64,000 bases of DNA, taken from positions 83,875 to 147,874 of IMG/VR virus record IMGVR_UViG_3300042868_010462; one strand, given 5' to 3'. The notes beneath the pieces were generated by a model. That model did not search any database and was not told where the DNA came from. It saw nothing but the letters and a program-made list of their open reading frames with translations. Each line of letters starts with the position of its first letter. The first letter of the stretch is position 1. This DNA comes from a virus. This document shows, piece by piece, positions 1-64,000 of this stretch. The translations under genes and the position numbers were made by a program.

Positions 1-146
1 TAACCCAAGTATTCAACATCCTTATCTTCAAAGTAGGGTGGTAATCCCATATACTCATCCAAGAGTTGTTTGACCTTTTCAACTGTCGTTGCAGTTAGTA
101 CTGGGATTTTATCTTCCCTATCTACTATAAGATATATTAGTGCCAT
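1..146 (-). CDS. Unrecognised protein, C-terminus beyond the left edge
   Basis: Starts at ATG 146 and reads off the left edge, so only about 48 codons are visible (begins MALIYLIVDREDK). The ten bases ATGGCACTAA are shared with the end of the preceding gene, so the two are probably translationally coupled. The visible part is a short hydrophobic strand followed by a charged helix-like stretch. No family recognised. Confidence 0.6.
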   Translation of the reverse strand, partial: MALIYLIVDREDKIPVLTATTVEKVKQLLDEYMGLPPYFEDKDVEYLG

Positions 147-517
147 TGTTGTAAACTTTTATTTATATTAATTTTTGTCAATTTTTTTTTTCTTTTTTTT
201 TTATTTTTTTCTTTTCCTTTTTTTTCTTTTATTTTTTTTTCTTTTGTTTTTACGACTTCCACCAAATCCATTTCTGGGTCAGATAATTCTTGATAACCAA
301 ACATTGAAAAGTCAGAAATATAAGACCACCACTTTCCATCAAAAACATATCTTTCATGGTCTATTTTTGGTTTTTTATTGTCAATGCTTTTACCAAAATA
401 AATTCCATCCCATCCATCTCTTTTCCCTTCTATTGGTGGATTACCCTTGATAATTTTTACTAATCTACCATCTCTACTCTTGTAAGTTTTACCTACTTCT
501 AAAATTATATTTTCCAT
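137..517 (-). CDS. Hypothetical protein with Lys-rich tail
   Basis: Start ATG 517 gives 126 residues. The frame stays open to 685, but that would run through the tRNA at 551-630, so the shorter start is preferred. The first ~85 residues look like a small beta-rich domain (GKTYKSRDGRLVKIIKG, WDGIYFG). The last ~35 are almost entirely Lys and Glu and are encoded by the long T tract at 178-245. Such a tail could bind nucleic acid, but this is a guess. The end overlaps the next gene by 10 bases. Confidence 0.55.
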   Translation of the reverse strand: MENIILEVGKTYKSRDGRLVKIIKGNPPIEGKRDGWDGIYFGKSIDNKKPKIDHERYVFDGKWWSYISDFSMFGYQELSDPEMDLVEVVKTKEKKIKEKKGKEKNKKKRKKKLTKININKSLQQWH

Positions 518-550
518 ATTTATAATTTTTATTTTTTTAAATAAGTTAGT

Positions 551-630
551 AGTCAGGACAGGATTCGAACTTGTGACGATAAACGCAGATGTGTACCTCA
601 TCTTGGCAGCTCCAATTCTGCCACCTGACT
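551..630 (-). tRNA. Type II tRNA, nominal anticodon GTA (Tyr?)
   Basis: Acceptor AGTCAGG/CCTGACT pairs over 7 bp, the D arm is GCAG/CTGC and the T loop is TTCGAAT. A ~12-nt variable region makes it class II (Leu/Ser/Tyr). The anticodon stem AGATG/CATCT leaves the loop AGGTACA, giving GTA, but position 33 is G instead of the invariant U. A second, normal tRNA-Tyr is at 3210. Identity is therefore uncertain and the gene may be decaying. Confidence 0.6.
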
Positions 631-730
631 TTGTTTGTTTAAACTTTTCGGTTTTCCTATTCAAAACCTTAACGTCAGGCAACAATCTAAGTGTCAGCCA
701 CTACTTGTGAATTATTAGGTGTCACAACCA

Positions 731-961
731 TTAGAAATATTTTCTTGTAAGATATTCATCAGTTCCTAAACTTGGTGCGTTGTTATTTTCATCTAAATGA
801 AGAAACATAAATCCTTTGTAAGCGTTGGCTTCTAATAGAATCTTTTCAATCATTGTGATGATTCCAAGTTTTTCTTCCATCATAATGTTTGGATGGGCTA
901 ATTGTTCGTTAGCGAAGTTTTTAATCATCTCAACTTGGATTGTTTTTTTCTCTTTAGCCAT
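731..961 (-). CDS. Small hypothetical protein (76 aa)
   Basis: Begins MAKEKKTIQVEMIKNF. Probably mostly helical (EEKLGIITMIEKILLEANAYKGFMFLHL) and cytosolic. A host-type promoter lies 22 bases before the start (984-1014). Small proteins with a promoter of their own beside phage tRNAs are often early host-takeover factors. That is context only; no family recognised. Confidence 0.65.
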   Translation of the reverse strand: MAKEKKTIQVEMIKNFANEQLAHPNIMMEEKLGIITMIEKILLEANAYKGFMFLHLDENNNAPSLGTDEYLTRKYF

Positions 962-983
962 TGTGTTATTGTTTAAGTGTTCA

Positions 984-1014
984 CAAATATAGAAATAGAT
1001 TTTTAATTACACAA
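984..1014 (-). promoter_or_regulatory. Host-type promoter TTG-N20-TATATTTG
   Basis: On the minus strand TTG (1012-1014) is followed after 20 bases by TATATTTG (984-991), matching the Bacteroidota housekeeping -33/-7 consensus. It would drive the 76-residue gene starting at 961. Confidence 0.6.
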
Positions 1015-1046
1015 CCTTTGATGAATAATTTTGAGAAAAATATTTG

Positions 1047-1118
1047 AGCGGATAGTTGGTACTGCCCCAACTTATCTAGTTTGGAAGACTAGAACATTAC
1101 TTTTATGCTATGCCCGCT
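1047..1118 (-). tRNA. tRNA-Gly (TCC) with atypical T loop
   Basis: Acceptor AGCGGGC/..ATCCGCT has one mismatch at position 7:66. The anticodon stem CTAGT/ACTAG encloses CTTCCAA, giving TCC (Gly). The T stem GTTGG/CCAAC pairs fully but its loop is GGCAGTA instead of TTCRANY. The fold is otherwise complete at 72 nt. Confidence 0.7.
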
Positions 1119-1121
1119 AAT

Positions 1122-1352
1122 TTACCTGAGATTCCAAATACCACCAGCAAAACACTTGAAGTCATTGTAACTTGTAACTCTTATAGGATTTTCTTCATAT
1201 TTCCACCTATTACAAGTTATATAGATTTCTCCTGTCCATTTATCCTTCTTGAGAAAGGTATAAATACCATTACGAGATTTGATATGGATTTTATCCCCAT
1301 TTTTGAGGTTCTTAAACTGAGACAATCTTATTTGTTCCATAAGTGATTCCAT
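1122..1352 (-). CDS. Small hypothetical protein (76 aa)
   Basis: Sits exactly between tRNA-Gly and tRNA-Thr. Start MESLMEQIRLSQFKNL; MEQIRL four codons later is an alternative. The order of strands (GDKIHIKSRNGIYTFLKK, GEIYITCNRWKY) suggests a small beta-barrel/SH3-like fold. No known family. Compact fit between two tRNAs supports it being real. Confidence 0.5.
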   Translation of the reverse strand: MESLMEQIRLSQFKNLKNGDKIHIKSRNGIYTFLKKDKWTGEIYITCNRWKYEENPIRVTSYNDFKCFAGGIWNLR

Positions 1353-1373
1353 AGTATTTGAATAAAAAGTGGA

Positions 1374-1444
1374 GCCGGTATGAGGAATCGAACCCCATTA
1401 TCTTGATTACAAGTCAAGCACATCACCACTTATGCTTTACCGGC
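1374..1444 (-). tRNA. tRNA-Thr (TGT)
   Basis: Acceptor GCCGGTA/TACCGGC is perfect, the anticodon arm is CTTGA-CTTGTAA-TCAAG and the T loop is TTCGATT. Confidence 0.9.
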
Positions 1445-1451
1445 ATTTATA

Positions 1452-1724
1452 TTATCTTCTTTTATAAACATAAGTTATTGTATCACCAATCTTATAAACA
1501 TCATTTCTCTTGGTTATAACAAACTCGTCACAATCAGTTGAATAATGATATCTTTTCCCATATTCAATGGTGGATGGTGATTCTGTAACATAAAATGTAT
1601 CTATTACACATCTTTTAACAATATCCCCATCTTCAATTTCATTATAGTTTGTTCTATTTAGAATTGAAGCTAATAAAACAAATGAAACAAAAAATAAAAA
1701 CAAACAAGGAATTAAATATTTCAT
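1452..1724 (-). CDS. Membrane-anchored or secreted small protein
   Basis: 90 residues. One N-terminal hydrophobic segment (residues ~3-22, IPCLFLFFVSFVLLASIL) acts as signal anchor or uncleaved signal. It is followed by a polar domain with two Cys (RCVIDTF, STDCDEF) that could form a disulphide outside the inner membrane. It lies 2 bases after the preceding membrane gene, so the two are co-transcribed. No family recognised. Confidence 0.65.
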   Translation of the reverse strand: MKYLIPCLFLFFVSFVLLASILNRTNYNEIEDGDIVKRCVIDTFYVTESPSTIEYGKRYHYSTDCDEFVITKRNDVYKIGDTITYVYKRR

Positions 1725-1726
1725 CT

Positions 1727-1975
1727 TTAAACTTTTAACAAATAAATTAATAATGAACCCAAAGTATAACCAATACTGGAAGCCAAGGCCATCTTGATTC
1801 TTTCATTCCAATTCTTTGATTCAACCATATAACCAACAAATGGTAATCCCAAAAATGGCCCGATACAAGCCCAAAAAATCATCATAAAATCTCTATCAGC
1901 AACCGTTGCAATATACATAGTTGCGGCCAACTCAATAACAAATGATGCGATACCAATTATAATATATTTTTTCAT
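1727..1975 (-). CDS. Small integral membrane protein
   Basis: 82 residues with three predicted membrane segments (residues ~3-22, ~32-50, ~63-80) and a short charged loop VESKNWNERIK. Overlaps the end of the SGNH hydrolase gene by 4 bases (ATGA-type coupling). Topology would suit a holin-like or superinfection-exclusion role, but nothing in the sequence shows this. Confidence 0.65.
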   Translation of the reverse strand: MKKYIIIGIASFVIELAATMYIATVADRDFMMIFWACIGPFLGLPFVGYMVESKNWNERIKMALASSIGYTLGSLLIYLLKV

Positions 1976-2568
1976 AAATGTTTAATTACCCAATCCGCAA
2001 ACTTCTTTTGTCCTGATAAACTTACATGAACCCCATCACCAGCATCTTTGAATGTTACAGATGTATCCTTTGGAATTATAAGACAATTTTTCAAACCTGT
2101 CTTTGGGTCAACCATCAATTTTTGAAATTCAACATACCTTGCTCTACATCTATCAGTGGTCTCAGTACCATATACAGTTCTAACCATAACTTTGATGGGG
2201 TCATATCCAACAATAACAATCGGTTTAATCCCCCTCCTATTACAAGAATCAACCATCATCTGTATATTATTAACGGCACCCTGTAAGTTCACATAAGAAA
2301 AAGCATCATTACAACCCCCATAAATAAACACACTGGTAAACATTGAATCTCTCTTCAAATGGTCGTTAAGTGTTAATCTCATCCAATCCGTTCTCTTTCC
2401 ACCACTTGATTTATTTAAACTCTGATAACCGAATTCCTTGGCTACCATATCTTGCCAACCACCAGTATAACAAGTCAAACTATCACCGATGAATAATACC
2501 CTCAAAGGTGGGGTTGAAAAGGAAGTTAATAAAATAACACATAACAATAATAAACTAATTTTCTTCAT
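1972..2568 (-). CDS. Secreted SGNH/GDSL-family hydrolase
   Basis: 198 residues. A signal peptide (residues ~1-19) is followed at 26-31 by FIGDSL, with the nucleophile Ser30 of SGNH block I. The Asn block appears as GGCND, and the C-terminal DGVH (~178-181) supplies the catalytic Asp and His, so the triad is complete. Family members are esterases or acetyl-hydrolases acting on acylated sugars. An exported phage copy could deacylate cell-surface glycan or peptidoglycan. First gene of a three-gene overlapping set of exported/membrane proteins. Confidence 0.8.
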   Translation of the reverse strand: MKKISLLLLCVILLTSFSTPPLRVLFIGDSLTCYTGGWQDMVAKEFGYQSLNKSSGGKRTDWMRLTLNDHLKRDSMFTSVFIYGGCNDAFSYVNLQGAVNNIQMMVDSCNRRGIKPIVIVGYDPIKVMVRTVYGTETTDRCRARYVEFQKLMVDPKTGLKNCLIIPKDTSVTFKDAGDGVHVSLSGQKKFADWVIKHL

Positions 2569-2581
2569 AAAACAATTTTTT

Positions 2582-2659
2582 TGGTGGAGACAGTGAGAAT
2601 CAAACTCACCTCACAGATATTGCAAATATCCATCGCCAAGTCTTGGTACATGTGCCCCC
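2582..2659 (-). tRNA. tRNA-Ala (TGC), CCA encoded
   Basis: Acceptor GGGGGCA/TGTCTCC contains the G3:U70 wobble that is the alanine identity element. Anticodon arm GGATA-TTTGCAA-TATCT gives TGC. T arm GTGAG-TTTGATT-CTCAC. Discriminator A and CCA are encoded. The D arm pairs poorly. Confidence 0.8.
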
Positions 2660-2667
2660 ATTTTTAT

Positions 2668-3189
2668 TTATAACCCAATTTCCTCCAAAGGTAAAACCTC
2701 AAAGAAATATTTACAACCAACATCTGTTATATATTCAAAAACATCCTTATAACAATCTTTATTGAAAAAATTACTTAAGACATAATAGTACTCAACTTGG
2801 ATACCGATTGGACTAAACAATTTTTTATATTGTCTTTTTTTGAAATTACAAGTTTGTAATTTCTCATCAACAGAACCGGCACCATTTTGGTATTTCTTTT
2901 CAATTATGTAGATGGTATTCCCCACTAATATTGCAGCATCAGGTAAAAGTTTTTTACTGATAATCGTATTGTGGTCAATATTATATCTACTTAACAATTT
3001 TTTGTACAGACCATATTTCTCAAAATATTCACCGACAATTATACCATTTTTTACAATTTGGTCTTGATTATCCATCACATAATCACTTTGTTCCACTAAC
3101 AATTTTTTTAGGTGTGTTGTAGCTTCAAAATGTAATCCGTTAACATTTGTGTTTGCACCCCCACCACTTTTGTTTGGCGTTCTATTCAT
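2668..3189 (-). CDS. PD-(D/E)xK nuclease, restriction-endonuclease-like
   Basis: 173 residues. An N-terminal Gly/Asn-rich start (GGGANTNVNGLHFE) leads into a helix, as in type II restriction-like nucleases. The catalytic signature follows: LLPDAAILVGNTIYIIEKKY supplies the Asp of PD and the E-x-K of the second strand (~residues 83-105). A Lys/Arg-rich segment follows. Likely cuts double-stranded DNA. In a phage it may degrade host DNA or work in recombination. No methylase is nearby, so a complete restriction-modification pair is unlikely. Confidence 0.65.
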   Translation of the reverse strand: MNRTPNKSGGGANTNVNGLHFEATTHLKKLLVEQSDYVMDNQDQIVKNGIIVGEYFEKYGLYKKLLSRYNIDHNTIISKKLLPDAAILVGNTIYIIEKKYQNGAGSVDEKLQTCNFKKRQYKKLFSPIGIQVEYYYVLSNFFNKDCYKDVFEYITDVGCKYFFEVLPLEEIGL

Positions 3190-3209
3190 AGTTTTTCTTT
3201 TTTTGTGGT

Positions 3210-3290
3210 GGGAATGGAGGGATTCGAACCCCCTCAGCTAATACAAATGATTTACAGTCATCCCCGACTCTCCAGCTTCGGCGCACTCCC
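3210..3290 (-). tRNA. tRNA-Tyr (GTA)
   Basis: Class II tRNA with long variable arm. Acceptor GGGAGTG/CATTCCC, anticodon arm GATGA-CTGTAAA-TCATT (GTA), T loop TTCGAAT. Normal U33, unlike the GTA-like gene at 551. Confidence 0.9.
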
Positions 3291-3302
3291 ATTATAAATT
3301 GA

Positions 3303-3376
3303 TGCAGGAACGGGAGTCGAACCCGTATGGTACGGCTTATGAGACCGAGCTGGAACCACTTCCAGTCCATCCTGCA
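3303..3376 (-). tRNA. tRNA-Met/Ile2 (CAT)
   Basis: Acceptor TGCAGGA/TCCTGCA, anticodon loop CTCATAA, T loop TTCGACT. The fully paired 1:72 argues against an initiator. CAT could be read as Met, or as Ile if the wobble C is modified to lysidine. Confidence 0.85.
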
Positions 3377-3387
3377 TTGTGTTTGAC

Positions 3388-3456
3388 GCAAAGAAAGGAA
3401 TCGAACCTTTTACCTTTGGGTTATGAGCCCAATGTGCAACCACTACACTTCTTTGC
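3388..3456 (-). tRNA. tRNA with CAT anticodon and GGG/CCC stem
   Basis: Acceptor GCAAAGA/TCTTTGC. The anticodon arm TTGGG-CTCATAA-CCCAA carries the three G:C pairs typical of initiator tRNA, but 1:72 is a normal G:C pair instead of the initiator mismatch. 69 nt, shorter than its neighbours. Second of three CAT tRNAs. Confidence 0.8.
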
Positions 3457-3466
3457 ATATATTTGT

Positions 3467-3537
3467 AGCCCGTAGGGGAGTCGAACCCCTCTTGCAAGAA
3501 TGAAAATCTTGAGTCCTAGCCGATAGACGAACGGGCC
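3467..3537 (-). tRNA. tRNA-Glu (TTC)
   Basis: Acceptor GGCCCGT/ACGGGCT, anticodon arm CAAGA-TTTTCAT-TCTTG (TTC), T arm AGGGG-TTCGACT-CCCCT. Confidence 0.9.
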
Positions 3538-3549
3538 ATATTTGTTTGC

Positions 3550-3622
3550 GAGCTATAGGGGATTCGAACCCCTGGTCTTCAGCGTGACAAGCTGAAATGT
3601 TAAACCCCTACACCAATAGCTC
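3550..3622 (-). tRNA. tRNA-Asp (GTC)
   Basis: Acceptor GAGCTAT/ATAGCTC, anticodon arm TCAGC-TTGTCAC-GCTGA (GTC), T arm AGGGG-TTCGAAT-CCCCT. First tRNA of the five-gene run Asp-Glu-CAT-CAT-Tyr after the promoter at 3661. Confidence 0.92.
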
Positions 3623-3660
3623 TTTTGTATTAATTCTTCCCTCTATGTCAATGAACTTTA

Positions 3661-3691
3661 CAAAGTTAAACAATCTTATCCAATTTTCCAA
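3661..3691 (-). promoter_or_regulatory. Host-type promoter for the Asp-to-Tyr tRNA run
   Basis: TTG (3689-3691), 20-base spacer, then TAACTTTG (3661-3668) on the minus strand, about 40 bases before tRNA-Asp. Part of it lies inside the 3' end of the cysteine-protease gene. Confidence 0.6.
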
Positions 3692-4155
3692 GCACCATAG
3701 ATAACTTTTTTTCTCTGTAGTGCATCTTCTGTGTTTCCAATTACAACTCCATCTTTGATTGTGAAAGCATGACCCTTGATTGTAACAATGTAAGTTCCTT
3801 TTGAATACTTTTCCAAGAACTTAGCTGTTGTCATATTTCTCAAAACATTTCTTCCTTTCACCTCAACCCAATATGCCATTTGAATATCTTCTCTAATTGG
3901 TGTAACACCTTTACGATTGAACTTTATCTGTTTTGACGCAAGTGTATTCATAGTTAAACCAAAGAGTGCAGTCCCTTGTCTATTTTTTCTACCAAAAACC
4001 TCTGCCACTTTTTTGTGAGCATAGTCGTAAGTAACTCCAAACGCTGAAGCAAAGGCTCTGACGACACAATCGTCTTTCTCACTTTGAGCTAACTTCGATT
4101 CTGCAATCCCTTTGATGGCGACTGATGATGATATGTATGGTGTTTTCGTTTTCAT
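3676..4155 (-). CDS. Papain-like cysteine protease-fold protein
   Basis: 159 residues. The pattern fits a minimal papain/C39-type fold: Cys30 in DDCVVRAFASAFG at the start of a helix, His129 in KGHAFTIKDG, and Asn141 in VVIGN. Phages carry small proteins of this type, usually of unknown substrate. The start ATG lies only 4 bases after the TAACTTTG of a strong host-type promoter (4160-4190), so the mRNA may be leaderless. Early expression is likely. Confidence 0.6.
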   Translation of the reverse strand: MKTKTPYISSSVAIKGIAESKLAQSEKDDCVVRAFASAFGVTYDYAHKKVAEVFGRKNRQGTALFGLTMNTLASKQIKFNRKGVTPIREDIQMAYWVEVKGRNVLRNMTTAKFLEKYSKGTYIVTIKGHAFTIKDGVVIGNTEDALQRKKVIYGAWKIG

Positions 4156-4159
4156 ATTA

Positions 4160-4190
4160 CAAAGTTACAAAACCATTTTTAATTTCCAAA
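4160..4190 (-). promoter_or_regulatory. Host-type promoter TTTG-N19-TAACTTTG
   Basis: An exact match to the Bacteroidota consensus: TTTG at 4187-4190, 19-base spacer, TAACTTTG at 4160-4167 (minus strand). The ATG of the downstream gene is 4 bases beyond. Confidence 0.75.
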
Positions 4191-4199
4191 CTTTGTGAT

Positions 4200-4231
4200 A
4201 AAAAAAAATCCATCTTTTTTTACGAAGATGG
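4200..4231 (-). terminator. Rho-independent terminator
   Basis: On the minus strand, hairpin CCATCTT...AAAGATGG is followed by a run of nine T. It ends the minus operon that starts at 6393, just before the 4155 promoter. Confidence 0.75.
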
Positions 4232-4262
4232 ATTTGACATTATTAACACTCAAAACTTAAGT

Positions 4263-4334
4263 TCATACCATCTCCATCCGAGGATTTCTACCCTCAGCTC
4301 CAGTCGTTAAGTCCATATAGAGATTGCGTTTCAT
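4263..4334 (-). CDS. Possible 23-aa peptide or small RNA region
   Basis: Between the 4394 gene and its terminator an ORF reads MKRNLYMDLTTGAEGRNPRM plus three residues. Its mixed amino-acid use is unlike random AT-rich sequence. A stem (GAGG/CCTC) lies inside it. It may be a real micropeptide or part of a short 3'-UTR-derived RNA. There is no homology to lean on. Confidence 0.3.
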   Translation of the reverse strand: MKRNLYMDLTTGAEGRNPRMEMV

Positions 4335-4393
4335 TGAATTTCTTACTATTTTTTTATTAAATATAATGATATAACGGAAAAGTGTCAAGTATG

Positions 4394-4705
4394 TTACAAA
4401 AAAGATGAAATAATTTGTGCTACTTTATATCCTGTGAAGGCTCCCAATGCCGCAGAACCTGGTAAAACAAAGAACTTACCGAATAAACTTTCATATTTTG
4501 ACCTATTAACGATGTATGAAATTAGGATATAATAAAGAAAGAAGTTAATCAGTACAGCAATATCGATTTCCTTGGCCATAAAGACAACAATCGAGTTTCC
4601 AAAGAACCCCCAACTGAAGTTTATTAATGTCTCCCTGATTAATTCCCAAACTGATGTATTGGCATCAGCAACCTTAATTTCCCTTGTAAATAAATTATTT
4701 TTCAT
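4394..4705 (-). CDS. Small integral membrane protein
   Basis: 103 residues. Hydrophobic stretches at ~28-45 (FSWGFFGNSIVVFMA), ~48-66 (IAVLINFFLYYILISYIV) and ~78-100. Last gene of the five-gene operon from 6393; overlaps the preceding gene by 4 bases (ATGA). Unrecognised. Confidence 0.65.
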   Translation of the reverse strand: MKNNLFTREIKVADANTSVWELIRETLINFSWGFFGNSIVVFMAKEIDIAVLINFFLYYILISYIVNRSKYESLFGKFFVLPGSAALGAFTGYKVAQIISSFL

Positions 4706-5211
4706 CCTATAAAATCGTCAAATCCGTTGTTACTTAAAAAATCGTTATCTTCATCTATTTCTCTTATCTCGAACTCAAAACTTGATACATTACAAACTAC
4801 ATCTTTAGTGAATGTTTCGTGTATATAATCAAAGTCATCTGGAGATATTTGAACTTGTTCATCTTTAAATAATTTGAAAAGTTCCTTTGTATTTCTGTAA
4901 AGATTTGGGTATTGATAAGTTTTCAAAATACCATCCATTTCGAATACTTCAAATCTTTTGTAAAAATTATCGTTGTACATTAGAATATGTTCCTGAGCCC
5001 ACTCATTAACAACTTGAAGAATGAATGTCTTTAAACCCTGCATACAAGCTACCCTATAGTCCTCATATTGTTGTTCAACAGTTAAACTACCAATCTCAAC
5101 ATCATCAACCTCTTCTTCATATTTGGCAATTGTATCCAAGGCCAACATCTGTAATTCATCCCAATTTGTTTGATGTATTTTATAAAAGTTTACAACTACC
5201 ATTTCTTTCAT
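4702..5211 (-). CDS. Hypothetical acidic cytosolic protein
   Basis: 169 residues, acidic (EEEVDDVEIG, EIREIDEDNDF), mostly helical, no signal or membrane segment. Sits between a conserved T4-type hypothetical and a membrane protein in one operon. No family recognised. Confidence 0.6.
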   Translation of the reverse strand: MKEMVVVNFYKIHQTNWDELQMLALDTIAKYEEEVDDVEIGSLTVEQQYEDYRVACMQGLKTFILQVVNEWAQEHILMYNDNFYKRFEVFEMDGILKTYQYPNLYRNTKELFKLFKDEQVQISPDDFDYIHETFTKDVVCNVSSFEFEIREIDEDNDFLSNNGFDDFIG

Positions 5212-5231
5212 TATTAAAGTGTTATTTAATT

Positions 5232-5873
5232 TTATTCCTTCGAATCTGTATCGTAAAACATTAAGTCAGAGTCTTCGGTTGCCCATTTATTATGTCCTTC
5301 ACAATTATAATAATCTAAATTAACTAGATAATCAGGTTTCTCAGGAAAATCTTTTGTGACAAAAGAAGGTTCATTCCATCTTATTCTATTGTTGGGTTGT
5401 AAGGCAATTTGTCCATTATCTAATAAGATGATGTGATGACACTTGTGTTCCATAGGGTCTTCTGACAATGTTAAATCAGTATTCATATCACTTGAACCCC
5501 AGTTAATTGTGCCAAAATAATTTCCATCATACCATTTCTTATCTTTCATAAAAACTGAAACCCGCATCCCATATACAAAACTAAGTTGAATGAGGGAAAA
5601 GTTATATGAAAAACAATTCCATAATTGCAGAAAATGAAAAGACAAATCAGGATTTGGTGTCTCAGGTTTTGTCAATAGTGCATGAGATGGTAATTTGTCT
5701 CTCATTACACCATTGTTCAATAAAACCTGAAACAAAACCGCCTGGTTTGGCATACACCGAATCGAAGTAACAATTCCTTCTGTAAACTCACCAAATCCTT
5801 TTTGGTGCTGATACATATATTCATTTCGAACATAAACTTTAAGTGGGAAAAAATTACTTTCGATATAAGCCAT
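5232..5873 (-). CDS. Conserved hypothetical protein of T4-like phages
   Basis: 213 residues beginning MAYIESNFFPLKVYVRNEY. From memory, proteins with this opening and with LPNQAVLFQ-, QLWNCFSYNFSLI- and ALQPNNRI-like segments occur widely in T4-like marine phages, without known function. Here the equivalents are MPNQAVLFQVLL, LQLWNCFSYNFSLIQLSF and LQPNNRIRWNEPSFVTK. Its presence supports T4-like ancestry. The next gene starts 2 bases away. Confidence 0.7.
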   Translation of the reverse strand: MAYIESNFFPLKVYVRNEYMYQHQKGFGEFTEGIVTSIRCMPNQAVLFQVLLNNGVMRDKLPSHALLTKPETPNPDLSFHFLQLWNCFSYNFSLIQLSFVYGMRVSVFMKDKKWYDGNYFGTINWGSSDMNTDLTLSEDPMEHKCHHIILLDNGQIALQPNNRIRWNEPSFVTKDFPEKPDYLVNLDYYNCEGHNKWATEDSDLMFYDTDSKE

Positions 5874-5875
5874 AA

Positions 5876-6196
5876 TTAACTTGTTGGTATGTCATTTGAG
5901 CCATACTCTCTTATTAAATAGTCGGTAAAATCTTCTACACTTTCAACATTGAACTCAACTTCTTCGTGCCAGATTTTTTTATCAACATCATCATATAACC
6001 ACCAGCCAACTAAGTCCTGAATCCATCCGAATTGTTCGTCTTGTTTTTTTCTGAGGAGGGTCGGAATACTTTTTTCAAGTTGAGGAGTGGTGTTGTTAAG
6101 CTCAAGTAAATCAACTCCCAAACCATAGAGCCTATGTATCTTTTCATCGTATTCTTTAATTTTTAACAAAGTTTCGATTATGTATTCTCGTACCAT
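5876..6196 (-). CDS. Hypothetical helical protein
   Basis: 106 residues, largely helical (REYIIETLLKIKEYDEKIHRLYGLGVDLLEL), with a Trp-rich middle (FGWIQDLVGWWLYDD). Second gene of the operon. Unrecognised. Confidence 0.6.
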   Translation of the reverse strand: MVREYIIETLLKIKEYDEKIHRLYGLGVDLLELNNTTPQLEKSIPTLLRKKQDEQFGWIQDLVGWWLYDDVDKKIWHEEVEFNVESVEDFTDYLIREYGSNDIPTS

Positions 6197-6204
6197 TATA
6201 AGTA

Positions 6205-6393
6205 TTATTTAAGTTGTTTGAAATATTTTGGAATTATTATCATACTACTGATGTAAAATGCAATAAACATTACACCATAAACTAATCCCTCGTTGAAATA
6301 GATACCCAAAACATATTTACTAATCAATAGCTGGGGTATCATAATCAAAAAGAAAACTAAAAAAGAAAAGAACACAGTTACAAATGTTTTCAT
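6205..6393 (-). CDS. Two-TM small membrane protein
   Basis: 62 residues, two membrane segments (~3-27 and ~33-53) and a short Lys-rich end. First gene of the operon, 31 bases after tRNA-Trp, so tRNA and mRNA are probably one transcript. Confidence 0.6.
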   Translation of the reverse strand: MKTFVTVFFSFLVFFLIMIPQLLISKYVLGIYFNEGLVYGVMFIAFYISSMIIIPKYFKQLK

Positions 6394-6424
6394 CTCATTT
6401 TATTTTGTGGTTAAATAATTTGCA

Positions 6425-6494
6425 GGTCCCCAAGGATTCGAACCCTGACCGGATAGGTTGGAGCTATCAATGCTAAGCCATTACACTAGAGACC
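6425..6494 (-). tRNA. tRNA-Trp (CCA)
   Basis: Acceptor GGTCTCT/GGGGACC with two G:T wobbles, anticodon arm GATAG-CTCCAAC-CTATC (CCA), T loop TTCGAAT. Confidence 0.85.
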
Positions 6495-6514
6495 CATATA
6501 TTTGCTTACTATTA

Positions 6515-6522
6515 CAAAGATA
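6515..6522 (-). promoter_or_regulatory. Host-type -7 element TATCTTTG
   Basis: TATCTTTG on the minus strand, 21 bases before tRNA-Trp. A clear -33 TTTG is not seen, so the assignment is weaker. It would drive tRNA-Trp and the 6393 operon. Confidence 0.4.
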
Positions 6523-6530
6523 AGAAAAAA

Positions 6531-7265
6531 TTAAAACTTTTTATATTTTTTATCCCAATTTTCAATCCTTTTTAAAAGTTCTTCCATTGTTATTGACGAA
6601 TTATCCTTTTTTATTGAATTATCTGAGAATAATAATAGATTACAATTCGCAGGATGGGATATAATCTTTGGGTTAATCTTATTTCGAAAACCATCCATCA
6701 CAGAATACATATGGTCTTTACTTACCCCTTTCAAATTATTCCGTTTGTTTGTTGGTGAATACCATCCATATTGTTCAACTAAAGATAAATCAAATTCATC
6801 TTTAAAATCTTGGATGTCAAACTTAAAAAAACAAGATGGTCTATAATACTCGTAATATGTTAATTTACAATCATTACATATTATTTTCAACTTTTCAGTT
6901 ACCTCATTAATTGAACAAATCTTACAAATCTTTTTAGTTTTAATCTTTTCCTTTCTGGGCTTGTTTTTTAAGGTCTCTGAAATCTTTTTTTTAGTTTCTT
7001 CAGTCAGTTTTCTATTTCTATTATTATACTGTATAGCACAAGAAGATGAACAAAAGGTATTAGGTTTACTAAAATATTTTTCAAATTCCTTTTTACAATT
7101 TTTACAAACTTGATTTTCCTTGTATATAACTTTTAAATTCAATCTACCCATTTTACAATTGATAGATTTGTAAGTCGTTCCCATAATTTCAGCAATATCA
7201 CCAGGTCTATAACCCTTCTCGACAAGTGAAACTAATTGTTTTATATTTTCATCATTCCATTTCAT
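6531..7265 (-). CDS. HNH-type homing endonuclease with NUMOD3-like module
   Basis: 244 residues. The N-terminus has an HTH-like repeat (GYRPGDIAEIMGTTYKSINCKM), then a CxxC...C zinc site (CKNCKKEF, CSSSC), then TEETKKKISETLKNK, the NUMOD3 DNA-binding motif. A second zinc site (CKICSIN...CNDC) follows, and finally an HNH-like region SKDHMYSVMDGFRNKINP with ISHPANCNLL. This architecture is that of free-standing phage homing endonucleases. It sits between tRNA genes and has a TATTTATA box 3 bases before the ATG, unlike its neighbours. Confidence 0.75.
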   Translation of the reverse strand: MKWNDENIKQLVSLVEKGYRPGDIAEIMGTTYKSINCKMGRLNLKVIYKENQVCKNCKKEFEKYFSKPNTFCSSSCAIQYNNRNRKLTEETKKKISETLKNKPRKEKIKTKKICKICSINEVTEKLKIICNDCKLTYYEYYRPSCFFKFDIQDFKDEFDLSLVEQYGWYSPTNKRNNLKGVSKDHMYSVMDGFRNKINPKIISHPANCNLLLFSDNSIKKDNSSITMEELLKRIENWDKKYKKF

Positions 7266-7268
7266 ATA

Positions 7269-7276
7269 TATAAATA
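7269..7276 (-). promoter_or_regulatory. TATTTATA late-type box
   Basis: TATTTATA on the minus strand, 3 bases before the ATG at 7265. The short spacing would make a leaderless mRNA. Confidence 0.45.
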
Positions 7277-7318
7277 TCTAAGAAATGAGGAAAAGTAAAG
7301 AATCGAACTTTTTTTTGA

Positions 7319-7391
7319 GGTCGGGGAGGGAATCGAACCCCCCTAAAAATGATTTTGCAGGTCATTGCCTAAACCACTCGGCCACCCGACC
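7319..7391 (-). tRNA. tRNA-Cys (GCA)
   Basis: Acceptor GGTCGGG/CCCGACC, anticodon loop CTGCAAA (GCA) on stem ATGAC/ATCAT with one C:A mismatch next to the loop, T loop TTCGATT. Confidence 0.85.
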
Positions 7392-7543
7392 TTAATATTT
7401 CTTTTTTATCCCCCAACTTCACCCCACTCGTCAGTGGGGGAGTGGTTAGGTTGAGTCCGAACTTATACCTTGGGCTATTCGTTGGACAAAAAGACCACAG
7501 CAAGTGAGCAGTTCTAATGGGATGCTTCGTGGTACATTGAATG
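7392..7543 (-). other. Non-coding spacer inside the tRNA array
   Basis: 152 bases between tRNA-Lys and tRNA-Cys with no ORF. It contains the hairpin CCCCACT-GACG-AGTGGGG (7420-7440 region), and the rest is less AT-rich than its surroundings. It could be a processed small RNA of the tRNA transcript. It does not fold as a tRNA and lacks a full hammerhead core. Confidence 0.4.
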
Positions 7544-7619
7544 TGACCCTGGTGAGACTCGAACTCACGCTCCCTAAATTAAAAGTTTAGTGCTTTAAAC
7601 CAACTAAGCCACAGGGTCA
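7544..7619 (-). tRNA. tRNA-Lys (TTT)
   Basis: Acceptor TGACCCT/AGGGTCA, anticodon arm CTAAA-CTTTTAA-TTTAG (TTT), T loop TTCGAGT. Confidence 0.92.
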
Positions 7620-7925
7620 TTAATCAAATTTTCTATTAGGATTCATTCCTCTCTTATAGTTCACACACAATCTATCTTTATCATCAAAGAAAGTATTGAC
7701 CATTGGTGTGCCCAATTTTATACCACAACCATCAGGTGCGAAACTACATAAACTTCTTGCACGACCATCCAAGTTTACATCTTCCAATAATCTCCACTCA
7801 ATTCCTGTCTCCACATCATAAACATAATCACCATCTCTCAATACATAAAGTTGGTTGTATCTGTTTCTCATTGATTCATAAAACTTCGCTGACATAGTGT
7901 TCATTAAAATTAAAACTTTCAACAT
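7620..7925 (-). CDS. Hypothetical protein (101 aa)
   Basis: Abuts tRNA-Lys with no gap. The likely start is one of three Met in MLKVLILMNTMSAKFYESM; the last (MSAKF) cannot be excluded. Cys-containing, beta-rich (YVLRDGDYVYDVETGIEW, RLCVNYKRGMNP). Unrecognised. Confidence 0.55.
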   Translation of the reverse strand: MLKVLILMNTMSAKFYESMRNRYNQLYVLRDGDYVYDVETGIEWRLLEDVNLDGRARSLCSFAPDGCGIKLGTPMVNTFFDDKDRLCVNYKRGMNPNRKFD

Positions 7926-7948
7926 AATTCGGTTGATTGAATGGTTAA

Positions 7949-8161
7949 CTAATCCTGTCTAATTACATTCCCAAATCTACACAAAAGATTCATATATTTT
8001 ACTGTTTCCATCAAATAATTTTGATTTTTATCCATTAAAATAACAACCTCCATATCAATAATTGCTCTTACCTGAACCTCCTTGTTGTTGGGATTGTCAT
8101 CACCAAAATCAATAATTAAGTTGTCACCAACTTTAAACTCACCAATTTTTACCTTTTCCAT
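7949..8161 (-). CDS. Small beta-rich hypothetical protein (70 aa)
   Basis: Starts MEKVKIGEFKVGDNLIIDFG. The strand pattern and VGD turn resemble a small SH3/KOW-like barrel. 16 bases downstream of tRNA-Ile in transcription order and 23 upstream of the next gene, so part of the array transcript. Confidence 0.6.
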   Translation of the reverse strand: MEKVKIGEFKVGDNLIIDFGDDNPNNKEVQVRAIIDMEVVILMDKNQNYLMETVKYMNLLCRFGNVIRQD

Positions 8162-8177
8162 AATAAATATTTTTTGT

Positions 8178-8251
8178 TGTTCCGGTGAGGCTCGAACTCA
8201 CGACTTCTACGGTATCAGCATAGTACTCTAAACCAACTGAGTTACGGAACA
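8178..8251 (-). tRNA. tRNA-Ile (GAT)
   Basis: Acceptor TGTTCCG/CGGAACA, anticodon arm CTATG-CTGATAC-CGTAG (GAT), T loop TTCGAGC. Confidence 0.9.
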
Positions 8252-8259
8252 ATGTTTGT

Positions 8260-8332
8260 GGTTCCATCAGGATTTGAACCTGAAACCCCTCCGTTATGAG
8301 CGGAAAGCTCTAACCACTTGAGCTATAGAACC
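8260..8332 (-). tRNA. tRNA-Met (CAT)
   Basis: Acceptor GGTTCTA/TGGAACC, classic D arm, anticodon arm TTCCG-CTCATAA-CGGAG, T loop TTCAAAT. Third CAT tRNA in the window. One of the three may be Ile2. Confidence 0.9.
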
Positions 8333-8347
8333 TTAAAAAAAATTTGT

Positions 8348-8418
8348 ATGGGTGACCGGATTTGAACCGATGACCACTAATTCCCAAAATTAGCATTCTA
8401 CCTCTGAACTACACCCAT
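8348..8418 (-). tRNA. tRNA-Pro (TGG)
   Basis: Acceptor ATGGGTG/CACCCAT, D stem GTTC/GAAT, anticodon arm CTAAT-TTTGGGA-ATTAG (TGG), T arm ATCGG-TTCAAAT-CCGGT. Confidence 0.88.
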
Positions 8419-8421
8419 ATA

Positions 8422-8571
8422 TTAAACAATTAAACCATATATAATTCCACATAGAAGAACAATTAGAAAAATAAGTCCTACTAAGAATAGGTCTGAGTTT
8501 CGTTTGAAGTGAGACAAAACTAAGAATAATATTCCAATTATCAAAAACAAAAGACCAATTAATAATAACAT
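8422..8571 (-). CDS. 49-aa two-TM membrane protein
   Basis: Between tRNA-Ser and tRNA-Pro an ORF reads MLLLIGLLFLIIGILFLVLS, then a basic turn HFKRNS, then a second hydrophobic segment DLFLVGLIFLIVLLCGIIY. Two helices with a charged turn are typical of very small phage membrane proteins. It fills the gap between tRNAs exactly. Confidence 0.6.
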   Translation of the reverse strand: MLLLIGLLFLIIGILFLVLSHFKRNSDLFLVGLIFLIVLLCGIIYGLIV

Positions 8572-8588
8572 AATTTAATTTTTTTTTG

Positions 8589-8683
8589 CGGAGAACAGAG
8601 GTCTCGAACCCACACACCAGCTCATCACCGATGACATCTGATTTTCAAGACCAGGCCGATACCAATTTCGGTTGACTTTTCCG
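8589..8683 (-). tRNA. tRNA-Ser (TGA)
   Basis: 95 nt, class II. Acceptor CGGAAAA/TTCTCCG has one mismatch. Anticodon arm CTGGT-CTTGAAA-ATCAG (TGA), long variable arm, T loop TTCGAGA on a weak stem. Confidence 0.8.
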
Positions 8684-8692
8684 TATTGTTTG

Positions 8693-8767
8693 GTGGTATG
8701 ATGGGACTCGAACCCACACATACATCATCCACAATGATGTCCCTCTACCAATTGGGGTACATACCAC
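8693..8767 (-). tRNA. tRNA-His (GTG) with encoded G-1
   Basis: Acceptor TGGTATG/CATACCA is extended by the G-1:C73 pair that is the His identity element. Anticodon arm CATCA-TTGTGGA-TGATG (GTG), T loop TTCGAGT. Confidence 0.92.
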
Positions 8768-8779
8768 ATATAGTTTGGT

Positions 8780-8851
8780 GGTGATGATTGGAATCGAACC
8801 AATATTAAACGATTTTCAGTCGTTCGCCTTGACCAACTTGGCAACATCACC
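8780..8851 (-). tRNA. tRNA-Phe (GAA)
   Basis: Acceptor GGTGATG/CATCACC, anticodon arm AACGA-CTGAAAA-TCGTT (GAA), T loop TTCGATT. Confidence 0.92.
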
Positions 8852-8861
8852 ATAAAGTTTT

Positions 8862-8925
8862 GAGTAAGTATCCACCACGTTTAAGGCTGGCTGTGGACAG
8901 TGCTACCTACGACCTTTCCTTACTC
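8862..8925 (-). ncRNA. Structured 5' leader of the tRNA array transcript
   Basis: 64 bases closed by a perfect 7-bp stem GAGTAAG/CTTACTC, with internal pairing TCCAC/GTGGA. It begins about 6 bases after the TAACTTTG promoter element and ends 10 bases before tRNA-Phe. The closing stem is tRNA-like, but there is no T arm or anticodon arm. May be a processed small RNA, a 5' stabiliser or a decayed tRNA. Confidence 0.45.
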
Positions 8926-8930
8926 TTCTA

Positions 8931-8960
8931 CAAAGTTACCATTTTTTTTTAATTTCCAAA
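8931..8960 (-). promoter_or_regulatory. Host-type promoter of the main tRNA array
   Basis: TTTG (8957-8960), 18-base A-rich spacer, TAACTTTG (8931-8938) on the minus strand. It is nearly identical in sequence to the promoter at 4160-4190 and would transcribe tRNA-Phe, His, Ser, Pro, Met, Ile and onward. Confidence 0.7.
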
Positions 8961-9160
8961 TATCTTTGTAAGTTTTTTTTAAAGTGGTCAAAATCCACCA
9001 CTTTAAGTTATTACTACACAATCCATAAAATGGTAAAAACCAATTAATGTAAAACTTGAACAATAAATTATTTTAAAAAAAATTTTGAATTTTACTTGGA
9101 TGTATGGTATTTGTTTTGTTTCTTTGTTAAACATTATTTCACTACTAAAAATTTAAAATT
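8961..9160. other. Intergenic region with an inverted repeat
   Basis: Non-coding between the tRNA-array promoter and the small plus-strand gene. It contains the perfect inverted repeat AAAGTGGT/ACCACTTT (8980-9004) with no T-run, so it is more likely an operator or RNA hairpin than a terminator. TATCTTTG also occurs on the plus strand at 8961-8968. Confidence 0.35.
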
Positions 9161-9283
9161 ATGAACACACAATTGAGCACAACTTCAAAAATTATTGTTG
9201 GAATTATTTCTGTTGTATTATTATACAACGCTACTTACCTACTAGGAATTGTTGTAGGTTTTTTACAAGGTATTTTGGGTTAA
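9161..9283 (+). CDS. 40-aa single-TM protein
   Basis: Reads MNTQLSTTSKIIVGIISVVL followed by LYNATYLLGIVVGFLQGILG. One membrane segment and a short polar N-terminus. It is the only plus-strand gene in the first 13 kb and has its own strong terminator. Upstream TTG...TTTCTTTG resembles a host promoter. Confidence 0.6.
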   Translation: MNTQLSTTSKIIVGIISVVLLYNATYLLGIVVGFLQGILG

Positions 9284-9295
9284 AATTATTCTTTT

Positions 9296-9340
9296 AAAAG
9301 TAGAATTCGGATTTTATTTAAAAGTTCGAATTCTACTTTT
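9296..9340. terminator. Strong bidirectional terminator
   Basis: AAAAGTAGAATTCG pairs with CGAATTCTACTTTT over 14 bp; A and T flanks allow use on both strands. Follows the 40-aa gene. Confidence 0.8.
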
Positions 9341-9391
9341 ATTATCTCTATTTCATTATACCAGGTAATAAAATCCCTCACTTTAGAATGT

Positions 9392-9463
9392 TCCCCCTGA
9401 TGGAATCGAACCACCATCCTCAGAATCAAAATCTGATGTAATCAACCATTATACCAAGAGGGA
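9392..9463 (-). tRNA. tRNA-Gln (TTG)
   Basis: Acceptor TCCCTCT/AGGGGGA, anticodon arm TCAGA-TTTTGAT-TCTGA (TTG), T loop TTCGATT. Separated from the main array by the small plus-strand gene. Confidence 0.88.
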
Positions 9464-9489
9464 GTATTATTTTACCACGATGTCAATGA

Positions 9490-9523
9490 ACAAAAAAAAC
9501 CCTGAACTTTATGGTTCAGGGTT
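9490..9523 (-). terminator. Rho-independent terminator
   Basis: AACCCTGAAC/GTTCAGGGTT stem followed by a T run on the minus strand, directly after the 35-aa ORF. Confidence 0.8.
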
Positions 9524-9547
9524 CTACTATCAAAAAATTATTAACAA

Positions 9548-9655
9548 TTATAATTCTATAGAATTTCCCCAACCATTACAAACACTCGGCTTTGACCAAC
9601 AATTGCTAAATTGTGGCTGAACCGATATGTTAATATGTTTGAAGAAATTTTTCAT
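9548..9655 (-). CDS. 35-aa peptide
   Basis: Begins MKNFFKHINISVQPQFSNCW and ends with SIEL. Two Cys and two Trp, no membrane segment. Followed at once by a good terminator, which supports expression. Unrecognised. Confidence 0.4.
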   Translation of the reverse strand: MKNFFKHINISVQPQFSNCWSKPSVCNGWGNSIEL

Positions 9656-10039
9656 TTTTTTAGTTTGTTTATAAGTATTGCGAAATTAATAAAAAGTTTG
9701 GCTCAGAATGATTTTTTTCCAAAGTTGCAATTTTGTTTAGTTTGCTGAACTCATTCTTTATAACCTAAATTGACAGGATAGTGTTTGGTCAAATTTACAA
9801 GTTTTGATGTTTAAAGATTGCTGAATCTATCCCTCGTTCTATATAACGTAAATATAATTAAAAAGTTTCAAAAAGAAAAGAAAATTGGAAAAATTGGTTT
9901 CAGTATGGGTTTTTTGTTGAAGTTTATTTCCGTGCGATTGGAAAAATGAGTCAACAACTCAGCCTTGTGTTCGAATGATTCAATATTTGTATCTTAGTTT
10001 GCTGGAATCATACTTTATAAACCAATTTTTCCTTTTCTC
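9656..10039 (-). ncRNA. 384-bp non-coding region with hairpin repeats, downstream of the Ro-like gene
   Basis: No ORF. Three related copies of a ~30-base unit occur at 9737-9765, 9815-9829 (short) and 9994-10023, sharing TTTGCTGAA-like and CTTTATAA cores on the plus strand. In minus-strand RNA the outer two copies each fold as a hairpin (ATGA...TCAT type). Lying directly 3' of a DUF2828/Ro60-like gene and beside tRNAs, it is a candidate site for a Y-RNA-like transcript. That function is inference. Confidence 0.4.
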
Positions 10040-11437
10040 TTAGATTTCGATGATTGAGTATCTCTCTGAATTGATTGTCTCATTCATAATAGATACTGGT
10101 GTCATCTGTTTTCCACCCAATACTGACTTTACAATACTTGGTGAAAGACCTGAGATTAATGCAGTCCCCGATTCATCACATCTAACAGGAAAGTTTTTAT
10201 TCCTTGATTGAATATTCCAAAATATGATTTGTGGTAATGAATAGCCACTTTCATCATACATTCTTCTTATCATCTGAATCGCACTTTCAGAGTGACGTGA
10301 AGCTTGGTTAAATTCCATATCAGACATAATCAATATCTTAGAAGGCATATCTTCAGGTGATACACTATGTTTGATAGCTTGATTAAGAATAAGTTCGAAT
10401 ACTTTTTCTAAGTTAGTACTCATACCCCAATCCGCAACTAACATTTGGTCGTAGCGTTCTTTAAGTGTCCCCGAAACCTTTTCAAGTTGGGGCTTTTCAG
10501 AGAAAGTAATGAAAGAATCTTTGAAAACTCCTTCATTTCTTTCTGAGATATATAAACCTAAAGAAACTGCTACATCCAAACAACTAATACTACCAGAAAC
10601 TATTGAACTCATTGAACCTGACACATCAACTACAGGTAAAATTCTTTCAGTTGTACCTTCCATAAAGTTTGGTAAAGCTTTCCATTGCTCGTTTGCCAAT
10701 TCCCAACTACCTTGTTTCATTGTTTGAACAATGTTATAAGGATATATAGCACCAGCATTCACTTTGGTTTCACCTTTCTTTAGTTTTTCTAAATACTCAG
10801 TGAATCCAGTTGTGTCGTGTTTAGCAAAAGCCTTTGTGTATCTACCCATAGCCAAAGATGGAGTTTTTGAGTACTCAATCTCAGTCCATTGGTTTGCACA
10901 CATCTTTTGTTCGACAGTGTTGGAAACTCCTACCAATAATTTACGGAGGTTTTTAGGGGTGGTATTCAATGCTTTTCTAATTGCGTTGAAAATAACACCC
11001 TTTCTTGGTATCCACTTTGCACATAGTCCATTTTCTACAATAAGACCACTTACAAACATTCTGGTCGCCTCAGCTTCCAACTCGGTACCAAAAAGAACTG
11101 AAAGGTCATCCCATCTACCAAAGTATGGTATTGCTTGGATGTTCTTTTGAACAACATTTGGATGATTCTCCACAAGATACTTGATGATATCTCGGAAGAT
11201 TTGTCTTTCACCTGCTCCACCTCTTACATCTCTAACCCAAAATAGGATTTTCAATGCTGACAACGGATTCTCATTGAAAGCTTTTGAGAATGTTGAGATA
11301 AGTCTTTCCTTATCTTGTTTTCTCATAGCACCAATAGTAAAGAATAGGTTTACACATTCGTTCAAAGTTGAAGAATTAGTTACCATTCCATTTTCCGTGT
11401 AAGTGTCCTCTGATTGTAAGGCATCAATGAAGTTCAT
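10040..11437 (-). CDS. DUF2828/TROVE-vWA protein, Ro60-like
   Basis: 465 residues. The N-terminal ~1-250 is a TROVE-type HEAT-repeat region: LNECVNLFFTIGAMR, ILFWVRDVRGGAGERQIFRDI and AIPYFGRWDDLSVLFG are the signature segments of DUF2828/TROVE. The C-terminal ~270-430 is a von Willebrand A domain with intact MIDAS DVSGSM and a later MSDME. Ro60 and bacterial Rsr rings bind misfolded RNA and Y RNAs and work with exonucleases in RNA quality control. Last gene of a five-gene operon, next to the tRNA array. Role in a phage is not established. Confidence 0.8.
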   Translation of the reverse strand: MNFIDALQSEDTYTENGMVTNSSTLNECVNLFFTIGAMRKQDKERLISTFSKAFNENPLSALKILFWVRDVRGGAGERQIFRDIIKYLVENHPNVVQKNIQAIPYFGRWDDLSVLFGTELEAEATRMFVSGLIVENGLCAKWIPRKGVIFNAIRKALNTTPKNLRKLLVGVSNTVEQKMCANQWTEIEYSKTPSLAMGRYTKAFAKHDTTGFTEYLEKLKKGETKVNAGAIYPYNIVQTMKQGSWELANEQWKALPNFMEGTTERILPVVDVSGSMSSIVSGSISCLDVAVSLGLYISERNEGVFKDSFITFSEKPQLEKVSGTLKERYDQMLVADWGMSTNLEKVFELILNQAIKHSVSPEDMPSKILIMSDMEFNQASRHSESAIQMIRRMYDESGYSLPQIIFWNIQSRNKNFPVRCDESGTALISGLSPSIVKSVLGGKQMTPVSIMNETINSERYSIIEI

Positions 11438-11497
11438 ATCGTTTCGTTTAATTGTGTTTTAAAACTTAAGTAATCGTTTTTGATTTGTCAAGGACTT

Positions 11498-11674
11498 TTA
11501 AATCTTTTTTACTTCGTATTTGTAACCTGAGTCGGAATTAGTTTCGAAAAGATTCTTCATATTTTCAGCCTCCTCAATAGTTTCAAATTCTAATACTTCA
11601 CATTGTGTATCAACTAATACAACAGGTAAAGTCGTATTGTGGTCTGTTTTGATGTGTTTTACAATAATATACAT
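11498..11674 (-). CDS. 58-aa hypothetical protein
   Basis: Starts MYIIVKHIKTDHNTTLPVVL. The alpha/beta pattern (VLEFETIEEAENMKNLFE) resembles small phage proteins with a beta-strand/helix repeat. The gap to the upstream gene is 2 bases, so it is in the operon. Unrecognised. Confidence 0.6.
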   Translation of the reverse strand: MYIIVKHIKTDHNTTLPVVLVDTQCEVLEFETIEEAENMKNLFETNSDSGYKYEVKKI

Positions 11675-11676
11675 AA

Positions 11677-11949
11677 TTAAAATCGTTTTGCAATATTCTC
11701 AATTATATCAATTTCCTCATCTGTTAGAGTTAACCGATTACTTCTAATTTTTTCTATGGTTTCGTACCATAAGGTGTCATTAAGTGATAAATTTTGTGTT
11801 TGGGTATAAGTAGTAAGTGTTTTTGGTAAACTACCATCTTCAACCAAATAACGAATTAGTTTTTCGATTTCTCTACCTGAACATGAGTCAACAAATTCTT
11901 CAACATCAATATCTACTTCAGCTTCTACATCTTGATAAAAGGTTGGCAT
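11677..11949 (-). CDS. Acidic hypothetical protein (90 aa)
   Basis: Acidic N-terminus (DVEAEVDIDVEEFVDSC) and a helical C-terminus (TDEEIDIIENIAKRF). Could be an adaptor or inhibitor, but nothing specific is visible. In the Ro-like operon, 4 bases from the gene before it. Confidence 0.6.
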   Translation of the reverse strand: MPTFYQDVEAEVDIDVEEFVDSCSGREIEKLIRYLVEDGSLPKTLTTYTQTQNLSLNDTLWYETIEKIRSNRLTLTDEEIDIIENIAKRF

Positions 11950-11953
11950 AATT

Positions 11954-12331
11954 TTAATTTTTTAAATCTTGTATTTGAATTAATTTTTCTGTCACTTGTT
12001 CAGGTGTGAGGTAACCTATGACATCATCAGTTATTGGTGTAGTATAGGTTAATTCACCATTTTTGTCAAGTACAGCCATTTCATATAAACCCATCTTTCC
12101 ACCATAGGACATTGGATGGGAAACCACTGAAGCACCATAACCATTTTCGAACATAGTTACACTTCTTACACCACTCATAGGATGGGGTGTGAATTGGATA
12201 TCTTCAAATTTTTTGTACTTCAAGTCAAGTTCATCAATTAATCGTTGATAGGATAAACCTGTTACTTTGGATGTTTCTACTATACCATTTTCAGTATAGA
12301 ATTGTTTCATTTTTTCTTTTGGATTACTCAT
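11954..12331 (-). CDS. Hypothetical protein (125 aa)
   Basis: The N-terminal ~1-35 looks like a short HTH-like segment (ENGIVETSKVTGLSYQRLIDEL). A beta-rich body contains two HPMS motifs (TPHPMSGVRS, SHPMSYGGKM) and a C-terminal helix. Overlaps the metallopeptidase gene by 8 bases. Unrecognised. Confidence 0.6.
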   Translation of the reverse strand: MSNPKEKMKQFYTENGIVETSKVTGLSYQRLIDELDLKYKKFEDIQFTPHPMSGVRSVTMFENGYGASVVSHPMSYGGKMGLYEMAVLDKNGELTYTTPITDDVIGYLTPEQVTEKLIQIQDLKN

Positions 12332-12965
12332 ATATGTTCAAAGTGTTTTTACATTTTTTACAAAAAAGACCAGTATCATAATCATCATTATTTATAGCCA
12401 TTACACAAGATAAATCGTCACAATGTTTCAAACCAAGAATGTGACCTAACTCGTGTACCATAGTTTCTTTTATAAACCCATTACCCACTCTTACCGATAT
12501 ATTAAAACCTGTGGAATATCCTCTAACATAATCTCTTATATTACTATCAAACAATCTTTTATCTGTCAAGAAAACAACTGAGGTATATTCTGAATATGTT
12601 TGTAATAACTTTTGATTATCCATAATTTCAGTCAAATTACCAAAATCATCTGTAATCATAAATTCACTGATTGATTCTATTTGTGAGTGATATTCAAAAT
12701 CAACTTTAATACCTTGGGAACTAAAAATATTGATAACCTCATTTATTGTATCTTGTAACTCATCAATATTTACATCACCCAAACAAATTATCTTGAATGA
12801 CCGATTTATTTTAATATTATCGAATACCCTTACATTATGTGATGAAGAATCAAATTGTGTAGGATTTGGTTGTTCGGTAACATCCTTAGCTAAATTATCA
12901 AAGTTAACATCCTTCAAAATGTAGATGAAAAATACAACAACAGCAAGATTCAATAATGTTTTCAT
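12324..12965 (-). CDS. Archaemetzincin-like zinc peptidase (M54)
   Basis: 213 residues. N-terminal membrane/signal segment (~2-17), then a body ending in the archaemetzincin signature: HELGHILGLKHC, a short Cys segment LSCVMAIN, and CKKC that completes the second, structural zinc site. All zinc ligands are present. Exported or membrane-anchored peptidase, target unknown. A paralogue is at 45398. A TACATTTG sequence ~25 bases upstream resembles the host -7 box. Confidence 0.8.
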   Translation of the reverse strand: MKTLLNLAVVVFFIYILKDVNFDNLAKDVTEQPNPTQFDSSSHNVRVFDNIKINRSFKIICLGDVNIDELQDTINEVINIFSSQGIKVDFEYHSQIESISEFMITDDFGNLTEIMDNQKLLQTYSEYTSVVFLTDKRLFDSNIRDYVRGYSTGFNISVRVGNGFIKETMVHELGHILGLKHCDDLSCVMAINNDDYDTGLFCKKCKNTLNIYE

Positions 12966-13036
12966 ATGATTTATTTCTTTTGATTATACAAATGTAGTAA
13001 AAGTTTTTGATAACTAGTTATTCTTTCAAAAAAAAA

Positions 13037-13044
13037 TATTTATA
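13037..13044 (+). promoter_or_regulatory. TATTTATA late-type box
   Basis: TATTTATA, 23 bases before the ATG of the HNH gene at 13068. Confidence 0.5.
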
Positions 13045-13067
13045 ATTGAAAGAAAAAAAATATTCAT

Positions 13068-13559
13068 ATGGAAAAGGTACTAGTATTGAATGCGGATTTT
13101 ACACCTATTAATGTAACTAGTGTTTATAAAGGATTTACTTTAGTAAGTAAAGGAAAAGCTGAAGTGTTAAAAGCGAGTGACAAACCCTTATTATCAGGTA
13201 TGGGTGAATTTATACGTCCATTAATTATCAGATTATTAAACTTTGTCAAGTTCAGAGTTCATAAATTGAAAATCAATAGACATAGATTATATAAACGTGA
13301 TGGTCACGAATGTACTTATTGTGGAAGTAAAAGAAACCTTACAATAGACCATATTATACCAAAATCTAAAGGTGGACAAAATACTTGGATGAACTTAGTA
13401 ACTTGTTGTTCATCTTGTAATAGATTGAAGGGTGATAGAACACCAGACGAGGCAAATATGAAAATGAATATTAAACCTTATGAACCAACTATATTTTCAG
13501 ATATAATCAATTCATCAGTTGGGGATATTTGGGAAGAATTCAAAACAACATTCTATTAA
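13068..13559 (+). CDS. HNH endonuclease
   Basis: 163 residues. Starts with LNADFTPINVTSVYKGFTLV, a segment shared with bacterial HNH proteins of this subfamily. The ββα-metal core is CTYCG...NLTIDHIIPKSKGG...NLVTCCSSCNRLKGDRTP, so both zinc-binding CxxC pairs and the catalytic DH are intact. Likely DNA nuclease; in phages this type often assists packaging or acts as a free-standing homing enzyme. Monocistronic, with its own terminator. Confidence 0.85.
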   Translation: MEKVLVLNADFTPINVTSVYKGFTLVSKGKAEVLKASDKPLLSGMGEFIRPLIIRLLNFVKFRVHKLKINRHRLYKRDGHECTYCGSKRNLTIDHIIPKSKGGQNTWMNLVTCCSSCNRLKGDRTPDEANMKMNIKPYEPTIFSDIINSSVGDIWEEFKTTFY

Positions 13560-13563
13560 ACAC

Positions 13564-13587
13564 AAAAGGACGTGTAAACGTCCTTTT
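13564..13587. terminator. Bidirectional terminator
   Basis: AAAAGGACGT/ACGTCCTTTT hairpin between the convergent HNH gene and the 13.7-19.5 kb operon. Confidence 0.75.
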
Positions 13588-13662
13588 GGTAGATGTTGGA
13601 TACCTCCCTTTCTTTAGTCGAGTTTATCCCATGTGAGTCCTACCTCACAGGTTTCTTTAAAA

Positions 13663-15378
13663 TTATTTTTTTCCAAAAATACTTGATAAAACATTTCCAC
13701 CTTTACCTTCTAGGTATGGACAAACAATTTTATCACCAATAAAGTTCTTAATTGATTGGAATATTTCACTTTCTTCACCTAATTCGAATAGAGTGTTTTC
13801 GATAAAACTTCCAACCATAGTTTTTCCACCAATACTTTTTGTCGCTTCAGCCGCAATAGTTTCCATTACACTTTTTGTGATTAAACCTGAAACAAATCTA
13901 CAATCACTTAATTTAGGGAAGTCAGCTGGTGTTAGGTTTGTAATTGTTTTTAAAATTAAAGTACCCAAAGTTCCTTTAGGGTCGATACCCATTGTTTTTA
14001 GGATACCACCTGCTATAGTTTCAATAACGGTTGACATTAAACCTCCACCTGCAGCACCCTTTAGACCTGATAAAAAGTCACCACCTTTTCCACTTGTAAA
14101 AAAATTAGTGAGGTTTGATAATAAACCCATCTGTTCACTGATTATCATTTCATCAAACCCCTCGTTTCTCAATCTTACCATTTCACCCAATAAACAATCA
14201 GCTAATAGTTCAATATCCTTTCTATTCTTTACCTCAATACTTTCGAAAATGAATTCAATTCTTTTTCTTACTTCTCTTCCTTCAGTAATAAACTTCTTTG
14301 TTTTTTGAATTTTCAATCTTGTTAAACTTTCTGATACTAGTGTAGAAAGTTCATCATTCTTTGATTCTTTAAGGCTATAATTTAATATATTACCTTGTCC
14401 ACCTCTAATTTTTATTCGTTGCATATATTGTATTTTATCTTTAAGACCAGGAAAATTTATTGCAGTTGAACAATTTCTTACAATTGGTTTTATTTTGTCA
14501 ATAGTGTTTTGGTTAATTGGAATTTCTTTTTGAATCAATTCGTAATAGGACAAAATTAGGTTTCTACAATCTTTTTTGTTAGCCCCTTTACCTAGTTTTT
14601 CTACCAATGATAAGGTTTTACTATAAATCTGTTTAGGGGAAAAATCAGACATAGGCTTACAAAGTTTAGTACCTTTTTCAAAGTAATCAGGATACTTAAT
14701 GTCGATGTCGATAATGTCGTCAGGTCCCTTTTCAGGTTCAGGTACTGAACAAATCTCGTACCCCGAAAACTCAGGAAGTGCTAAAATTCTTATTTGTTCA
14801 TCTTCCATTTTTTTAATTCCAACCCCCTTCTTTTTAGTTTTCCACATATAGAATGGTCTATTAGAACTAACTAAATCATCCATATATTGTTGTAATCCTT
14901 TTACAACATTATAATACATACCACCAGGTTTTAAGTCTGGGTCTTTCGCAACATCAGTTATATCATAATTTAATATGCCATTACCTTGTACACTTGCAAA
15001 TTGTTTCCAACCTAAACTATTTTCTAAAGCTGATAACAATTCTTGTTGAACTTTTGATGTCTCAGGATTTGTTCGTTCTAACAAAGCATAACAACTCCAT
15101 TTTGAAGTTCTAGCTACTTTACCTGTTTTATCATTTGTTGTACGATATTCTAAAGTGTAATCTGGTTTGTAATAAACAAACTTGTTGTTCGCGTTTTCAG
15201 GTTTTTTACTCAAAGCCGAAATAACTAATTCATTTGTTTCTGGATGTTGAGTAATTACATATCCTTCAGGGAAACAATTCGCCGCGGCAGCTGCTCTCAA
15301 AACTGGGTTTTCTATAGCTTTGAACTTTTCTAAAGGTTCATCTTGTTTATATTGTTCGAAAATTTTATACTTATTCAT
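13663..15378 (-). CDS. Large virion-type protein, N-terminal tag
   Basis: 571 residues. Starts MNKYKIFEQYKQ, which fits an I-x-E cleavage site after residue 8 (KIFE|Q). The middle carries a second candidate site (KKFITE|G). The C-terminal ~410-571 is Gly-rich and amphipathic (GGDFLSGLKGAAGGGLMSTV, TMGIDPKGTLGTLILKTI), suggesting membrane interaction. Last gene of the operon. Probably a packaged or structural protein; no homologue recognised. Confidence 0.6.
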   Translation of the reverse strand: MNKYKIFEQYKQDEPLEKFKAIENPVLRAAAAANCFPEGYVITQHPETNELVISALSKKPENANNKFVYYKPDYTLEYRTTNDKTGKVARTSKWSCYALLERTNPETSKVQQELLSALENSLGWKQFASVQGNGILNYDITDVAKDPDLKPGGMYYNVVKGLQQYMDDLVSSNRPFYMWKTKKKGVGIKKMEDEQIRILALPEFSGYEICSVPEPEKGPDDIIDIDIKYPDYFEKGTKLCKPMSDFSPKQIYSKTLSLVEKLGKGANKKDCRNLILSYYELIQKEIPINQNTIDKIKPIVRNCSTAINFPGLKDKIQYMQRIKIRGGQGNILNYSLKESKNDELSTLVSESLTRLKIQKTKKFITEGREVRKRIEFIFESIEVKNRKDIELLADCLLGEMVRLRNEGFDEMIISEQMGLLSNLTNFFTSGKGGDFLSGLKGAAGGGLMSTVIETIAGGILKTMGIDPKGTLGTLILKTITNLTPADFPKLSDCRFVSGLITKSVMETIAAEATKSIGGKTMVGSFIENTLFELGEESEIFQSIKNFIGDKIVCPYLEGKGGNVLSSIFGKK

Positions 15379-15391
15379 ATCCTAATTTAAC

Positions 15392-15399
15392 TATAAATA
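15392..15399 (-). promoter_or_regulatory. TATTTATA late-type box
   Basis: TATTTATA on the minus strand in the 21-base gap, 13 bases before ATG 15378; an extra start within the operon. Confidence 0.55.
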
Positions 15400-16938
15400 T
15401 TATATGTCTTTTGCAAATCCTGCTGTAGGTAATGCAGAACCTTCAGGTGCAGCACCACAATCTTTCATAATTTTATCATATACTGATGTTGTAAGGATTT
15501 CACCATAACCCTTTTCCACCATTTTTTCTTTTAATGTTGGTGTAAACTTACCATCAATTGTGACTTCCAAACAACTTTGGACTCTCTTTATTTTATCATT
15601 AATACAACCAACTTCAAATGGGAAATCATCACATTTATTATACATAATTTGTTTTTTCAGTCCATCAGGTCCTAACAGAGCACCAAATAAACCTAATGAT
15701 TTTTTTTCAGATTCACCAGATTTAACTTTTCCATCTGGTGTACAAGAATATGATGAAACCTCCTCAGTTTTGGGGTCAATTTTTTTACCATTATCAAACC
15801 ACACAAAACCACCACCTTCATAAACTATAGTACCATCACTTGTTTTCTTTTGTTTTACATTCTTAGACAACGCAACACAAGGATATTTTTTCCAACTTTC
15901 AGGCACGTCTTTAAGTAATTCAGTAGCTGACTTAGATTTTTCAGATTTCTTAGTTTCTTTATTAGCGGCCTTTTGTCCCGCTGAAATATCTGAACTTATT
16001 TTAGTAAGACCATTATACGCATATTTTGCCATATCACCTAACCATTTTATACCTAACTTACTTGAAAAGTAAGCTACACTTTCACCAATATAAGTTGCTA
16101 ATTTTCCAATACCTTTAGAAATTGTTTGGATTACTTTTCCAAATGTGCCCTTCCCGGCCAACGTTCCTAATCCATAAAAGTTAGTCAAACCTTTTGTATA
16201 TGCTCCTAAACCTTTAGCTAAAGCTGGTGCCAATAATGATACAATATCAACTATGATATCTGAAATACTCCATTTTTTTCCAGACATCATTTTATAGATA
16301 TCATAAATTAATAACGCTCCAAAAATTATTACGTTAGGGATTGTTCCTATTACAGGGATGAATGATACACCAGTCAAAACAGCTACCCCCAAAAATGAGG
16401 TTGCGATTGTTCTTAAACCTTCCATAAAACAATCAATATATCCACTACCTTTAGCACAAGTAAATGCTTTTGAAATCGTAGATTTTATATTATCCCAACC
16501 CCATTGTAACCAAGTTCTTTCTAATATTAGTGAGTCAATCAACCTTTCAGCATATAAAGTATTTAAACCTTTCCAACTATTTTCAAAAACTTTTCTTAAA
16601 TCAGTTCTATCTGAACTTTCATTGATAAACAAAAGATTTTTTCCATATTTATTTTCCCACTCATTAATCACAGAAATTTGATTTTTGATACTCCCAATAT
16701 TCATTGATTCATATAGGAACTTTCTTGCGGAATAAATATAATCATTCTCATTTATCAATCCCATATCAAATTTAACTTGGAGATTTTCCTTTAAAATATC
16801 GAGACCTAATTTTAGATTCTGAGAGTTATATTCGAGGATATTTTCATTTTCATCTAATGAAATTTTTACAATACCTTTATCAGTGAAAAAATATTGTAAA
16901 TCATATGTTATACTTTGTATTTTTAATTCCGTATTCAT
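15400..16938 (-). CDS. Large membrane-active protein with peptidoglycan-binding-like end
   Basis: 512 residues. No short tag, but I/L-x-E sites occur near residues 75 (LYE|S) and 105 (INE|S). Residues ~165-270 are strongly hydrophobic (FLGVAVLTGVSFIPVIGTIP, VIIFGALLIYDIY), consistent with membrane insertion. The C-terminus has a peptidoglycan-binding-like helix repeat (IKRVQSCLEVTIDGKFTPTL). The layout suggests a protein delivered to the cell envelope. Shares organisation with the 488-residue protein of the same operon. Confidence 0.6.
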   Translation of the reverse strand: MNTELKIQSITYDLQYFFTDKGIVKISLDENENILEYNSQNLKLGLDILKENLQVKFDMGLINENDYIYSARKFLYESMNIGSIKNQISVINEWENKYGKNLLFINESSDRTDLRKVFENSWKGLNTLYAERLIDSLILERTWLQWGWDNIKSTISKAFTCAKGSGYIDCFMEGLRTIATSFLGVAVLTGVSFIPVIGTIPNVIIFGALLIYDIYKMMSGKKWSISDIIVDIVSLLAPALAKGLGAYTKGLTNFYGLGTLAGKGTFGKVIQTISKGIGKLATYIGESVAYFSSKLGIKWLGDMAKYAYNGLTKISSDISAGQKAANKETKKSEKSKSATELLKDVPESWKKYPCVALSKNVKQKKTSDGTIVYEGGGFVWFDNGKKIDPKTEEVSSYSCTPDGKVKSGESEKKSLGLFGALLGPDGLKKQIMYNKCDDFPFEVGCINDKIKRVQSCLEVTIDGKFTPTLKEKMVEKGYGEILTTSVYDKIMKDCGAAPEGSALPTAGFAKDI

Positions 16939-16941
16939 TGT

Positions 16942-17187
16942 CTAAAGTAGTGTATTTGCTTTACCTCTCGTTATTTTATAGACATCTCTCCATTTAGTTA
17001 AACCAATGGGATTTGCTAAACCCCTTGTTGCGCCTGATTCCCACTTAGTAACGGTTGGGTATTTTGTACCTCCACCAGTACCACCTCCACCTGCTGGTGC
17101 GTCTTGTTCATCAATTTCACCATCATTTTTTTTGGTTGTGTATCTTTTCATCAAAGAAATAAGAGTATCTATTTCGTATTGTCCCAT
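16942..17187 (-). CDS. Small tagged protein (81 aa)
   Basis: The N-terminal ~25 residues are helical and end in EIDE|Q, an I-x-E site. Then comes a Gly-rich linker (APAGGGGTGGGTKYP) and a basic C-terminus. Stop and start overlap by one base with the next gene. Probably an internal head protein; unrecognised. Confidence 0.55.
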   Translation of the reverse strand: MGQYEIDTLISLMKRYTTKKNDGEIDEQDAPAGGGGTGGGTKYPTVTKWESGATRGLANPIGLTKWRDVYKITRGKANTLL

Positions 17188-17495
17188 TAAAAAATTTCAG
17201 GTTTAGGTAATTTATCTATAAATAGAACGAAATATTCATTTAGGAATGAAAGGATTTCATTTTCATCAACAAATAAGTCATCATCCTCAAAATCTTCATA
17301 ATATTCATCATTATCTTCTTCAAATAATTCATCAGGTATATCATTATGAAATTTATAACCAAAATCAGAAATGTCGATAAATGGTATTTTTGTCTCTCTA
17401 CACATTTCTTCAGAATCAGTGTTAGTTCTAAAAGTAACTTCTAATACTTCTTCCAAATTATTCAGATGAAATGTTATTACTTCTACAATTTCCAT
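17187..17495 (-). CDS. Acidic hypothetical protein (102 aa)
   Basis: Very acidic middle (FEEDNDEYYEDFEDDDLFVDEN) flanked by two hydrophobic helix/strand parts. Next to another highly acidic protein in the same operon. Unrecognised; could be a chaperone-like or DNA-mimic protein, without evidence. Confidence 0.6.
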   Translation of the reverse strand: MEIVEVITFHLNNLEEVLEVTFRTNTDSEEMCRETKIPFIDISDFGYKFHNDIPDELFEEDNDEYYEDFEDDDLFVDENEILSFLNEYFVLFIDKLPKPEIF

Positions 17496-17496
17496 T

Positions 17497-18033
17497 TTAG
17501 TAATTTTTAAATTTTTTAAACATTTCTAATGTTTTGTTGACTTGCTCTTGTAATGGTTCAACCATCTCCTCATCTAAATTTTCGTCAAAACCCAATACTG
17601 AAATTTTACTGAATGATGGTTCATCATCTTCATCATCAAAATGTAATTCATATGTAACCTCGTCATCTTCATCATCAAATGTTCCGTGTTCCATATCAGA
17701 ACTACTATCACCAATCATATCTCTACCATCAAAACCAACATATTCTGACTCAAATTCATCATCAGGGCCACCAAAATCAAATGAAATATCAGGTAAGTAT
17801 TTTGCACCTGTCATTGCATCAGATTCGTTGATATTCATATTTGTATATGTTTTGACAACACCCTTGTTACTTACAGTAAGACCTTGTTTGTCATTTGCAA
17901 AATCTTGGACATATAATGGTTGTTGATTTATTTGTTGTCCATATGTGGTCACGAAACCATCATAAACCTTTCTGTGTTGGTCTAAAATATCATTTCGTTC
18001 TGCTTGGTTCATTTTGAAAAAATAAGCGTTCAT
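17497..18033 (-). CDS. Acidic protein with tag-like N-terminus (178 aa)
   Basis: Starts MNAYFFKMNQAERNDILDQH, matching the tag class of the gene at 47863 (EEKNRILEQ) but with D where the cleavage Glu would be. The remainder is rich in Asp/Glu (DDEDDEVTYELHFDDEDDE). Third gene of the operon. Unrecognised. Confidence 0.6.
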   Translation of the reverse strand: MNAYFFKMNQAERNDILDQHRKVYDGFVTTYGQQINQQPLYVQDFANDKQGLTVSNKGVVKTYTNMNINESDAMTGAKYLPDISFDFGGPDDEFESEYVGFDGRDMIGDSSSDMEHGTFDDEDDEVTYELHFDDEDDEPSFSKISVLGFDENLDEEMVEPLQEQVNKTLEMFKKFKNY

Positions 18034-18036
18034 ATT

Positions 18037-19503
18037 TTAAATTTTATTAAGTTGATTTTGTATTTCCTGAGAATTAGGAATATTTTTTGTTTTTAGTAAT
18101 TCAGCTATTTTTTTCGCTGTCAATCTATCCATTTTACCAATTGAGGTTGTTAATCCATTATCTGTTTGGAATTTTTTTAATTGTTCTTGTGTTTCAGCAC
18201 CAAATTTTCCATCCGCACCAAATCTAGCTAACTTATATCCTAACAATTGTAACCCATCTTGGAATGTTTTTACATTCCCTTGAATAGTGTAAGCACCAGT
18301 ATCACCTTCAAATTCAGCAACCTCTTCACCCATAAATGCTAATGATTCTGCAGATGTTTGGTCAGGGTTAGCATCAGGTATACTATTTAGTATATCATAA
18401 TTTATATCACTACCATCACTATTTAACAAATCAGCAGTTCTTTTGACAAAAAATGGAACTGCAACAGAATACCCTCTTCTACTCCAAGGTGCTCCAATGG
18501 CATCTTTCGTAAATTTCTCGATAGACATTTCTGCGGGTATTTTTTCACCATTTTTTGAAATATAAGTAACAAGTACTTTAGAATCGGTGACATTATCAAT
18601 CATTATTTTGTCCGTTTTGAAGGCAGCACCTTTTAAACGATAAGTTTTACCAGGAACAAACCCCAACTTCCTCAAAAAAAGAGGACCACTTTTTATTTTT
18701 GGTAATTTTTTAAAGAAGTTTTGCAACCTAACTTTAAGTTGTTTACTTAATGTTAGTTGTCCTAGTTCTTTTGCTGTTGTTTTCAACAAACCAGGTTTTT
18801 TAACAACATCATCGGCAGTGGCTTTAACTCCAGGTGTTTTTGTACCTTTAGCTTTTGCCAAAACACCATCAAAAATAGTTTTTACTCTATCGTAAAATTT
18901 TTGAATATACTTGGATATATTATCTCCATGTTTACCTAAAATATTTCTAGCTAACTTTGATTGTAATGCTTTTTGAAGTAAATTTTTTATACCACCAAGA
19001 ATTGTTCCTAAATTTTTTCCAATAATTTCTAACGCGCCCAAAACAGCCTTTGAAGCAAATCCTCTACCTGTTTTTATTGCATTTTTTAAAACTGGGGCAA
19101 CAGCTTGTAGTGGACCGGGTAATATTACAAAAGCAAAAGTTATTGCTGCCATAGTGTATAGTGAATCTCTCTCCTCAGCAGGTTTAAATTGAGCTTCTAT
19201 AATGTAACTGAGGGCATTCAAAGCATCTACGATAGCTCCTGAACCGGGAATTACGAAGTCCATTCCAGCAGACAATAAATCAGCCCCTGTATGAAGAATA
19301 TCACTGATACTCCAACCTTCCATAATTGGAACTTCTTCACCTGTTTGACAAGAATATATTTTGTTTTCATACATAATATATTTTCCATCAGGTGTGTACT
19401 TACACTCTAACAATTTTTGTAAAGGTCTTACCTCATCCTTTACGATACCATATAAATTTAAAATATGACTTCTATCTGATTCAGAAATTATAAACTTTTG
19501 CAT
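18037..19503 (-). CDS. Tagged protein with C-terminal peptidoglycan-binding domain
   Basis: 488 residues. Tag MQKFIISE|SDRSHIL. A hydrophobic region ~75-180 includes ITFAFVILPGPLQAVAPVL. A compact domain follows at ~280-340, then at ~415-480 a PG_binding_1-like domain (TFQDGLQLLGY...GADGKFGAETQEQLKKFQ). First gene of the six-gene operon. Probably virion-associated, acting at the host wall during entry. Confidence 0.7.
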   Translation of the reverse strand: MQKFIISESDRSHILNLYGIVKDEVRPLQKLLECKYTPDGKYIMYENKIYSCQTGEEVPIMEGWSISDILHTGADLLSAGMDFVIPGSGAIVDALNALSYIIEAQFKPAEERDSLYTMAAITFAFVILPGPLQAVAPVLKNAIKTGRGFASKAVLGALEIIGKNLGTILGGIKNLLQKALQSKLARNILGKHGDNISKYIQKFYDRVKTIFDGVLAKAKGTKTPGVKATADDVVKKPGLLKTTAKELGQLTLSKQLKVRLQNFFKKLPKIKSGPLFLRKLGFVPGKTYRLKGAAFKTDKIMIDNVTDSKVLVTYISKNGEKIPAEMSIEKFTKDAIGAPWSRRGYSVAVPFFVKRTADLLNSDGSDINYDILNSIPDANPDQTSAESLAFMGEEVAEFEGDTGAYTIQGNVKTFQDGLQLLGYKLARFGADGKFGAETQEQLKKFQTDNGLTTSIGKMDRLTAKKIAELLKTKNIPNSQEIQNQLNKI

Positions 19504-19516
19504 ATTGTTTTTTTTT

Positions 19517-19524
19517 AATAAATA
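19517..19524 (-). promoter_or_regulatory. TATTTATT late-type box for the 19.5-13.7 kb operon
   Basis: TATTTATT on the minus strand, 13 bases before ATG 19503. Confidence 0.55.
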
Positions 19525-19544
19525 CTATAAACTATTTTGTTTAA

Positions 19545-19841
19545 TCAAATGTTATCCAATAATTGTTTTTTTGTTATGGTATAACTTTCTTCTATTTTTT
19601 TCTTTTTCTTTTTTTTGTTAAAATCTTTTTCATACATCCACTTATCAGCATCTTCTAATAAATTATAAGTTCTGCCATTATCCCATTTGACATTATATTG
19701 TTTGTGTCCAAACACAACTACATATGGATTATTAAACTTATCTATAGGAACAACAACACCTCCTTCGTAAGTCATATTTGGTTCACCTTCCATAGTTAGT
19801 AGAATAACTCTATCACCAACCTTTAATTCTGGATTAATCAT
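19545..19841 (-). CDS. KOW/SH3-like small protein
   Basis: 98 residues. The N-terminal half (LKVGDRVILLTMEG...GGVVVPIDKF...YVVVFGHKQYNVKW) is a small barrel-like fold. A seven-Lys run (KKKKKKK) separates it from a C-terminal IEE|SYTITKKQLLDNI that resembles the I/L-x-E tags but at the wrong end. Divergent from 19885, sharing a palindromic promoter. Confidence 0.6.
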   Translation of the reverse strand: MINPELKVGDRVILLTMEGEPNMTYEGGVVVPIDKFNNPYVVVFGHKQYNVKWDNGRTYNLLEDADKWMYEKDFNKKKKKKKIEESYTITKKQLLDNI

Positions 19842-19856
19842 AATTTTAGTTTTGTA

Positions 19857-19870
19857 TATAAATATTTATA
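19857..19870. promoter_or_regulatory. Palindromic divergent late-type promoter
   Basis: TATAAATATTTATA is a perfect 14-bp palindrome that provides TATTTATA on both strands, 15 bases before ATG 19841 (minus) and 14 before ATG 19885 (plus). Confidence 0.6.
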
Positions 19871-19884
19871 CAATATTTATTATT

Positions 19885-20508
19885 ATGAAAATTATAATCA
19901 CCGAACAACAAAAAAGAATAATTATCACTGAAAGTACTGGTGAGGAACTTGGTAATTTAATCAAACAAAATACTGAAAGGGTAAAAAAAATTGTAAATGA
20001 AGCTCAAGACCAAATTGGTATGAACTTACAATTTTTATTAACTTGGGGTGCTGGTATTGGTGGTTTTATGGGTCCTGTTGAAGATTTCGTAAGAGGAAAA
20101 TATCCTGAGATTGATGAGAACGAGTTAGTTTTAATTTTGATTGGTATAATTGCAACATATTTTATAGACAACAAAAAAATTGTTACAAAAATCTATACAA
20201 AAATACAAGAGGATGGTTTGAGTGGGATTTTTGATAGAATATTGAAAAAAACTGATACATTCACAAATACATTTATCAATTTTATTGATAGCTTGGGTTT
20301 AACTTTCCACAAAATAACAAATATGTTAAGCTATACTTTTATTATCCCAATATTACCTATGATATATCAAATGGTTGAAGATGGAAGTACTGAAAATGTG
20401 GATTTGAAACAATTAGCTATCAGAATTATTAGTTTTACAGGTTTAACACTTTCAGGTATCATCTTCAAAGAATTATTATCCAAATTAGTTAAAAGATTCA
20501 AATCATAA
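19885..20508 (+). CDS. Tagged integral membrane protein
   Basis: 207 residues from ATG 19885; upstream in-frame codons overlap the promoter palindrome, so this start is chosen. Tag MKIIITE|QQKRIIITE|S has two tandem candidate sites. Membrane segments at ~48-65, ~82-100, ~142-165 and ~180-198. If packaged in the head it would be an unusual membrane passenger; it may otherwise be a late inner-membrane protein. Confidence 0.65.
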   Translation: MKIIITEQQKRIIITESTGEELGNLIKQNTERVKKIVNEAQDQIGMNLQFLLTWGAGIGGFMGPVEDFVRGKYPEIDENELVLILIGIIATYFIDNKKIVTKIYTKIQEDGLSGIFDRILKKTDTFTNTFINFIDSLGLTFHKITNMLSYTFIIPILPMIYQMVEDGSTENVDLKQLAIRIISFTGLTLSGIIFKELLSKLVKRFKS

Positions 20509-20560
20509 TATTTGAGTTTTCAAGATTTATATTTTATCCTTAAATCAAAAAGGATAAATT

Positions 20561-21586
20561 ATGCAAAAATTCGACTTTAAGGACATTACACTAGTTCCTG
20601 AAACAATTTCCACAATATCATCAAGAAGTGAAATTAATATTTTCACACCAGAGGGGTCTCTCCCAATCATAGTTAGTCCAATGGACACTGTAGTTAACAA
20701 AGAAAATTACGAAATATTCCTAGATGAAAACCTTGAGGTATGTTTACCTAGAGGTGAAAGGCCATACTACGACAATACATTTTGGTCAATTTCTTTATCA
20801 GACTTTGAATTAATGATACATAAACATAAAACTTATGGTACTATGGTTCATCAAAAAAGGATATTGGTTGATATTGCAAATGGTCATATGTCAAAACTAT
20901 ATGACTTGTGTAAGTATTTCACTGAAAATATGAAAAGTACAAACCAATTAATGATTGGAAATATTGCAAATCCTAATACATACGAGTTATTTGCCGAACT
21001 TGGTGTCGATTATATTAGAGTTGGTATTGGTGGTGGTTCAGGATGTTTAACTTCAGCAAATACTGGTGTGCATTATCCAATGGCTTCTTTAATATCAGAG
21101 TGTTATAACATCAAAAAGAAAAGAGGTTATACAACAAATATTGTTGCTGATGGTGGATTTAGAAACTATGATGATATTATCAAAGCATTAGCCCTTGGTG
21201 CCGATTATGTGATGTTAGGTGGAGTATTAAACAAAACATTGGAATCTTGTTCTCCTGTTTATTTAGGTAAACTCATTCCATTAAATGAAAATACCTCCAA
21301 ATATGTTTGGAATAATTTCAAATTCCTTAGAAAGTTTATGTATAAGAAATTTAGAGGAATGAGTACAAAAGAAGTACAAAGAAAGTGGGGTAAAAATAAG
21401 TTGATTACATCTGAGGGTATTACGAAATACAATAAGGTAGAATATACATTAGATAAATGGATTGAAAATCTTGTAGACTATCTAAAATCAGCAATGTCTT
21501 ATACTAATTCAAAAACACTTGAGGAGCTCAAAGAAACCGAATATGTGTTTATAACAGAAAATGCTTTGAAAAGATTTAATAAGTAA
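20561..21586 (+). CDS. IMP dehydrogenase / GMP reductase family protein
   Basis: 341 residues. The family opening FDFKDITLVPETISTISSR is followed by LPIIVSPMDTVV. The catalytic-Cys loop is GIGGGSGCLTSANTGVHYP (normally GPGSxCTTR) and the phosphate loop is VADGGFRNYDDIIKALALGADYVMLGG. The CBS domain of typical IMPDH is absent, as in GMP reductases. The Cys is retained but the loop is divergent. It would act on purine nucleotide pools, interconverting IMP, XMP or GMP. Has its own terminator. Confidence 0.85.
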   Translation: MQKFDFKDITLVPETISTISSRSEINIFTPEGSLPIIVSPMDTVVNKENYEIFLDENLEVCLPRGERPYYDNTFWSISLSDFELMIHKHKTYGTMVHQKRILVDIANGHMSKLYDLCKYFTENMKSTNQLMIGNIANPNTYELFAELGVDYIRVGIGGGSGCLTSANTGVHYPMASLISECYNIKKKRGYTTNIVADGGFRNYDDIIKALALGADYVMLGGVLNKTLESCSPVYLGKLIPLNENTSKYVWNNFKFLRKFMYKKFRGMSTKEVQRKWGKNKLITSEGITKYNKVEYTLDKWIENLVDYLKSAMSYTNSKTLEELKETEYVFITENALKRFNK

Positions 21587-21588
21587 TA

Positions 21589-21864
21589 TCAAACAAAGGT
21601 AATCAGGACTTTTAATTCTTGATTACCTTTTATTACTCTATGATATACACCTTCAGGTATATAATACTTTTCACCAATAACTAATTTTTTAGGGAATTCG
21701 TTGTCCATTTGTAAAAACCAATCATCCCCATCCAATATTTCAACTAATCTATTTTCCCTATCACGATGCCATTTTAATTCCTCATCGTCAACATCAGGTG
21801 AAAATGTTCTTAATCGTTTATTACCAATTATTTCTTGTTCGAAAGGTAGTTTTTCCATTACCAA
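21589..21864 (-). CDS. Cupin-like protein (91 aa)
   Basis: Pattern of a small cupin: WHRDRENRLVEILDGDDWFLQ...LVIGEKYYIPEGVYHRVIKG, with His in WHRD and YHRV as possible metal ligands. Overlaps the end of the upstream gene by 7 bases. Function unknown. Confidence 0.6.
   Translation of the reverse strand: MVMEKLPFEQEIIGNKRLRTFSPDVDDEELKWHRDRENRLVEILDGDDWFLQMDNEFPKKLVIGEKYYIPEGVYHRVIKGNQELKVLITFV
21596..21634 (+). terminator. Terminator of the IMPDH-like gene, inside a coding end
   Basis: GGTAATCA/TGATTACC hairpin plus T-run downstream of 21586. It overlaps the last codons of the convergent cupin-like gene, so one stretch is both coding and terminating. Confidence 0.65.
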
Positions 21865-22484
21865 CTAGCACTTGACTTTAAACCCAATTTTTTTGCGTGT
21901 CGACCAACATTACAACTCCAATAACCAGCAGTTGTTCTATCTTTCTTTTGGTCACACTTATGTCTTGCTCTAAATGATTTTGCTGCTTTTGGATTTCTAT
22001 TTCTCACCTTTAGGTTGGGGTCACCAAATGTTACTTTCTTGATTGTTCCTTTTGGTGTTTTAACATATACCGCAAACTTTTTAGGTCCTCCTGGTGTTCT
22101 AAATGGTGAATTAAGTTTAACATTTTTTCCGTGATGTTTTGCTTCAAACAATAATTCTTCAACTTCCTCTTCATACATTGGAGCATCTAACCATACCTCA
22201 TCCCCATTTTCTAATAAAACTTTTTTACCTAAATCTGACTCAACCAACCAAGTGTCCTCTTCATTCAATTCTATTTTACCATCATAATATAAGTTTCTTA
22301 CCTCATTAATTAACTTAAAATATTTCTCAGAGTATATTCTAAAAATATTTTCATTCAATGGAATCTTATTTTCCAAATGATATTTTAAATCCTCAGAAAT
22401 CATACAATGTTCAGTCAATTTCATTACCGGATTTAGTGATTCTCTTAGAACTTTCTTTATTAAGTTATCTAACTTGGTACTCAT
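21858..22484 (-). CDS. Tagged protein with conserved phage basic Cys domain
   Basis: 208 residues. Tag MSTKLDNLIKKVLRE|S. The C-terminal ~140-208 is a basic domain (KKFAVYVKTPKGTIKKVTFG, RARHKCDQKKDRTTAGYWSC) that I associate with internal or head-linked proteins of many T4-like phages, with conserved Cys and W. A second I/L-x-E (LLFE|A, ~129) sits just before this domain and could release it. Probably DNA-binding head interior protein. Confidence 0.7.
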   Translation of the reverse strand: MSTKLDNLIKKVLRESLNPVMKLTEHCMISEDLKYHLENKIPLNENIFRIYSEKYFKLINEVRNLYYDGKIELNEEDTWLVESDLGKKVLLENGDEVWLDAPMYEEEVEELLFEAKHHGKNVKLNSPFRTPGGPKKFAVYVKTPKGTIKKVTFGDPNLKVRNRNPKAAKSFRARHKCDQKKDRTTAGYWSCNVGRHAKKLGLKSSASW

Positions 22485-22499
22485 ATATTTTGTTTTTAA

Positions 22500-22507
22500 A
22501 ATAAATA
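22500..22507 (-). promoter_or_regulatory. TATTTATT late-type box
   Basis: TATTTATT on the minus strand, 15 bases before ATG 22484. Confidence 0.5.
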
Positions 22508-22548
22508 TCCTTATATTAGTAATGATATTTTATAATCACAATTAATAA

Positions 22549-22779
22549 ATGACTATGTTACTAATTTTATTTTTAATCGTTCATACCTTTATAAGAATAT
22601 ACATTTTTGCTAAAGTATTTTATCTAATGTGTATGACTTATTATTATCCCGAAACATATCCTATTTCATTATTAACTTGGTGGATTTATTTTTTAATTTT
22701 TGATATATGGATTGACCATTTATTGAATAACAAAAAAATAGAAAAAGTAATAGAAAAAAAAGATGAGTCCATCGATTGA
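22549..22779 (+). CDS. Small membrane protein (76 aa)
   Basis: Three hydrophobic stretches (MLLILFLIVHTFIRIYIFA, VFYLMCMTYYY, LLTWWIYFLIFDIWI) then a Lys/Glu-rich tail. Unrecognised. Located between divergent and tagged genes. Confidence 0.55.
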   Translation: MTMLLILFLIVHTFIRIYIFAKVFYLMCMTYYYPETYPISLLTWWIYFLIFDIWIDHLLNNKKIEKVIEKKDESID

Positions 22780-22808
22780 GGGATTTTTTTATTTTGTTAA
22801 TCTTGTTA

Positions 22809-22816
22809 TATTTATA
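22809..22816 (+). promoter_or_regulatory. TATTTATA late-type box
   Basis: TATTTATA, 13 bases before ATG 22830. Confidence 0.55.
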
Positions 22817-22829
22817 AAGAAAAAAGTTT

Positions 22830-23357
22830 ATGAAAGGTTACAATATAAAAGAATCTAATATACGTAAAGTTATCCGACAAAAATTAATGGAACAAATGGA
22901 AACGTCTGAACCAAAGGAAGAAAAAAAAGTTAGATGTGTTCCTGAAAATATTATGCCATTGGAGGAAATTGTAGGAAATGCTGGAGAGTATGTAACATAC
23001 GCACCTGGTGTTACAAAAAGAAAAATGGGAGTTAATTCTATGGTAGATACTTTAGGTATTTTGAATAATTTAAGATTATTCAAAGACATCAAAGATGGTG
23101 GTTCTCACTTAGCTTACGATATGATGCACCATTTAAATAAGTTCAGAAACAAAAATTATTACGATGAAACAACAGGTGGTTGTAATAAAGCTATGGACAA
23201 AATTATTGAATTATACAAAGAAAACGAACACGGAACTGAACTTGTTAAAGATATTGAGAGAGTTTTAAATCTTCAAACTAAAGATGATGAATTAACTCCA
23301 TCACCAAGAGCGAAAGAATACCTGAAAAGAGCTTTGGCTTTAGTTAAAGGTGAATAA
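22830..23357 (+). CDS. Tagged hypothetical protein (175 aa)
   Basis: The tag has two candidate sites, NIKE|S (residue 8) and KLME|Q (residue 21). The body is helical with two Cys (VRCVPENI, GGCNKAMDK) and a MMHHLNKF segment. No family recognised. Own promoter and terminator. Confidence 0.6.
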   Translation: MKGYNIKESNIRKVIRQKLMEQMETSEPKEEKKVRCVPENIMPLEEIVGNAGEYVTYAPGVTKRKMGVNSMVDTLGILNNLRLFKDIKDGGSHLAYDMMHHLNKFRNKNYYDETTGGCNKAMDKIIELYKENEHGTELVKDIERVLNLQTKDDELTPSPRAKEYLKRALALVKGE

Positions 23358-23404
23358 TCTAACCTCTTAGGAGGACTATTAGGACCGTTTGCTGTTACGG
23401 CAAC

Positions 23405-23436
23405 AAAAAAAGAGGACATCGCTACGTCCTCTTTTT
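23405..23436 (+). terminator. Rho-independent terminator
   Basis: AAAGAGGAC/GTCCTCTTTTT stem and T-run. Confidence 0.8.
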
Positions 23437-23468
23437 CTTTTATATCCTATTTATTAAGAAAATTTACT

Positions 23469-23765
23469 ATGAAAAACAAACTATTTTTCGGATGGGAAAA
23501 TATTAAATGGTTAATTAGAGAAGTTACTAATATGTATTCATCTAAAGAATCATTTTTTTCCAAAAAAAGGATTGAGTCCGGAATCGCTTTCATCATTGCA
23601 CAATGGGGAATGATTTTCTTTTTATTAGAAAAACATTCAGTTCTAACAATGACTGATTTGATTATGTGGGCAGGTGTTGAGTTTGCAATCTCAGGTTATA
23701 TTATTCACCAAATCCAAAAAGAAAAGAAAACTGAAGAACAAAAAGAAGAAACCCCCAACGAATAG
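23469..23765 (+). CDS. Two-TM protein, possible holin or membrane accessory
   Basis: 98 residues. A soluble N-terminus is followed by two membrane segments (IAFIIAQWGMIFFLLE ~37-54 and LIMWAGVEFAISGYIIHQI ~62-82) and a charged tail (EKKTEEQKEE). Topology suits a class II holin, but the lysozyme and endolysin genes are not adjacent, so the role is unproven. Confidence 0.55.
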   Translation: MKNKLFFGWENIKWLIREVTNMYSSKESFFSKKRIESGIAFIIAQWGMIFFLLEKHSVLTMTDLIMWAGVEFAISGYIIHQIQKEKKTEEQKEETPNE

Positions 23766-23781
23766 TCAGGGGTTTTTTGTT
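23751..23781 (+). terminator. Terminator over the gene end
   Basis: AACCCC...GGGGTTTTTT hairpin that includes the stop codon of the 98-residue gene. Confidence 0.7.
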
Positions 23782-25647
23782 TTACTTTACTTCTTCAAAC
23801 TCTACATCTGAACCTGTAAAACCATCAGTGTTTTCAGTTTGTTCACTCACATTACTATAAAGTTCTTGGGTAATTTTTTGCATAATTGAATTAACATTAT
23901 CTAACGCAGGGTCAATTTTTTCAATTTCACCAGTGTTTTTAGCCTCTTTTAATTCCTCCAAACCTTTTTTAACTTCTTCTTTGTGTTCATCAGAGATTTT
24001 TTCATCCAAATCCTTCAAAGTTTTCTCAATATTAAAGATTGTACTATCAGCCTCATTGATTTTTTCAGCTTTTTCTTTAGCTAATTTATCACTTTCAGCA
24101 TTTTCCTCAGCTTCTCTCTTCATTCTGTCGATTTCTTCTTGTGAAAGTCCAGATGATGACTCAATTCTAATCGTTTGTTGTTTGTTTGTTCCCTTGTCTA
24201 AGGCCGAAACATTGATAATACCATTTGCATCGATGTCAAAAGTAACTTCGATTTGAGGAATACCTCTCATTGATGGTGGAATACCATCTAAATGGAATCT
24301 ACCAATAGTTCTGTTGTCTTTTGCCATTGGTCTTTCACCTTGTATTACGTGAATTTCAACAGAAGGTTGATTATCTACCGCAGTTGAGAAGATTTGTGAC
24401 TTTTTGGTTGGAATTGTTGTATTTGCTTCGATTAATCTTGTCATTACACCACCCATTGTCTCAATTCCTAATGAAAGTGGGGTAACATCCAATAAAAGAA
24501 CATCTTTTACATCACCAGCTAATACACCACCTTGAATCGCAGCACCCAAAGCAACAACTTCGTCAGGATTTACACCTTTTGACGCTTCTTTTCCGAAAAA
24601 CTTCTTAACTGCTTCTTGAATTGCAGGGATTCTAGTAGAACCACCAACCAAAATAACCTCATCAATGTCATTAATTGTCAATCCAGCGTTTTTAAGAGCT
24701 GATTTACAAGGTGCAATCGTTCTTTCAACCAATTTATCAATAATTTGTTCAAACTTTGCTCTTGTAAGTGTTTTTACAAGGTGTTTTGGTTGATTATCAA
24801 TTACCATAAAGTAAGGTAAGTTAATTTCAGTACTTTGAGATGAAGATAATTCAATTTTTGCCTTCTCAGCTGCCTCTCTTAACCTTTGGATTGCCATAGA
24901 ATCATCATTCCAAGCACCATTGTTCTCATTTTTGAACTCGTTTTTTAACCAATCAGAAATAGCATTGTCAAAGTCATCACCACCTAAGTGTGTATCACCA
25001 TCGGTTGATAATACTTCAAATACACCACCACCTAATTCTAGTACAGATACATCGTGTGTACCCCCACCACAGTCAAAAACAACGATTTTAGAGTCCTTGT
25101 TTTTCTTATCAAGACCATAAGCAAGAGCAGCTGCAGTTGGTTCATTGATAATTCTCTTAACTTTCAGACCCGCAATCTCACCAGCTTCTTTTGTTGCTTG
25201 TCTTTGAGCATCATTGAAGTAAGCAGGAACTGTGATAACGGCTTCAGTTACTTCTTGACCCAAATAATCTTCAGCAGTTTGTTTCATTTTCTGTAACACC
25301 ATTGCTGAGATTTCTTGAGGTGAGAATTGTTTATCATCAATCTCTACTCTTGGGGTGTTGTTTTTCCCTTTTACGACCTTATAAGGAACTCTCTTAACCT
25401 CTGACTTGGTTTCGTCATAATTTGAGCCCATAAAGCGTTTGATTGAATAAATTGTTTTGTCAGGATTGGTTACAGCTTGTCTTTTTGCTGGGTCTCCAAT
25501 CTTTCTTTCACCATTGTCAACAAATCCAATGATTGAAGGGGTTGTTCTTTTACCTTCATTGTTTGTTATTACAATTGGTTCTCCATTTTCCATTACGGCT
25601 ACACACGAGTTTGTAGTCCCTAAATCGATTCCAATAATTTTACTCAT
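23782..25647 (-). CDS. dnaK: DnaK (Hsp70) chaperone, full length
   Basis: Start at [20 protein letters not shown] (ATG 25647); a 22-codon in-frame extension upstream is not part of the family. 621 residues with both ATPase lobes, linker [17 protein letters not shown], substrate-binding domain and helical lid. Phosphate-2 motif reads [12 protein letters not shown] where bacterial DnaK has DLGGGTFD. Full-length Hsp70 is rare in phages; close similarity to bacterial DnaK throughout suggests acquisition from the host. No DnaJ or GrpE gene is seen here, so it would depend on host co-chaperones. Confidence 0.95.
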
Positions 25648-25746
25648 ATTTTGTTCGTTTTTGTTTGAATTATATTGTTTATTTTTTATGTAGTCAATTC
25701 TACTCACAAACATTTGTTATAAAAAATTAATCCAAACCTTTTTAAC

Positions 25747-25761
25747 CTGACAAATTGTCAG
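25747..25761. promoter_or_regulatory. CTGAC-N5-GTCAG palindrome upstream of dnaK
   Basis: CTGACAAATTGTCAG lies 100 bases upstream of the dnaK start. A second CTGAC-N5-GTCAG is at 52212. A dyad of this size is a plausible operator. Confidence 0.4.
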
Positions 25762-25829
25762 TTTTAATGACAAAACATAATTTTTTTTATTATTTTTATA
25801 AAAAAATTGATTTTTCTAAAATCTTATCG

Positions 25830-25837
25830 TATTTATT
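25830..25837 (+). promoter_or_regulatory. TATTTATT late-type box before the leader peptide
   Basis: TATTTATT, 15 bases before the ATG of the 11-codon leader ORF; normal spacing for this promoter class. Confidence 0.5.
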
Positions 25838-25852
25838 CCTAAAAGAAAAAAA

Positions 25853-25888
25853 ATGGACATCAATCTAAACAACATATACAATTTTTAA
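25853..25888 (+). CDS. Asn-rich leader peptide MDINLNNIYNF
   Basis: Eleven codons, four of them Asn (AAT, AAC, AAC, AAT), standing between a late-type promoter and a terminator, upstream of an Asn-tRNA-synthetase-like gene. The arrangement is that of an amino-acid attenuator. An alternative antiterminator stem is not evident, and Asn is common in AT-rich codons, so the regulatory role is a hypothesis. Confidence 0.45.
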   Translation: MDINLNNIYNF

Positions 25889-25895
25889 TTCATAA

Positions 25896-25923
25896 CCCCC
25901 TTATTATTAGGGGGCTTTTTTTT
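25896..25923 (+). terminator. Terminator / possible attenuator
   Basis: CCCCC-N9-GGGGG stem, C, then eight T, starting 8 bases after the leader stop and 30 bases before the next ATG. Confidence 0.7.
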
Positions 25924-25953
25924 ATAAACCAATAAACAAAATTAATAACAAAA

Positions 25954-26787
25954 ATGAAAAACACACAAATCTACAACGAGTTAGTACAAAAGATGAGAAA
26001 CTTTTTCCAAGCCAAAGGTTTCTTGGAGGTTCCAACACAATCTAGACTTTCAATCCTTGCCGCTTGTGAAAATCCACATAGCATCACAAAATTTGAATAT
26101 TCAGGTGAAATTTGGCCTTTACCACAAACAGGTCAAATGTGGTTGGAATATGAATTACTTCTAAATCCTGAATTTCCTGGTGTATATTGTATCTCCACAT
26201 CATACAGACAAGAAGCAAACCCAATCCCTGGTCGTCACGACTTAATCTTCCCTATGTTCGAAGTTGAAACAAAAGGAACTAAAGAAGATATGGTTAAACT
26301 TCAAGCGGAAATGTTAGAATATTTGGGATTTGATATTCCAATAGTTGTAGATTATAATGAACTTTGTGAAAAATACGGAACTGAAATCCTTGAAGCTGAA
26401 CACGAAACAAAAATGTGGAATGAAATCGGTGATTCTATCTCACTTCAAAACTTCCCATTGAGAACAAATCCTTTTTGGAATATGCAAAAGGGTGAAGGTG
26501 ACAAATTCCAAAAGGTTGATGTTATCCTTTTCGGTCAAGAAACAATCGGTTCTGCTGAAAGAAGTTGTGATAAAGAAAGTATGAAAGAAATGTTCTACAC
26601 AATCGAAGGTGGGAACTACTCAGCAAAACTTTTTGAATTATTTGGTAAGGAAAGAGTAGAAAAAGAATTGGAACATTTCTTATCTTTGGATTTCTTCCCA
26701 AGATTTGGATGGGGTTGTGGCCTTACAAGATTGGCAAGAGCTTATGAATTGAATCTTACAAAAAAACTTACTGAAGCAATCATTTAA
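25954..26787 (+). CDS. AsnRS/AspRS- or AsnA-like class II synthetase core
   Basis: 277 residues. Class II motif 2 appears as ISTSYRQEANPIPGRHDLIF with FPMFEVE, and motif 3 as FGWGCGLTRLARAYEL. The start (MRNFFQAKGFLEVPTQSRLS) resembles the opening of the AsnRS/AspRS catalytic domain. The N-terminal OB-fold anticodon-binding domain is missing, so it is probably an amino-acid:AMP ligase such as AS-AR (asparagine synthetase related to AsnRS) rather than a canonical tRNA ligase. Substrate not determinable from sequence. Confidence 0.75.
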   Translation: MKNTQIYNELVQKMRNFFQAKGFLEVPTQSRLSILAACENPHSITKFEYSGEIWPLPQTGQMWLEYELLLNPEFPGVYCISTSYRQEANPIPGRHDLIFPMFEVETKGTKEDMVKLQAEMLEYLGFDIPIVVDYNELCEKYGTEILEAEHETKMWNEIGDSISLQNFPLRTNPFWNMQKGEGDKFQKVDVILFGQETIGSAERSCDKESMKEMFYTIEGGNYSAKLFELFGKERVEKELEHFLSLDFFPRFGWGCGLTRLARAYELNLTKKLTEAII

Positions 26788-26789
26788 TT

Positions 26790-26975
26790 ATGGCGAAAAA
26801 ACTAAACCCTGAACCTCAAATGACACAAGATACCAAATCAGAAGTTGTTATAGACCACGGAGATATCATCCAAATATGGAAATATGACAAAAAATTGGGT
26901 AGAAATGCCTATGAAGTGGAAAATGTTTATAAAGGGGAAGCTAAGTTTAGTAAATTAAAAAAGGGGTCGAAATAG
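26790..26975 (+). CDS. Small basic protein (61 aa)
   Basis: 2 bases after the synthetase-like gene and before a terminator, so co-transcribed. Short polar protein (DHGDIIQIWKYDKKLGRNAY) with a Lys-rich end. Unrecognised. Confidence 0.55.
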   Translation: MAKKLNPEPQMTQDTKSEVVIDHGDIIQIWKYDKKLGRNAYEVENVYKGEAKFSKLKKGSK

Positions 26976-26992
26976 ACCCCCTTTTTTTTATT
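26959..26992. terminator. Bidirectional terminator
   Basis: AAAGGGGTC/GACCCCCTTTTTTTT, between convergent genes. Confidence 0.8.
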
Positions 26993-27665
26993 CTTTTTCC
27001 TCTTTTCCTGAGTATTTAACCCCCATTATTGTACCGATTATACTAAATGCGTTAGTTAATAATATACCTAACATATTTGACCAAGTAGAACCAATCATTT
27101 GTGTATCTTTGTTTATTACTAAAGCCAAAATATACATAAATGTGGTTATAATACCGATAGATATAATAACACCTAATGCAATTCTCACGATGTTACCAAT
27201 TAATTCGGTTTGTTTTTTCTTTTGTAGAACATCCAAATCATTAACCGCTGCAGTTTTGGCTTCTTCTGCTTGGATTCTTGCTAATTCTGACTTGGCCATC
27301 TCTTGTTGAAGTTCCACACTCATTCTTTGGTTGTCTTGTTGCCAAGCAAGTAACTCTCTATTTTGAACTTCGAAAGTCATTTTTGCCTCCTCAACCTCTT
27401 TCAAAGAAACTTGGAGTTCATCCATTATTCTTTGATTTTCAGTATTGAGTTCAATTAGTTCTTTGTTCTTTTCCTGAACTTGTTTTGTTATTTCTAACCT
27501 TTTTTTTCTTGTTTCTTTATCTTTATCCTTACAATTCTCAACATATTTAGCAAAATCAGGGTCATCTGAAGAGTCAATAATCTTCAAAATATTACCTTCT
27601 AAACCAATATTTTTCTTTTCGAGTAATTCTATTAACTCTTGTTTTGTTTCCTTATTAAATTTCAT
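26988..27665 (-). CDS. Coiled-coil membrane protein of the kinase operon
   Basis: 225 residues. Long coiled coil ~45-155 (KQVQEKNKELIELNTENQRI, LLAWQQDNQRMSVELQQEMA), then two membrane segments (~160-182 and ~198-218) and a short charged tail. Stop-to-start overlap of one base with the response-regulator gene. The long helix could act as a scaffold or transmit signal to the membrane; a link to the kinase is inferred from the operon only. Confidence 0.65.
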   Translation of the reverse strand: MKFNKETKQELIELLEKKNIGLEGNILKIIDSSDDPDFAKYVENCKDKDKETRKKRLEITKQVQEKNKELIELNTENQRIMDELQVSLKEVEEAKMTFEVQNRELLAWQQDNQRMSVELQQEMAKSELARIQAEEAKTAAVNDLDVLQKKKQTELIGNIVRIALGVIISIGIITTFMYILALVINKDTQMIGSTWSNMLGILLTNAFSIIGTIMGVKYSGKEEKE

Positions 27666-28099
27666 TATTTATACACCTTAAATGAGGCAGTTCTTTTTTT
27701 ATAGCCTTCATAATCTTTTTTGAATTCTTCTAATCTAGGTTCGATATCATCAGATTTTATAATCCAAAATTGTGCGCCAGCTTGAACAGCTTTAGCTTGT
27801 TCTTCAGGTTCATTAGATGAGGATATAATCCCTATAACCACATTATTACCATACTCAAAGTTAATCTTTCTAATCAATTCTATACCATCAAAGGAAGAAC
27901 CAATTATATTTAAATCAACAAATACACACTCAGGTCTATCTGAATAATCACCACCCAACCATTTTTGAAAAAGTTTAGCGGCTTCATCAGAACTATTCAA
28001 TGATTTTAGTGATAAACTAATATCTAATAAAGAACAAGCGTCTTCAAAAACTAAATGGAACAAGTCCTCATCATCTACCAACATTAACGAATCAATCAT
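27665..28099 (-). CDS. Response regulator receiver-domain protein
   Basis: 144 residues, stand-alone REC domain. Acidic pocket VDDED (residues 8-12), phosphoacceptor Asp in VFVDLNIIGSSFDG (~56), Ser of the switch in IGIISSS, Lys in WIIKSD. No output domain, so it acts by protein contact or as a phosphate relay, as CheY or Spo0F do. Sits 14 bases after the kinase gene. Confidence 0.88.
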   Translation of the reverse strand: MIDSLMLVDDEDLFHLVFEDACSLLDISLSLKSLNSSDEAAKLFQKWLGGDYSDRPECVFVDLNIIGSSFDGIELIRKINFEYGNNVVIGIISSSNEPEEQAKAVQAGAQFWIIKSDDIEPRLEEFKKDYEGYKKRTASFKVYK

Positions 28100-28113
28100 T
28101 TTTTGTTTTTTTT

Positions 28114-30237
28114 TTATTTTATGTTTATTTTCATTTTAGTACCAATATCATTTTTTTCACATGTAATTTCAAATCCGTGTTCTTCTAAAATTGCAACACA
28201 AATATTTAACCCTAATCCTGTACCACTCTCTTTTTGTCCTTCTTTTCTTGTATATGGTTTTGATAAATGGTCGAAATCTTGTTGAGTGATTCCTCTACCA
28301 TTATCTTGTATTATTAACAAATCCCCCTCCATAAATATTTTAACAAATTTCGTATCAGAATCGTTATATTTCAAACCATTTCTTATCAGATTATCAATTG
28401 ATGTACAAAACAATGACTCATTCACATCTTTAGTTATTAATTCCTCGATATGAACCTGACTTTTGTATGAGGTTGTTGTTAAGTAACTTTCTAAAATACT
28501 TTTTAGATTACATTCTGTTTTATTTAATACAACATCTTTTTTTACTAAGTTTGTAAATTCATAAACACCTTTATAAACTTTTTGAGCATGGCTCAACCCA
28601 TCTTTAATCATTTTAAATGGTGCTGTTATTTTTAACTCCTCTATTTGTTCAATAGTTAATCTTCGTTCTAATGAACTAACTCCCCTAGGTATGTATGTGT
28701 TAATACCTGAGTGCATATCGTGTCTTAGAATCTTTGCTGCGTGTTCTAAATAAGTGTTCTTTTTCTCAATTTCTATTGATTGTGTAATTCTATCAGTTAT
28801 ATCTGTTGCAATTTTCATTACTCTTTGTACTTTACCATCTATATCAAATACAGGATTATATGAAGCTTGAATCCAAACTTTGTTTTTATCTTTAGTAAAC
28901 CTTAAAAACTCATCAGTAACATATTCTCCACTTTTTAACAATTTCCAAAACTCTTTATATTCAGGAGATTTTGAATATTCCTTTGAAACAAAAATCTTAT
29001 GATGTTTACCTTTTAATTCTTTTTCTTCATAACCCATTTTTTCACAGAATAAACTATTAGCAAACATAATTTTACCATCCAAATCAAACTCAATAACCAT
29101 ATTCGATGTATTAATAGCATTCATCCTATTTTTTATATCAATTTCTTTTTTCTTGACTTCTGTTACATCATATCTGATTGACATATACCCCAAAAACTTA
29201 CCATTTTCATCAAAATCACCTTTTATATATGAATCAACCCAATATAAGTTACCATTTTTATCCCTATTTGTAACAATCTCATTCCAAATCTTTTTCTCAA
29301 CGACAACATCTTTGTACATATTAGCCCAAAACTCCTTGGGATGTTTACCCGAATTAACAATACTATGGTCTTTTCCTCTTACTTCATCTAAAGACCATCC
29401 AGATACTTCCTCAAACTTTTTATTTACATATGTTATTCTACCTTTATTGTCCGCTTTAGAAACCAAAACAGATGTATCAACAAACTTTTCGAACTCTTGT
29501 AAATTACCTCTCAAAATATTACTTTCTTTAACCGAATAAGCAAAAGAATATAGTGATGATAACATTTGAGCAAAGTTAACTTCTAATCCAATCCATTCCC
29601 TTAATGTTTTACTCTCAATACACACAACACCAATTACATCGCCTCTGTACATAATTGGAACATCCAACATAGATTTAATACCAAGGGGTTTCAAATACCC
29701 TTCAACAAAACAATATGTTGCGGTATGAGTTTCAGCATTGTTTGCAATAATAATCGGATTGATTTCTAAGTGTTCAAAATAGGCGATAAAATCTTTTTTA
29801 TACATTTCCGCCCCACTATACCATTCATCTTCTTTTTTAATATAAAGTTGTTGACAGATAATTGAGGTTTTATCTGAATTATATAACCAAATTGAACATC
29901 TATCAGCATCAATTGATTCTGTTACTTCCTTTGTTAAAGTTTTTGCCCCATCCTTTACATTTCCTTGATAAAATAATGAATTGTGTGATTGTGATATAAG
30001 AACTTTGTTAAGTTTTTTGGAGTATTGTGTTAATTTTATATTATGTTTTAATTTATTAGTATATTCTTTTACCAAGATTGAAAAGAATGGTAAAAAAACA
30101 ATAAAACAAGATAATTCAATTATTTTGATTAATTGTAGTGCGTCATTTATAAAAAATAATGAAATCATCTTCATTATAAAGAAAATTGACATAATTAAAA
30201 CTGAAAAGTAAATAGAAATTTTAACCTTGATTGACAT
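28114..30237 (-). CDS. Membrane sensor histidine kinase (GAF-PAS-PAS)
   Basis: 707 residues. Two membrane segments at ~8-30 and ~35-58; GAF ~85-235 (ADRCSIWLY...GDVIGVVCIES); two PAS/PAC units ~245-365 and ~370-490 (GRITYVNKKFEEVSGW; GKIMFANSLFCEKMGY). An H-box KILRHDMHSGINTYI supplies the phospho-His. The HATPase has N-box (DNLIRNGLKYND), DNGRGI and GTGLGLNI. All catalytic boxes are present. Transcribed from a TATTTATA box, so apparently late. Sensor kinases are very rare in phages. Confidence 0.9.
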   Translation of the reverse strand: MSIKVKISIYFSVLIMSIFFIMKMISLFFINDALQLIKIIELSCFIVFLPFFSILVKEYTNKLKHNIKLTQYSKKLNKVLISQSHNSLFYQGNVKDGAKTLTKEVTESIDADRCSIWLYNSDKTSIICQQLYIKKEDEWYSGAEMYKKDFIAYFEHLEINPIIIANNAETHTATYCFVEGYLKPLGIKSMLDVPIMYRGDVIGVVCIESKTLREWIGLEVNFAQMLSSLYSFAYSVKESNILRGNLQEFEKFVDTSVLVSKADNKGRITYVNKKFEEVSGWSLDEVRGKDHSIVNSGKHPKEFWANMYKDVVVEKKIWNEIVTNRDKNGNLYWVDSYIKGDFDENGKFLGYMSIRYDVTEVKKKEIDIKNRMNAINTSNMVIEFDLDGKIMFANSLFCEKMGYEEKELKGKHHKIFVSKEYSKSPEYKEFWKLLKSGEYVTDEFLRFTKDKNKVWIQASYNPVFDIDGKVQRVMKIATDITDRITQSIEIEKKNTYLEHAAKILRHDMHSGINTYIPRGVSSLERRLTIEQIEELKITAPFKMIKDGLSHAQKVYKGVYEFTNLVKKDVVLNKTECNLKSILESYLTTTSYKSQVHIEELITKDVNESLFCTSIDNLIRNGLKYNDSDTKFVKIFMEGDLLIIQDNGRGITQQDFDHLSKPYTRKEGQKESGTGLGLNICVAILEEHGFEITCEKNDIGTKMKINIK

Positions 30238-30256
30238 AATTGATAACTTTTTTTTA

Positions 30257-30264
30257 TATAAATA
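30257..30264 (-). promoter_or_regulatory. TATTTATA late-type box for the kinase operon
   Basis: TATTTATA on the minus strand, 19 bases before ATG 30237. Confidence 0.6.
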
Positions 30265-30286
30265 CTAACTGAACCTAGTTAATTGG

Positions 30287-30294
30287 TATTTATA
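30287..30294 (+). promoter_or_regulatory. TATTTATA late-type box for the endolysin
   Basis: TATTTATA, 17 bases before ATG 30312. With the box at 30257 it forms a divergent pair in a 74-base intergenic space. Confidence 0.6.
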
Positions 30295-30311
30295 AAAAAA
30301 ACTATAAAACT

Positions 30312-31115
30312 ATGTTAAAAATCGGTTCACAAGGAGAATTAGTTAAACAACTCCAAACAAAATTAGGCGTTACTGCCGATGGTGCATTCGGTCCTGGTAC
30401 TGACAAAGCACTTAAAGAATGGCAAACTAAAAATGGTTTAGTTGCTGATGGTATTGCAGGTCCTGCAACACTTGAGAAAATGGGGGTATCTCTTCCAAAA
30501 GTCGAAAAAGAGACATTAAAATTGGACAAACTTAAAGGACAAATTCCTGATTCAGTAATCAATGAAATTAATGCCAATGGTGAAAAGTTCGGTATTATCA
30601 CGAATTTGAGATTGACACACTTTTTAGCACAATGTTCAACAGAATCAGGTAACTTCAAAGCTGTTAATGAGAATCTTAATTACTCAAAGGATGGTTTGAT
30701 GAAAATTTTTCCAAAGTATTTTCCTGGTAACTTAGCTGAATCTTACGCTTATAAACCTGAGAAAATTGCATCTCGTGTTTATGGAAGTAGATTGGGTAAT
30801 GGTGATGAAACAACTAAAGAAGGTTGGAAATATCGTGGAGCAGGTTTTATACAGTTGACAGGAAAAGACAACTTCAAAAAATTTGGTGAGTTTTTAGGTG
30901 AAGATTTAGTAACAAATCCAGACTTAGTTGCAACGAAATACCCTTTAACTTCCGCAGCATTCTTTTTCAATAGTAACAATCTTTGGTCTGTTTGCGACCG
31001 TGGTACTGGTGAAGATGTTGTAACAGAAGTAAGTAGAAGAGTAAATGGTGGATTCAATGGTTTAGACCACAGAAAACACGAGTTCAAAAGATTCGAAAAA
31101 TTACTTTTAGCTTAA
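30312..31115 (+). CDS. Endolysin: peptidoglycan-binding domain plus GH19
   Basis: 267 residues. Residues ~2-58 form a PG_binding_1 domain (GSQGELVKQLQTKLGVTADG, GPATLEKMGV). The ~75-265 region is a GH19 chitinase-like lysozyme, with catalytic Glu111 in AQCSTESGNF, then YRGAGFIQLTGKDNFKKFG and VTEVSRRVNGGFNGLDHR. No signal peptide, so release would need a holin or membrane damage. It has no head tag, unlike other lytic enzymes here, fitting a role in lysis instead of entry. Confidence 0.92.
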   Translation: MLKIGSQGELVKQLQTKLGVTADGAFGPGTDKALKEWQTKNGLVADGIAGPATLEKMGVSLPKVEKETLKLDKLKGQIPDSVINEINANGEKFGIITNLRLTHFLAQCSTESGNFKAVNENLNYSKDGLMKIFPKYFPGNLAESYAYKPEKIASRVYGSRLGNGDETTKEGWKYRGAGFIQLTGKDNFKKFGEFLGEDLVTNPDLVATKYPLTSAAFFFNSNNLWSVCDRGTGEDVVTEVSRRVNGGFNGLDHRKHEFKRFEKLLLA

Positions 31116-31123
31116 AAAAATTA

Positions 31124-31150
31124 AACCCCACTTTTTAGGTGGGGTTTTTT
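31124..31150 (+). terminator. Terminator after the endolysin gene
   Basis: AACCCCAC/GTGGGGTT stem, T-run. Confidence 0.8.
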
Positions 31151-31151
31151 A

Positions 31152-31832
31152 TTATAAGAACTCAATTTCGTTTGTCTCAGGATTCCATTCGATTGTAAGT
31201 GGTTTGTGATGGTAATTATAACTTTCATTTAATACTGCGGCATTAATGTAGTGAGTGTCACCATCAAATGTGTAACCATATCCTGTGTGAATGTGTCCAC
31301 ACACATGAATCTTTGGTTTAATTTCTTTGATTCTATCAGTCAATAATTCACAACCAAGATTTTCAGGTCTACCAATTACTTTATCAACATAACCATAAGC
31401 AGGTCCGTGAGTAATTAATATGTCTGTATTATTTGGAATGTTACCCCACTTTTCTTTTAACTCATAACCATTCCTTGGAAGATTGAATGCCCAATTATAA
31501 AACTCAGGTTGCCAAGGACTACCATAAACACTTACAAGTTTTTCACCCACCAATACTTCATTATCTTCTATATATGTTATGTCACTATAGAAGTCCAAGA
31601 TTTCTTTTACTTTCTCAGTATTGATTTGGAATCCCCAATCGTGGTTACCCGCAATGAATACTTTGTGAGTGTAATTGTCCAAACTATTGTACCATTTACA
31701 GAACTCACGAATTTCGTGTTCATAACCCATAGAAGATATATCACCAGCATGGATTAACAAATCACCACCAGGTAAATCATCAGTAACAAACTTGTGTTTG
31801 TTGTGTGTGTCAGATATAAATGTTATTTTCAT
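31152..31832 (-). CDS. Calcineurin-like metallophosphoesterase
   Basis: 226 residues with the full motif series: FISDTHNKH, LLIHAGDIS, IAGNHDWGF, ILITHGPAYG and HVCGHIHTG. Bimetal phosphoesterase of the cytosolic 3',5'-nucleotide or phosphoprotein type; substrate not deducible. Divergent from the tagged gene at 31896. A TATATTTG lies ~30 bases upstream, so the host-type promoter is likely. Confidence 0.9.
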   Translation of the reverse strand: MKITFISDTHNKHKFVTDDLPGGDLLIHAGDISSMGYEHEIREFCKWYNSLDNYTHKVFIAGNHDWGFQINTEKVKEILDFYSDITYIEDNEVLVGEKLVSVYGSPWQPEFYNWAFNLPRNGYELKEKWGNIPNNTDILITHGPAYGYVDKVIGRPENLGCELLTDRIKEIKPKIHVCGHIHTGYGYTFDGDTHYINAAVLNESYNYHHKPLTIEWNPETNEIEFL

Positions 31833-31871
31833 AATTGTTGTATTGTCTTTATTTTAATACAAATATAAAGA

Positions 31872-31879
31872 TATTTATG
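31872..31879 (+). promoter_or_regulatory. TATTTATG late-type box
   Basis: TATTTATG, 16 bases before ATG 31896. Confidence 0.5.
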
Positions 31880-31895
31880 AATAAAAAATACAAAA

Positions 31896-32876
31896 ATGAA
31901 AACAATTATTAGATTAACAGAAAATGATTTATACAAAATTGTTAAGAGAGTAATCTCAGAACAAGTAAGTGATGAAAACAAAGCAGGAAATTACCTTAAA
32001 AATAGTGTCCCATATTCTTTCAAAGGTCTATTTCCAATAAGACCAGATGTACAAAGTGCAACAATAACCTTCGATAGAACCCTTGGTAACATACCATCAC
32101 CTCAAATTACCAAACAACCTATCAATGTTGCAGGTATTGAAAATGGTGTTCATTTTTTTATTAAAGATGAATCAGAAAGTCTGAAGTCTTATTTGAACTC
32201 CGTTTTGACTATGAACCTAAATAGTCTTGCAGGAAAACTAACAATAAATGGACAACCTTTAGACCAAGGGAGACCAGTTGACGAACCAAATGTAGGACCT
32301 ACTTTTTACACAATTAGTAATGAGTTTAATAAATTGATTGGTGACCTTTCTTCAGGATTAGGTTTGTCAGGAAATCTGAACCCAAACAACGTTATGACAT
32401 TTGTTAATTCAGTACCATCTATGACTAGAGATGAATTAAATAATATTATGAGAGCTGTAGAAAGTTTCAGAAAAGCATTCGGAAACTTCAAGACTGAGTT
32501 TGAAAAAAAGGGTGTTCAAGGACTTGATTTAGGTAAATTTTCTAACGTTGAAAAATATGGTCAAGCTTACTTTGGTGATAAAATGCAAGTGTATCTAACA
32601 TTACAAGTTGATGATACAGGTGATGACCAATTGGATTCTAAATATGAAACATTCCGTGATATGATTGGACAACAATATTTGGAATTTGTAAAAAATGGAA
32701 TAAAACAGAATAACATTTTTATACCTTCTTTAGAATCATTGTTTAAGGCGAGTCCAAGAATTAAAAACGAAATTGATAAAGGCGGTATTGGGGGAATGAA
32801 CAAACTAAATCCTAAAATAAGTAAACTTGTTGTTGTGGTTTATTCACCAAATCCTGGAGGTGTAGAACTTGCTTAA
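31896..32876 (+). CDS. Tagged hypothetical protein (326 aa)
   Basis: Tag of the RLTExDL class: MKTIIRLTENDLYKIVKRV then ISE|Q at residue 22. The body has no membrane segment; a Pro/Asn-rich middle and a final IGGMNKLNPKISKLVVVVYS. No family recognised. Own promoter and terminator, so a single-gene late unit. Confidence 0.65.
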   Translation: MKTIIRLTENDLYKIVKRVISEQVSDENKAGNYLKNSVPYSFKGLFPIRPDVQSATITFDRTLGNIPSPQITKQPINVAGIENGVHFFIKDESESLKSYLNSVLTMNLNSLAGKLTINGQPLDQGRPVDEPNVGPTFYTISNEFNKLIGDLSSGLGLSGNLNPNNVMTFVNSVPSMTRDELNNIMRAVESFRKAFGNFKTEFEKKGVQGLDLGKFSNVEKYGQAYFGDKMQVYLTLQVDDTGDDQLDSKYETFRDMIGQQYLEFVKNGIKQNNIFIPSLESLFKASPRIKNEIDKGGIGGMNKLNPKISKLVVVVYSPNPGGVELA

Positions 32877-32883
32877 AATATAA

Positions 32884-32910
32884 AAACACTACTTACGTAG
32901 TGTTTTTTTT
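32884..32910 (+). terminator. Rho-independent terminator
   Basis: AAACACTAC/GTAGTGTTT stem, T-run. Confidence 0.8.
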
Positions 32911-33632
32911 TACCATTCCTTGTCTTGGAAGTCTGTGTAGTAAACCTTATTAGTGTAGTTAAATGAAAACTTTTCATTCTTGATTAGAGTTTTACAATAG
33001 TCTTTGTTTGGAAGTGATTTAGATAAGTAACTCATAAATGTTCTATCAATCCAAGCGGCTAATACATCATCCTTGTCATTACTATTGATATTCATCTTTT
33101 CTTCTGAGGATAGTGAATTGAACCAAGTCATAGCTAATGTGTAACTTTTATCAGTTATTCTATCAAAGTGAACTTCAACAGACTCAACTAATCTACCATT
33201 GTAAATCAACTCCACTCTAAAATCATACTTTGTTTTGTACTCAACAATACTATCAACGTAGAAAATAGAAAAAGGAATGTAATTCAAAGAATAATTTACC
33301 TTTTGATTCAAGTCAATTTTTAATCTTGTGGTATTGAAAGAAATGAAACTAGGTTTTGAATGATTGTCAATTGAAAAAACAGAATTAACCTCAGTTACAT
33401 ATTTTTGGGCATCAACAAACATAATATCATCACCATCGAAGTAATGTTTGTTTTTATTAACATCATTACCTTCAGCAATGTACAATTTGTTAGTTCTTAT
33501 GATACCATTAGTAACATCAGAAATTGTGTCAATTGATTTAGATGGTAATGTTAAATCACCTACCATCATTGTAACTTGACAAAAAATAGATGTGGAAACC
33601 AAAAATGAAAGGAATAAAATACTTGTTCTCAT
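32910..33632 (-). CDS. Secreted hypothetical protein (240 aa)
   Basis: Signal peptide ~1-18 (TSILFLSFLVSTSIFC), then a beta-rich body with several YNG/TTR turns and a helical end. Looks like a Bacteroidota periplasmic protein of unknown role. A TATCTTG sequence upstream could be part of a host-type promoter. Confidence 0.6.
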   Translation of the reverse strand: MRTSILFLSFLVSTSIFCQVTMMVGDLTLPSKSIDTISDVTNGIIRTNKLYIAEGNDVNKNKHYFDGDDIMFVDAQKYVTEVNSVFSIDNHSKPSFISFNTTRLKIDLNQKVNYSLNYIPFSIFYVDSIVEYKTKYDFRVELIYNGRLVESVEVHFDRITDKSYTLAMTWFNSLSSEEKMNINSNDKDDVLAAWIDRTFMSYLSKSLPNKDYCKTLIKNEKFSFNYTNKVYYTDFQDKEW

Positions 33633-33663
33633 AATCTCATCGTTTTTTTTTACAAGATAAACA

Positions 33664-33671
33664 TATTTATT
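33664..33671 (+). promoter_or_regulatory. TATTTATT late-type box
   Basis: TATTTATT, 39 bases before ATG 33711; the longest spacing in this class. Confidence 0.4.
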
Positions 33672-33710
33672 ATAAAATAATAGAAAATAAAAAAAATTAA
33701 AAAATAAATT

Positions 33711-34088
33711 ATGAGAAGAACTGTAAGATTAACTGAAAGTGATTTAGTTAAATTAGTAAAAAGAGTAATCAGTGAACAAGCAACAAGTTGTATGGAACCA
33801 TTACAATCTCATTTAGAGGGTATGATGAACTTAGGTCCTAATTTCAAAGAAGGCCAAAAGAAACCATATAGAGATTTGCTTATTCAAAATTGTAGTGCTC
33901 TTGAAAGTTACATAAAAAGTAACCCTAATGTACAATTTGGTACAGAAACATTAAAAGCAAATAAGACAGCATTTGCATGTGTAACTTCTGTTAATTTTGG
34001 CAACAAAGAAGAGGATAAAGATATGGCTGTTGCTTTAGCTAAAGTTGGGGCTTTTGTAAATTGTGTAAAAGGTTCTGGTGGTAAATAA
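33711..34088 (+). CDS. Tagged small protein (125 aa)
   Basis: Tag MRRTVRLTESDLVKLVKRV then ISE|Q, nearly the same as that of 31896. The body has four Cys (TSCMEPL, QNCSALE, FACVTSV, VNCVKG), suggesting two disulphides after delivery to the periplasm, or metal binding. Unrecognised. Confidence 0.65.
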   Translation: MRRTVRLTESDLVKLVKRVISEQATSCMEPLQSHLEGMMNLGPNFKEGQKKPYRDLLIQNCSALESYIKSNPNVQFGTETLKANKTAFACVTSVNFGNKEEDKDMAVALAKVGAFVNCVKGSGGK

Positions 34089-34107
34089 AAAAAAAGGATA
34101 ATTATTA

Positions 34108-34145
34108 TAAAAAAAACGAACTTAAACTAAGTTCGTTTTTTTTTA
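34108..34145. terminator. Bidirectional terminator
   Basis: AAAAACGAACTTA/TAAGTTCGTTTTT stem between convergent genes. Confidence 0.85.
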
Positions 34146-34146
34146 T

Positions 34147-34635
34147 TTAATCGAAGTGTGTTACTAAATAATCATTCTTTTGACTATAATATATAGACAC
34201 AAAAAACATCTTTTTTTCTGATGAGTTCTTTGATTTATATTCTATTACGATTCTTTCACCTTTATCCGATAAAAAATGTCTTGAGCTATGATAAGGAGTT
34301 CCCTCTTCATACAAAAAGGTTAAAAATAAAAATTTTTTTTCGATATCAGAATTACTATTAAGCACCAATAGATTTTCATATTCATAAAAAGTAATTAAAT
34401 TATTTTGTTCCTCAATTATTCTATCATCATCGAGTGTACGTATTTGTTTTATGTTAGAATCCAAAGTGTCTATTCTACTATCAATTAAATCAGTTTTATT
34501 AAAATAAAAACCAATTTCTTTGAGTCCTTCTAATTCTAATGAATCCCATGTTGGTTCAGAATTAGGTATTCTTGATTGAGAATTAATATTTTGGGATGTA
34601 AAAACGAACAAGAAAAATAAAATTAAATTTTTCAT
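34147..34635 (-). CDS. Secreted hypothetical protein (162 aa)
   Basis: Signal peptide ~1-19 (NLILFFLFVFTSQNINSQS). Polar beta-rich body. One of several short exported proteins in the 31-51 kb part. Unrecognised. Confidence 0.6.
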   Translation of the reverse strand: MKNLILFFLFVFTSQNINSQSRIPNSEPTWDSLELEGLKEIGFYFNKTDLIDSRIDTLDSNIKQIRTLDDDRIIEEQNNLITFYEYENLLVLNSNSDIEKKFLFLTFLYEEGTPYHSSRHFLSDKGERIVIEYKSKNSSEKKMFFVSIYYSQKNDYLVTHFD

Positions 34636-34698
34636 ACTTACTAATATTATATGTTTATAAATAAATTATATATACTCAAAAAAAAAGTTTTAGAAAAT

Positions 34699-35256
34699 TT
34701 AATCCCACCAACCTCTCATACCAGAACCATCAAATTGGTCATCCCAATCTTTTTCCTTGTCGAACTTATCGTAGTCTTGTCCCTTCAATATTTCCCACAA
34801 TTCATTCCATTCTTCATTTTCAAGCTCAGTAACCCTATTGAAATATTTGTTGTTGAATTCTTTTTCTTCATCAGAATCATAGTCAACTAGTTCAAAATAA
34901 TCAGGTTTATCCTCACAAGGAACAAATTCGATTTTACTGGTATTGTAACCTCTACCCAATTCTTTTTCAACGATGTCAAAGTATCTGTCCTCACGGATAT
35001 TCTTTAGGATTTCAACAACTCTGTTCATTTTATCAACTTTCTTGAATCGTGGTTTTTCTACCTCATTTCCTTTCACCTTGAGGTTTTTAGCCATATGTTC
35101 AGTAGATATCTCAATGAACCTCAAAGTCCCATTATAATCCCACCAGTGATGATTCCATAGGGCTTTTCTAAATCTCCAAATGTTTTTTAAAAAGTTAGGT
35201 AAATCTTTGAATAGGAATATTCGCAATTCATCATACCAAGTATATCCGTAAGCCAT
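34699..35256 (-). CDS. Conserved-type phage hypothetical (185 aa)
   Basis: Starts MAYGYTWYDELRIFLFKDLP with a Trp-rich section (FRKALWNHHWWDYNGTLRF) and a highly acidic C-terminus (DKEKDWDDQFDGSGM). I recall similar openings in other T4-like phage hypotheticals; function unknown. Next gene follows after 15 bases. Confidence 0.6.
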   Translation of the reverse strand: MAYGYTWYDELRIFLFKDLPNFLKNIWRFRKALWNHHWWDYNGTLRFIEISTEHMAKNLKVKGNEVEKPRFKKVDKMNRVVEILKNIREDRYFDIVEKELGRGYNTSKIEFVPCEDKPDYFELVDYDSDEEKEFNNKYFNRVTELENEEWNELWEILKGQDYDKFDKEKDWDDQFDGSGMRGWWD

Positions 35257-35271
35257 AAATTTTTGTTTTGA

Positions 35272-35526
35272 TTAAAATAAGAAAAATTGTGAAATGTTTG
35301 AAAGAAAGTTCCCTTTCTTTTTTCGTGTTTTAGAAAGTTTACCTTTTTTTTCTTTTTCGAAATTGGAACTAAGTTGCCCCATCTGTTTGTCAGTTAATTC
35401 TTTGTTCCATTTTTTGACATACAACTCGAACAATCTTTCAGTTGTTCTCACTTGTTCTTCGTTCTGACAAGAATCAAGAACTTTCATAACCCAAGTGTAT
35501 TGATTTAGTAACTCGTGCTTTGTCAT
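35272..35526 (-). CDS. Small basic helical protein (84 aa)
   Basis: MTKHELLNQYTWVMKVLDSC, helical, then a Lys-rich region (KEKKGKLSKTRKKKG). Driven by a consensus host-type promoter (35565-35595), so probably an early gene, and the 185-residue gene behind it likewise. Unrecognised. Confidence 0.6.
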   Translation of the reverse strand: MTKHELLNQYTWVMKVLDSCQNEEQVRTTERLFELYVKKWNKELTDKQMGQLSSNFEKEKKGKLSKTRKKKGNFLSNISQFFLF

Positions 35527-35564
35527 TTCGATTTATTTTATTGGGTGAACAAATATTTCTCAGA

Positions 35565-35595
35565 CAAAGATAAGTTTTATAATCTAATCCTCAAA
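35565..35595 (-). promoter_or_regulatory. Host-type promoter TTTG-N19-TATCTTTG
   Basis: TTTG (35592-35595), 19 bases, TATCTTTG (35565-35572) on the minus strand; inside the 3' end of the tagged gene at 35584. Confidence 0.75.
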
Positions 35596-35886
35596 ATATT
35601 TTACATATTTTTTTATTGTTTGTCTTCTTTTTTTGTCGTCCACATCCGCAAATACATCAACAAGTAAATTATCAATTTTATCAATCAACTTTTTAAAGTT
35701 ACCTCTTACAGGAACTGACTTGTCATCAACTAAAATCCTATATTTACCAAAGTATTCCTGAAATTCTGTTGGAACTTCATTGACTGGAAAATTTCTCCTC
35801 AAATAAACTAAAACTTTATCGTCAGCTTCTGTGTATTTGGCAAGTATATCCTCTTTTTCTTCTTCTGTAAGTACTATTCTTTTCAT
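35584..35886 (-). CDS. Tagged small protein (100 aa)
   Basis: Start ATG 35886 (MKRIVLTEEEKEDILAKYTE); an in-frame 16-codon extension upstream covers the promoter. Candidate sites VLTE|E (8) and KYTE|A (20). The body is basic and compact (VLVYLRRNFPVNEVPTEF, DKKRRQTIKKYVKYFED). Unrecognised. Confidence 0.6.
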   Translation of the reverse strand: MKRIVLTEEEKEDILAKYTEADDKVLVYLRRNFPVNEVPTEFQEYFGKYRILVDDKSVPVRGNFKKLIDKIDNLLVDVFADVDDKKRRQTIKKYVKYFED

Positions 35887-35891
35887 ATTTA

Positions 35892-35899
35892 TATAAATA
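35892..35899 (-). promoter_or_regulatory. TATTTATA late-type box
   Basis: TATTTATA on the minus strand, 5 bases before ATG 35886, so near-leaderless. Confidence 0.5.
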
Positions 35900-35934
35900 T
35901 TGATGATTATAACAAATTTACTTATTTTAATCAA

Positions 35935-36210
35935 ATGAAGAAAGGATTATGGATTTTATTGAATAAAGTTTTCAAAAAGGATTTAGAGCTTCTTTATGGT
36001 ATAGGTAGTGATGTAGAAATAACTAACATTATATTCAGTACAAATAATAAAATTCACGTGATTAGTTGTAAGTTAAAAATCGGAGATGTTAAGTTGTATG
36101 AAGACATAGGTGAAACAGGTTTAAATTATCTATTTGAAGAATCTTGGAAGTATTTGGGATTTTATGATAAAAATTTTATGCTACAAATATCTTTTGATTT
36201 GACATTTTAA
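35935..36210 (+). CDS. Hypothetical protein (91 aa)
   Basis: MKKGLWILLNKVFKKDLELL then a beta-rich domain (GSDVEITNIIFSTNNKIHVI). Divergent from the tagged gene. Unrecognised. Confidence 0.55.
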   Translation: MKKGLWILLNKVFKKDLELLYGIGSDVEITNIIFSTNNKIHVISCKLKIGDVKLYEDIGETGLNYLFEESWKYLGFYDKNFMLQISFDLTF

Positions 36211-36254
36211 ATTAATGTGATTATTATTCATTCAATAAAACATTACAATTTAAA

Positions 36255-36680
36255 ATGAAAAAAATTCAAGTAGGTGACACCGTTATAGTCAATTATACAG
36301 GAAGATTGGAAGATGGGACAATCTTTGATTCTTCACTTAATGAGGGACGTGAACCATTAACATCAACATTAGGTCAAGGTCAACTCATTTCAGGTTTTGA
36401 GGATGGTTTAATTGATATGGTAGTTGGTGAGACAAAAACAATCGAAATTGAACCTGAGAATGCCTATGGCAATTATCAATCAGAAATGATTACAATAGTA
36501 TCCAAGAGTCAAGTACCTGAAACAATACAAGTTGGTGAAACCCTCCAAGGAAACACACCTAATGGACCGATTATTGTAAAAGTAATTGAAGTGACTGATG
36601 ATTCAGTAACTTTGGATGCTAACCATCCTCTTGCAGGAAAAAAATTAATCTTTGATTTGGAAGTTATGGGTATTTCTTAG
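36255..36680 (+). CDS. FKBP-type peptidyl-prolyl isomerase, SlyD-like
   Basis: 141 residues. FKBP core MKKIQVGDTVIVNYTGRLED, FDSS, GQGQLISGFEDGLIDM and MVVGETKTIEIEPENAYG, with the inserted-in-flap domain at ~70-120 and NHPLAGKKLIFDLEVMGI closing the fold. SlyD-class proline isomerase and chaperone. Lacks the His-rich metal tail. Rare in phages; may help fold the abundant late proteins alongside DnaK. Confidence 0.92.
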   Translation: MKKIQVGDTVIVNYTGRLEDGTIFDSSLNEGREPLTSTLGQGQLISGFEDGLIDMVVGETKTIEIEPENAYGNYQSEMITIVSKSQVPETIQVGETLQGNTPNGPIIVKVIEVTDDSVTLDANHPLAGKKLIFDLEVMGIS

Positions 36681-36696
36681 GAAATACCTTTTTTTT
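36669..36696 (+). terminator. Terminator overlapping the FKBP stop codon
   Basis: GGTATTTC/GAAATACC with the stop codon TAG in the loop, then eight T. Confidence 0.75.
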
Positions 36697-37081
36697 ATTC
36701 ATACATATACTTTTCATCATTTGGGAACTCTTTCTCAAACAACTTTATTAATCTTGCTGAATATGCGTTAGCCTCATCCTCATTAATTCCACCAATGTCA
36801 GGTCCTCTTTCTCTTCCCAAAATTGTCATTTGATATTCATGAATCCATTCATGAGCTAATGTTCTCAATATATCTCGATTCATCCTACCTGATGTTAATA
36901 CTTTCAAGGTATGATTGGTGTTCCTAGACCCAGTAGTCATTACACCTTCCCTTTCACCAAGTAATTCAATAGTCAAGTCGTATTTTAAAGGGTAATTCTT
37001 TTGAATGAATTTAATAAACTCCAAATACAACTTATGTGTGGTCTTTTTTTTATCGTCTTTAAATACAATTTTGACTTTCAT
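36695..37081 (-). CDS. HExxH metalloprotease-like protein
   Basis: Start ATG 37081 (MKVKIVFKDD); five more codons upstream overlap the late box. 128 residues. LAHEWIHEYQM gives two zinc-binding His and the catalytic Glu; downstream INEDEANAYSARLIKLF supplies a likely third ligand Glu. The compact layout is that of small SprT-like or minimal gluzincin metalloproteases in phages. Substrate unknown. Confidence 0.75.
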   Translation of the reverse strand: MKVKIVFKDDKKKTTHKLYLEFIKFIQKNYPLKYDLTIELLGEREGVMTTGSRNTNHTLKVLTSGRMNRDILRTLAHEWIHEYQMTILGRERGPDIGGINEDEANAYSARLIKLFEKEFPNDEKYMYE

Positions 37082-37084
37082 ATC

Positions 37085-37092
37085 TATAAATA
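37085..37092 (-). promoter_or_regulatory. TATTTATA late-type box
   Basis: TATTTATA on the minus strand, 3-4 bases before ATG 37081, near-leaderless. Confidence 0.5.
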
Positions 37093-37129
37093 TCATTTAT
37101 TATAATTAAAATAAACAATGAATTATTGA

Positions 37130-37137
37130 TATTTATT
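37130..37137 (+). promoter_or_regulatory. TATTTATT late-type box
   Basis: TATTTATT, 12 bases before the GTG start at 37150. Confidence 0.5.
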
Positions 37138-37149
37138 TAAAAAAGTGTT

Positions 37150-38445
37150 GTGAAAAAAATTGTCATTTCTGAAGAAGAAAAAAAACATATAAAAGGTCTA
37201 TACAAAATTAATGAACAAGGAAAATCTCCTTTAGACATTATTTTTAGTACAGCATTAGATAAATTAGAAAAATTTAGAAGAGGTGAAATTGACCCTGAAG
37301 ATATGACAACATCTGATTCAACATCCGATAGTAGTGAATATGATTCTTCATTAGTATCAAGTTTCGAACCTGGAGAATTTTTTGTACATCCAAATGCTGA
37401 ATCTTTTAAAATTACTTACGGACCATCAGCAATAAAATTAAATTCACCCTCTGAATTGTTACTTAAAAGTATTTTTGCTCAAGCAAATACATCAAATTTG
37501 AAAGTTACAAGTACTTTAAGAACGTATGAAGACCAAGCGAGAGTTAATAAACAAAATAGTAGGTCAAATATAGCATCTTGGTATGGACAAGATGTGGTAA
37601 ATGTTTGGGATAAATATATGTCAGGTGAATTAACACAAAAACAATATGCTGATTTTTTAGAAGATAGAGATAAAAAAAGAGGTAAAGTTTTAAGTAACCA
37701 TATACCTGGATTTGCTATCGATGTTGCACCATATAGTGAACAATTTGCAAGTGCCGCAGAAAAATTAATGAAAACCCCAAACTCTGGGATAAGAAAGGTT
37801 CTAAGAGAAAAGAATAATAACGCTGTTCACATAGAATTCAATTTTCCTGTGACAGATAAAGGTGGTATTGGCACGATTCCAAAAATGCCATCAAAAAAAG
37901 AAGAAAAAAGATTTGATAAACAAATGTCTAAGGGGGGTATCATTGTTGATAAAAATAATAATACATCAAATTATGCAATTGTTTTCGGTGGTTCACCAAG
38001 TAGTTCATATGGTGCTCAGTTTATGTTTGATAAAGGTTCAAAAATACTTTCAGACAAAAATGTAGTTTATAGTAATTTTGAAAATTCATTGGACAATGTT
38101 TTGAATCAGATTAAATTACAAGACCCTAAGGCTAAAATAACTTCAGTAAGTGGATTTTCAGCTGGTGGTAAAAATGCTTGGGAGGCAGCAACTAAAGGTT
38201 ATAAGGTGGGTTTAATTGACCCAGTTGTACCTGATTTTGCAACTCAATTTGTTGGTTCTAATTTTAATGGTGAATTACCCTCAAACATCAAAATGATATC
38301 AAGACAAGAAAATTGGTCGGGGCAATTTAGAAAACATGGTGAAAGATTAAAAAACTTAGAGTCGACTCAACCTGAGGTACGAAGAAATGTTAAACATGCC
38401 GATATGCCAAGTCAATTTTTTAGTGACTTTAAAAACTTTGTGTAA
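37150..38445 (+). CDS. Tagged M15-type peptidase fused to alpha/beta-hydrolase-like domain
   Basis: 431 residues, GTG start. Tag MKKIVISEEEKKHIKGLYK then INE|Q (residue 23). Residues ~100-235 resemble D-Ala-D-Ala carboxypeptidase/endolysin-type M15 peptidases: TSTLRTYEDQARVNK, HIPGFAIDVAP and AVHIEFNF, the last two carrying the zinc-site His and Asp. Residues ~275-430 have SVSGFSAGGKNAWEA, a GxSxG nucleophile elbow, plus VGLIDPVVPD and NVKHADMP, suggesting an esterase or lipase. The two activities could breach wall and membrane in sequence. Confidence 0.7.
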   Translation: MKKIVISEEEKKHIKGLYKINEQGKSPLDIIFSTALDKLEKFRRGEIDPEDMTTSDSTSDSSEYDSSLVSSFEPGEFFVHPNAESFKITYGPSAIKLNSPSELLLKSIFAQANTSNLKVTSTLRTYEDQARVNKQNSRSNIASWYGQDVVNVWDKYMSGELTQKQYADFLEDRDKKRGKVLSNHIPGFAIDVAPYSEQFASAAEKLMKTPNSGIRKVLREKNNNAVHIEFNFPVTDKGGIGTIPKMPSKKEEKRFDKQMSKGGIIVDKNNNTSNYAIVFGGSPSSSYGAQFMFDKGSKILSDKNVVYSNFENSLDNVLNQIKLQDPKAKITSVSGFSAGGKNAWEAATKGYKVGLIDPVVPDFATQFVGSNFNGELPSNIKMISRQENWSGQFRKHGERLKNLESTQPEVRRNVKHADMPSQFFSDFKNFV

Positions 38446-38457
38446 AAATATTAAATT

Positions 38458-39294
38458 ATGTCAAGAAGAATGATAATCTCAGAAAATGAGAAAAATAGAA
38501 TCAAAAGTTTGTATAAAATAATTGAACAAGAAATAAATCCTTTAGATATTATTTTTAAAACCGCAATGAAAAAACTAGATGATTATAGAAGTGGTAAAAT
38601 TTCACCTGATGCCGATAATAAAGATACCGAATCAGATACTGAAATCGATGATAAAACTACTCCGTATAAATCAAGTGGTAAAGGCGATTTTTATGACATA
38701 ACAAAAAAGGTTATTGAAAATTTTGAAGGCGGTTATTGGAATCCTGAATGTGCTGGTTATCCAGGTTCAAAACATCCTCGTAAAACAGGAATGTATAGTA
38801 GGTCAGGTGAAACAATGTTCGGATTGGATAGAGAAGCAGGTAAGATTGAAGATATATCCTCAGATGGAAAAAAATTCTTTCAGTTGATTGATGACCAAAA
38901 AGAAAAGATGGGTATGGATAATTTTTGTAAAAAATGGACTTGGAATTATAGGGGTGGTGAAATTAAAAATCAATTACTTGATTTAGCAGTAAAAACTATG
39001 AAAAGTTTGTTTGATAAAAATTCAAAAAATTATTTATCTGAAAAAGCAAGAAATATTGTAAATAATAGTAATCCATTATTATTACACTTCTCATACGCCA
39101 CGTGGAATGGTCCTGGTTTCTTCAAAGATTTTGCAAAAAGTATTAATAAAGGTGTTGATGAAGGCAAATCAGAGAAGGAATTAGTCAAAATCGCTAAAAA
39201 CGATAGAGACAGAAGATTAGGTGGTGGTGCATGGGCTAAAGCAAACGAAAAGGTAAAAGCTCTCATTGATAAAGAAGCCTCAGGTATAGTATAA
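38458..39294 (+). CDS. Tagged GH108-like lysozyme
   Basis: 278 residues, 12 bases after the previous gene. Tag MSRRMIISENEKNRIKSLYK then IIE|Q, with the same following IPLDIIF-like segment as the M15 protein (NPLDIIF), so the two N-terminal ~50 residues are paralogous. The body has NFEGGYWNPE, with the catalytic EGGY of GH108 muramidases, and SGETMFGLDREAG. The rest is helical and ends with LGGGAWAKANEKVKALID. Wall-cutting enzyme likely carried in the virion. Confidence 0.7.
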   Translation: MSRRMIISENEKNRIKSLYKIIEQEINPLDIIFKTAMKKLDDYRSGKISPDADNKDTESDTEIDDKTTPYKSSGKGDFYDITKKVIENFEGGYWNPECAGYPGSKHPRKTGMYSRSGETMFGLDREAGKIEDISSDGKKFFQLIDDQKEKMGMDNFCKKWTWNYRGGEIKNQLLDLAVKTMKSLFDKNSKNYLSEKARNIVNNSNPLLLHFSYATWNGPGFFKDFAKSINKGVDEGKSEKELVKIAKNDRDRRLGGGAWAKANEKVKALIDKEASGIV

Positions 39295-39296
39295 AA

Positions 39297-39536
39297 TTAT
39301 TCTTTTCGACAATAAGGTACTTTACCTGAAGGGTCTTGTAGTACAACTCCGAATTCTGTTTTAATTTCAGTAGGATTAGGTGGATTTTTAACACTCGAAC
39401 ATAACGATAAGTTCTCATATGTTTTTTTATCCAACTTTTTAGTGGTTGTTGTTGTTACAACACCTTGTTCCATTAATCTATTTTTTTCAATTAAAACATT
39501 TCTTTCTTGTATGAGTTTTGTTTTTCTGTATGACAT
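39297..39536 (-). CDS. Tagged small protein (79 aa)
   Basis: The N-terminal ~22 residues are a charged helix ending LME|QG, the I/L-x-E site. A Thr-run (VVTTTTTKK) and two Cys follow (LSLCSS, VPYCRKE). Convergent with the lysozyme gene. Unrecognised. Confidence 0.55.
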   Translation of the reverse strand: MSYRKTKLIQERNVLIEKNRLMEQGVVTTTTTKKLDKKTYENLSLCSSVKNPPNPTEIKTEFGVVLQDPSGKVPYCRKE

Positions 39537-39548
39537 ATTGTTTTTAAA

Positions 39549-39556
39549 TATAAATA
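39549..39556 (-). promoter_or_regulatory. TATTTATA late-type box
   Basis: TATTTATA on the minus strand, 12 bases before ATG 39536. Confidence 0.55.
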
Positions 39557-39561
39557 TATAT

Positions 39562-39747
39562 CTAACTCAATAATCTTTTAACCTGTTCCATAATTTGTAC
39601 TTGTCTTCGTTCCAAATCATTAATTCTTTGTTTTTGTTGATTAGACAACTCCAAACTTTCACCTTTTATTCTATTTATTTCATTAAATAATTTGGTATGT
39701 TCATTTAGTAAACTACCATAAATTTGAGCTTTTTGTTCTTCAGTCAT
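39562..39747 (-). CDS. Coiled-coil protein (61 aa)
   Basis: Entirely helical, heptad pattern through NEINRIKGESLELSNQQKQR and INDLERRQVQIMEQVKRLL. LLNE|H at residue 16 could be a tag site, but the evidence is weak. Divergent from the membrane protein at 39750 with only 2 bases between start codons. Confidence 0.55.
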   Translation of the reverse strand: MTEEQKAQIYGSLLNEHTKLFNEINRIKGESLELSNQQKQRINDLERRQVQIMEQVKRLLS

Positions 39748-39749
39748 TT

Positions 39750-40250
39750 TTGTATTTTATGTTTTTTATCAAAAAATATGAGTTTTATATAAAACTTAGT
39801 GTTATTATACTATCAATAATACAACCATTTATTCTTTTGTCAATATGTGGTGAATTATGGTCTTTATCAAGTTATTGGAGAACACCACTTCAACCAATGT
39901 TCATAATAATAAACGCAGCCACAAGTTACTTCTTCTTTAGTACAGACAAATGGTTGGTACCTTCGATTCTGTTATTACTTCTGACTGCGTTTTCTTTAGA
40001 CCTATACCCAACAACACATAATATTATTGCAGGTCTTTTCTTTCTCTCTTGTTCCTATCCTCTTATGACATTAAAAAGATTCCAATTTTTTGGTATTCTT
40101 TATTATATGTCAATATTTGTATTGTTGTATTCAGGTATGTTGTGGTTCGAGATTTATTGTGTTTTAATACTGGGGTCATACCATCTTACAATACTTTTAT
40201 ATAAACATCATTTAGATAAATTAAGAGAAGAATCACATAACAAATCATAA
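39750..40250 (+). CDS. Polytopic membrane protein (166 aa)
   Basis: About five membrane segments (~10-30, ~42-62, ~66-84, ~88-108, ~112-145); short basic tail KHHLDKLREESHNKS. Overlaps the convergent GH73 gene by 43 bases. Unrecognised. Confidence 0.6.
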   Translation: MYFMFFIKKYEFYIKLSVIILSIIQPFILLSICGELWSLSSYWRTPLQPMFIIINAATSYFFFSTDKWLVPSILLLLLTAFSLDLYPTTHNIIAGLFFLSCSYPLMTLKRFQFFGILYYMSIFVLLYSGMLWFEIYCVLILGSYHLTILLYKHHLDKLREESHNKS

Positions 40251-40840
40251 CTTTGATTAATTTGATGTTTAATAATCAATTCATCATAACGCCATAACTC
40301 GTATTTTTCTATAACCATACCAATGTGTTTCCAATATTCACCAAATCCATAACCTTTACAATGATTTGTCCAATATTTCCAATTTTTACCAACAGCGTGT
40401 TTGTAATATTTCTTAAGAAATAAAGCATGGTCTTCAAATGATTCAGAGAAACTTTCATACTTTCTCCATTTTGTTCCACCCAAAGATACATAATAATCAC
40501 CATCGTACAATTCTTTATAATACTTCATACCGAATAGATTATTTGCATTCTTTGCAATTGGTGAATACCCACCCCCACTTTCAGCTATCGCTTGTGCTAA
40601 TTGAACACTTGTAGGTATACCATGTTCTAAGTGATAGTACATTGCAATTTCGTGGTAATTATCACAAAATTTACTATACGGGTGTTTTCGATTTATTTTC
40701 ACCTTGTTTGATAATTGTATTGCTACAACATCATTGTGAACTTTCTTTTCAACCTCCGAAGAAACTGAAATTTTTTGTGGACTATTAGAATCCAAGGAAA
40801 CCAACAAGAACCACAAAATGATTGCAATTATCTTTTTCAT
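40208..40840 (-). CDS. Secreted GH73-type glucosaminidase
   Basis: 210 residues. Signal peptide ~1-19. The body fits the GH73/FlgJ family: GIPTSVQLAQAIAESGGGYS with catalytic Glu in AESGGG, KNANNLFGMKYYKEL, and KWRKYESFSESFEDHALFLK. Cuts GlcNAc-MurNAc bonds of peptidoglycan. Having a signal peptide and no head tag, it acts from within the infected cell through the Sec route and could aid lysis. Confidence 0.88.
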   Translation of the reverse strand: MKKIIAIILWFLLVSLDSNSPQKISVSSEVEKKVHNDVVAIQLSNKVKINRKHPYSKFCDNYHEIAMYYHLEHGIPTSVQLAQAIAESGGGYSPIAKNANNLFGMKYYKELYDGDYYVSLGGTKWRKYESFSESFEDHALFLKKYYKHAVGKNWKYWTNHCKGYGFGEYWKHIGMVIEKYELWRYDELIIKHQINQSYDLLCDSSLNLSK

Positions 40841-40926
40841 TTTGTTTTTTGTTTTTGTAAAACCACAATTCGTTTTACCCCATTACATTATAAATATAAT
40901 AGTTAAGTAAGTAAAGCCACAAAGTG

Positions 40927-41385
40927 TTAAACTGGATAAACTGCGTTGATTTGGAGTTGGTAAGTTTTTTCAAACCAAGCTTTCAACATTTTTTCGAAAA
41001 GTTCTTTACCAAAAGCACCTGAAACATTCTTAAGTTCCCAAGCATGATATTCTAAATTGTAATCGTCTGAATTGTCTACTGGTAATACTTTAAACACATA
41101 TTCATCGTCTTCCCAATCTATTTCAGGGTCAACATAATAAACATATGCTTGGTATATATCATAAGTCTTAAAATCTTCATACTCCCTCTGAACTTCAATT
41201 AGATTTTCATACTTCTCCATCATAGAATCAAACAAGTTTTTTAATCTTTCTTCCTTGTTTTCATTAACAAACTTTAACTTATTTGTAATTCTAAATTCAT
41301 TTTTATTAAGTTGATGATGAAGTTCCCAGTTATGAATTGAGTTATTGTATTCTTCCAATAATATTTTTTTAATTATCTTTTTCAT
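40927..41385 (-). CDS. Tagged hypothetical protein (152 aa)
   Basis: Short tag MKKIIKKILLE|EYNN. Acidic body with VYYVDPEIDWEDDEYVFKVL and a Trp/Tyr-rich C-terminus. 3 bases after the GH24 gene, so co-transcribed. Unrecognised. Confidence 0.6.
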   Translation of the reverse strand: MKKIIKKILLEEYNNSIHNWELHHQLNKNEFRITNKLKFVNENKEERLKNLFDSMMEKYENLIEVQREYEDFKTYDIYQAYVYYVDPEIDWEDDEYVFKVLPVDNSDDYNLEYHAWELKNVSGAFGKELFEKMLKAWFEKTYQLQINAVYPV

Positions 41386-41388
41386 CTA

Positions 41389-42075
41389 TTAGGATATAAA
41401 TAAATTGTATTCTTGTTCTCTTCTATTTGCTAATCCCTCTGTTGTACCAATATAAAAAGTTTTCACAAGTTCAGCAGCTTTTTTTGTATTACCTTTTTTT
41501 AGTTCTTGTATAAATCTAGATTTTCTCATACTTGTACATCCAGCATTGAATGTCATTGAAACCATAGCATCAAATTGTCCTTGAGTTAATTTATAAGTTT
41601 TTAAATCATTTTTTTTCCATTCATCCATTATTCGTCTGATACAACCAATAGCATCGCCAGAATCTTGAACCAAAAAATCTTCAGCTTGTTTTTTGGTTAT
41701 TTTCATACCAACCCTAACACCATCGGTATGACCATATCCAATCGTTGGTATTCCCCTTGAGTCAAGATATCCTACCAACTTAGGTTGTTTTACCCCACCA
41801 ATTCTATTTGCTGCGTCACCCTCCCATTCTCTAACTATTTTTTTGTAATCATTTGTTATATTCATAACAGAACCATCCATCAATTGTTTCCCACTAATTT
41901 TCTGTGGTTCAGGATTGGCAATACCTTTTGGTTTTACCTTTTTTGTTGTTTCTATTTTTTTCTGAGAAGGTCTTTGAATCCCCACCATTTTATATGGGTC
42001 AGTTATATTTCCAATCGTTTTATTTACTTGTTGTAAAATATTATCGTATTGTTGTTCAGTAATTATAATTTTCAT
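41389..42075 (-). CDS. Tagged T4-type lysozyme (GH24)
   Basis: 228 residues. Tag MKIIITE|EQYDNIL, then a basic linker (~35-60). The GH24 domain spans ~72-228: catalytic Glu85 in REWEG, then YLDSRGIPTIGYGHTDG with the Asp and Thr of the E-D-T triad, and FDAMVSMTFNAGC. Unlike the T4 endolysin it carries a head tag, so it may enter the host with the DNA or sit in the virion for entry. Confidence 0.88.
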   Translation of the reverse strand: MKIIITEQQYDNILQQVNKTIGNITDPYKMVGIQRPSQKKIETTKKVKPKGIANPEPQKISGKQLMDGSVMNITNDYKKIVREWEGDAANRIGGVKQPKLVGYLDSRGIPTIGYGHTDGVRVGMKITKKQAEDFLVQDSGDAIGCIRRIMDEWKKNDLKTYKLTQGQFDAMVSMTFNAGCTSMRKSRFIQELKKGNTKKAAELVKTFYIGTTEGLANRREQEYNLFIS

Positions 42076-42088
42076 AAATGAATTTTAC

Positions 42089-42096
42089 AATAAATA
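42089..42096 (-). promoter_or_regulatory. TATTTATT late-type box
   Basis: TATTTATT on the minus strand, 13 bases before ATG 42075. Confidence 0.55.
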
Positions 42097-42104
42097 TCAC
42101 AAAT

Positions 42105-42131
42105 AAAAATCCCCACCTTATTGATGGGGAT
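42105..42131 (-). terminator. Terminator
   Basis: ATCCCCA...GGGGAT stem and T-rich tail, downstream of the gene ending at 42161. Confidence 0.65.
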
Positions 42132-42160
42132 GTGTCTGATAAATAGTTTAAAATTTATAA

Positions 42161-43072
42161 TTATAAAAGTATTGATTTTCCGTTGAATCTTCTTGCTTCA
42201 AAAAGTATATCTAATGTTGTCTCACCTTCGAAACTGAAATACCTTTCAAACATTTCACTCATTAAACCACCCAAGAATCCAGTAACATTACCTGCAGCCT
42301 TAGAAATACCACTACCAATATCACTTGCGGTTTTCGAAATTTGTGAACCAACATTTTGGGCTGTTTTTTTTGCTGTCTGATAAGCACCTGAAGCTAAAGA
42401 TTTAGCTTGTTCCCAAGTTTTACCAACCTGTGCTTGAACTGTTGACCATTGTTGTTTAAGATAATCTCCGACCAAATTAGCAATTGTACCTATTTTAGAT
42501 GCTCCACTTAATACTGCAGCATAAATCTTGGAACCAAATTGTTTTGCTTGACCAATAATCCATTTACCTAAGGTTACTGATGAATCTTTAAGGTTAGAAA
42601 GTTGTTGTCCTACATATTGAGCACCCTTATCAATTAATATACCACCAGCTTTTAAAGTATCTACTGATTTCTTACCTAATTCAGTTGCCCCCCCAATAAC
42701 TAATTTACCTGTTGATGATAATAATTTTAATAAAGCATCGGATGTGGCTTTAGCTATTCTATAAACACCTTTACCAATCAACCAAATAACTGCAGCACCA
42801 TATATTACAATTGTAAAGGTAATGTTACCCAAAGTCACAATAGTTTGTTTACCAGCTTTCATTACTTGTTGTGCTCCACTAGATATAGCTTGACCGGCTA
42901 CCTGAGCACCTTGTTTTACCGCAGTTACCGCCTGACCTACAGCTTGTTTTGTTGCTTGAGCGGCCTTTTGACCTTGTTGTTGTCCTGCTTGATAAGATGT
43001 TGTTTGTTCGTCTATTATTTTTTTTATTAATCTTGTCAAATCAGATTCAGTTAGAGTTATAATCCTTTTCAT
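42161..43072 (-). CDS. Tagged low-complexity amphipathic protein (303 aa)
   Basis: Tag MKRIITLTESDLTRLIKKI then IDE|Q. A repetitive Ala/Gly/Gln/Lys region (QAGQQQGQKAAQATKQAVGQ) is followed by one true hydrophobic segment (FTIVIYGAAVIWLIGKGVY ~85-105) and long helices of apolipoprotein/perilipin type (GKWIIGQAKQFGSKIYAAVL). May coat DNA or membranes. A second site near the end (LFE|A) resembles that of 21858. Unrecognised. Confidence 0.6.
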   Translation of the reverse strand: MKRIITLTESDLTRLIKKIIDEQTTSYQAGQQQGQKAAQATKQAVGQAVTAVKQGAQVAGQAISSGAQQVMKAGKQTIVTLGNITFTIVIYGAAVIWLIGKGVYRIAKATSDALLKLLSSTGKLVIGGATELGKKSVDTLKAGGILIDKGAQYVGQQLSNLKDSSVTLGKWIIGQAKQFGSKIYAAVLSGASKIGTIANLVGDYLKQQWSTVQAQVGKTWEQAKSLASGAYQTAKKTAQNVGSQISKTASDIGSGISKAAGNVTGFLGGLMSEMFERYFSFEGETTLDILFEARRFNGKSILL

Positions 43073-43102
43073 TTTTATACTTTTTATAATTTTATTATTG
43101 TC

Positions 43103-43110
43103 TATAAATA
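43103..43110 (-). promoter_or_regulatory. TATTTATA late-type box
   Basis: TATTTATA on the minus strand, 30 bases before ATG 43072. Confidence 0.45.
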
Positions 43111-43136
43111 TATCATAAAAATAAAAAAATTACCCA

Positions 43137-43529
43137 TTATAAATTCAATATACCATCCTTGACTATTGTTTCATTTGGTAACCAAATCTTTATCTCAAAA
43201 TTTTCAACCAGTTCCAATTCACCAATTTTTATTTTATCCTTTAGGTTTGGTAAAGTTATAATCAATGTTTGATTATTAATCTGACTTTCAAAATTATATC
43301 GACCATTTTTTGCCAAAACATCCAAAATTTCATACCTAAGATTTGTTTTAACCATCAATTCCACCCTAACATATGTCTTGTCCCAAGTTAAAACAGATTT
43401 TTTACACTCCAAAGGGAATACAACCTCATTCACATTTACATTAAAAGACCTAATTAATGTTTTCTCGGATTGTCCAAAAGAGATATAACTACCAAGTAAA
43501 AAAACTAACAACAGAATTAAATTTTTCAT
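43137..43529 (-). CDS. Secreted beta-rich protein (130 aa)
   Basis: Signal peptide ~1-19 (LILLLVFLLGSYISFGQS). The body resembles a beta-sandwich (VELMVKTNLRYEILDVLAKN, NNQTLIITLPNLKDKI). Upstream both TATATTTG (43559) and TATTTATA (43569) are present, so the promoter class is ambiguous. Confidence 0.6.
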   Translation of the reverse strand: MKNLILLLVFLLGSYISFGQSEKTLIRSFNVNVNEVVFPLECKKSVLTWDKTYVRVELMVKTNLRYEILDVLAKNGRYNFESQINNQTLIITLPNLKDKIKIGELELVENFEIKIWLPNETIVKDGILNL

Positions 43530-43623
43530 AATAAGATTTTTTTTAATCGTTTATAGTTCAAATATAACTATAAATATCAAAAAAACAAATAAAATTCTGT
43601 GGATTACTTCAAAAATTGTAATT

Positions 43624-43652
43624 AAAAACCCACTCTTACTCAGGTGGGGTTT
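43624..43652 (-). terminator. Terminator
   Basis: AAACCCCAC/GTGGGTTTT stem, T-run on the minus strand, before the operon end at 43656 in reverse order. Confidence 0.65.
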
Positions 43653-43655
43653 AAT

Positions 43656-44105
43656 TTACCTATAATAAAATTTATTTTGTATGAATTGTTCAATTATATC
43701 CCAATTATCTGAGTAATAATCTTCGTTGGAAATATACGATGGCTCAAACTCATAATCATAATCTCTACCATCGTGAAATTCTTGCATACTTCCTGTCAAT
43801 TCAAACATTTCACCATTATCTAATTCCTTTGTGAATGTGACATCATCACCATCAAATTCAACATTACCATAAAACTTTTGTTCAAAATGAACTTGGATTG
43901 GGAAACTCTTACTGAAAATATTTTTTAATTCATTATGTAATTGAACTTTGATAGCATTTTCTCTTTTGAAACTTTCCTCACCAGGAAGAATAATCTCAAG
44001 CATCTTGCCTGTGAAGTAAACATCAACAATTTCATTCTTAAATGATTTCTTGACATATCTTATTACAGCATCTTCAAATTGACTTTCAGTTATTATAATT
44101 TTCAT
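43656..44105 (-). CDS. Tagged acidic protein (149 aa)
   Basis: Start at MKIIITE|SQFEDAVIRY (44105), overlapping the previous stop by ATGA; three upstream codons are not used. Body alpha/beta, acidic (FELTGSMQEFHDGRDYDYEF). End of a four-gene tagged operon (45158-43656). Unrecognised. Confidence 0.6.
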   Translation of the reverse strand: MKIIITESQFEDAVIRYVKKSFKNEIVDVYFTGKMLEIILPGEESFKRENAIKVQLHNELKNIFSKSFPIQVHFEQKFYGNVEFDGDDVTFTKELDNGEMFELTGSMQEFHDGRDYDYEFEPSYISNEDYYSDNWDIIEQFIQNKFYYR

Positions 44106-44545
44106 TCCCCACAATTTTTAATAAATGTATTTGTAATTAATTCACCATAATTTTTGATAAGATAATGTTCCATTTGATAAAATATATTTTCAAACTCCAT
44201 ATCTTCTTCATCAATATTATAATGAGAAGTAAAATTAAAATTATTATAACAAAACTCATTAATTGCCTCAGTTACGACAATAAGAAATTGACTTGGGGTT
44301 TCATAAAGGTCACACATACCAATTTTCTTATCGAAGTCATAAACTTTATGAAATTTATTTTCCATATAGAAATCAATTAAATCAGTAATTCTTTTATCCT
44401 CCAACTCGAAACCAAATCTATCAATAAATTGATTTGTATCCATACCCATCATTCTGGCCGTATTATAGATACCATCTTCCATAACCTTTTTGGATATGGT
44501 TTGTTTTAATTTCTCCAACTTACTTTCCGAAATAATAATTCTCAT
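44102..44545 (-). CDS. Tagged protein with GxxxTARMMGM-type module
   Basis: Start at MRIIISE|SKLEKL (44545). Next comes the helix-turn segment VMEDGIYNTARMMGMDTNQF, also seen in the proteins at 56001, 57346, 57913 and 60414. The body is helical and acidic with ENIFYQMEHYLIKNYG. Unrecognised beyond the shared module. Confidence 0.6.
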   Translation of the reverse strand: MRIIISESKLEKLKQTISKKVMEDGIYNTARMMGMDTNQFIDRFGFELEDKRITDLIDFYMENKFHKVYDFDKKIGMCDLYETPSQFLIVVTEAINEFCYNNFNFTSHYNIDEEDMEFENIFYQMEHYLIKNYGELITNTFIKNCGE

Positions 44546-44557
44546 ATACAATATATA

Positions 44558-44845
44558 TTAACAATTTCCAACATAAGAACCGATGTGAAAATTAATACCT
44601 GAAAATATTGTTTTCAATTCCTCTTTTATTTCTTTTTTTAATCTAACAACATCAATCCAAAAATCATCAGTATTATTTTCATCCCTCCAATCTTGAGATA
44701 TTATAGCCATTATCCAAAACACATCATCCTCATCATAACCATCAACCTCAAAACGACATATCTTACCTGAATATCTATTTAATAATTTATCCAAATACTT
44801 TTGTAATACTCTATCAAATTGATTCTCGTTAATTCTAATCTTCAT
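44558..44845 (-). CDS. Tagged protein (95 aa)
   Basis: Tag MKIRINE|NQFDRVLQKYLD. Compact body (GKICRFEVDGYDEDDVFWIM). Overlaps the previous gene by 11 bases. Unrecognised. Confidence 0.6.
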   Translation of the reverse strand: MKIRINENQFDRVLQKYLDKLLNRYSGKICRFEVDGYDEDDVFWIMAIISQDWRDENNTDDFWIDVVRLKKEIKEELKTIFSGINFHIGSYVGNC

Positions 44846-45158
44846 ATATTATATCGTTGAAAAATAATTTTATATTTGGGAAATGTGTACCAATTAAATA
44901 TTGAATTGTTGCTCTAATATTATCAAAATCCTCTCTATTACCACTAACATAAAAATTAAGATAAACATTTAATCCTGTATATGGCACAATTCTATCAATC
45001 TCAATTCTCTTAACAGATTCCAACTCCTCCAATTCATCCATCTCACCCAATCCCCAATCCTGAGATTCTTCTCTCAAATTATCCAATTCACCATCAATCA
45101 AATTTTGAATGTGTTTTTTGAATTTCTCCAATTGTTTATCCGTGATTTCTACTTTCAT
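44835..45158 (-). CDS. Protein with variant tag (107 aa)
   Basis: MKVEITDKQLEKFKKHIQNL matches the MKIIITEEQ class but has D in place of the cleavage Glu, so it may be uncut or use a later site. First gene of the operon. Body alpha/beta, unrecognised; ends FPNIKLFFNDIIYED. Confidence 0.6.
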   Translation of the reverse strand: MKVEITDKQLEKFKKHIQNLIDGELDNLREESQDWGLGEMDELEELESVKRIEIDRIVPYTGLNVYLNFYVSGNREDFDNIRATIQYLIGTHFPNIKLFFNDIIYED

Positions 45159-45163
45159 AATAT

Positions 45164-45171
45164 ATAAATAT
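45164..45171 (-). promoter_or_regulatory. TATTTATA late-type box
   Basis: TATTTATA on the minus strand, 5 bases before ATG 45158. Confidence 0.5.
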
Positions 45172-45182
45172 CTTAAATAAAA

Positions 45183-45206
45183 AACCCAACTTTTATTGTT
45201 GGGTTG
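45183..45206 (-). terminator. Terminator spanning the stop of the 40-aa gene
   Basis: AACCCAAC/GTTGGGTT stem; the stop codon lies in its loop; T-run follows on the minus strand. Confidence 0.75.
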
Positions 45207-45315
45207 TTAAACATTTTTTCAAAACCTCTTTATTCTCATTCATTCTTTTCAAGGTTTTCTTAAATGATTTTTTACTTTGTCTTTTGTTTCTTGGAACTCT
45301 TTTATTCTTTGCCAT
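45193..45315 (-). CDS. 40-aa highly basic protein
   Basis: Reads MAKNKRVPRNKRQSKKSFKK then TLKRMNENKEVLKKCLTTQQ, with 14 Lys/Arg in 40 residues. A TATTTATA box 10 bases upstream and a terminator at its stop make a complete transcription unit. Its composition suggests nucleic-acid binding, for example DNA condensation in the head, but there is no direct evidence. Confidence 0.6.
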   Translation of the reverse strand: MAKNKRVPRNKRQSKKSFKKTLKRMNENKEVLKKCLTTQQ

Positions 45316-45325
45316 AATTTTTTAA

Positions 45326-45333
45326 TATAAATA
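45326..45333 (-). promoter_or_regulatory. TATTTATA late-type box
   Basis: TATTTATA on the minus strand, 10 bases before ATG 45315. Confidence 0.55.
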
Positions 45334-45347
45334 TACTTCTATAAAAA

Positions 45348-45390
45348 AAAGGTTAGGGACTCAATACGAGTGAAACAAGGAAATCATCAG
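45348..45390 (-). repeat. Intergenic repeat, copy 1
   Basis: Copy of a ~45-base element with core ACTCGTATTG and a C-rich and T-rich end, placed 15 bases upstream of a late-type box. The most diverged of the four clear copies. Confidence 0.55.
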
Positions 45391-45397
45391 ATAATAT

Positions 45398-46048
45398 TTA
45401 ATTATTTTGGTGTTTAAAAGAAAAAGGTCTTTTTATTATTTGACAACACTTTTTACACAACCATTTTTTTTCTTTATCTATTTGTTTGATAGTCCCTTTA
45501 GCATCATTCATCAAACATTCATTATCAAAATCACAATGTTCTAAACCTAAATTATGACCTATTTCATGTAAACATACTTTTTCAACCCTTTCTTTTATAA
45601 TTTCTTTAGATACATTTTTTTTCATTCTGAATGTTGATACAACACAAGTGTTTCCAGGTCTATATCCCAAACCAAGAATACCCCATTCATCAATCATACC
45701 CTTTTTCATTGTAATATCAATTTCAGTAATAATTAATAGATTTTGATTTGAGTCAAATTTTTTTAATATTGTACTTGCACAATATCTTTTTTTACTTTTG
45801 GAAAGTAAATCATCAGTTAATTCAACACGTGGTTTTATTTCACACTTATAATTGTAAAAGGACTCAACTGAATTTTTGATGATGTTTAAATATTCTGGTG
45901 AAACATCACCTAAAGGTAGGATATTAATTTTTGGTTTAATATCTGTTTTTTTAATATTTTTAGATATCTTTTCATTTGTTGGTTTACACGATAATAGAAA
46001 TATTGATGTCACCAAAATTGTTGTAAGTATTATAATTGTATTTTTCAT
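45398..46048 (-). CDS. Archaemetzincin-like lipoprotein (M54)
   Basis: 216 residues. Lipoprotein signal with lipobox-like LLSC at ~18-21. The C-terminus holds CLHEIGHNLGLEHC, NECLMND and WLCKKCC: the catalytic and structural zinc sites of archaemetzincin. Paralogue of the 12324 gene, here lipid-anchored at the envelope. Driven by a host-type promoter with the ATG 4 bases after TATCTTTG. Confidence 0.8.
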   Translation of the reverse strand: MKNTIIILTTILVTSIFLLSCKPTNEKISKNIKKTDIKPKINILPLGDVSPEYLNIIKNSVESFYNYKCEIKPRVELTDDLLSKSKKRYCASTILKKFDSNQNLLIITEIDITMKKGMIDEWGILGLGYRPGNTCVVSTFRMKKNVSKEIIKERVEKVCLHEIGHNLGLEHCDFDNECLMNDAKGTIKQIDKEKKWLCKKCCQIIKRPFSFKHQNN

Positions 46049-46052
46049 AATA

Positions 46053-46083
46053 CAAAGATAATAAACAAAGACCTAACTACAAA
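46053..46083 (-). promoter_or_regulatory. Host-type promoter TTTG-N19-TATCTTTG
   Basis: TTTG (46080-46083), 19 bases, TATCTTTG (46053-46060) on the minus strand; ATG 46048 follows after 4 bases. Confidence 0.75.
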
Positions 46084-46100
46084 AGATTTTCTTATTGTAA

Positions 46101-47171
46101 TTACACAAAATTACTAGTACCTTGAGCCCCAAGTGATTGAGGAGATGGGCATACCTCACTATTTAACATTTTATCGAAATAATTTTTAGAATTATCAACC
46201 AAATAGTTCTCATTGGATTCTGATAATACAAAAACTTTAGCTTTATCCCAATATTTTTGTAAAATATTCAAAAATTCTGTTGTTAAATTTATGCAACCAT
46301 ATGATAAATCTAAATTTAAACCACCAGTGGATACCGCATTTATAAATTCCTTTTTTGCCTCAGGGTTTTTAACATCTCCCAAAAACTTTTTTGCCTTTTG
46401 TAATACTAATGTTCGTGGTTGTTCTAGGTAATAACCATGAATTGCTTGTGTGTATTGTTTGTTATTTTGAACCAAATGTTTTATATTATTTATCTTTCCC
46501 GCATACGATGCGTCACTCGTAATCGTACCCATATCATAAACACCAGGAGAGGTAAACCTCTTGTTATTTCTATCTATCCAATCATACACATAATCATGAT
46601 TGTATTTTCTATTCTGACTTGTTTGGTCAACATATCCCTTACCATTAATCCATTTAAAACCCGCTTTGATAGCTGACTCATCCCAAGATAACATAGCATT
46701 TGCTATATCCGTAGGGTTAGTGGGTTGTTTGTTTTTTCCTGAAATAATTACATCTTTCGCAATAAAATTACCATTCGGGTCAAACAGATATATCAATTGA
46801 TTTAAAGTGTCAACTACAATCAAATTATAAGTTCTCATCAATGGTCTAATACAATTCAAAGCAATTTCACAAGAAATTCTATCATTCTTTATTGTTTTAT
46901 AATACATTTCAGCTCTTTTATTTATTAAATTATTAATATAATTCCAAATAGTTGTATCAACTGTAATCGATGGTAAATTAAGTTGTTTTTTGTAAAAATC
47001 GTAAATATTTTCAATATCAACAATTTGTTTAGAGTCCTTATTAATATAAGGACAAAATTGTTTTTGTCTCTCTGATGATTTTTTAATTTCAGGTTTTGAT
47101 TCTTGTTCACTCAAAATACCATACAATAATTTGATTAAAACCTTTTCCTCCTCCGTAATTCTAACTTTCAT
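46101..47171 (-). CDS. Tagged L,D-transpeptidase-like protein (YkuD fold)
   Basis: 356 residues. Tag MKVRITEEEKVLIKLLYGI then LSE|Q. The N-terminal half is helical. A catalytic-like region includes LIVVDTLNQLIYLFDPNGNF (YkuD opening strand), QAIHGYYLEQPR and LDLSYGCINLT, the His and S-x-G-C-x-N motif of L,D-transpeptidases. Would modify or trim peptidoglycan crosslinks; in the head it could act on the wall on delivery. An unusual enzyme for a phage. Confidence 0.75.
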   Translation of the reverse strand: MKVRITEEEKVLIKLLYGILSEQESKPEIKKSSERQKQFCPYINKDSKQIVDIENIYDFYKKQLNLPSITVDTTIWNYINNLINKRAEMYYKTIKNDRISCEIALNCIRPLMRTYNLIVVDTLNQLIYLFDPNGNFIAKDVIISGKNKQPTNPTDIANAMLSWDESAIKAGFKWINGKGYVDQTSQNRKYNHDYVYDWIDRNNKRFTSPGVYDMGTITSDASYAGKINNIKHLVQNNKQYTQAIHGYYLEQPRTLVLQKAKKFLGDVKNPEAKKEFINAVSTGGLNLDLSYGCINLTTEFLNILQKYWDKAKVFVLSESNENYLVDNSKNYFDKMLNSEVCPSPQSLGAQGTSNFV

Positions 47172-47182
47172 AAATTTTTATT

Positions 47183-47190
47183 TATAAATA
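47183..47190 (-). promoter_or_regulatory. TATTTATA late-type box
   Basis: TATTTATA on the minus strand, 11 bases before ATG 47171. Confidence 0.6.
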
Positions 47191-47201
47191 TATCAGTCAA
47201 A

Positions 47202-47236
47202 TAATAATCCCCACCTATGTAAGAGTGGGGATTATT
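47202..47236 (-). terminator. Hairpin terminator
   Basis: AATAATCCCCAC/GTGGGGATTATT, 12-bp stem after the gene ending at 47242; T-run weak. Confidence 0.6.
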
Positions 47237-47241
47237 AAATT

Positions 47242-47859
47242 TTAAACCAACCTTCTAATTATTTCTCGTATCTTGGCTTCAGATATATTTGTACCTCCAC
47301 CATCCAACTTATCAGTAAAACCTTTCAACTTATCAAATGCTGGATGAGAAGATATTGGTTCTTTTTTTGCATCCTTCATAACATCCCAAGTTGATGGCTT
47401 AATCTTCATATGGTTTTTAACCAAATATTTTATTTCATCAACATCAGTTCCTTCATAAGATTCAACCCAATCTCTAAATTGTTCAACATATTTTTCTGAT
47501 TTATCTTCATGTCCATATGCGGTAGGTTCTCCTGTCTTAGGATTAATTCCATAGGTATCCATTTTACCCAAATCATGAAATAATGCGGTCATTATCATAT
47601 TGGGGTCATCAGGATAATGATGATACGCCCTCTTGATTACAACCAAAATATGTTTTAATGAATTACCCTCAGGATGCCATTTTGGATTCTGTTTTGCATC
47701 CCATTGTTTGAATAATAATTCTTTTAATTCTTGGGGTAAATCATCATATAATTCTCTATACGATTTTGGAAATTCTTTTTTGTTTTCTTCCATTTCATTT
47801 ATTGTTTGTTTAACCAAACTTAATAAATCTCTTTCAGTTAGTCTAATTATTTTTTTCAT
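47242..47859 (-). CDS. Tagged HD-domain phosphohydrolase
   Basis: 205 residues. Tag MKKIIRLTERDLLSLVKQT then INE|M. HD superfamily: His70 in LKHILVV, His95-Asp96 in ALFHDLGKMDTYG, a later His in GHEDKS and KNHMK. Metal-dependent phosphohydrolase of nucleotides or cyclic dinucleotides. A packaged enzyme of this type could destroy a host nucleotide signal on entry, for example in anti-phage signalling, but this is speculation. Confidence 0.8.
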   Translation of the reverse strand: MKKIIRLTERDLLSLVKQTINEMEENKKEFPKSYRELYDDLPQELKELLFKQWDAKQNPKWHPEGNSLKHILVVIKRAYHHYPDDPNMIMTALFHDLGKMDTYGINPKTGEPTAYGHEDKSEKYVEQFRDWVESYEGTDVDEIKYLVKNHMKIKPSTWDVMKDAKKEPISSHPAFDKLKGFTDKLDGGGTNISEAKIREIIRRLV

Positions 47860-47862
47860 ATT

Positions 47863-48399
47863 TTAGTTTTTATTTATAAAGTCATTATATACATTCTCAT
47901 CAAAGAAAAATCTACCCCCCAATTCCACAGAATTAACACCATAGTCATATCTATAATCATTATCAAGATATGCCTTGATTAAATCACCACCATCCACAGT
48001 TATGGTTACCAATGGAGAACCCTTTTTTTCATATGAAACATCATCATCCACCCTTTCCTCATTTCCCTCACCAATATATTCAAAGTCATCATTCATAAAA
48101 CCCAATAACATATCAACCTCTTGCTTTAATCTTTCAGGATTTATATAATCACCATAGTTAGAAAAGAAATCATCAATTTCATCCTTAAATTGTTCATAGG
48201 TAGGATATTCACTTGATTCATCATCATTTGTCATTTCAAATTCATCATCACCATCCATTTCCATTAATGGTTTTACATTTCCCAAACTTGATTTCAATAA
48301 TTTATTGAATTTTTGTGTTTCAACAATCAAGGAATTATTATATTGTTCCAAGATTCTATTTTTTTCTTCACCAGATAAATCGTTTAATAAATGTTTCAT
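47863..48399 (-). CDS. Tagged acidic protein (178 aa)
   Basis: The tag MKHLLNDLSGEEKNRILE|Q is of the same class as 17497. Acidic body (GDDEFEMTNDDESSEYPTYE) with Gly/Tyr-rich end. Start of a two-gene unit with the HD protein (3-base gap). Unrecognised. Confidence 0.6.
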   Translation of the reverse strand: MKHLLNDLSGEEKNRILEQYNNSLIVETQKFNKLLKSSLGNVKPLMEMDGDDEFEMTNDDESSEYPTYEQFKDEIDDFFSNYGDYINPERLKQEVDMLLGFMNDDFEYIGEGNEERVDDDVSYEKKGSPLVTITVDGGDLIKAYLDNDYRYDYGVNSVELGGRFFFDENVYNDFINKN

Positions 48400-48410
48400 A
48401 ATTTTTTATT

Positions 48411-48418
48411 TATAAATA
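48411..48418 (-). promoter_or_regulatory. TATTTATA late-type box
   Basis: TATTTATA on the minus strand, 11 bases before ATG 48399. Confidence 0.6.
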
Positions 48419-48430
48419 TATTTTATTTCA

Positions 48431-48475
48431 AAAAAGGGGTTGGGGATTGAATACGACCGAAGGGAGAAAAATTAT
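48431..48475 (-). repeat. Intergenic repeat, copy 2
   Basis: On the plus strand AAAAAGGGGTTGGGGATTG followed by AATACGACCGAAGGGAG. Lies between a stop codon and the next late-type box. Confidence 0.6.
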
Positions 48476-48476
48476 A

Positions 48477-48911
48477 TTATAATAACCCCATTATCGATTT
48501 AATCTCCATCTTCAATTTATCAAAATCAGGCATCTTAAAATAACCCTGCCATACCAATGTCTTCCCATTCTCCATATTCATTGTCGTACCCACTCCATTA
48601 ATTAATTTCTTTGACAGTTCAACATTAGATGTGGGACTAGTAACAAACAAACGATATGTACTCTCATCATCAACAATCTTAGGTCCAACCTTCAACTCTA
48701 ATTCCCCACCATTCTTACCCTTATAATATAATTGATTGTTGACAAAAACCATCCCCAATTCCTTACCAATCTTTTCCATATCAATCTTACCTTGAAAGGT
48801 GGGAACACCAGGAGGAGCTTGGTCAATATACAAATCAACATTCTGCTCAGAAATTATTCTATTTACCAATTTAATTAATTCACCCTCTGTTAATCTTATA
48901 ATTCTTTTCAT
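48477..48911 (-). CDS. Tagged protein (144 aa)
   Basis: Tag MKRIIRLTEGELIKLVNRI then ISE|Q. The body has a Pro/Gly-rich start (DQAPPGVPTFQGK) and a beta-rich centre (QLYYKGKNGGELELKVGPKI). Unrecognised. Confidence 0.6.
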   Translation of the reverse strand: MKRIIRLTEGELIKLVNRIISEQNVDLYIDQAPPGVPTFQGKIDMEKIGKELGMVFVNNQLYYKGKNGGELELKVGPKIVDDESTYRLFVTSPTSNVELSKKLINGVGTTMNMENGKTLVWQGYFKMPDFDKLKMEIKSIMGLL

Positions 48912-48924
48912 AAATCAATTTTAA

Positions 48925-48932
48925 TATAAATA
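48925..48932 (-). promoter_or_regulatory. TATTTATA late-type box
   Basis: TATTTATA on the minus strand, 13 bases before ATG 48911. Confidence 0.55.
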
Positions 48933-48941
48933 TACAAAATT

Positions 48942-48985
48942 AAAAAGGGGCTGGGGATTTGAATACGAGTGAAACGAGAAAATAT
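48942..48985 (-). repeat. Intergenic repeat, copy 3
   Basis: On the plus strand AAAAAGGGGCTGGGGATTTG then AATACGAGTGAAACGAG. Just upstream of the box at 48925. Confidence 0.65.
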
Positions 48986-49012
48986 AAAACCCCACTCTAT
49001 AATGAATGGGGA
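48985..49012 (-). terminator. Terminator
   Basis: CCCCATTC/GAGTGGGG stem plus TTTTATATTTT on the minus strand, next to repeat copy 3. Confidence 0.65.
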
Positions 49013-49019
49013 AACTAAT

Positions 49020-49562
49020 TTACCTAATAATAAGATTAGGATTTATCTTTATGTTTTCAAATATAGTGTCAAAATTATAAATGATGATATTTCTACTTTC
49101 ATAATCAGTAATATCCTTTATGTAATAACCAGTAGTTGCCGACAAACTATTATGTTCCATCTTGGTTACTGTCACCGTAACATTGTACTTATATAAAAAA
49201 TCAGTAAACTCCTCAATCGTCATATCAGGGTTTTGTTGAAGATATTCCAATAACAACACAACAATAACAACCCTATTAACAACATGCTCCTTAACTATCT
49301 TAAACTCATCCTTTTTAAGTTCACTAATCATCCCATTCTTTTTCATTTCCTTTATCACTTTCTCCAATTCAATTACACCAACAGATTTTAATCCAGTATC
49401 AAAAAAAGAAACATCAAATATCTGACTCCTTAATGAACTAACCAAAGCATCGTATAATATAATATCATTATTCCTAGCTTCAATACAATCTTTTAAACAT
49501 CCTTTGATAAGAATATAACAAGCTTTAATTCTTACTTGCTGACTTGGACTTAATTTTTTCAT
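49020..49562 (-). CDS. Untagged helical protein (180 aa)
   Basis: Start MKKLSPSQQVRIKACYILIK (ATG 49562); the frame continues upstream only through a promoter-like TATCTTTG. Mostly helical with a hydrophobic centre (VVNRVVIVVLLLEYLQQNPD). No tag, host-type promoter, so probably early or middle. Unrecognised. Confidence 0.6.
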   Translation of the reverse strand: MKKLSPSQQVRIKACYILIKGCLKDCIEARNNDIILYDALVSSLRSQIFDVSFFDTGLKSVGVIELEKVIKEMKKNGMISELKKDEFKIVKEHVVNRVVIVVLLLEYLQQNPDMTIEEFTDFLYKYNVTVTVTKMEHNSLSATTGYYIKDITDYESRNIIIYNFDTIFENIKINPNLIIR

Positions 49563-49685
49563 TTTAGTATTTTTTTTTGTTAGTAATCTCAACAAAGATA
49601 TTACTATTTCACAATTTCTAAAATTTTTCCAAAAATATTTTTTTTACAATTTCACTTATATTTGTACACATCAGATTTTTTCCCA

Positions 49686-49731
49686 AAAAATGGGTTGGGG
49701 ATTTGAATACGAGTGATAACGAGAAAATTAT
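49686..49731 (-). repeat. Intergenic repeat, copy 4
   Basis: On the plus strand AAATGGGTTGGGGATTTG then AATACGAGTGATAACGAG; begins at the stop of the HNH gene. Confidence 0.6.
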
Positions 49732-50477
49732 AATTCCGCAATTTGTTGCTCAATTAATTCTTTATATAACGGATGTTCTTTATACTCTTTCAATAGGCTA
49801 AAATAAAAATTAATCTTTTCATCTATCCTTTGTCCCGCAGGTTGTGATGTATCCCATAACTCCAAATTCTCAATTCTATTGTCAGTCCTTATCCCATTTA
49901 TATGATGTATGTTTTGGTGGGGTAATAATTTGATTCCGTAGTGTTGTTCATATATAACCCTATGTTCTCGCATCCCTCTGAATTCACCATGTCTATATTC
50001 AAGATATCCCTTCCCATTAACTATTGGTTCACCCCCCTTCCAATTATAATGATTAGACCCCGACATTCTTTCACTAACAATATCTTTAACCAAACATCCA
50101 CAAGACCTTGTTGGATTTTGTTTTTTTGTCAAATCCTTTCTGAAAACATCCACCTCATTACCACAATCACATTGACATTTCCATTTAACACCATAGTTCT
50201 TTACCGACTCAACAAATTCAGTAACAACTAATCTACCTACCCTCATACCTATTATATTGTCAATTCCTTTTTCCTTTTTTACATAGGTTTTTTTGTGACG
50301 TTCTTTTCGCTTGAGCAATATTGATTCTTTGTTTTTTTCATATTCATTTTTCTTTCTAATACTAGTACAAGGTTTACAATAACTAGCCTTACCATATGTC
50401 CCCTTTTTGTCATTGAAAAAATCATCCAGTACCTTCCCAATTTTACAAGAACTACACACTTTTTTTACTCCACACAT
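49728..50477 (-). CDS. HNH homing endonuclease with zinc motifs
   Basis: Start MCGVKKVCSSCKIGKVLDDF (ATG 50477); upstream in-frame Met at 50537 precedes the promoter-like box. 249 residues. N-terminal zinc ribbon CSSC...YCKPC; middle CQCDCG...SCGC zinc site; HNH_3-type core EHRVIYEQHYGIKLLP, NIHHINGIRTDNRIENLELW. Typical of mobile phage HNH endonucleases. Close to the origin-like region. Confidence 0.8.
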   Translation of the reverse strand: MCGVKKVCSSCKIGKVLDDFFNDKKGTYGKASYCKPCTSIRKKNEYEKNKESILLKRKERHKKTYVKKEKGIDNIIGMRVGRLVVTEFVESVKNYGVKWKCQCDCGNEVDVFRKDLTKKQNPTRSCGCLVKDIVSERMSGSNHYNWKGGEPIVNGKGYLEYRHGEFRGMREHRVIYEQHYGIKLLPHQNIHHINGIRTDNRIENLELWDTSQPAGQRIDEKINFYFSLLKEYKEHPLYKELIEQQIAEL

Positions 50478-50492
50478 ATTATTCGATTTTTT

Positions 50493-50524
50493 TAAAGATA
50501 GGAGTAATTTTCCAATTTCCCAAA
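50493..50524 (-). promoter_or_regulatory. Host-type promoter for the HNH gene
   Basis: TTTG (50521-50524), 20 bases, TATCTTTA (50493-50500) on the minus strand; last base deviates from consensus. Confidence 0.5.
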
Positions 50525-50539
50525 ATTTTTTTTTCAATA

Positions 50540-50884
50540 TAGGGACATTTTTCCAATTTTCAGAATTTTTTCCATAAATATTTTTTCACCCATATACTTT
50601 GTTTAGGGGATTGTCCCCCCTTTTTACGAAAAATACGACAAATATAGGGAGGGGGGATACGGAGGAGGGGGGTATATACCCATACCACCCCCCATATAGG
50701 CCACCAACCCCACCCATACCATTTCAAACAATCAAATAAAATAGATAGCCCCTCCTATGTCAAATGAAACCCTATGACAATATGACATAGGTAATGCTCT
50801 CGTATATGATGGGGATATGAACATAGTTATCCACTGACAAGATGACAATGTGGATAACAATAATAAAATAAAGATGGGGGAATG
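50540..50884. other. Divergent non-coding, origin-like region
   Basis: No ORF. Contains GGGG-N5-CCCC hairpins, a G-rich run (50647-50672) with six- and six-G blocks opposite a six-C block (50688-50693), TGACAATATGACATAGG/TGACAAGATGACAATG repeats, and an inverted pair GTTATCCAC (50826) / GTGGATAAC (50850), i.e. DnaA-box-like TTATCCACT and TTATCCACA. Genes diverge on either side. Origin function is inferred. Confidence 0.45.
50826..50858. repeat. Inverted DnaA-box-like pair
   Basis: GTTATCCAC and its reverse complement GTGGATAAC, 15 bases apart. TGTGGATAA at 50849-50857 is an exact complement of the DnaA box TTATCCACA. Confidence 0.55.
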
Positions 50885-50916
50885 TTTGGTAATGCCGGCA
50901 CCATATATTACCTTTG
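50885..50916 (+). promoter_or_regulatory. Host-type promoter TTTG-N20-TACCTTTG
   Basis: TTTG (50885-50888), 20 bases, TACCTTTG (50909-50916), 27 bases before ATG 50944. Confidence 0.65.
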
Positions 50917-50943
50917 TTGTTCACACTTAAATCAAGAACCAAT

Positions 50944-51318
50944 ATGAAGAAGACATTATTATTAATGTTGGTTGGGGGTTCATTGTATTCTCAGGGAATA
51001 GATTGTTCGAGTATGTTCAACCCCACCAATAAGACCATTCAATTAATTGACTCACTTAATATGAGTGAGATGACCTATCGTGTACAGGTTGTATCATCAT
51101 CCTATGTAGACAGGAATAAGTTTGGTAAGTATTTGAGGACGCATAGATGTGAGGTGGACTATTGTTTATTACCGAGTGGTAGGGAAGTATATAGATATAC
51201 CATATCCCCAACCATTGTTAATAGTTATACTGAGGCATTGAAGTTGATGGAGGTATTGAATAGGACTTATGATAATCCGTTTGTGGTAATGTATCGCAAG
51301 GGGAAAAGAATTAATTAG
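50944..51318 (+). CDS. Secreted protein (124 aa)
   Basis: Start MKKTLLLMLVGGSLYSQGID; ten in-frame codons upstream overlap the promoter and are excluded. Signal peptide ~1-17. The body has three Cys (IDCSSMF, HRCEVDYC) and an alpha/beta pattern resembling an SPOR-like domain (YRVQVVSSSYVDRNKFGKYL). Peptidoglycan association would follow if SPOR-like. Confidence 0.55.
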   Translation: MKKTLLLMLVGGSLYSQGIDCSSMFNPTNKTIQLIDSLNMSEMTYRVQVVSSSYVDRNKFGKYLRTHRCEVDYCLLPSGREVYRYTISPTIVNSYTEALKLMEVLNRTYDNPFVVMYRKGKRIN

Positions 51319-51324
51319 AAATGT

Positions 51325-51355
51325 TTTGTAGTGTGGGGATGGTTTATTATCTTTG
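51325..51355 (+). promoter_or_regulatory. Host-type promoter TTTG-N19-TATCTTTG
   Basis: TTTG (51325-51328), 19 bases, TATCTTTG (51348-51355); fixes the next gene's start at ATG 51378. Confidence 0.75.
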
Positions 51356-51377
51356 TTGTATCACAAACACCACCACT

Positions 51378-51746
51378 ATGATTGAAAACATTGTAAAGAA
51401 ACTTATGAAGGGAAAGACATTTACTTGTCAGGGATATGGATTGACCATTACTTACAAGGTGAATGTTAATGTGAAGATTGATAGTAGACATTGGAAGGGA
51501 GAGTATAAGTATATTGATTTGAACATCAAGGTGATTGAATGTGTTAGAAGTGGTTATGGTCGTAATATTACCTTATTTAAGAATGGTAGGGGTAATAGGA
51601 GTGACTATAGAGATGTACAGGATATTGTTAGACAAGATATGAATAAGTGGGTGTCCCCAATCTTCTCTACACATTTTTATAGAAACTATTACACATTAAT
51701 TACGCATCTTACTGAGATTAGAATAAACCGTTATACATATAGTTAA
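51378..51746 (+). CDS. Hypothetical basic protein (122 aa)
   Basis: Start MIENIVKKLMKGKTFTCQGY; earlier Met codons at 51321 and 51339 lie in the promoter. Beta-rich, basic (YKVNVNVKIDSRHWKGEYKY). Unrecognised. Confidence 0.6.
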   Translation: MIENIVKKLMKGKTFTCQGYGLTITYKVNVNVKIDSRHWKGEYKYIDLNIKVIECVRSGYGRNITLFKNGRGNRSDYRDVQDIVRQDMNKWVSPIFSTHFYRNYYTLITHLTEIRINRYTYS

Positions 51747-51747
51747 T

Positions 51748-51906
51748 ATGATTTACTTAATAGTAATACCGACCATCCTCGTTTTAATATGGTGGTTTAT
51801 CTTTTATCTTGGGGAGAAAGTTTCCAAGAGATATCCCACCTCTTTGTTTGCCAAGTTTTGGAATAACTACATTTGTATGGGTATTCCTGATAACGAGGAT
51901 ATGTAA
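51748..51906 (+). CDS. 52-aa single-TM protein
   Basis: MIYLIVIPTILVLIWWFIFY then a soluble tail LGEKVSKRYPTSLFAKFWNN and a short acidic end. 1-base gap to the previous gene; overlaps a convergent gene by 40 bases. Unrecognised. Confidence 0.55.
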   Translation: MIYLIVIPTILVLIWWFIFYLGEKVSKRYPTSLFAKFWNNYICMGIPDNEDM

Positions 51907-52190
51907 TCTTTTAGTTTGGCAAGAGAATCAGTTCTTATCTCCATTTGGAGCTTGGTTAAATCCCCCTCGTTGAGTGGGGATTTTTCATTTATATAATCTA
52001 TGATTTCGAACATATATACTTGTGTCAGCAGATAGACAGGTTCAGTTTGGTATTTGGACCTTTGTTCCCATTCTTTATAATTACATCCCCCTACTATTGT
52101 CATTGTATCTTCTTGTATTGTGTATATAACATGATACTCCTTGTCTACTTGTTCTATTATGGTGGGGATATTGGATAGATAATTGTTCAT
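51867..52190 (-). CDS. Hypothetical protein (107 aa)
   Basis: Helical and polar (IPTIIEQVDKEYHVIYTIQE, TQVYMFEIIDYINEKSPLNE). The only minus-strand gene in the 51-57 kb interval. Unrecognised. Confidence 0.5.
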   Translation of the reverse strand: MNNYLSNIPTIIEQVDKEYHVIYTIQEDTMTIVGGCNYKEWEQRSKYQTEPVYLLTQVYMFEIIDYINEKSPLNEGDLTKLQMEIRTDSLAKLKDYISSLSGIPIQM

Positions 52191-52211
52191 AACTTTGTTT
52201 ATAAAATGTAC

Positions 52212-52233
52212 CTGACGCTATGTCAGTGGATAA
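52212..52233. repeat. CTGAC dyad plus DnaA-box-like site
   Basis: CTGACGCTATGTCAG dyad (52212-52226) runs into GTGGATAA. TGTCAGTGGATAA (52221-52233) is the 13-bp exact reverse complement of 50827-50839. Confidence 0.5.
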
Positions 52234-52794
52234 GTTTATGTGTTAAAATTGTTAAAAAATTTGAAAATGTCATTATGTCAGGTGGAGGGGACAATCCCTT
52301 TGAAGGGTTTTATGGTAATTAATTCCCACCTTTTCCCACAACTTACCACTGATAAATACATTCCAGCGTATTAAAAACCCACTTTTTTGTGTCTGGCGGT
52401 ATCTGTAGAGGTATTTTTTTTACTATATACATTTCCCAGATAAAAATGTTAGTTATATATTTGAGTCGGGTGGGACATGTAATGTCTTAGGAATAGTATT
52501 AATATATGTTATAAAATGAATACTTCAACCCCCATCTTTGATGGAATTAATCGTATCTTTAAGTATCAAATCGTATCATATTTTGATGGATTACCATAAC
52601 AATCCTTTCATAAACCCCTTATATAATTTACCAATATATTTCCTGGAATGATATGGAATATCTATTATGAAATACCATAGTAAATTACTATCTTAGAGGA
52701 CATTTCCCCACTTACCATATGTAGAGTCGAAGACATATAGAAAAGTGTTGTATGGGGGAATTGTGTGGGTTATATAATGGATTACCATAATGGT

Positions 52795-52880
52795 GGGGAT
52801 TATATGTAAATGAATATAGTATTGGTAAAATATGGTCTTTTAGATGGGGGATTATATGTGAATGAATATAATGTAGTATT
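52795..52880. repeat. Direct repeat pair
   Basis: GGGGATTATATGTAAATGAA (52795) recurs with one change at 52847; both continue with TATA...GTATT. Confidence 0.5.
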
Positions 52881-52995
52881 AATATATGAACGAGGGGAAT
52901 GACATTCATAACGGAGTGGTTTGACCCCGACCGTAGGGATGGGGGAAAAATGAATGGAAATGGAGGTGAGTGAGTATATTAATATTACATTATGG

Positions 52996-53003
52996 TATTT
53001 ATG
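52996..53003 (+). promoter_or_regulatory. TATTTATG late-type box for the LRR operon
   Basis: TATTTATG, 19 bases before ATG 53023; the only such box before the nine-gene block 53023-57912. Confidence 0.5.
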
Positions 53004-53022
53004 TAGATAATATAATTTGAAT

Positions 53023-53475
53023 ATGAAACTAATAATAACTGAAGAACAATATAGATTACTGATTGAGAATGAAGATGGTAAGAATCTTATTGATTTAACA
53101 TCATTTGAGAATTTGAAACCATCAGCTTTGGATGATATGTTTTTACATATTAATAAAAAGAAGGGTGGGAAGTATGATGGATATTATATTGATGGGGATT
53201 TGGATTTATATGAAAGAGAGGCCGATGTTACCACTTTGGATTATTTGGTTAAGGTTGGTGGTAATCTTTATTTGGCAAATACAAAAATAGAATCTTTACC
53301 AAGATTGACTGAGGTTGGTGGTTTTTTGAATATAACAAAAACCAAAATAAAATCATTACCAAAGTTATCATCGGTTGGGGGTTATTTGGCTTTACTTTTT
53401 ACTCCCCTCTCTAAGAAGATTAGTAAAGAAGAATTGGAGAAACAAATAAATGTTGGAAGAGAAATATATCTATGA
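53023..53475 (+). CDS. Tagged leucine-rich-repeat protein, paralogue 1
   Basis: 150 residues. Tag MKLIITE|EQYRLLIE|NE, then a short linker and LRR-like units of ~22 residues: LVKVGGNLYLANTKIESLPR, LTEVGGFLNITKTKIKSLPK, LSSVGGYLALLFTPLSKK. Shortest member of the set. Stop and next start overlap (ATGA). Confidence 0.75.
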   Translation: MKLIITEEQYRLLIENEDGKNLIDLTSFENLKPSALDDMFLHINKKKGGKYDGYYIDGDLDLYEREADVTTLDYLVKVGGNLYLANTKIESLPRLTEVGGFLNITKTKIKSLPKLSSVGGYLALLFTPLSKKISKEELEKQINVGREIYL

Positions 53476-54065
53476 AACTAATAATAACTGAAGAACAATA
53501 TAGATTAATCATTGAGAATGAAAATGGTGGTAAGTTATTTACTATACCAACTGAATTAATAAAGGATGAAGAAGGTATTGATAAACTATTCACATTATAT
53601 CATAAAACTAAATCTAAAAAAGGTTGGGTTGGTATAAAGATTTTGGGTGACTTGAACTTGAGAATAATGAACTTTGACGATACTTTTCACTTATTTAGTT
53701 TATTACCTGAAATTGTTTATGTTAAGGGAAATATTTTATTACCTGAATATGATTTTGATTTCGATTTTAATAAATTGGAATATGTTGGTGGTAGTTTTAG
53801 AGGTCATTTGACAGGTGAAGTGTTATTACCAAAATTAAAAAAGGTTATGGGGTTTTTATCGTTATCTGTTAGTAATCTTACATCATTACCCGAACTAGAA
53901 TATGTTGGAGGTGGTTTGAATTTGAGGCAAACACAGATAAGTGAATTACCAAAATTAAAATATGTTGGTGAGGCAATGAGCTTGATGGGGACACCCTTTG
54001 CTAAGAAAACAAATAGAGAGGAACTAAGAAATAAAATACAAGTAGGAGGAAATATATTATTATGA
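53472..54065 (+). CDS. Tagged leucine-rich-repeat protein, paralogue 2
   Basis: 197 residues. Same tag as its neighbours; the linker carries GWVGIKILGDLNLRIMNFDD, then repeats LEYVGGSFRGHLTGEVLLPK, LKKVMGFLSLSVSNLTSLPE, LEYVGGGLNLRQTQISELPK, and the cap LKYVGEAMSLMGTPFAKK. The final GGNILL matches the other members. Binding surface residues differ between paralogues. Confidence 0.78.
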   Translation: MKLIITEEQYRLIIENENGGKLFTIPTELIKDEEGIDKLFTLYHKTKSKKGWVGIKILGDLNLRIMNFDDTFHLFSLLPEIVYVKGNILLPEYDFDFDFNKLEYVGGSFRGHLTGEVLLPKLKKVMGFLSLSVSNLTSLPELEYVGGGLNLRQTQISELPKLKYVGEAMSLMGTPFAKKTNREELRNKIQVGGNILL

Positions 54066-54712
54066 AACTAATAATAACTGAAGAACAATTAAGATTGATT
54101 ATTGAAAGTGAGGGTGATGGTAAATTATTTAATGTGCCTAATGCTTTTTTACAAACAATAGGTGGTGTAACTAAGACCTTAAATCTTTATAACAAATTAA
54201 AAGATGTTAAAGGATTTGATGGAATTAAGGTTATTGGTAAATTGGATTATTATGAGATTGACGCTGATGATAATGATGACTTGGATAATTTCACCAATGA
54301 GGTTGTTTATATTGATGGAACTTTAATTTTGGCTGAAGAAAATCCTGATAATAATTTCGGTAAATTGAAAGTTATTGATGGTAATTTGAGAGGTTCTGAG
54401 GTTGATAATATTTCATTCCCCAATTTGGAATATGTAACTGGTGATGTTAGTTTGGAAGATAGTGGTATTAGTGAATTACCGAAACTGAAAGAGGTTGATG
54501 GTTGTTTATATTTACAAAGAACAGGTATTCATTCATTACCAGAATTGAAATCTGTTGGATTACATTTGAATCTTTATAACACAATTATTAAGGATTTACC
54601 TAAGTTAGAAATTGTTCAGGGTGTATTGACATTGAGACATACACCTTTAGCTGATAAAAAAAATGAAGAGAAACTAAGAAAAATACAAGTAGGAGGACAT
54701 CTTAATTTATGA
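54062..54712 (+). CDS. Tagged leucine-rich-repeat protein, paralogue 3
   Basis: 216 residues, longest of the tandem four. Tag MKLIITE|EQLRLIIE|SE. An acidic insertion (YEIDADDNDDLDNFTNEV) precedes repeats of LEYVTGDVSLEDSGISELPK, LKEVDGCLYLQRTGIHSLPE and LKSVGLHLNLYNTIIKDLPK type. Confidence 0.78.
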   Translation: MKLIITEEQLRLIIESEGDGKLFNVPNAFLQTIGGVTKTLNLYNKLKDVKGFDGIKVIGKLDYYEIDADDNDDLDNFTNEVVYIDGTLILAEENPDNNFGKLKVIDGNLRGSEVDNISFPNLEYVTGDVSLEDSGISELPKLKEVDGCLYLQRTGIHSLPELKSVGLHLNLYNTIIKDLPKLEIVQGVLTLRHTPLADKKNEEKLRKIQVGGHLNL

Positions 54713-55281
54713 AAATAATAATAACAGAAGAACAATATAGATTATTGATTGAGGGTGAGGGTAGATTACTTCCTGTACCTGAAGATATGTGGAATCAAGA
54801 TGGTGGTATTACAAAGATTTATAGTTTATTTGACAAGACCAAGGACACTAAGAATTGGGTTGGTATAAAGGTAATTGGTGATTTGAGTTTAACATATGAG
54901 GATGACGAACATCTTAAAGATTTCTGTGAATACTTAGTTGAGGTTACAGGTGATTTTGAAATGTCAAACAGAAAAAGATTTGAATTTCCTTTATTAATTA
55001 AAGTTGATGGTGATGTTAATATTGCGAACTCGGATATTGATTTTCCAAAATTGAGATATGTTGGGGGTGATTTTAGAGGAAGAGGAAGTGATACTGAGGA
55101 ACTACCTGAATTGGAATATGTTGGTGGGTCATTATCATTAAGAGAAACTTTTATTCAGGATTTGCCAAAATTGAAATATGTTGGTGATGTATTGAATATT
55201 ATGGATTCATCCCTCTCTAAGAAAACTACTGAGAAAGAATTAAGAAGTAAAATAAATGTTGAAGGAAACATATGGTTATGA
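54709..55281 (+). CDS. Tagged leucine-rich-repeat protein, paralogue 4
   Basis: 190 residues. Tag MKIIITE|EQYRLLIE|GE. Linker NWVGIKVIGDLSLTYEDDEH, repeats LRYVGGDFRGRGSDTEELPE, LEYVGGSLSLRETFIQDLPK, cap LKYVGDVLNIMDSSLSKK. Coupled by ATGA overlap to both neighbours. Confidence 0.78.
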   Translation: MKIIITEEQYRLLIEGEGRLLPVPEDMWNQDGGITKIYSLFDKTKDTKNWVGIKVIGDLSLTYEDDEHLKDFCEYLVEVTGDFEMSNRKRFEFPLLIKVDGDVNIANSDIDFPKLRYVGGDFRGRGSDTEELPELEYVGGSLSLRETFIQDLPKLKYVGDVLNIMDSSLSKKTTEKELRSKINVEGNIWL

Positions 55282-55676
55282 AGTTAATAATTACAGAATC
55301 TCAATATAAGGAACTTAATAAGATTGATGATATCTATGATGGTTTAGACCCATATTATCGTAGGAGGATTGATTATATTGATATAAAGGACGATATTGAT
55401 ATGAGGATTGGATTTAGGCAAGTTTTTCCTTCTCAAAGGGAAGCTTTGCACGGGCGTATGAATGTTCTTAAGAAAAGTCCTCGTGGTATTGATGGACATA
55501 TCGATGATATAATTCATAATGTTGTTTGGAGTACAATACCTGATGAGTGGGGTGGAAGTGAAGATGAAAGATTATTTGATTATGTTAATGAAATGACAGA
55601 TAGAGTTAAAAAGAAATATCGTGGTTATATAATGGGTAAATTACTTAAAATGCTTGAAGATGAGGATAATAATTAA
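55278..55676 (+). CDS. Tagged protein of the ELNKIDD family, copy 1
   Basis: Start MKLIITE|SQYKELNKIDD (ATG 55278 in the overlap). 132 residues, basic helical body (PYYRRRIDYIDIKDDIDMRI, VKKKYRGYIMGKLLKMLED). Paralogue of the next gene. Unrecognised family. Confidence 0.65.
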   Translation: MKLIITESQYKELNKIDDIYDGLDPYYRRRIDYIDIKDDIDMRIGFRQVFPSQREALHGRMNVLKKSPRGIDGHIDDIIHNVVWSTIPDEWGGSEDERLFDYVNEMTDRVKKKYRGYIMGKLLKMLEDEDNN

Positions 55677-56004
55677 TGAATCTCAATATGACGAACTAAA
55701 TAAGATTGATGATGTCTATGATGGATTGAAACCTTATTTTAGGAGGAGAATTAAATATATTAATATTCCTGAGGCAATTGATAGGGTAATTAAAAATATT
55801 GACAGATTTTATGATAAGACCGCGACATTTCATTATTTAGTTACAAGGGTTATTAGTAATGTCGTATGGGAAACTATACCTGATGAAATGGGTGCAAATA
55901 CTAATATGGAATTATTTGAATATCACGATACAATGGCCGCCAACATAATGGACAAGTATGGTGAATACATTAAAAGATTGGTTAGAAAAAGAATGGATAA
56001 ATGA
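55660..56004 (+). CDS. Tagged protein of the ELNKIDD family, copy 2
   Basis: MRIIINE|SQYDELNKIDDVY; starts 17 bases inside the previous gene. 114 residues with YFRRRIKYINIPEAIDRVIK and a conserved VWETIPDEMG (VWSTIPDEWG in copy 1). Function unknown. Confidence 0.65.
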   Translation: MRIIINESQYDELNKIDDVYDGLKPYFRRRIKYINIPEAIDRVIKNIDRFYDKTATFHYLVTRVISNVVWETIPDEMGANTNMELFEYHDTMAANIMDKYGEYIKRLVRKRMDK

Positions 56005-56576
56005 AGGTAATAATAACTGAAGAACAATTTGATAAGTTCACAACTAAGATTAGACAACTAATTGACAACCAAGGTTTTATTGAGGCGAGTGAAATGATGG
56101 GTATCAATAAATTGAAGCTTGCTGAAATGAGTAATCTTCCTATAAAAGGTGATATCAGAGATTCAAGATTTACTGATGATAATGAAATTGTTGCAAGTGA
56201 TTTGTTGTCTGATTTGGTAAAGAAAGATGACAAATATAAAACTTGTAATCTTGAATATTTTATTGATGGAGTATTATTGTGGGAATGTAGATTTAAGGAT
56301 GAGGAAAATTATTATTATGTTGGTGTTGATGCAACACCATATTGGGCGGGTTATGAGAAAACACAAGTATCTATAACAAATATTCATATAGCACCAATTG
56401 ATTCACCTGAGGACAAAGAAGAATATGTAATAAACATATATGATGAAGAGTTTGATTGTCCTAAATCATTTGAAAATGTGAGTGAATTTGTTGATTGGTT
56501 TGAGAATGAATATAAACCAAAAACATATAATTACATTAAAACTTTACTTGATAGATTTAAAAAAGAACAATTATGA
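56001..56576 (+). CDS. Tagged protein with MMGINKLKLAEM module
   Basis: 191 residues. Tag MKVIITE|EQFDKF; then EASEMMGINKLKLAEMSNLP, a helix-turn-helix-like module; then a domain with CNLEYFIDGVLLWECRFKDE and a C-terminal EFVDWFENEY. Closest relative: 57346, with the same domain order. Unrecognised fold. Confidence 0.65.
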   Translation: MKVIITEEQFDKFTTKIRQLIDNQGFIEASEMMGINKLKLAEMSNLPIKGDIRDSRFTDDNEIVASDLLSDLVKKDDKYKTCNLEYFIDGVLLWECRFKDEENYYYVGVDATPYWAGYEKTQVSITNIHIAPIDSPEDKEEYVINIYDEEFDCPKSFENVSEFVDWFENEYKPKTYNYIKTLLDRFKKEQL

Positions 56577-57346
56577 AAATAATAATAACTGAAGAACAAC
56601 ATAGATTGATTAAAGAATCAAAAGGAAAATTGGCCAAGATTAGTTTGAAATCTTTACCTGGTGATTCTAATGAAGAGAGATATCTTAACTTTATGAAACT
56701 ATATAAGAAGGCCAAGGAAGCTAAAGGTTTCACTGGTATTCATATCATTGATGATTTGAACTTGAGCACGGCATTTATTAAATCATTGGGTGAGATTAAG
56801 AAAATTGATGGTGATTTATATTTAAGATTTTCATTTGTTGAAGACCTTGGTGATTTGGAATATGTTGGTGGTAATGTGTATTTGAAAGGGTCTGACCATT
56901 TAAAATCTCTTGGTAATCTTAGAGAAGTTGGTGGTGAATTGTCTATTGAAGATTGTGTTGAATTGGAAGATTTGGGTCAATTGGAAACTGTTAAAACCAT
57001 TAAAGGATTGGAGACCACAAAGGTTACAAGTTTGGGTAATCTTAAAGAAATTGGTTATCTTTGGGGAGGTAATGATGTAGATATTACCGAAAATATTAAA
57101 TCATTGGGTGAGTTGAGAAAGGTTGAAAAGTATCTTGATTTAAGTAAAAGTAAAATTGAAACTTTGGGTAACTTGGAATATGTTGGTGATTGGTTAGATT
57201 TAACCGATTCTCGAGTAGAAGATTTGGGTAATTTGAAGTTTGTTGGTTCTAGTATGAGTATATGGAGAACTCCATTATCTAATAAATATGACCCCAATGA
57301 AATCGAAGAAATGGTTGATATTCAAGGGGTATTAAATTACGACTAA
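56573..57346 (+). CDS. Tagged leucine-rich-repeat protein, paralogue 5
   Basis: 257 residues, the longest LRR. Tag MKIIITE|EQHRLIKE|S; repeats use LGNL instead of LPKL (VEDLGDLEYVGGNVYLKGSD, IETLGNLEYVGDWLDLTDSR), about eight units. Separated from the other four by three non-LRR genes. Confidence 0.78.
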   Translation: MKIIITEEQHRLIKESKGKLAKISLKSLPGDSNEERYLNFMKLYKKAKEAKGFTGIHIIDDLNLSTAFIKSLGEIKKIDGDLYLRFSFVEDLGDLEYVGGNVYLKGSDHLKSLGNLREVGGELSIEDCVELEDLGQLETVKTIKGLETTKVTSLGNLKEIGYLWGGNDVDITENIKSLGELRKVEKYLDLSKSKIETLGNLEYVGDWLDLTDSRVEDLGNLKFVGSSMSIWRTPLSNKYDPNEIEEMVDIQGVLNYD

Positions 57347-57912
57347 TGAAAATAGTAATTACAGAAAATCAAATGGATAAGTTTGCCCAAAAATTAAGAA
57401 TGGGTATTGAAAAACATGGGTTCACTGATACTGCCAGAATGACAGGTATGAATAAGTTGAAATTAGCTGAACTTAGTGGATTACCAATCAAAGGAGATAC
57501 ATTCCATAGTGAAAACGAAATTGTTGTTGGTGATTTACTTAGAGATTTGGTTAATCAAAATAGAGAATACAAAACTTGTGAATTACATTATTCTGGATTA
57601 GAGGGTATAGTTGAATGGAATTGTAGGTTTAAGGATGATGAAAACTATTATAGATTAACTATTGCTGCTACACCATATTGGGATGGTAATAATACACCTA
57701 TTGATATGTTTAATGTTGAAGTAACTCCAATTTACTCACCTGAGGATAAAAAAGAGTTTGAAACTATTAATGATTATTTACACGAATTCGATTGTCCTAA
57801 ATCATTTGAAAATGCTAATGAATTGATGGATTGGTTTAGGGAAATCTATATTCCAAAAACATATGATATTATTGTAAAAAGTTTAGAGGATTTTAAGGAG
57901 AGGGAATTGTAA
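57346..57912 (+). CDS. Tagged protein with MTGMNKLKLAEL module
   Basis: 188 residues. Tag MKIVITE|NQMDKF; module TARMTGMNKLKLAELSGLPI; domain with CELHYSGLEGIVEWNCRFKD and CPKSFENANELMDWFREI. One-base overlap with the LRR gene. Paralogue of 56001. Confidence 0.65.
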   Translation: MKIVITENQMDKFAQKLRMGIEKHGFTDTARMTGMNKLKLAELSGLPIKGDTFHSENEIVVGDLLRDLVNQNREYKTCELHYSGLEGIVEWNCRFKDDENYYRLTIAATPYWDGNNTPIDMFNVEVTPIYSPEDKKEFETINDYLHEFDCPKSFENANELMDWFREIYIPKTYDIIVKSLEDFKEREL

Positions 57913-58404
57913 CTATCTCAAATTATGATTTATATCTAAATCTATTTTCATTGGTGTAAATGGTACAACAATATCATAAATAATATCATCTATTTCACTT
58001 TGTATTTCCCACCAAAAATCTTTTTCCCACAAATCAGAGTCCCATAAGTCATATGTTTCACCATCAATTAAAATTAGTGTAACTTCACCCTTTAATATTT
58101 TTACATATACAGCCCAAGTATCATTCATTCCCCAATCAATATCTGTAATCATAAAATTAAAATCATATCCACCAGTTTTAATTTCAAAATCTTTTATTGA
58201 GAACTCTTTATCAATGAAGAAATCTTTGGCCAAATCAATTGGTGTGGTGTCAAGTGTTTTGGCAACATTATTAACACCAAATAATTTGATAGATTCGATT
58301 AATCCTTTTTTTTCAATTAGATTAATCATTTTATCTTTGGGTGATATTGATTCATTTACCCCCATCATTTCTTGTATTCTATTTAATTGTTCTTGTAGGT
58401 TCAT
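57913..58404 (-). CDS. Tagged protein (163 aa), QEQLNRIQEMMG class
   Basis: Tag MNLQEQLNRIQE|MMG. Then IESIKLFGVNNVAKTLD, similar in layout to the MGMNKL module, and a Trp/Asp-rich C-terminal domain (TDIDWGMNDTWAVYVKILKG, DLWDSDLWEKDFWW). Convergent with 57912, no gap. First of the minus operon's downstream end. Unrecognised. Confidence 0.65.
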   Translation of the reverse strand: MNLQEQLNRIQEMMGVNESISPKDKMINLIEKKGLIESIKLFGVNNVAKTLDTTPIDLAKDFFIDKEFSIKDFEIKTGGYDFNFMITDIDWGMNDTWAVYVKILKGEVTLILIDGETYDLWDSDLWEKDFWWEIQSEIDDIIYDIVVPFTPMKIDLDINHNLR

Positions 58405-58778
58405 TTTACAATTGCAGGTATTTTATCAACATTTAACAAATTTAATAGGTTTGCTCTATGATTTCCATCTTTTAAATGATAAGTATCATCAGGTAATTTA
58501 ATTAATAATACTGGGTCAGATTTAACATATTTGTATATTGATTCAATAATTTCTGGCATTTCTCTTAATTTGAGTATCAAATCTTTAAATGAATTAAAAT
58601 TGGGTAAGTCAAAATTTTCTTCATTTGATATATGCTTTAATAAACTAACCATTGATTCAGGAGTAAATCCTTGTGTCCCTACTGAACCATTTGGTCTTCT
58701 GAGTTCATCAGTTGGAATTAATTTATAATCAATCCCCATCATTTCTTGTATTCTATTTAATTGTTCTTGTAAGTTCAT
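58401..58778 (-). CDS. Tagged ParB-like protein
   Basis: Start MNLQEQLNRIQE|MMGIDYK (ATG 58778); the longer frame begins in the next gene's end. 125 residues. The C-terminus has DTYHLKDGNHRANLLNLLNV, the G-N-H-R core of ParB/sulfiredoxin-fold nucleotide-binding domains. Could be a nuclease, CTPase or kinase-like fold; activity unknown. Confidence 0.65.
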   Translation of the reverse strand: MNLQEQLNRIQEMMGIDYKLIPTDELRRPNGSVGTQGFTPESMVSLLKHISNEENFDLPNFNSFKDLILKLREMPEIIESIYKYVKSDPVLLIKLPDDTYHLKDGNHRANLLNLLNVDKIPAIVK

Positions 58779-58779
58779 A

Positions 58780-59727
58780 TTACCATTGTCTATTATGTAT
58801 GTTGATTGAGTCAATAACATCTATTTTAACATTACCATATTTTTTCAATTCGTGTTTCAGCTCATATATAAATTGATTTTCGTCAATATATCTAAGATAT
58901 GAGTATTTTATTACAATTTGAATTGTGTTGTCACTCGTAATATCTACAACTTTTGCTTCTACTAATGCTTCTAAAAAATCACAAGTATCTATGGATATGT
59001 TCCTATCATCTATACTATCTAATTCACAGTCCTTTTTCATACCATCTATAGATTTATCAATTAGTTTTTGGAATGCTAATAGTTTTCTGTTTGAATCTTC
59101 TTTTAATGATTTCACGCCTTCGCCATCATCTGACCACATTTCTTTCTTTCCAAGTATTTCTATTGATTTGAAATCTTTACAAGCAATATTAATCAATCCT
59201 TCTTCGTGTGTTACAAAACCATTAAAACCTTTTGACTCTATGAAATCTAAAAACTTATCTGTTTCCAAGATTGCCCAAGAATCATTGAACTTGGTTAAAA
59301 AATAATATAATAATCCCACCATATCATCTTCATCTCCACCAGCATCAATATAATATTCCATTACTTCATTTATGCTATCCACACCAGTTTTTTCCCATTC
59401 ATTTAGAAAGTAACTTAGGTTGTCTTCAAACAATTCTAATACTTCATCTTTATAATCTTCCAAGGTATATTTTATACCATAATCATTAATATGTTTGAAG
59501 GTGTTGAATATTTTGTTGGGGTCAAATTGTAATTTAACTTTATATGTATATTTCCTGTCGATAAATGTGTTTGGTTCATTACTGAAGAAAAGATAGTTAG
59601 TTCTCTTGTCTTTATTGATTTGGGTGTTAAATGAATTGATATCATAATCTGAGTTGTGATAAAAAATACCACCACCTGATTCAGTTTGTTCCCTCAATAT
59701 TCTTCTTATTGTTTGTTTTAGGTTCAT
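58780..59727 (-). CDS. Tagged protein, ADP-ribosyltransferase-like
   Basis: 315 residues. Tag MNLKQTIRRILRE|QTESGG. Next IFYHNSDYDINSFN, NYLFFSNEPNTF and YKVKLQFDPNKIFNTFKHI resemble the H-Y-E-type ART opening. GFNGFVTHEEGLINIACKDF closes that region (~170-215), and a helical C-terminal domain follows. T4 packages its Alt ADP-ribosyltransferase with a similar tag. The ART call rests on pattern only and needs structure comparison. Confidence 0.5.
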   Translation of the reverse strand: MNLKQTIRRILREQTESGGGIFYHNSDYDINSFNTQINKDKRTNYLFFSNEPNTFIDRKYTYKVKLQFDPNKIFNTFKHINDYGIKYTLEDYKDEVLELFEDNLSYFLNEWEKTGVDSINEVMEYYIDAGGDEDDMVGLLYYFLTKFNDSWAILETDKFLDFIESKGFNGFVTHEEGLINIACKDFKSIEILGKKEMWSDDGEGVKSLKEDSNRKLLAFQKLIDKSIDGMKKDCELDSIDDRNISIDTCDFLEALVEAKVVDITSDNTIQIVIKYSYLRYIDENQFIYELKHELKKYGNVKIDVIDSINIHNRQW

Positions 59728-60107
59728 TTCTTTGTCTTTTTTGATTCATAATACCAAGAAGTATCGTTATAAGAATCTAAGGTAGAAACACCCATAGATA
59801 TACCACCTTTGAAAAAATCTTGTACTAAATCTCTAATTGTTTTTTGTATTTCTCTTCTTTTATTATGGACTTCATCAGCTTCATTCTCAGTAAAAGGTCT
59901 TTTGAATAAAACTGAAATCCTACAAACTTTTCCATAATCAGTGTCATAAATATCAACAACAACACCATAATAATTGTCGTTTTTGATTGTTTCAGGTAAA
60001 TCTGTTTCCACTTGTTTTGATATATACCTTTCCATTTTGGTTCTTTCACCAATATCAGTATATTCTTCCCTCAATATTCTTTTTATGGTTTGTTGTATAT
60101 TATTCAT
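59724..60107 (-). CDS. Tagged protein (127 aa)
   Basis: Tag MNNIQQTIKRILRE|EYTD. A beta-strand pair (YYGVVVDIYDTDYGKVCRIS) and helices follow. ATGA overlap with the next gene. Related in layout to 60100. Unrecognised. Confidence 0.6.
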   Translation of the reverse strand: MNNIQQTIKRILREEYTDIGERTKMERYISKQVETDLPETIKNDNYYGVVVDIYDTDYGKVCRISVLFKRPFTENEADEVHNKRREIQKTIRDLVQDFFKGGISMGVSTLDSYNDTSWYYESKKTKK

Positions 60108-60417
60108 TACAGGTTCTTACATATTTTGATTTCATAACTATTGTTTGGTTGGTAAAATCGTAAACCAAATCCCAAGCTTCGTTCATTATTGAATCGTGTT
60201 TTTCTTTGGCATAAAACGATACTTTACCTCTATGAACGATGAATGTAAATGTTACTTCATAACTTTCTCCATCAACAGATTGTACAACCTCAACACCACA
60301 TAAAATATCTTTATTATGTTTAACTAATAGTTTATTTAACAGATTTTCAAGGATTGGTGATAAATCCTTTTGAGTTTCTTCCCTCAATATTCTTCTTATG
60401 GTTTGTTCTAATTTCAT
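60100..60417 (-). CDS. Tagged protein (105 aa)
   Basis: Tag MKLEQTIRRILRE|ETQKD. The strand-rich core (CGVEVVQSVDGESYEVTFTF) resembles the 59724 protein, suggesting a tandem duplication. ATGA overlap with the ParB-like gene. Unrecognised. Confidence 0.6.
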   Translation of the reverse strand: MKLEQTIRRILREETQKDLSPILENLLNKLLVKHNKDILCGVEVVQSVDGESYEVTFTFIVHRGKVSFYAKEKHDSIMNEAWDLVYDFTNQTIVMKSKYVRTCNE

Positions 60418-61817
60418 TTCTTTGTCTTTTTAACGCAATTAGGATATCTTTTACCAAACATTGTTTTCATTCCTTTTTGAGTATAATCAGGCCAACATTT
60501 TTCTGTTAATTCACCCTCTCTGATTTCCCCTTGTTTTCCCATATGACTGAATACTTTTCTAATATTTTTAGGAAGTGAATTGATTGGTATTATCTTTGCT
60601 TTGATTGTTTCTAACCCTTTTCTTATTGCTTTTTGTGCTCTGTGGTGACCATCTATGATTGATATAAATGAACCATCGTCTTCAACAAATATTAGTATTG
60701 GATATTGTAAATCGGCCTTATCTATTTTTTTTATTTCATCTTCATCACCATCCCATGATAATAGTTTTGACTTTAACTTTTCTACTGGTATCTTTTTAAT
60801 TGGAATATCTTTAGTCGCGTCTAATAAATCAATAAGAGTAATTCTATCACCTTCATCATTTTCCCAAAATGTATCGTGTAAACCTTCTTTTTGTAATCTT
60901 ATTGTCTTTTGTTTTGATTTTTCTTTTTGTGTTTCGATATAATCATAAGCTCTTTTCAATCTTTTCTTTGTCTCAGGGTCTTTGGCATTTTGATAAGCAG
61001 CTCTCACCCTTTGATGAATAAGATTAATGATTTGAGATTGTCTTTTGTGAGGTTTTGATTTGAAACTTTCTTTGTTCAAGGTATCAACAATATCCTCTTT
61101 GGTTCTAAACTTAACTGAAACTGTATCTTTTGGATTTTCGTCAGTATATAACCTTCTACTAGAACCTTCAGGTTTTTTACCAGTACCAACTTTGGGGTCA
61201 GCTTCATCAATTTCTTCTCTATTATAGGGTCTAAATCGATTGGGGTTAGCTTTGATTGCTGACTTTGGAAATCTTAGACCTGCACCTTGTTGTCTTGCAT
61301 TTTTCAAGGTTCTTGCATACTCAGACATTTCTTCATCCAATTTTTCTGTATTTGTTCTGTATTGTTTATACAAGTTTTTGAAGAAACTATTGTTTTTTAA
61401 CAAATCTCCAAATTTCAAATACAATAATTTTGGTGTATCAGGTATTATCCATTCTGTTGTTTCAAAATTAACTAATTTGGAATGGAAATCATCAATTGTA
61501 ACATCAATAATAAATTCAATAACATTATCCATTGGATTATTTTTCAATCTAGGATAAAATGTACCAGGTCTTTCTCTCATCCAAGACATTGTGTCAAATA
61601 ACGAATTTTCGAATTCTTCATCAGTAAAAATTGTTTCGAAAGGATTATATTTTTCTAATAATTCTTTTTCTGTCATATGTAACATATTAGACAATCTATT
61701 GATATCATTACCAAACATTTTTAATGTGGTAACTAATCCATACTTGTCCAAAGTTTTTTGAACTTTTTCTGCATGGGATTCTTTGAGTATTCTTTTTATT
61801 ATATTTCTTATCTCCAT
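60414..61817 (-). CDS. Tagged large protein with ParB-like domain
   Basis: 467 residues. Tag MEIRNIIKRILKE|SHAEK. Module TLKMFGNDINRLSNMLHMTE. A basic middle (RQQGAGLRFPKSAIKANPNR) precedes a long helical arm. At ~380-425 a ParB/Srx-type core (SIIDGHHRAQKAIRKGLETI), and a C-terminal WPDYTQKGMKTMFGKRYPNC, an end I associate with other tagged phage proteins. ELTE| occurs just before this end (~440). Likely DNA- or nucleotide-binding. Confidence 0.65.
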   Translation of the reverse strand: MEIRNIIKRILKESHAEKVQKTLDKYGLVTTLKMFGNDINRLSNMLHMTEKELLEKYNPFETIFTDEEFENSLFDTMSWMRERPGTFYPRLKNNPMDNVIEFIIDVTIDDFHSKLVNFETTEWIIPDTPKLLYLKFGDLLKNNSFFKNLYKQYRTNTEKLDEEMSEYARTLKNARQQGAGLRFPKSAIKANPNRFRPYNREEIDEADPKVGTGKKPEGSSRRLYTDENPKDTVSVKFRTKEDIVDTLNKESFKSKPHKRQSQIINLIHQRVRAAYQNAKDPETKKRLKRAYDYIETQKEKSKQKTIRLQKEGLHDTFWENDEGDRITLIDLLDATKDIPIKKIPVEKLKSKLLSWDGDEDEIKKIDKADLQYPILIFVEDDGSFISIIDGHHRAQKAIRKGLETIKAKIIPINSLPKNIRKVFSHMGKQGEIREGELTEKCWPDYTQKGMKTMFGKRYPNCVKKTKK

Positions 61818-63721
61818 TTTGCTTGTGGTAATAATTTCTTTCCGTGTTTAATCAATTCTTTTTTCACATATTCTTTTTCCTCAATTGAACTGAATAATTC
61901 TTCTCTTTCATCCGCCCATTCATCGATAATATCATCCATTTTCATTTTCCTTGTTTTTGCCTGAGTATAAAAACCTTGTAAATAAGCATCCTTTTCTTTT
62001 GGTGTTAATACTTCTTCGGCAAATGTATCGGTGGGTATTTCTTCGACCTTTTTATATGGATTCTCAGATTGATATAAATGTTCTATTTCGTGTCTTAATA
62101 CATCTTTTAACTCAGCAAACAATTTATTGAGATTCTCCATCTTGAAATTCGTATCAATATAAATCTGTAAATTAACAACATCTATGCTATCTTCATCGTC
62201 CCACTTTTGTTCAGCATGAATATCATATGGTGTGCGTATATCTTCAGTTATAGCTGTAAGCCTCACAGTAAAAGTAGTTGTTGAATACTGTTCTTCCTCC
62301 TCTTCGTCATCATATTCTTCATCATCCATAAAATCTTCATAGTCGAATTCTTCTTGGAAATATTCTTCCTCCCATTCAAGTTCTGTTGATTCTTCATCCC
62401 TGATGAAATCCATTAACTCTCTTTTTATATCTCTCCAAATCTGTAATATGGTTTGACTATATCTTCCTTCAGTCAAAACATCCTTGGATATTCCCATCAT
62501 TTCGTGTATTCTATTTATTTGTTCGTTCAAATTTGAATTCTTCAAATTTTTGGATGTCCTAACAAATTCATAAACATCATCACAAATTTTAATATTTTTT
62601 AAATTTTTGATTGGATAGAGGTCTCTTTTATTTTCAAAGGTTGTGAAATATTCAATATAATTTTCAACATCATAATATGAAATACAACCTAATTCCATTC
62701 TTTTCAATAACCAACTCAATTTTTCATAATTTGGATACAATTTTACCATTTTTTCAAACAATCCGTAATCCACTATTGAGGGAGCATAAATACTTTCTAA
62801 TTCATCTATTTTTGCTTGTGTTATGTTTTCAGTCCAAGCCAATCTTTCCTCCTCTTCTTTTTTTCTTTCCTCCTCTTCTTTTTTTCTTTTTTCCAATTCT
62901 TTTTCCTCTTCTTTTTTCGATAACTTTTCAAGAAAATTATTTTGAGCTTTTGGTGCTAAATCTCTTGCTATTTTCATTAGTTGTTCACAAGTATCTGAAA
63001 ATTCATCGAATTTATTATTTTTGTTTTTACACTCTGAGTCATAAAAGGGGCTAATTTGTATGGGAGTTTCAGGATTATTTTTTTGATGGAAAACAACAAG
63101 ATAATCTTTATTTATGTAGTCTACAAATTTTCGTTTATTTGTTAATGTACAAAATCTAACATAATTATTCCTATTACGATTTTCACAATCCCCCAATATA
63201 TTCTTGTATGCTTTGTACATAGGTTCATACATGTATTCGTACTCAAGATTATAGTCAAGATGAGGAATTACAAAAACTTGATATCCACTATGGACACCCA
63301 TATATTCAATAAAATTTTCATTTAGTTTTTTGATATCAGAAAAATTTATAAAATGTTCATCTTCAAATGAAATTTTATCAATTAATTCATTTGATATTGA
63401 AATAAAATTTTTGACATCTGAACAAGTTTTTATCTGACCTAAATCTTTTATTGGAAAATTTTTTTTATGTTTATCGAAAATTTTGAAATATTCCACAAAA
63501 TCAGGTATTTTATTATACGAAATACAATTTGATTCTAATTTTTTCAAAATCCATATGAATTGTTGGTATTCCTTGAATGTATTTTTCAATTCGTCAAATT
63601 TTTCTGACGTAACTATTTTTTTTTCATCGACATATTTGTACCGAACCTCATTAGGATTATATACTTCAGTAAGAAGTCCCATCATTTCGTGTATTCTATT
63701 TATTTGTTCTTGTAGTTTCAT
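61808..63721 (-). CDS. Double-tagged fusion protein with HExxH metalloprotease-like domain
   Basis: 637 residues. Tag MKLQEQINRIHE|MMG. An N-terminal repeat-like region (VEYFKIFDKHKKNFPIKDLG) is repeated at ~355-395 (IEYFTTFENKRDLYPIKNLK), with a charged arm (EEKELEKRKKEEEERKKEEE) between. Residues ~402-418 hold a second internal tag LNEQINRIHE|MMG, and after it DVLTE|G. The C-terminal part is very acidic and then has LRHEIEHLYQ, an HExxH zinc site. Reads as two tagged proteins fused. Processing could release two products. Confidence 0.7.
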   Translation of the reverse strand: MKLQEQINRIHEMMGLLTEVYNPNEVRYKYVDEKKIVTSEKFDELKNTFKEYQQFIWILKKLESNCISYNKIPDFVEYFKIFDKHKKNFPIKDLGQIKTCSDVKNFISISNELIDKISFEDEHFINFSDIKKLNENFIEYMGVHSGYQVFVIPHLDYNLEYEYMYEPMYKAYKNILGDCENRNRNNYVRFCTLTNKRKFVDYINKDYLVVFHQKNNPETPIQISPFYDSECKNKNNKFDEFSDTCEQLMKIARDLAPKAQNNFLEKLSKKEEEKELEKRKKEEEERKKEEEERLAWTENITQAKIDELESIYAPSIVDYGLFEKMVKLYPNYEKLSWLLKRMELGCISYYDVENYIEYFTTFENKRDLYPIKNLKNIKICDDVYEFVRTSKNLKNSNLNEQINRIHEMMGISKDVLTEGRYSQTILQIWRDIKRELMDFIRDEESTELEWEEEYFQEEFDYEDFMDDEEYDDEEEEEQYSTTTFTVRLTAITEDIRTPYDIHAEQKWDDEDSIDVVNLQIYIDTNFKMENLNKLFAELKDVLRHEIEHLYQSENPYKKVEEIPTDTFAEEVLTPKEKDAYLQGFYTQAKTRKMKMDDIIDEWADEREELFSSIEEKEYVKKELIKHGKKLLPQAKWR

Positions 63722-63724
63722 ATA

Positions 63725-64000
63725 TTACTTTAATGTTGATTCCAAATATTTTAAGTCCTTAATTTGTTGTTCTTCATCTCTGTTGAAAACTTCGAATGGG
63801 AAACTTTTAAGTCCTAAGTTGTATGCTGCTAATAATCTGTGTCTTCCATCACTTATACCAATTTTTGGTACATCATAATATTGTTTTTGACTATTCTTAT
63901 CATACTCAAAACTTTCAACATATAACATTGTTGGTTGGTATGCTTCGACATTTGGATTTTTCAGATATTCCATTGCCTTTTCTAATCTATCACCAATTCT
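63725..64000 (-). CDS. ParB-like protein, N-terminus beyond the right edge
   Basis: The frame is open to the window edge (RIGDRLEKAMEYLKN...), so the start is outside. DVPKIGISDGRHRLLAAYNL is a G-R-H-R variant of the ParB-like core seen at 58401 and 60414. Third such protein in this operon. The stop lies 3 bases before the next gene's ATG. Confidence 0.6.
   Translation of the reverse strand, partial: RIGDRLEKAMEYLKNPNVEAYQPTMLYVESFEYDKNSQKQYYDVPKIGISDGRHRLLAAYNLGLKSFPFEVFNRDEEQQIKDLKYLESTLK

What the first reader, a model, noticed from the sequence alone, without database searches (positions are those of the whole stretch)
50540..52233. Candidate replication origin
Seen: divergent transcription, inverted TTATCCAC pair including an exact DnaA-box complement, a 13-bp exact inverted copy at 52221, TGACA-type repeats, and G/C runs rare in this genome. 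Known: DnaA boxes are TTATCCACA. A phage using host DnaA, or mimicking its sites, is the reading.
Basis: partly seen in the sequence, partly recalled or inferred. Interest (0 to 1): 0.6.

Follow-up and report, generated by a model that had tools for sequence, protein, structure and literature searches.

The report
Candidate jumbo-phage replication origin
A stretch of mostly non-coding DNA in this large Bacteroidota-type phage is one copy of a two-armed DNA element that recurs once per genome in about 17 distinct, often very large, uncultured phages, and it is most likely where they start copying their DNA.

Summary
The window is part of a 148-kb linear record of a T4-like large phage. Each arm carries TGTCA/TGACA direct repeats and an outward-facing GGGGAYAATCCC core, with TTATCCAC-type boxes on the inner side. 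A scan with the core composite hit 29 stretches of viral contigs. In 22 contigs checked (about 17 distinct phages; largest 326 and 308 kb) it is a single locus, usually an outward-facing pair 1.2-1.8 kb apart; a Markov simulation gave none. In one subgroup perfect DnaA boxes (TTATCCACA) concentrate there: 6 of 11 in a 326-kb contig, 6 of 8, 5 of 7, 5 of 6. In others, including this window, boxes are degenerate. A small orphan protein family (window 51,867-52,190) starts just inside the right arm in nearly all. The right outward neighbour varies in strand; no RNA covariation was seen.

Best explanation: a replication origin (about 0.6). Use of host DnaA is less certain (about 0.3). GC skew gives no consistent support; read depth could not be tested. 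Main rival: a regulatory region for the small protein.

The parts
50480..50605 (-). Outer flank of the left arm: A/T-rich, two 41-nt repeats (50,487-50,527; 50,528-50,568); overlaps the 5' end of the HNH ORF as called
   Evidence: Repeats; partly conserved in the left-arm alignment
50606..50620 (-). Left-arm core, GGGGGGACAATCCCC on the minus strand, facing outward
   Evidence: 12-bp exact inverted partner of 52,287-52,298; conserved in 12 of 13 left arms aligned (the 13th is truncated in the core)
50651..50662 (-).
   Evidence: GTATCCCCCC essentially invariant in 13 left arms
50754..50792 (+). Dyad CCTATGTCA ... TGACATAGG enclosing TGACAATATGACA
50826..50858 (+). Dyad GTTATCCAC-TGACAAGATGACAAT-GTGGATAAC; contains the single exact TTATCCACA of the locus (50,849-50,857, minus)
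   Evidence: similar units in relative G024
50885..50916 (+). Bacteroidota sigma-A-type promoter, TTTG-N20-TACCTTTG
   Evidence: motif 10 non-coding of 21, 1.9 expected
50944..51318 (+). Small gene, secreted SPOR-like protein by eye; no database match; not conserved at the locus
51325..51355 (+). Second sigma-A-type promoter, TTTG-N19-TATCTTTG; lies in a 75% identical 40-nt copy of the first
51378..51746 (+). Orphan gene (122 aa), shared only with loci G042 and G043 and near-identical strains
51867..52190 (-). Conserved small protein of the locus (107 aa; predicted fold beta4-alpha2), starts just inside the right arm
   Evidence: family in 17 of 19 loci; AlphaFold2 pLDDT 89; no confident fold match
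52211..52233 (-). Right-arm box TTATCCACTGACATAGCGTCAGG
   Evidence: box at about -62 from the core in most relatives
52268..52280 (+). TGTCATTATGTCA direct repeat
52287..52301 (+). Right-arm core GGGGACAATCCCTTT, facing outward
52379..52447 (+). Right-arm second block: CCACTTTTTTGTGTCTGGCGGTA ... TTTTTTTTACTATATACATTTCCCAGATAAAAA
   Evidence: second identity peak, 0.70
52448..53016 (.). Rest of the non-coding spacer; the next gene is at least 563 bp beyond the core in all 19 loci (one short ORF in G041 set aside)

Best explanation
The locus is the replication origin, or the main one, of a group of large T4-like phages whose hosts are probably Bacteroidota. It is a bipartite cis element. Two arms face outward and flank a 1.2-1.8 kb island with one conserved small gene. 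Each arm pairs TGTCA/TGACA direct repeats with a GGGGAYAATCCC core, and TTATCC-type boxes lie on the inner side. Proposed mechanism (inferred): an initiator, either host DnaA on the TTATCCACA boxes or a phage protein (perhaps the small orphan protein) on the TGACA dyads, assembles on both arms; A/T-rich DNA beside the boxes opens; the phage replisome is loaded and forks leave outward. Shown: the element, its conservation, its one-locus-per-record occurrence, its symmetry, box clustering in one subgroup, the conserved small gene. Inferred: origin function, the identity of the initiator, opening, fork direction.
For: One locus per record in 22 contigs including 326 kb and 308 kb, usually as an outward-facing inverted pair; 0 composite hits in 6 x 326 kb Markov simulations. 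Core spacing and sequence conserved while most genes between the arms differ between phages. TTATCCACA in locus versus record: G033 6/11, G036 6/8, G035 5/7, G041 5/6, G024 5/6, binomial P 1e-7 to 2e-12. At least 563 bp of non-coding DNA beyond the right core in the 19 loci, with the outward neighbour on either strand, which a promoter for that gene would not explain. No RNA covariation and no Rfam match, so it probably acts as DNA. A relative carries its own DNA polymerase and primase. Precedent: T4 oriE has iterons near a transcription strand switch (PMC3016281).
Against: No consistent GC-skew switch: cumulative skew follows gene strand, and strand-split third-position skew goes the expected way in the window's contig but the opposite way in G033. 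Exact DnaA boxes are absent from the locus in several relatives (G001, G034, G039, G040, G042, G043, G045). The strongest box statistics come from one subgroup of related phages. No replication gene was recognised beside the locus. No read depth, no experiment. The records are linear and may be fragments.
Confidence: 0.6

Rival explanations
1. A regulatory region: a phage or host transcription factor (possibly the small orphan protein, autoregulating) binds the TGACA dyads and controls the small gene and neighbouring early genes.
For: The small gene starts just inside the right arm in 17 of 19 loci. In the window two sigma-A-type promoters serve the plus genes, the first about 27 bp from the TTATCCAC dyad. 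Dyads enclosing direct repeats look like operators.
Against: The left arm has no conserved inward gene; the conserved block extends more than 200 bp upstream of the small gene; two outward-facing copies once per genome and perfect DnaA-box clusters are not needed for one small operon.
Confidence: 0.2
2. Another once-per-genome cis site, such as a partition/centromere-like site, a packaging start or a recombination hot spot.
For: One inverted-repeat-rich locus per record; a ParB-like PHROG family matched one protein in the adjoining 45 kb.
Against: The structural genes matched in the window's phage (portal, capsid, terminase) lie in the 50-66 kb part of the record or nearby, about 70 kb from the locus; it would not account for perfect TTATCCACA boxes; no partition gene was recognised beside the locus.
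Confidence: 0.15
3. Chance clustering of short motifs in a G/C-run-rich, recently acquired island next to an HNH endonuclease gene.
For: In the window alone the 8-mer count equals chance; the island is compositionally odd; an HNH gene is adjacent.
Against: The same element recurs in about 17 distinct phages with fixed order and spacing; the G/C runs are themselves conserved parts of the arms.
Confidence: 0.03

Closest known systems
Phage T4 oriE (iteron-bearing T4 origin; PMC3016281)
   Same: Non-coding repeats in a T4-like phage near a transcription strand switch; small accessory genes (repEA, repEB) linked to it
   Different: [quoted passage not shown] T4 uses several origins with no shared motif
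DnaA-box origins (bacterial oriC; iteron plasmid origins)
   Same: Clusters of TTATCCACA in both orientations beside A/T-rich DNA and direct repeats, in one subgroup
   Different: Boxes degenerate or missing in other members; two separate arms; no consistent GC-skew switch; no dnaA or rep gene recognised beside it
T4 oriF/oriG (R-loop origins; PMC3016281)
   Same: A promoter close to A/T-rich DNA at a candidate origin
   Different: Host sigma-A-type promoters here, seen in the window only; MotA-type middle promoters not tested; no conserved outward transcript known

Membership tests
DnaA-dependent replication origin | Cluster of DnaA boxes (TTATCCACA) well above the genome background | tested here: inconclusive
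   Met in one subgroup (6/11, 6/8, 5/7, 5/6, 5/6 in locus); not met in the window's phage (1/5) and 0 in several relatives
DnaA-dependent replication origin | Change of GC-skew sign at the origin | tested here: not met
   No consistent switch in G033 or G001; mixed result in the window's phage
DnaA-dependent replication origin | Read-depth peak at the site | not testable with these tools
   No reads available
DnaA-dependent replication origin | DnaA binds the boxes | not testable with these tools
   Host unknown; a look upstream of dnaA in Bacteroidia genomes gave too few boxes to compare
T4 oriE-type origin | Evenly spaced 12-nt iterons | tested here: not met
   No such array in the repeat and tandem-repeat scans; repeats are TGACA pairs 8 bp apart inside dyads
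T4 oriE-type origin | repEA/repEB homologue beside it | tested here: inconclusive
   Small conserved protein present but without any family or fold match; not compared directly with RepEA/RepEB
Bidirectional promoter/operator region | Conserved divergent genes on both sides | tested here: not met
   Right outward neighbour is on the plus strand in 7 and on the minus strand in 12 of 19 loci
Structured non-coding RNA | Rfam match or covarying base pairs | tested here: not met
   No Rfam match up to E = 1; consensus fold -5.5 kcal/mol, no covariation support

The most novel reading that the evidence does not exclude
A new class of phage origin: two outward-facing arms, each with TGACA repeats and a GGGGAYAATCCC core, flanking the gene of a dedicated small initiator with a beta4-alpha2 fold, in a lineage of large Bacteroidota phages, with host DnaA boxes gained or lost between members.
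Probability: 0.3. Interest if true: 0.75.

Novelty: new variant of a known kind. Interest (0 to 1): 0.6.

Why it matters
The papers searched here did not describe a sequence-defined origin in jumbo phages: a full-text search joining DnaA box, jumbo phage and origin of replication returned nothing, and a 2026 jumbo-phage review holds neither 'origin of replication' nor 'DnaA'. A conserved, sequence-defined locus gives a precise target for depth analysis in existing metagenomes, a marker for this phage group, and a concrete test of whether T4-like large phages can start replication through host DnaA.

Tried and rejected
GC skew, plain and split by gene strand: no consistent switch. RNA-element reading: no Rfam match, no covariation; single-strand folding of the left gap not unusual. 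Homologues of the island proteins in phages, viral contigs and bacterial genomes: only near-identical strains at first; relatives came from DNA patterns. A match in unrelated contig L024 is within chance expectation by my own estimate. Genome-contig scan with the core composite: the one hit read (L238) looks like coding DNA unrelated to the element, the rest were not examined. Closest annotated cultured relative found by the capsid protein, Flavobacterium phage immuto: element absent with up to 3 mismatches, known positives found. DnaA boxes upstream of dnaA in Bacteroidia: uninformative. Correction: the 516-aa query is not the capsid protein; the capsid gene is the neighbouring 622-aa ORF.

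Full report
What the window is. The window is bases 83,875-147,874 of a 147,874-base linear viral record. Pfam and PHROG scans show T4-type portal, capsid, prohead protease and terminase proteins, with DnaK. A near-identical record, G014, extends 45 kb to the right and adds DnaJ, thymidylate synthase and a TonB-dependent-receptor-like protein, which suggests a Bacteroidota host. A published lineage of large aquatic phages with predicted Bacteroidota hosts and DnaK/DnaJ (moraphages, PMC12619734) may be the same group; this was not tested.

The observation. The raw count of TTATCCAC in the window equals chance, so the case rests on clustering and on the TGACANNNTGACA motif, whose only three copies in 148 kb lie here. 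The interval is too short: the right arm continues to about 52,450.

The element in other phages. A pattern joining TGACANNATGACA to TTATCCAC led to contig G024, where six of seven TTATCCAC lie in two clusters 1.7 kb apart beside an HNH-like gene in the same position as in the window (the HNH call for G024 is by eye). Aligning the window with G024 and G025 showed a conserved non-coding block. A pattern from its core, TGTCAGN{2,26}GGGGAYAATCCCTTT, hit 29 stretches. In 22 contigs the slightly shorter composite marks one locus each, usually as an outward-facing pair 1.2-1.8 kb apart, with 0 hits for the reversed control pattern and 0 in 6 x 326 kb of Markov-4 sequence. Some contigs are near-duplicates, so I count about 17 distinct phages.

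Anatomy. Right arm: box at about -62, TGTCA repeat at about -28, core at 0, then a second block ending in TTTTTACTATAT and a short A-rich stretch. Left arm: GTATCCCCCC, TGTCA repeats, GGGGGGAYAATCCCC. Mean pairwise identity peaks at the right core (0.72-0.74) and at the second block (0.70). Covariation analysis found no RNA structure.

Genes. The only conserved gene tied to the locus is a small protein family starting just inside the right arm (17 of 19 loci). AlphaFold2 gives a confident beta4-alpha2 model, but neither the PDB nor the viral library holds a confident match. The right outward neighbour is on the plus strand in 7 loci and on the minus strand in 12, at least 563 bp away, setting aside one 75-aa ORF in G041.

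DnaA boxes. Exact TTATCCACA counts in locus versus record are 6/11 (G033), 6/8 (G036), 5/7 (G035), 5/6 (G041) and 5/6 (G024; the total of 5 used is corrected). Several other members have none at the locus. Binomial P values ignore shared ancestry.

Skew. Cumulative skew in G033 and G001 shows no turning point at the locus. Third-position skew, split by gene strand, moves in the direction expected for outward forks in the window's contig but the opposite way in G033.

Judgement. I hold the origin reading at 0.6, a regulatory region at 0.2, another once-per-genome cis site at 0.15 and chance at 0.03. Host DnaA as the initiator I hold at about 0.3. ORF calls are mechanical, the records are linear and may be fragments, and hosts are inferred.

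Noticed in passing
window 43,656-59,727 and 19 related loci: Many proteins share N-termini of the ITEEQ / LTESDL type (one single-linkage cluster, 118 members over 19 loci) in a phage with a T4-type prohead protease: candidate capsid-targeting peptides.
   Followed up: no
whole 148-kb record: TATAAATA/TATTTATA: 36 of 57 copies non-coding against 4.8 expected, read by eye as TATTTAT on the sense strand shortly upstream of genes: a candidate phage late promoter.
   Followed up: partly
whole 148-kb record: TTTG-N18-21-TAnnTTTG occurs 21 times, 10 non-coding against 1.9 expected: Bacteroidota-type host promoters.
   Followed up: partly
window 53,017-57,346: A run of plus-strand paralogues with ITEEQ starts, several repeat-like, expanded in G042 and G043 as well (cluster 15).
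   Followed up: no
window 45,398-46,048: Predicted M54-family metalloprotease.
   Followed up: no
window 23,782-25,713: Full-length DnaK/Hsp70-like gene.
   Followed up: no
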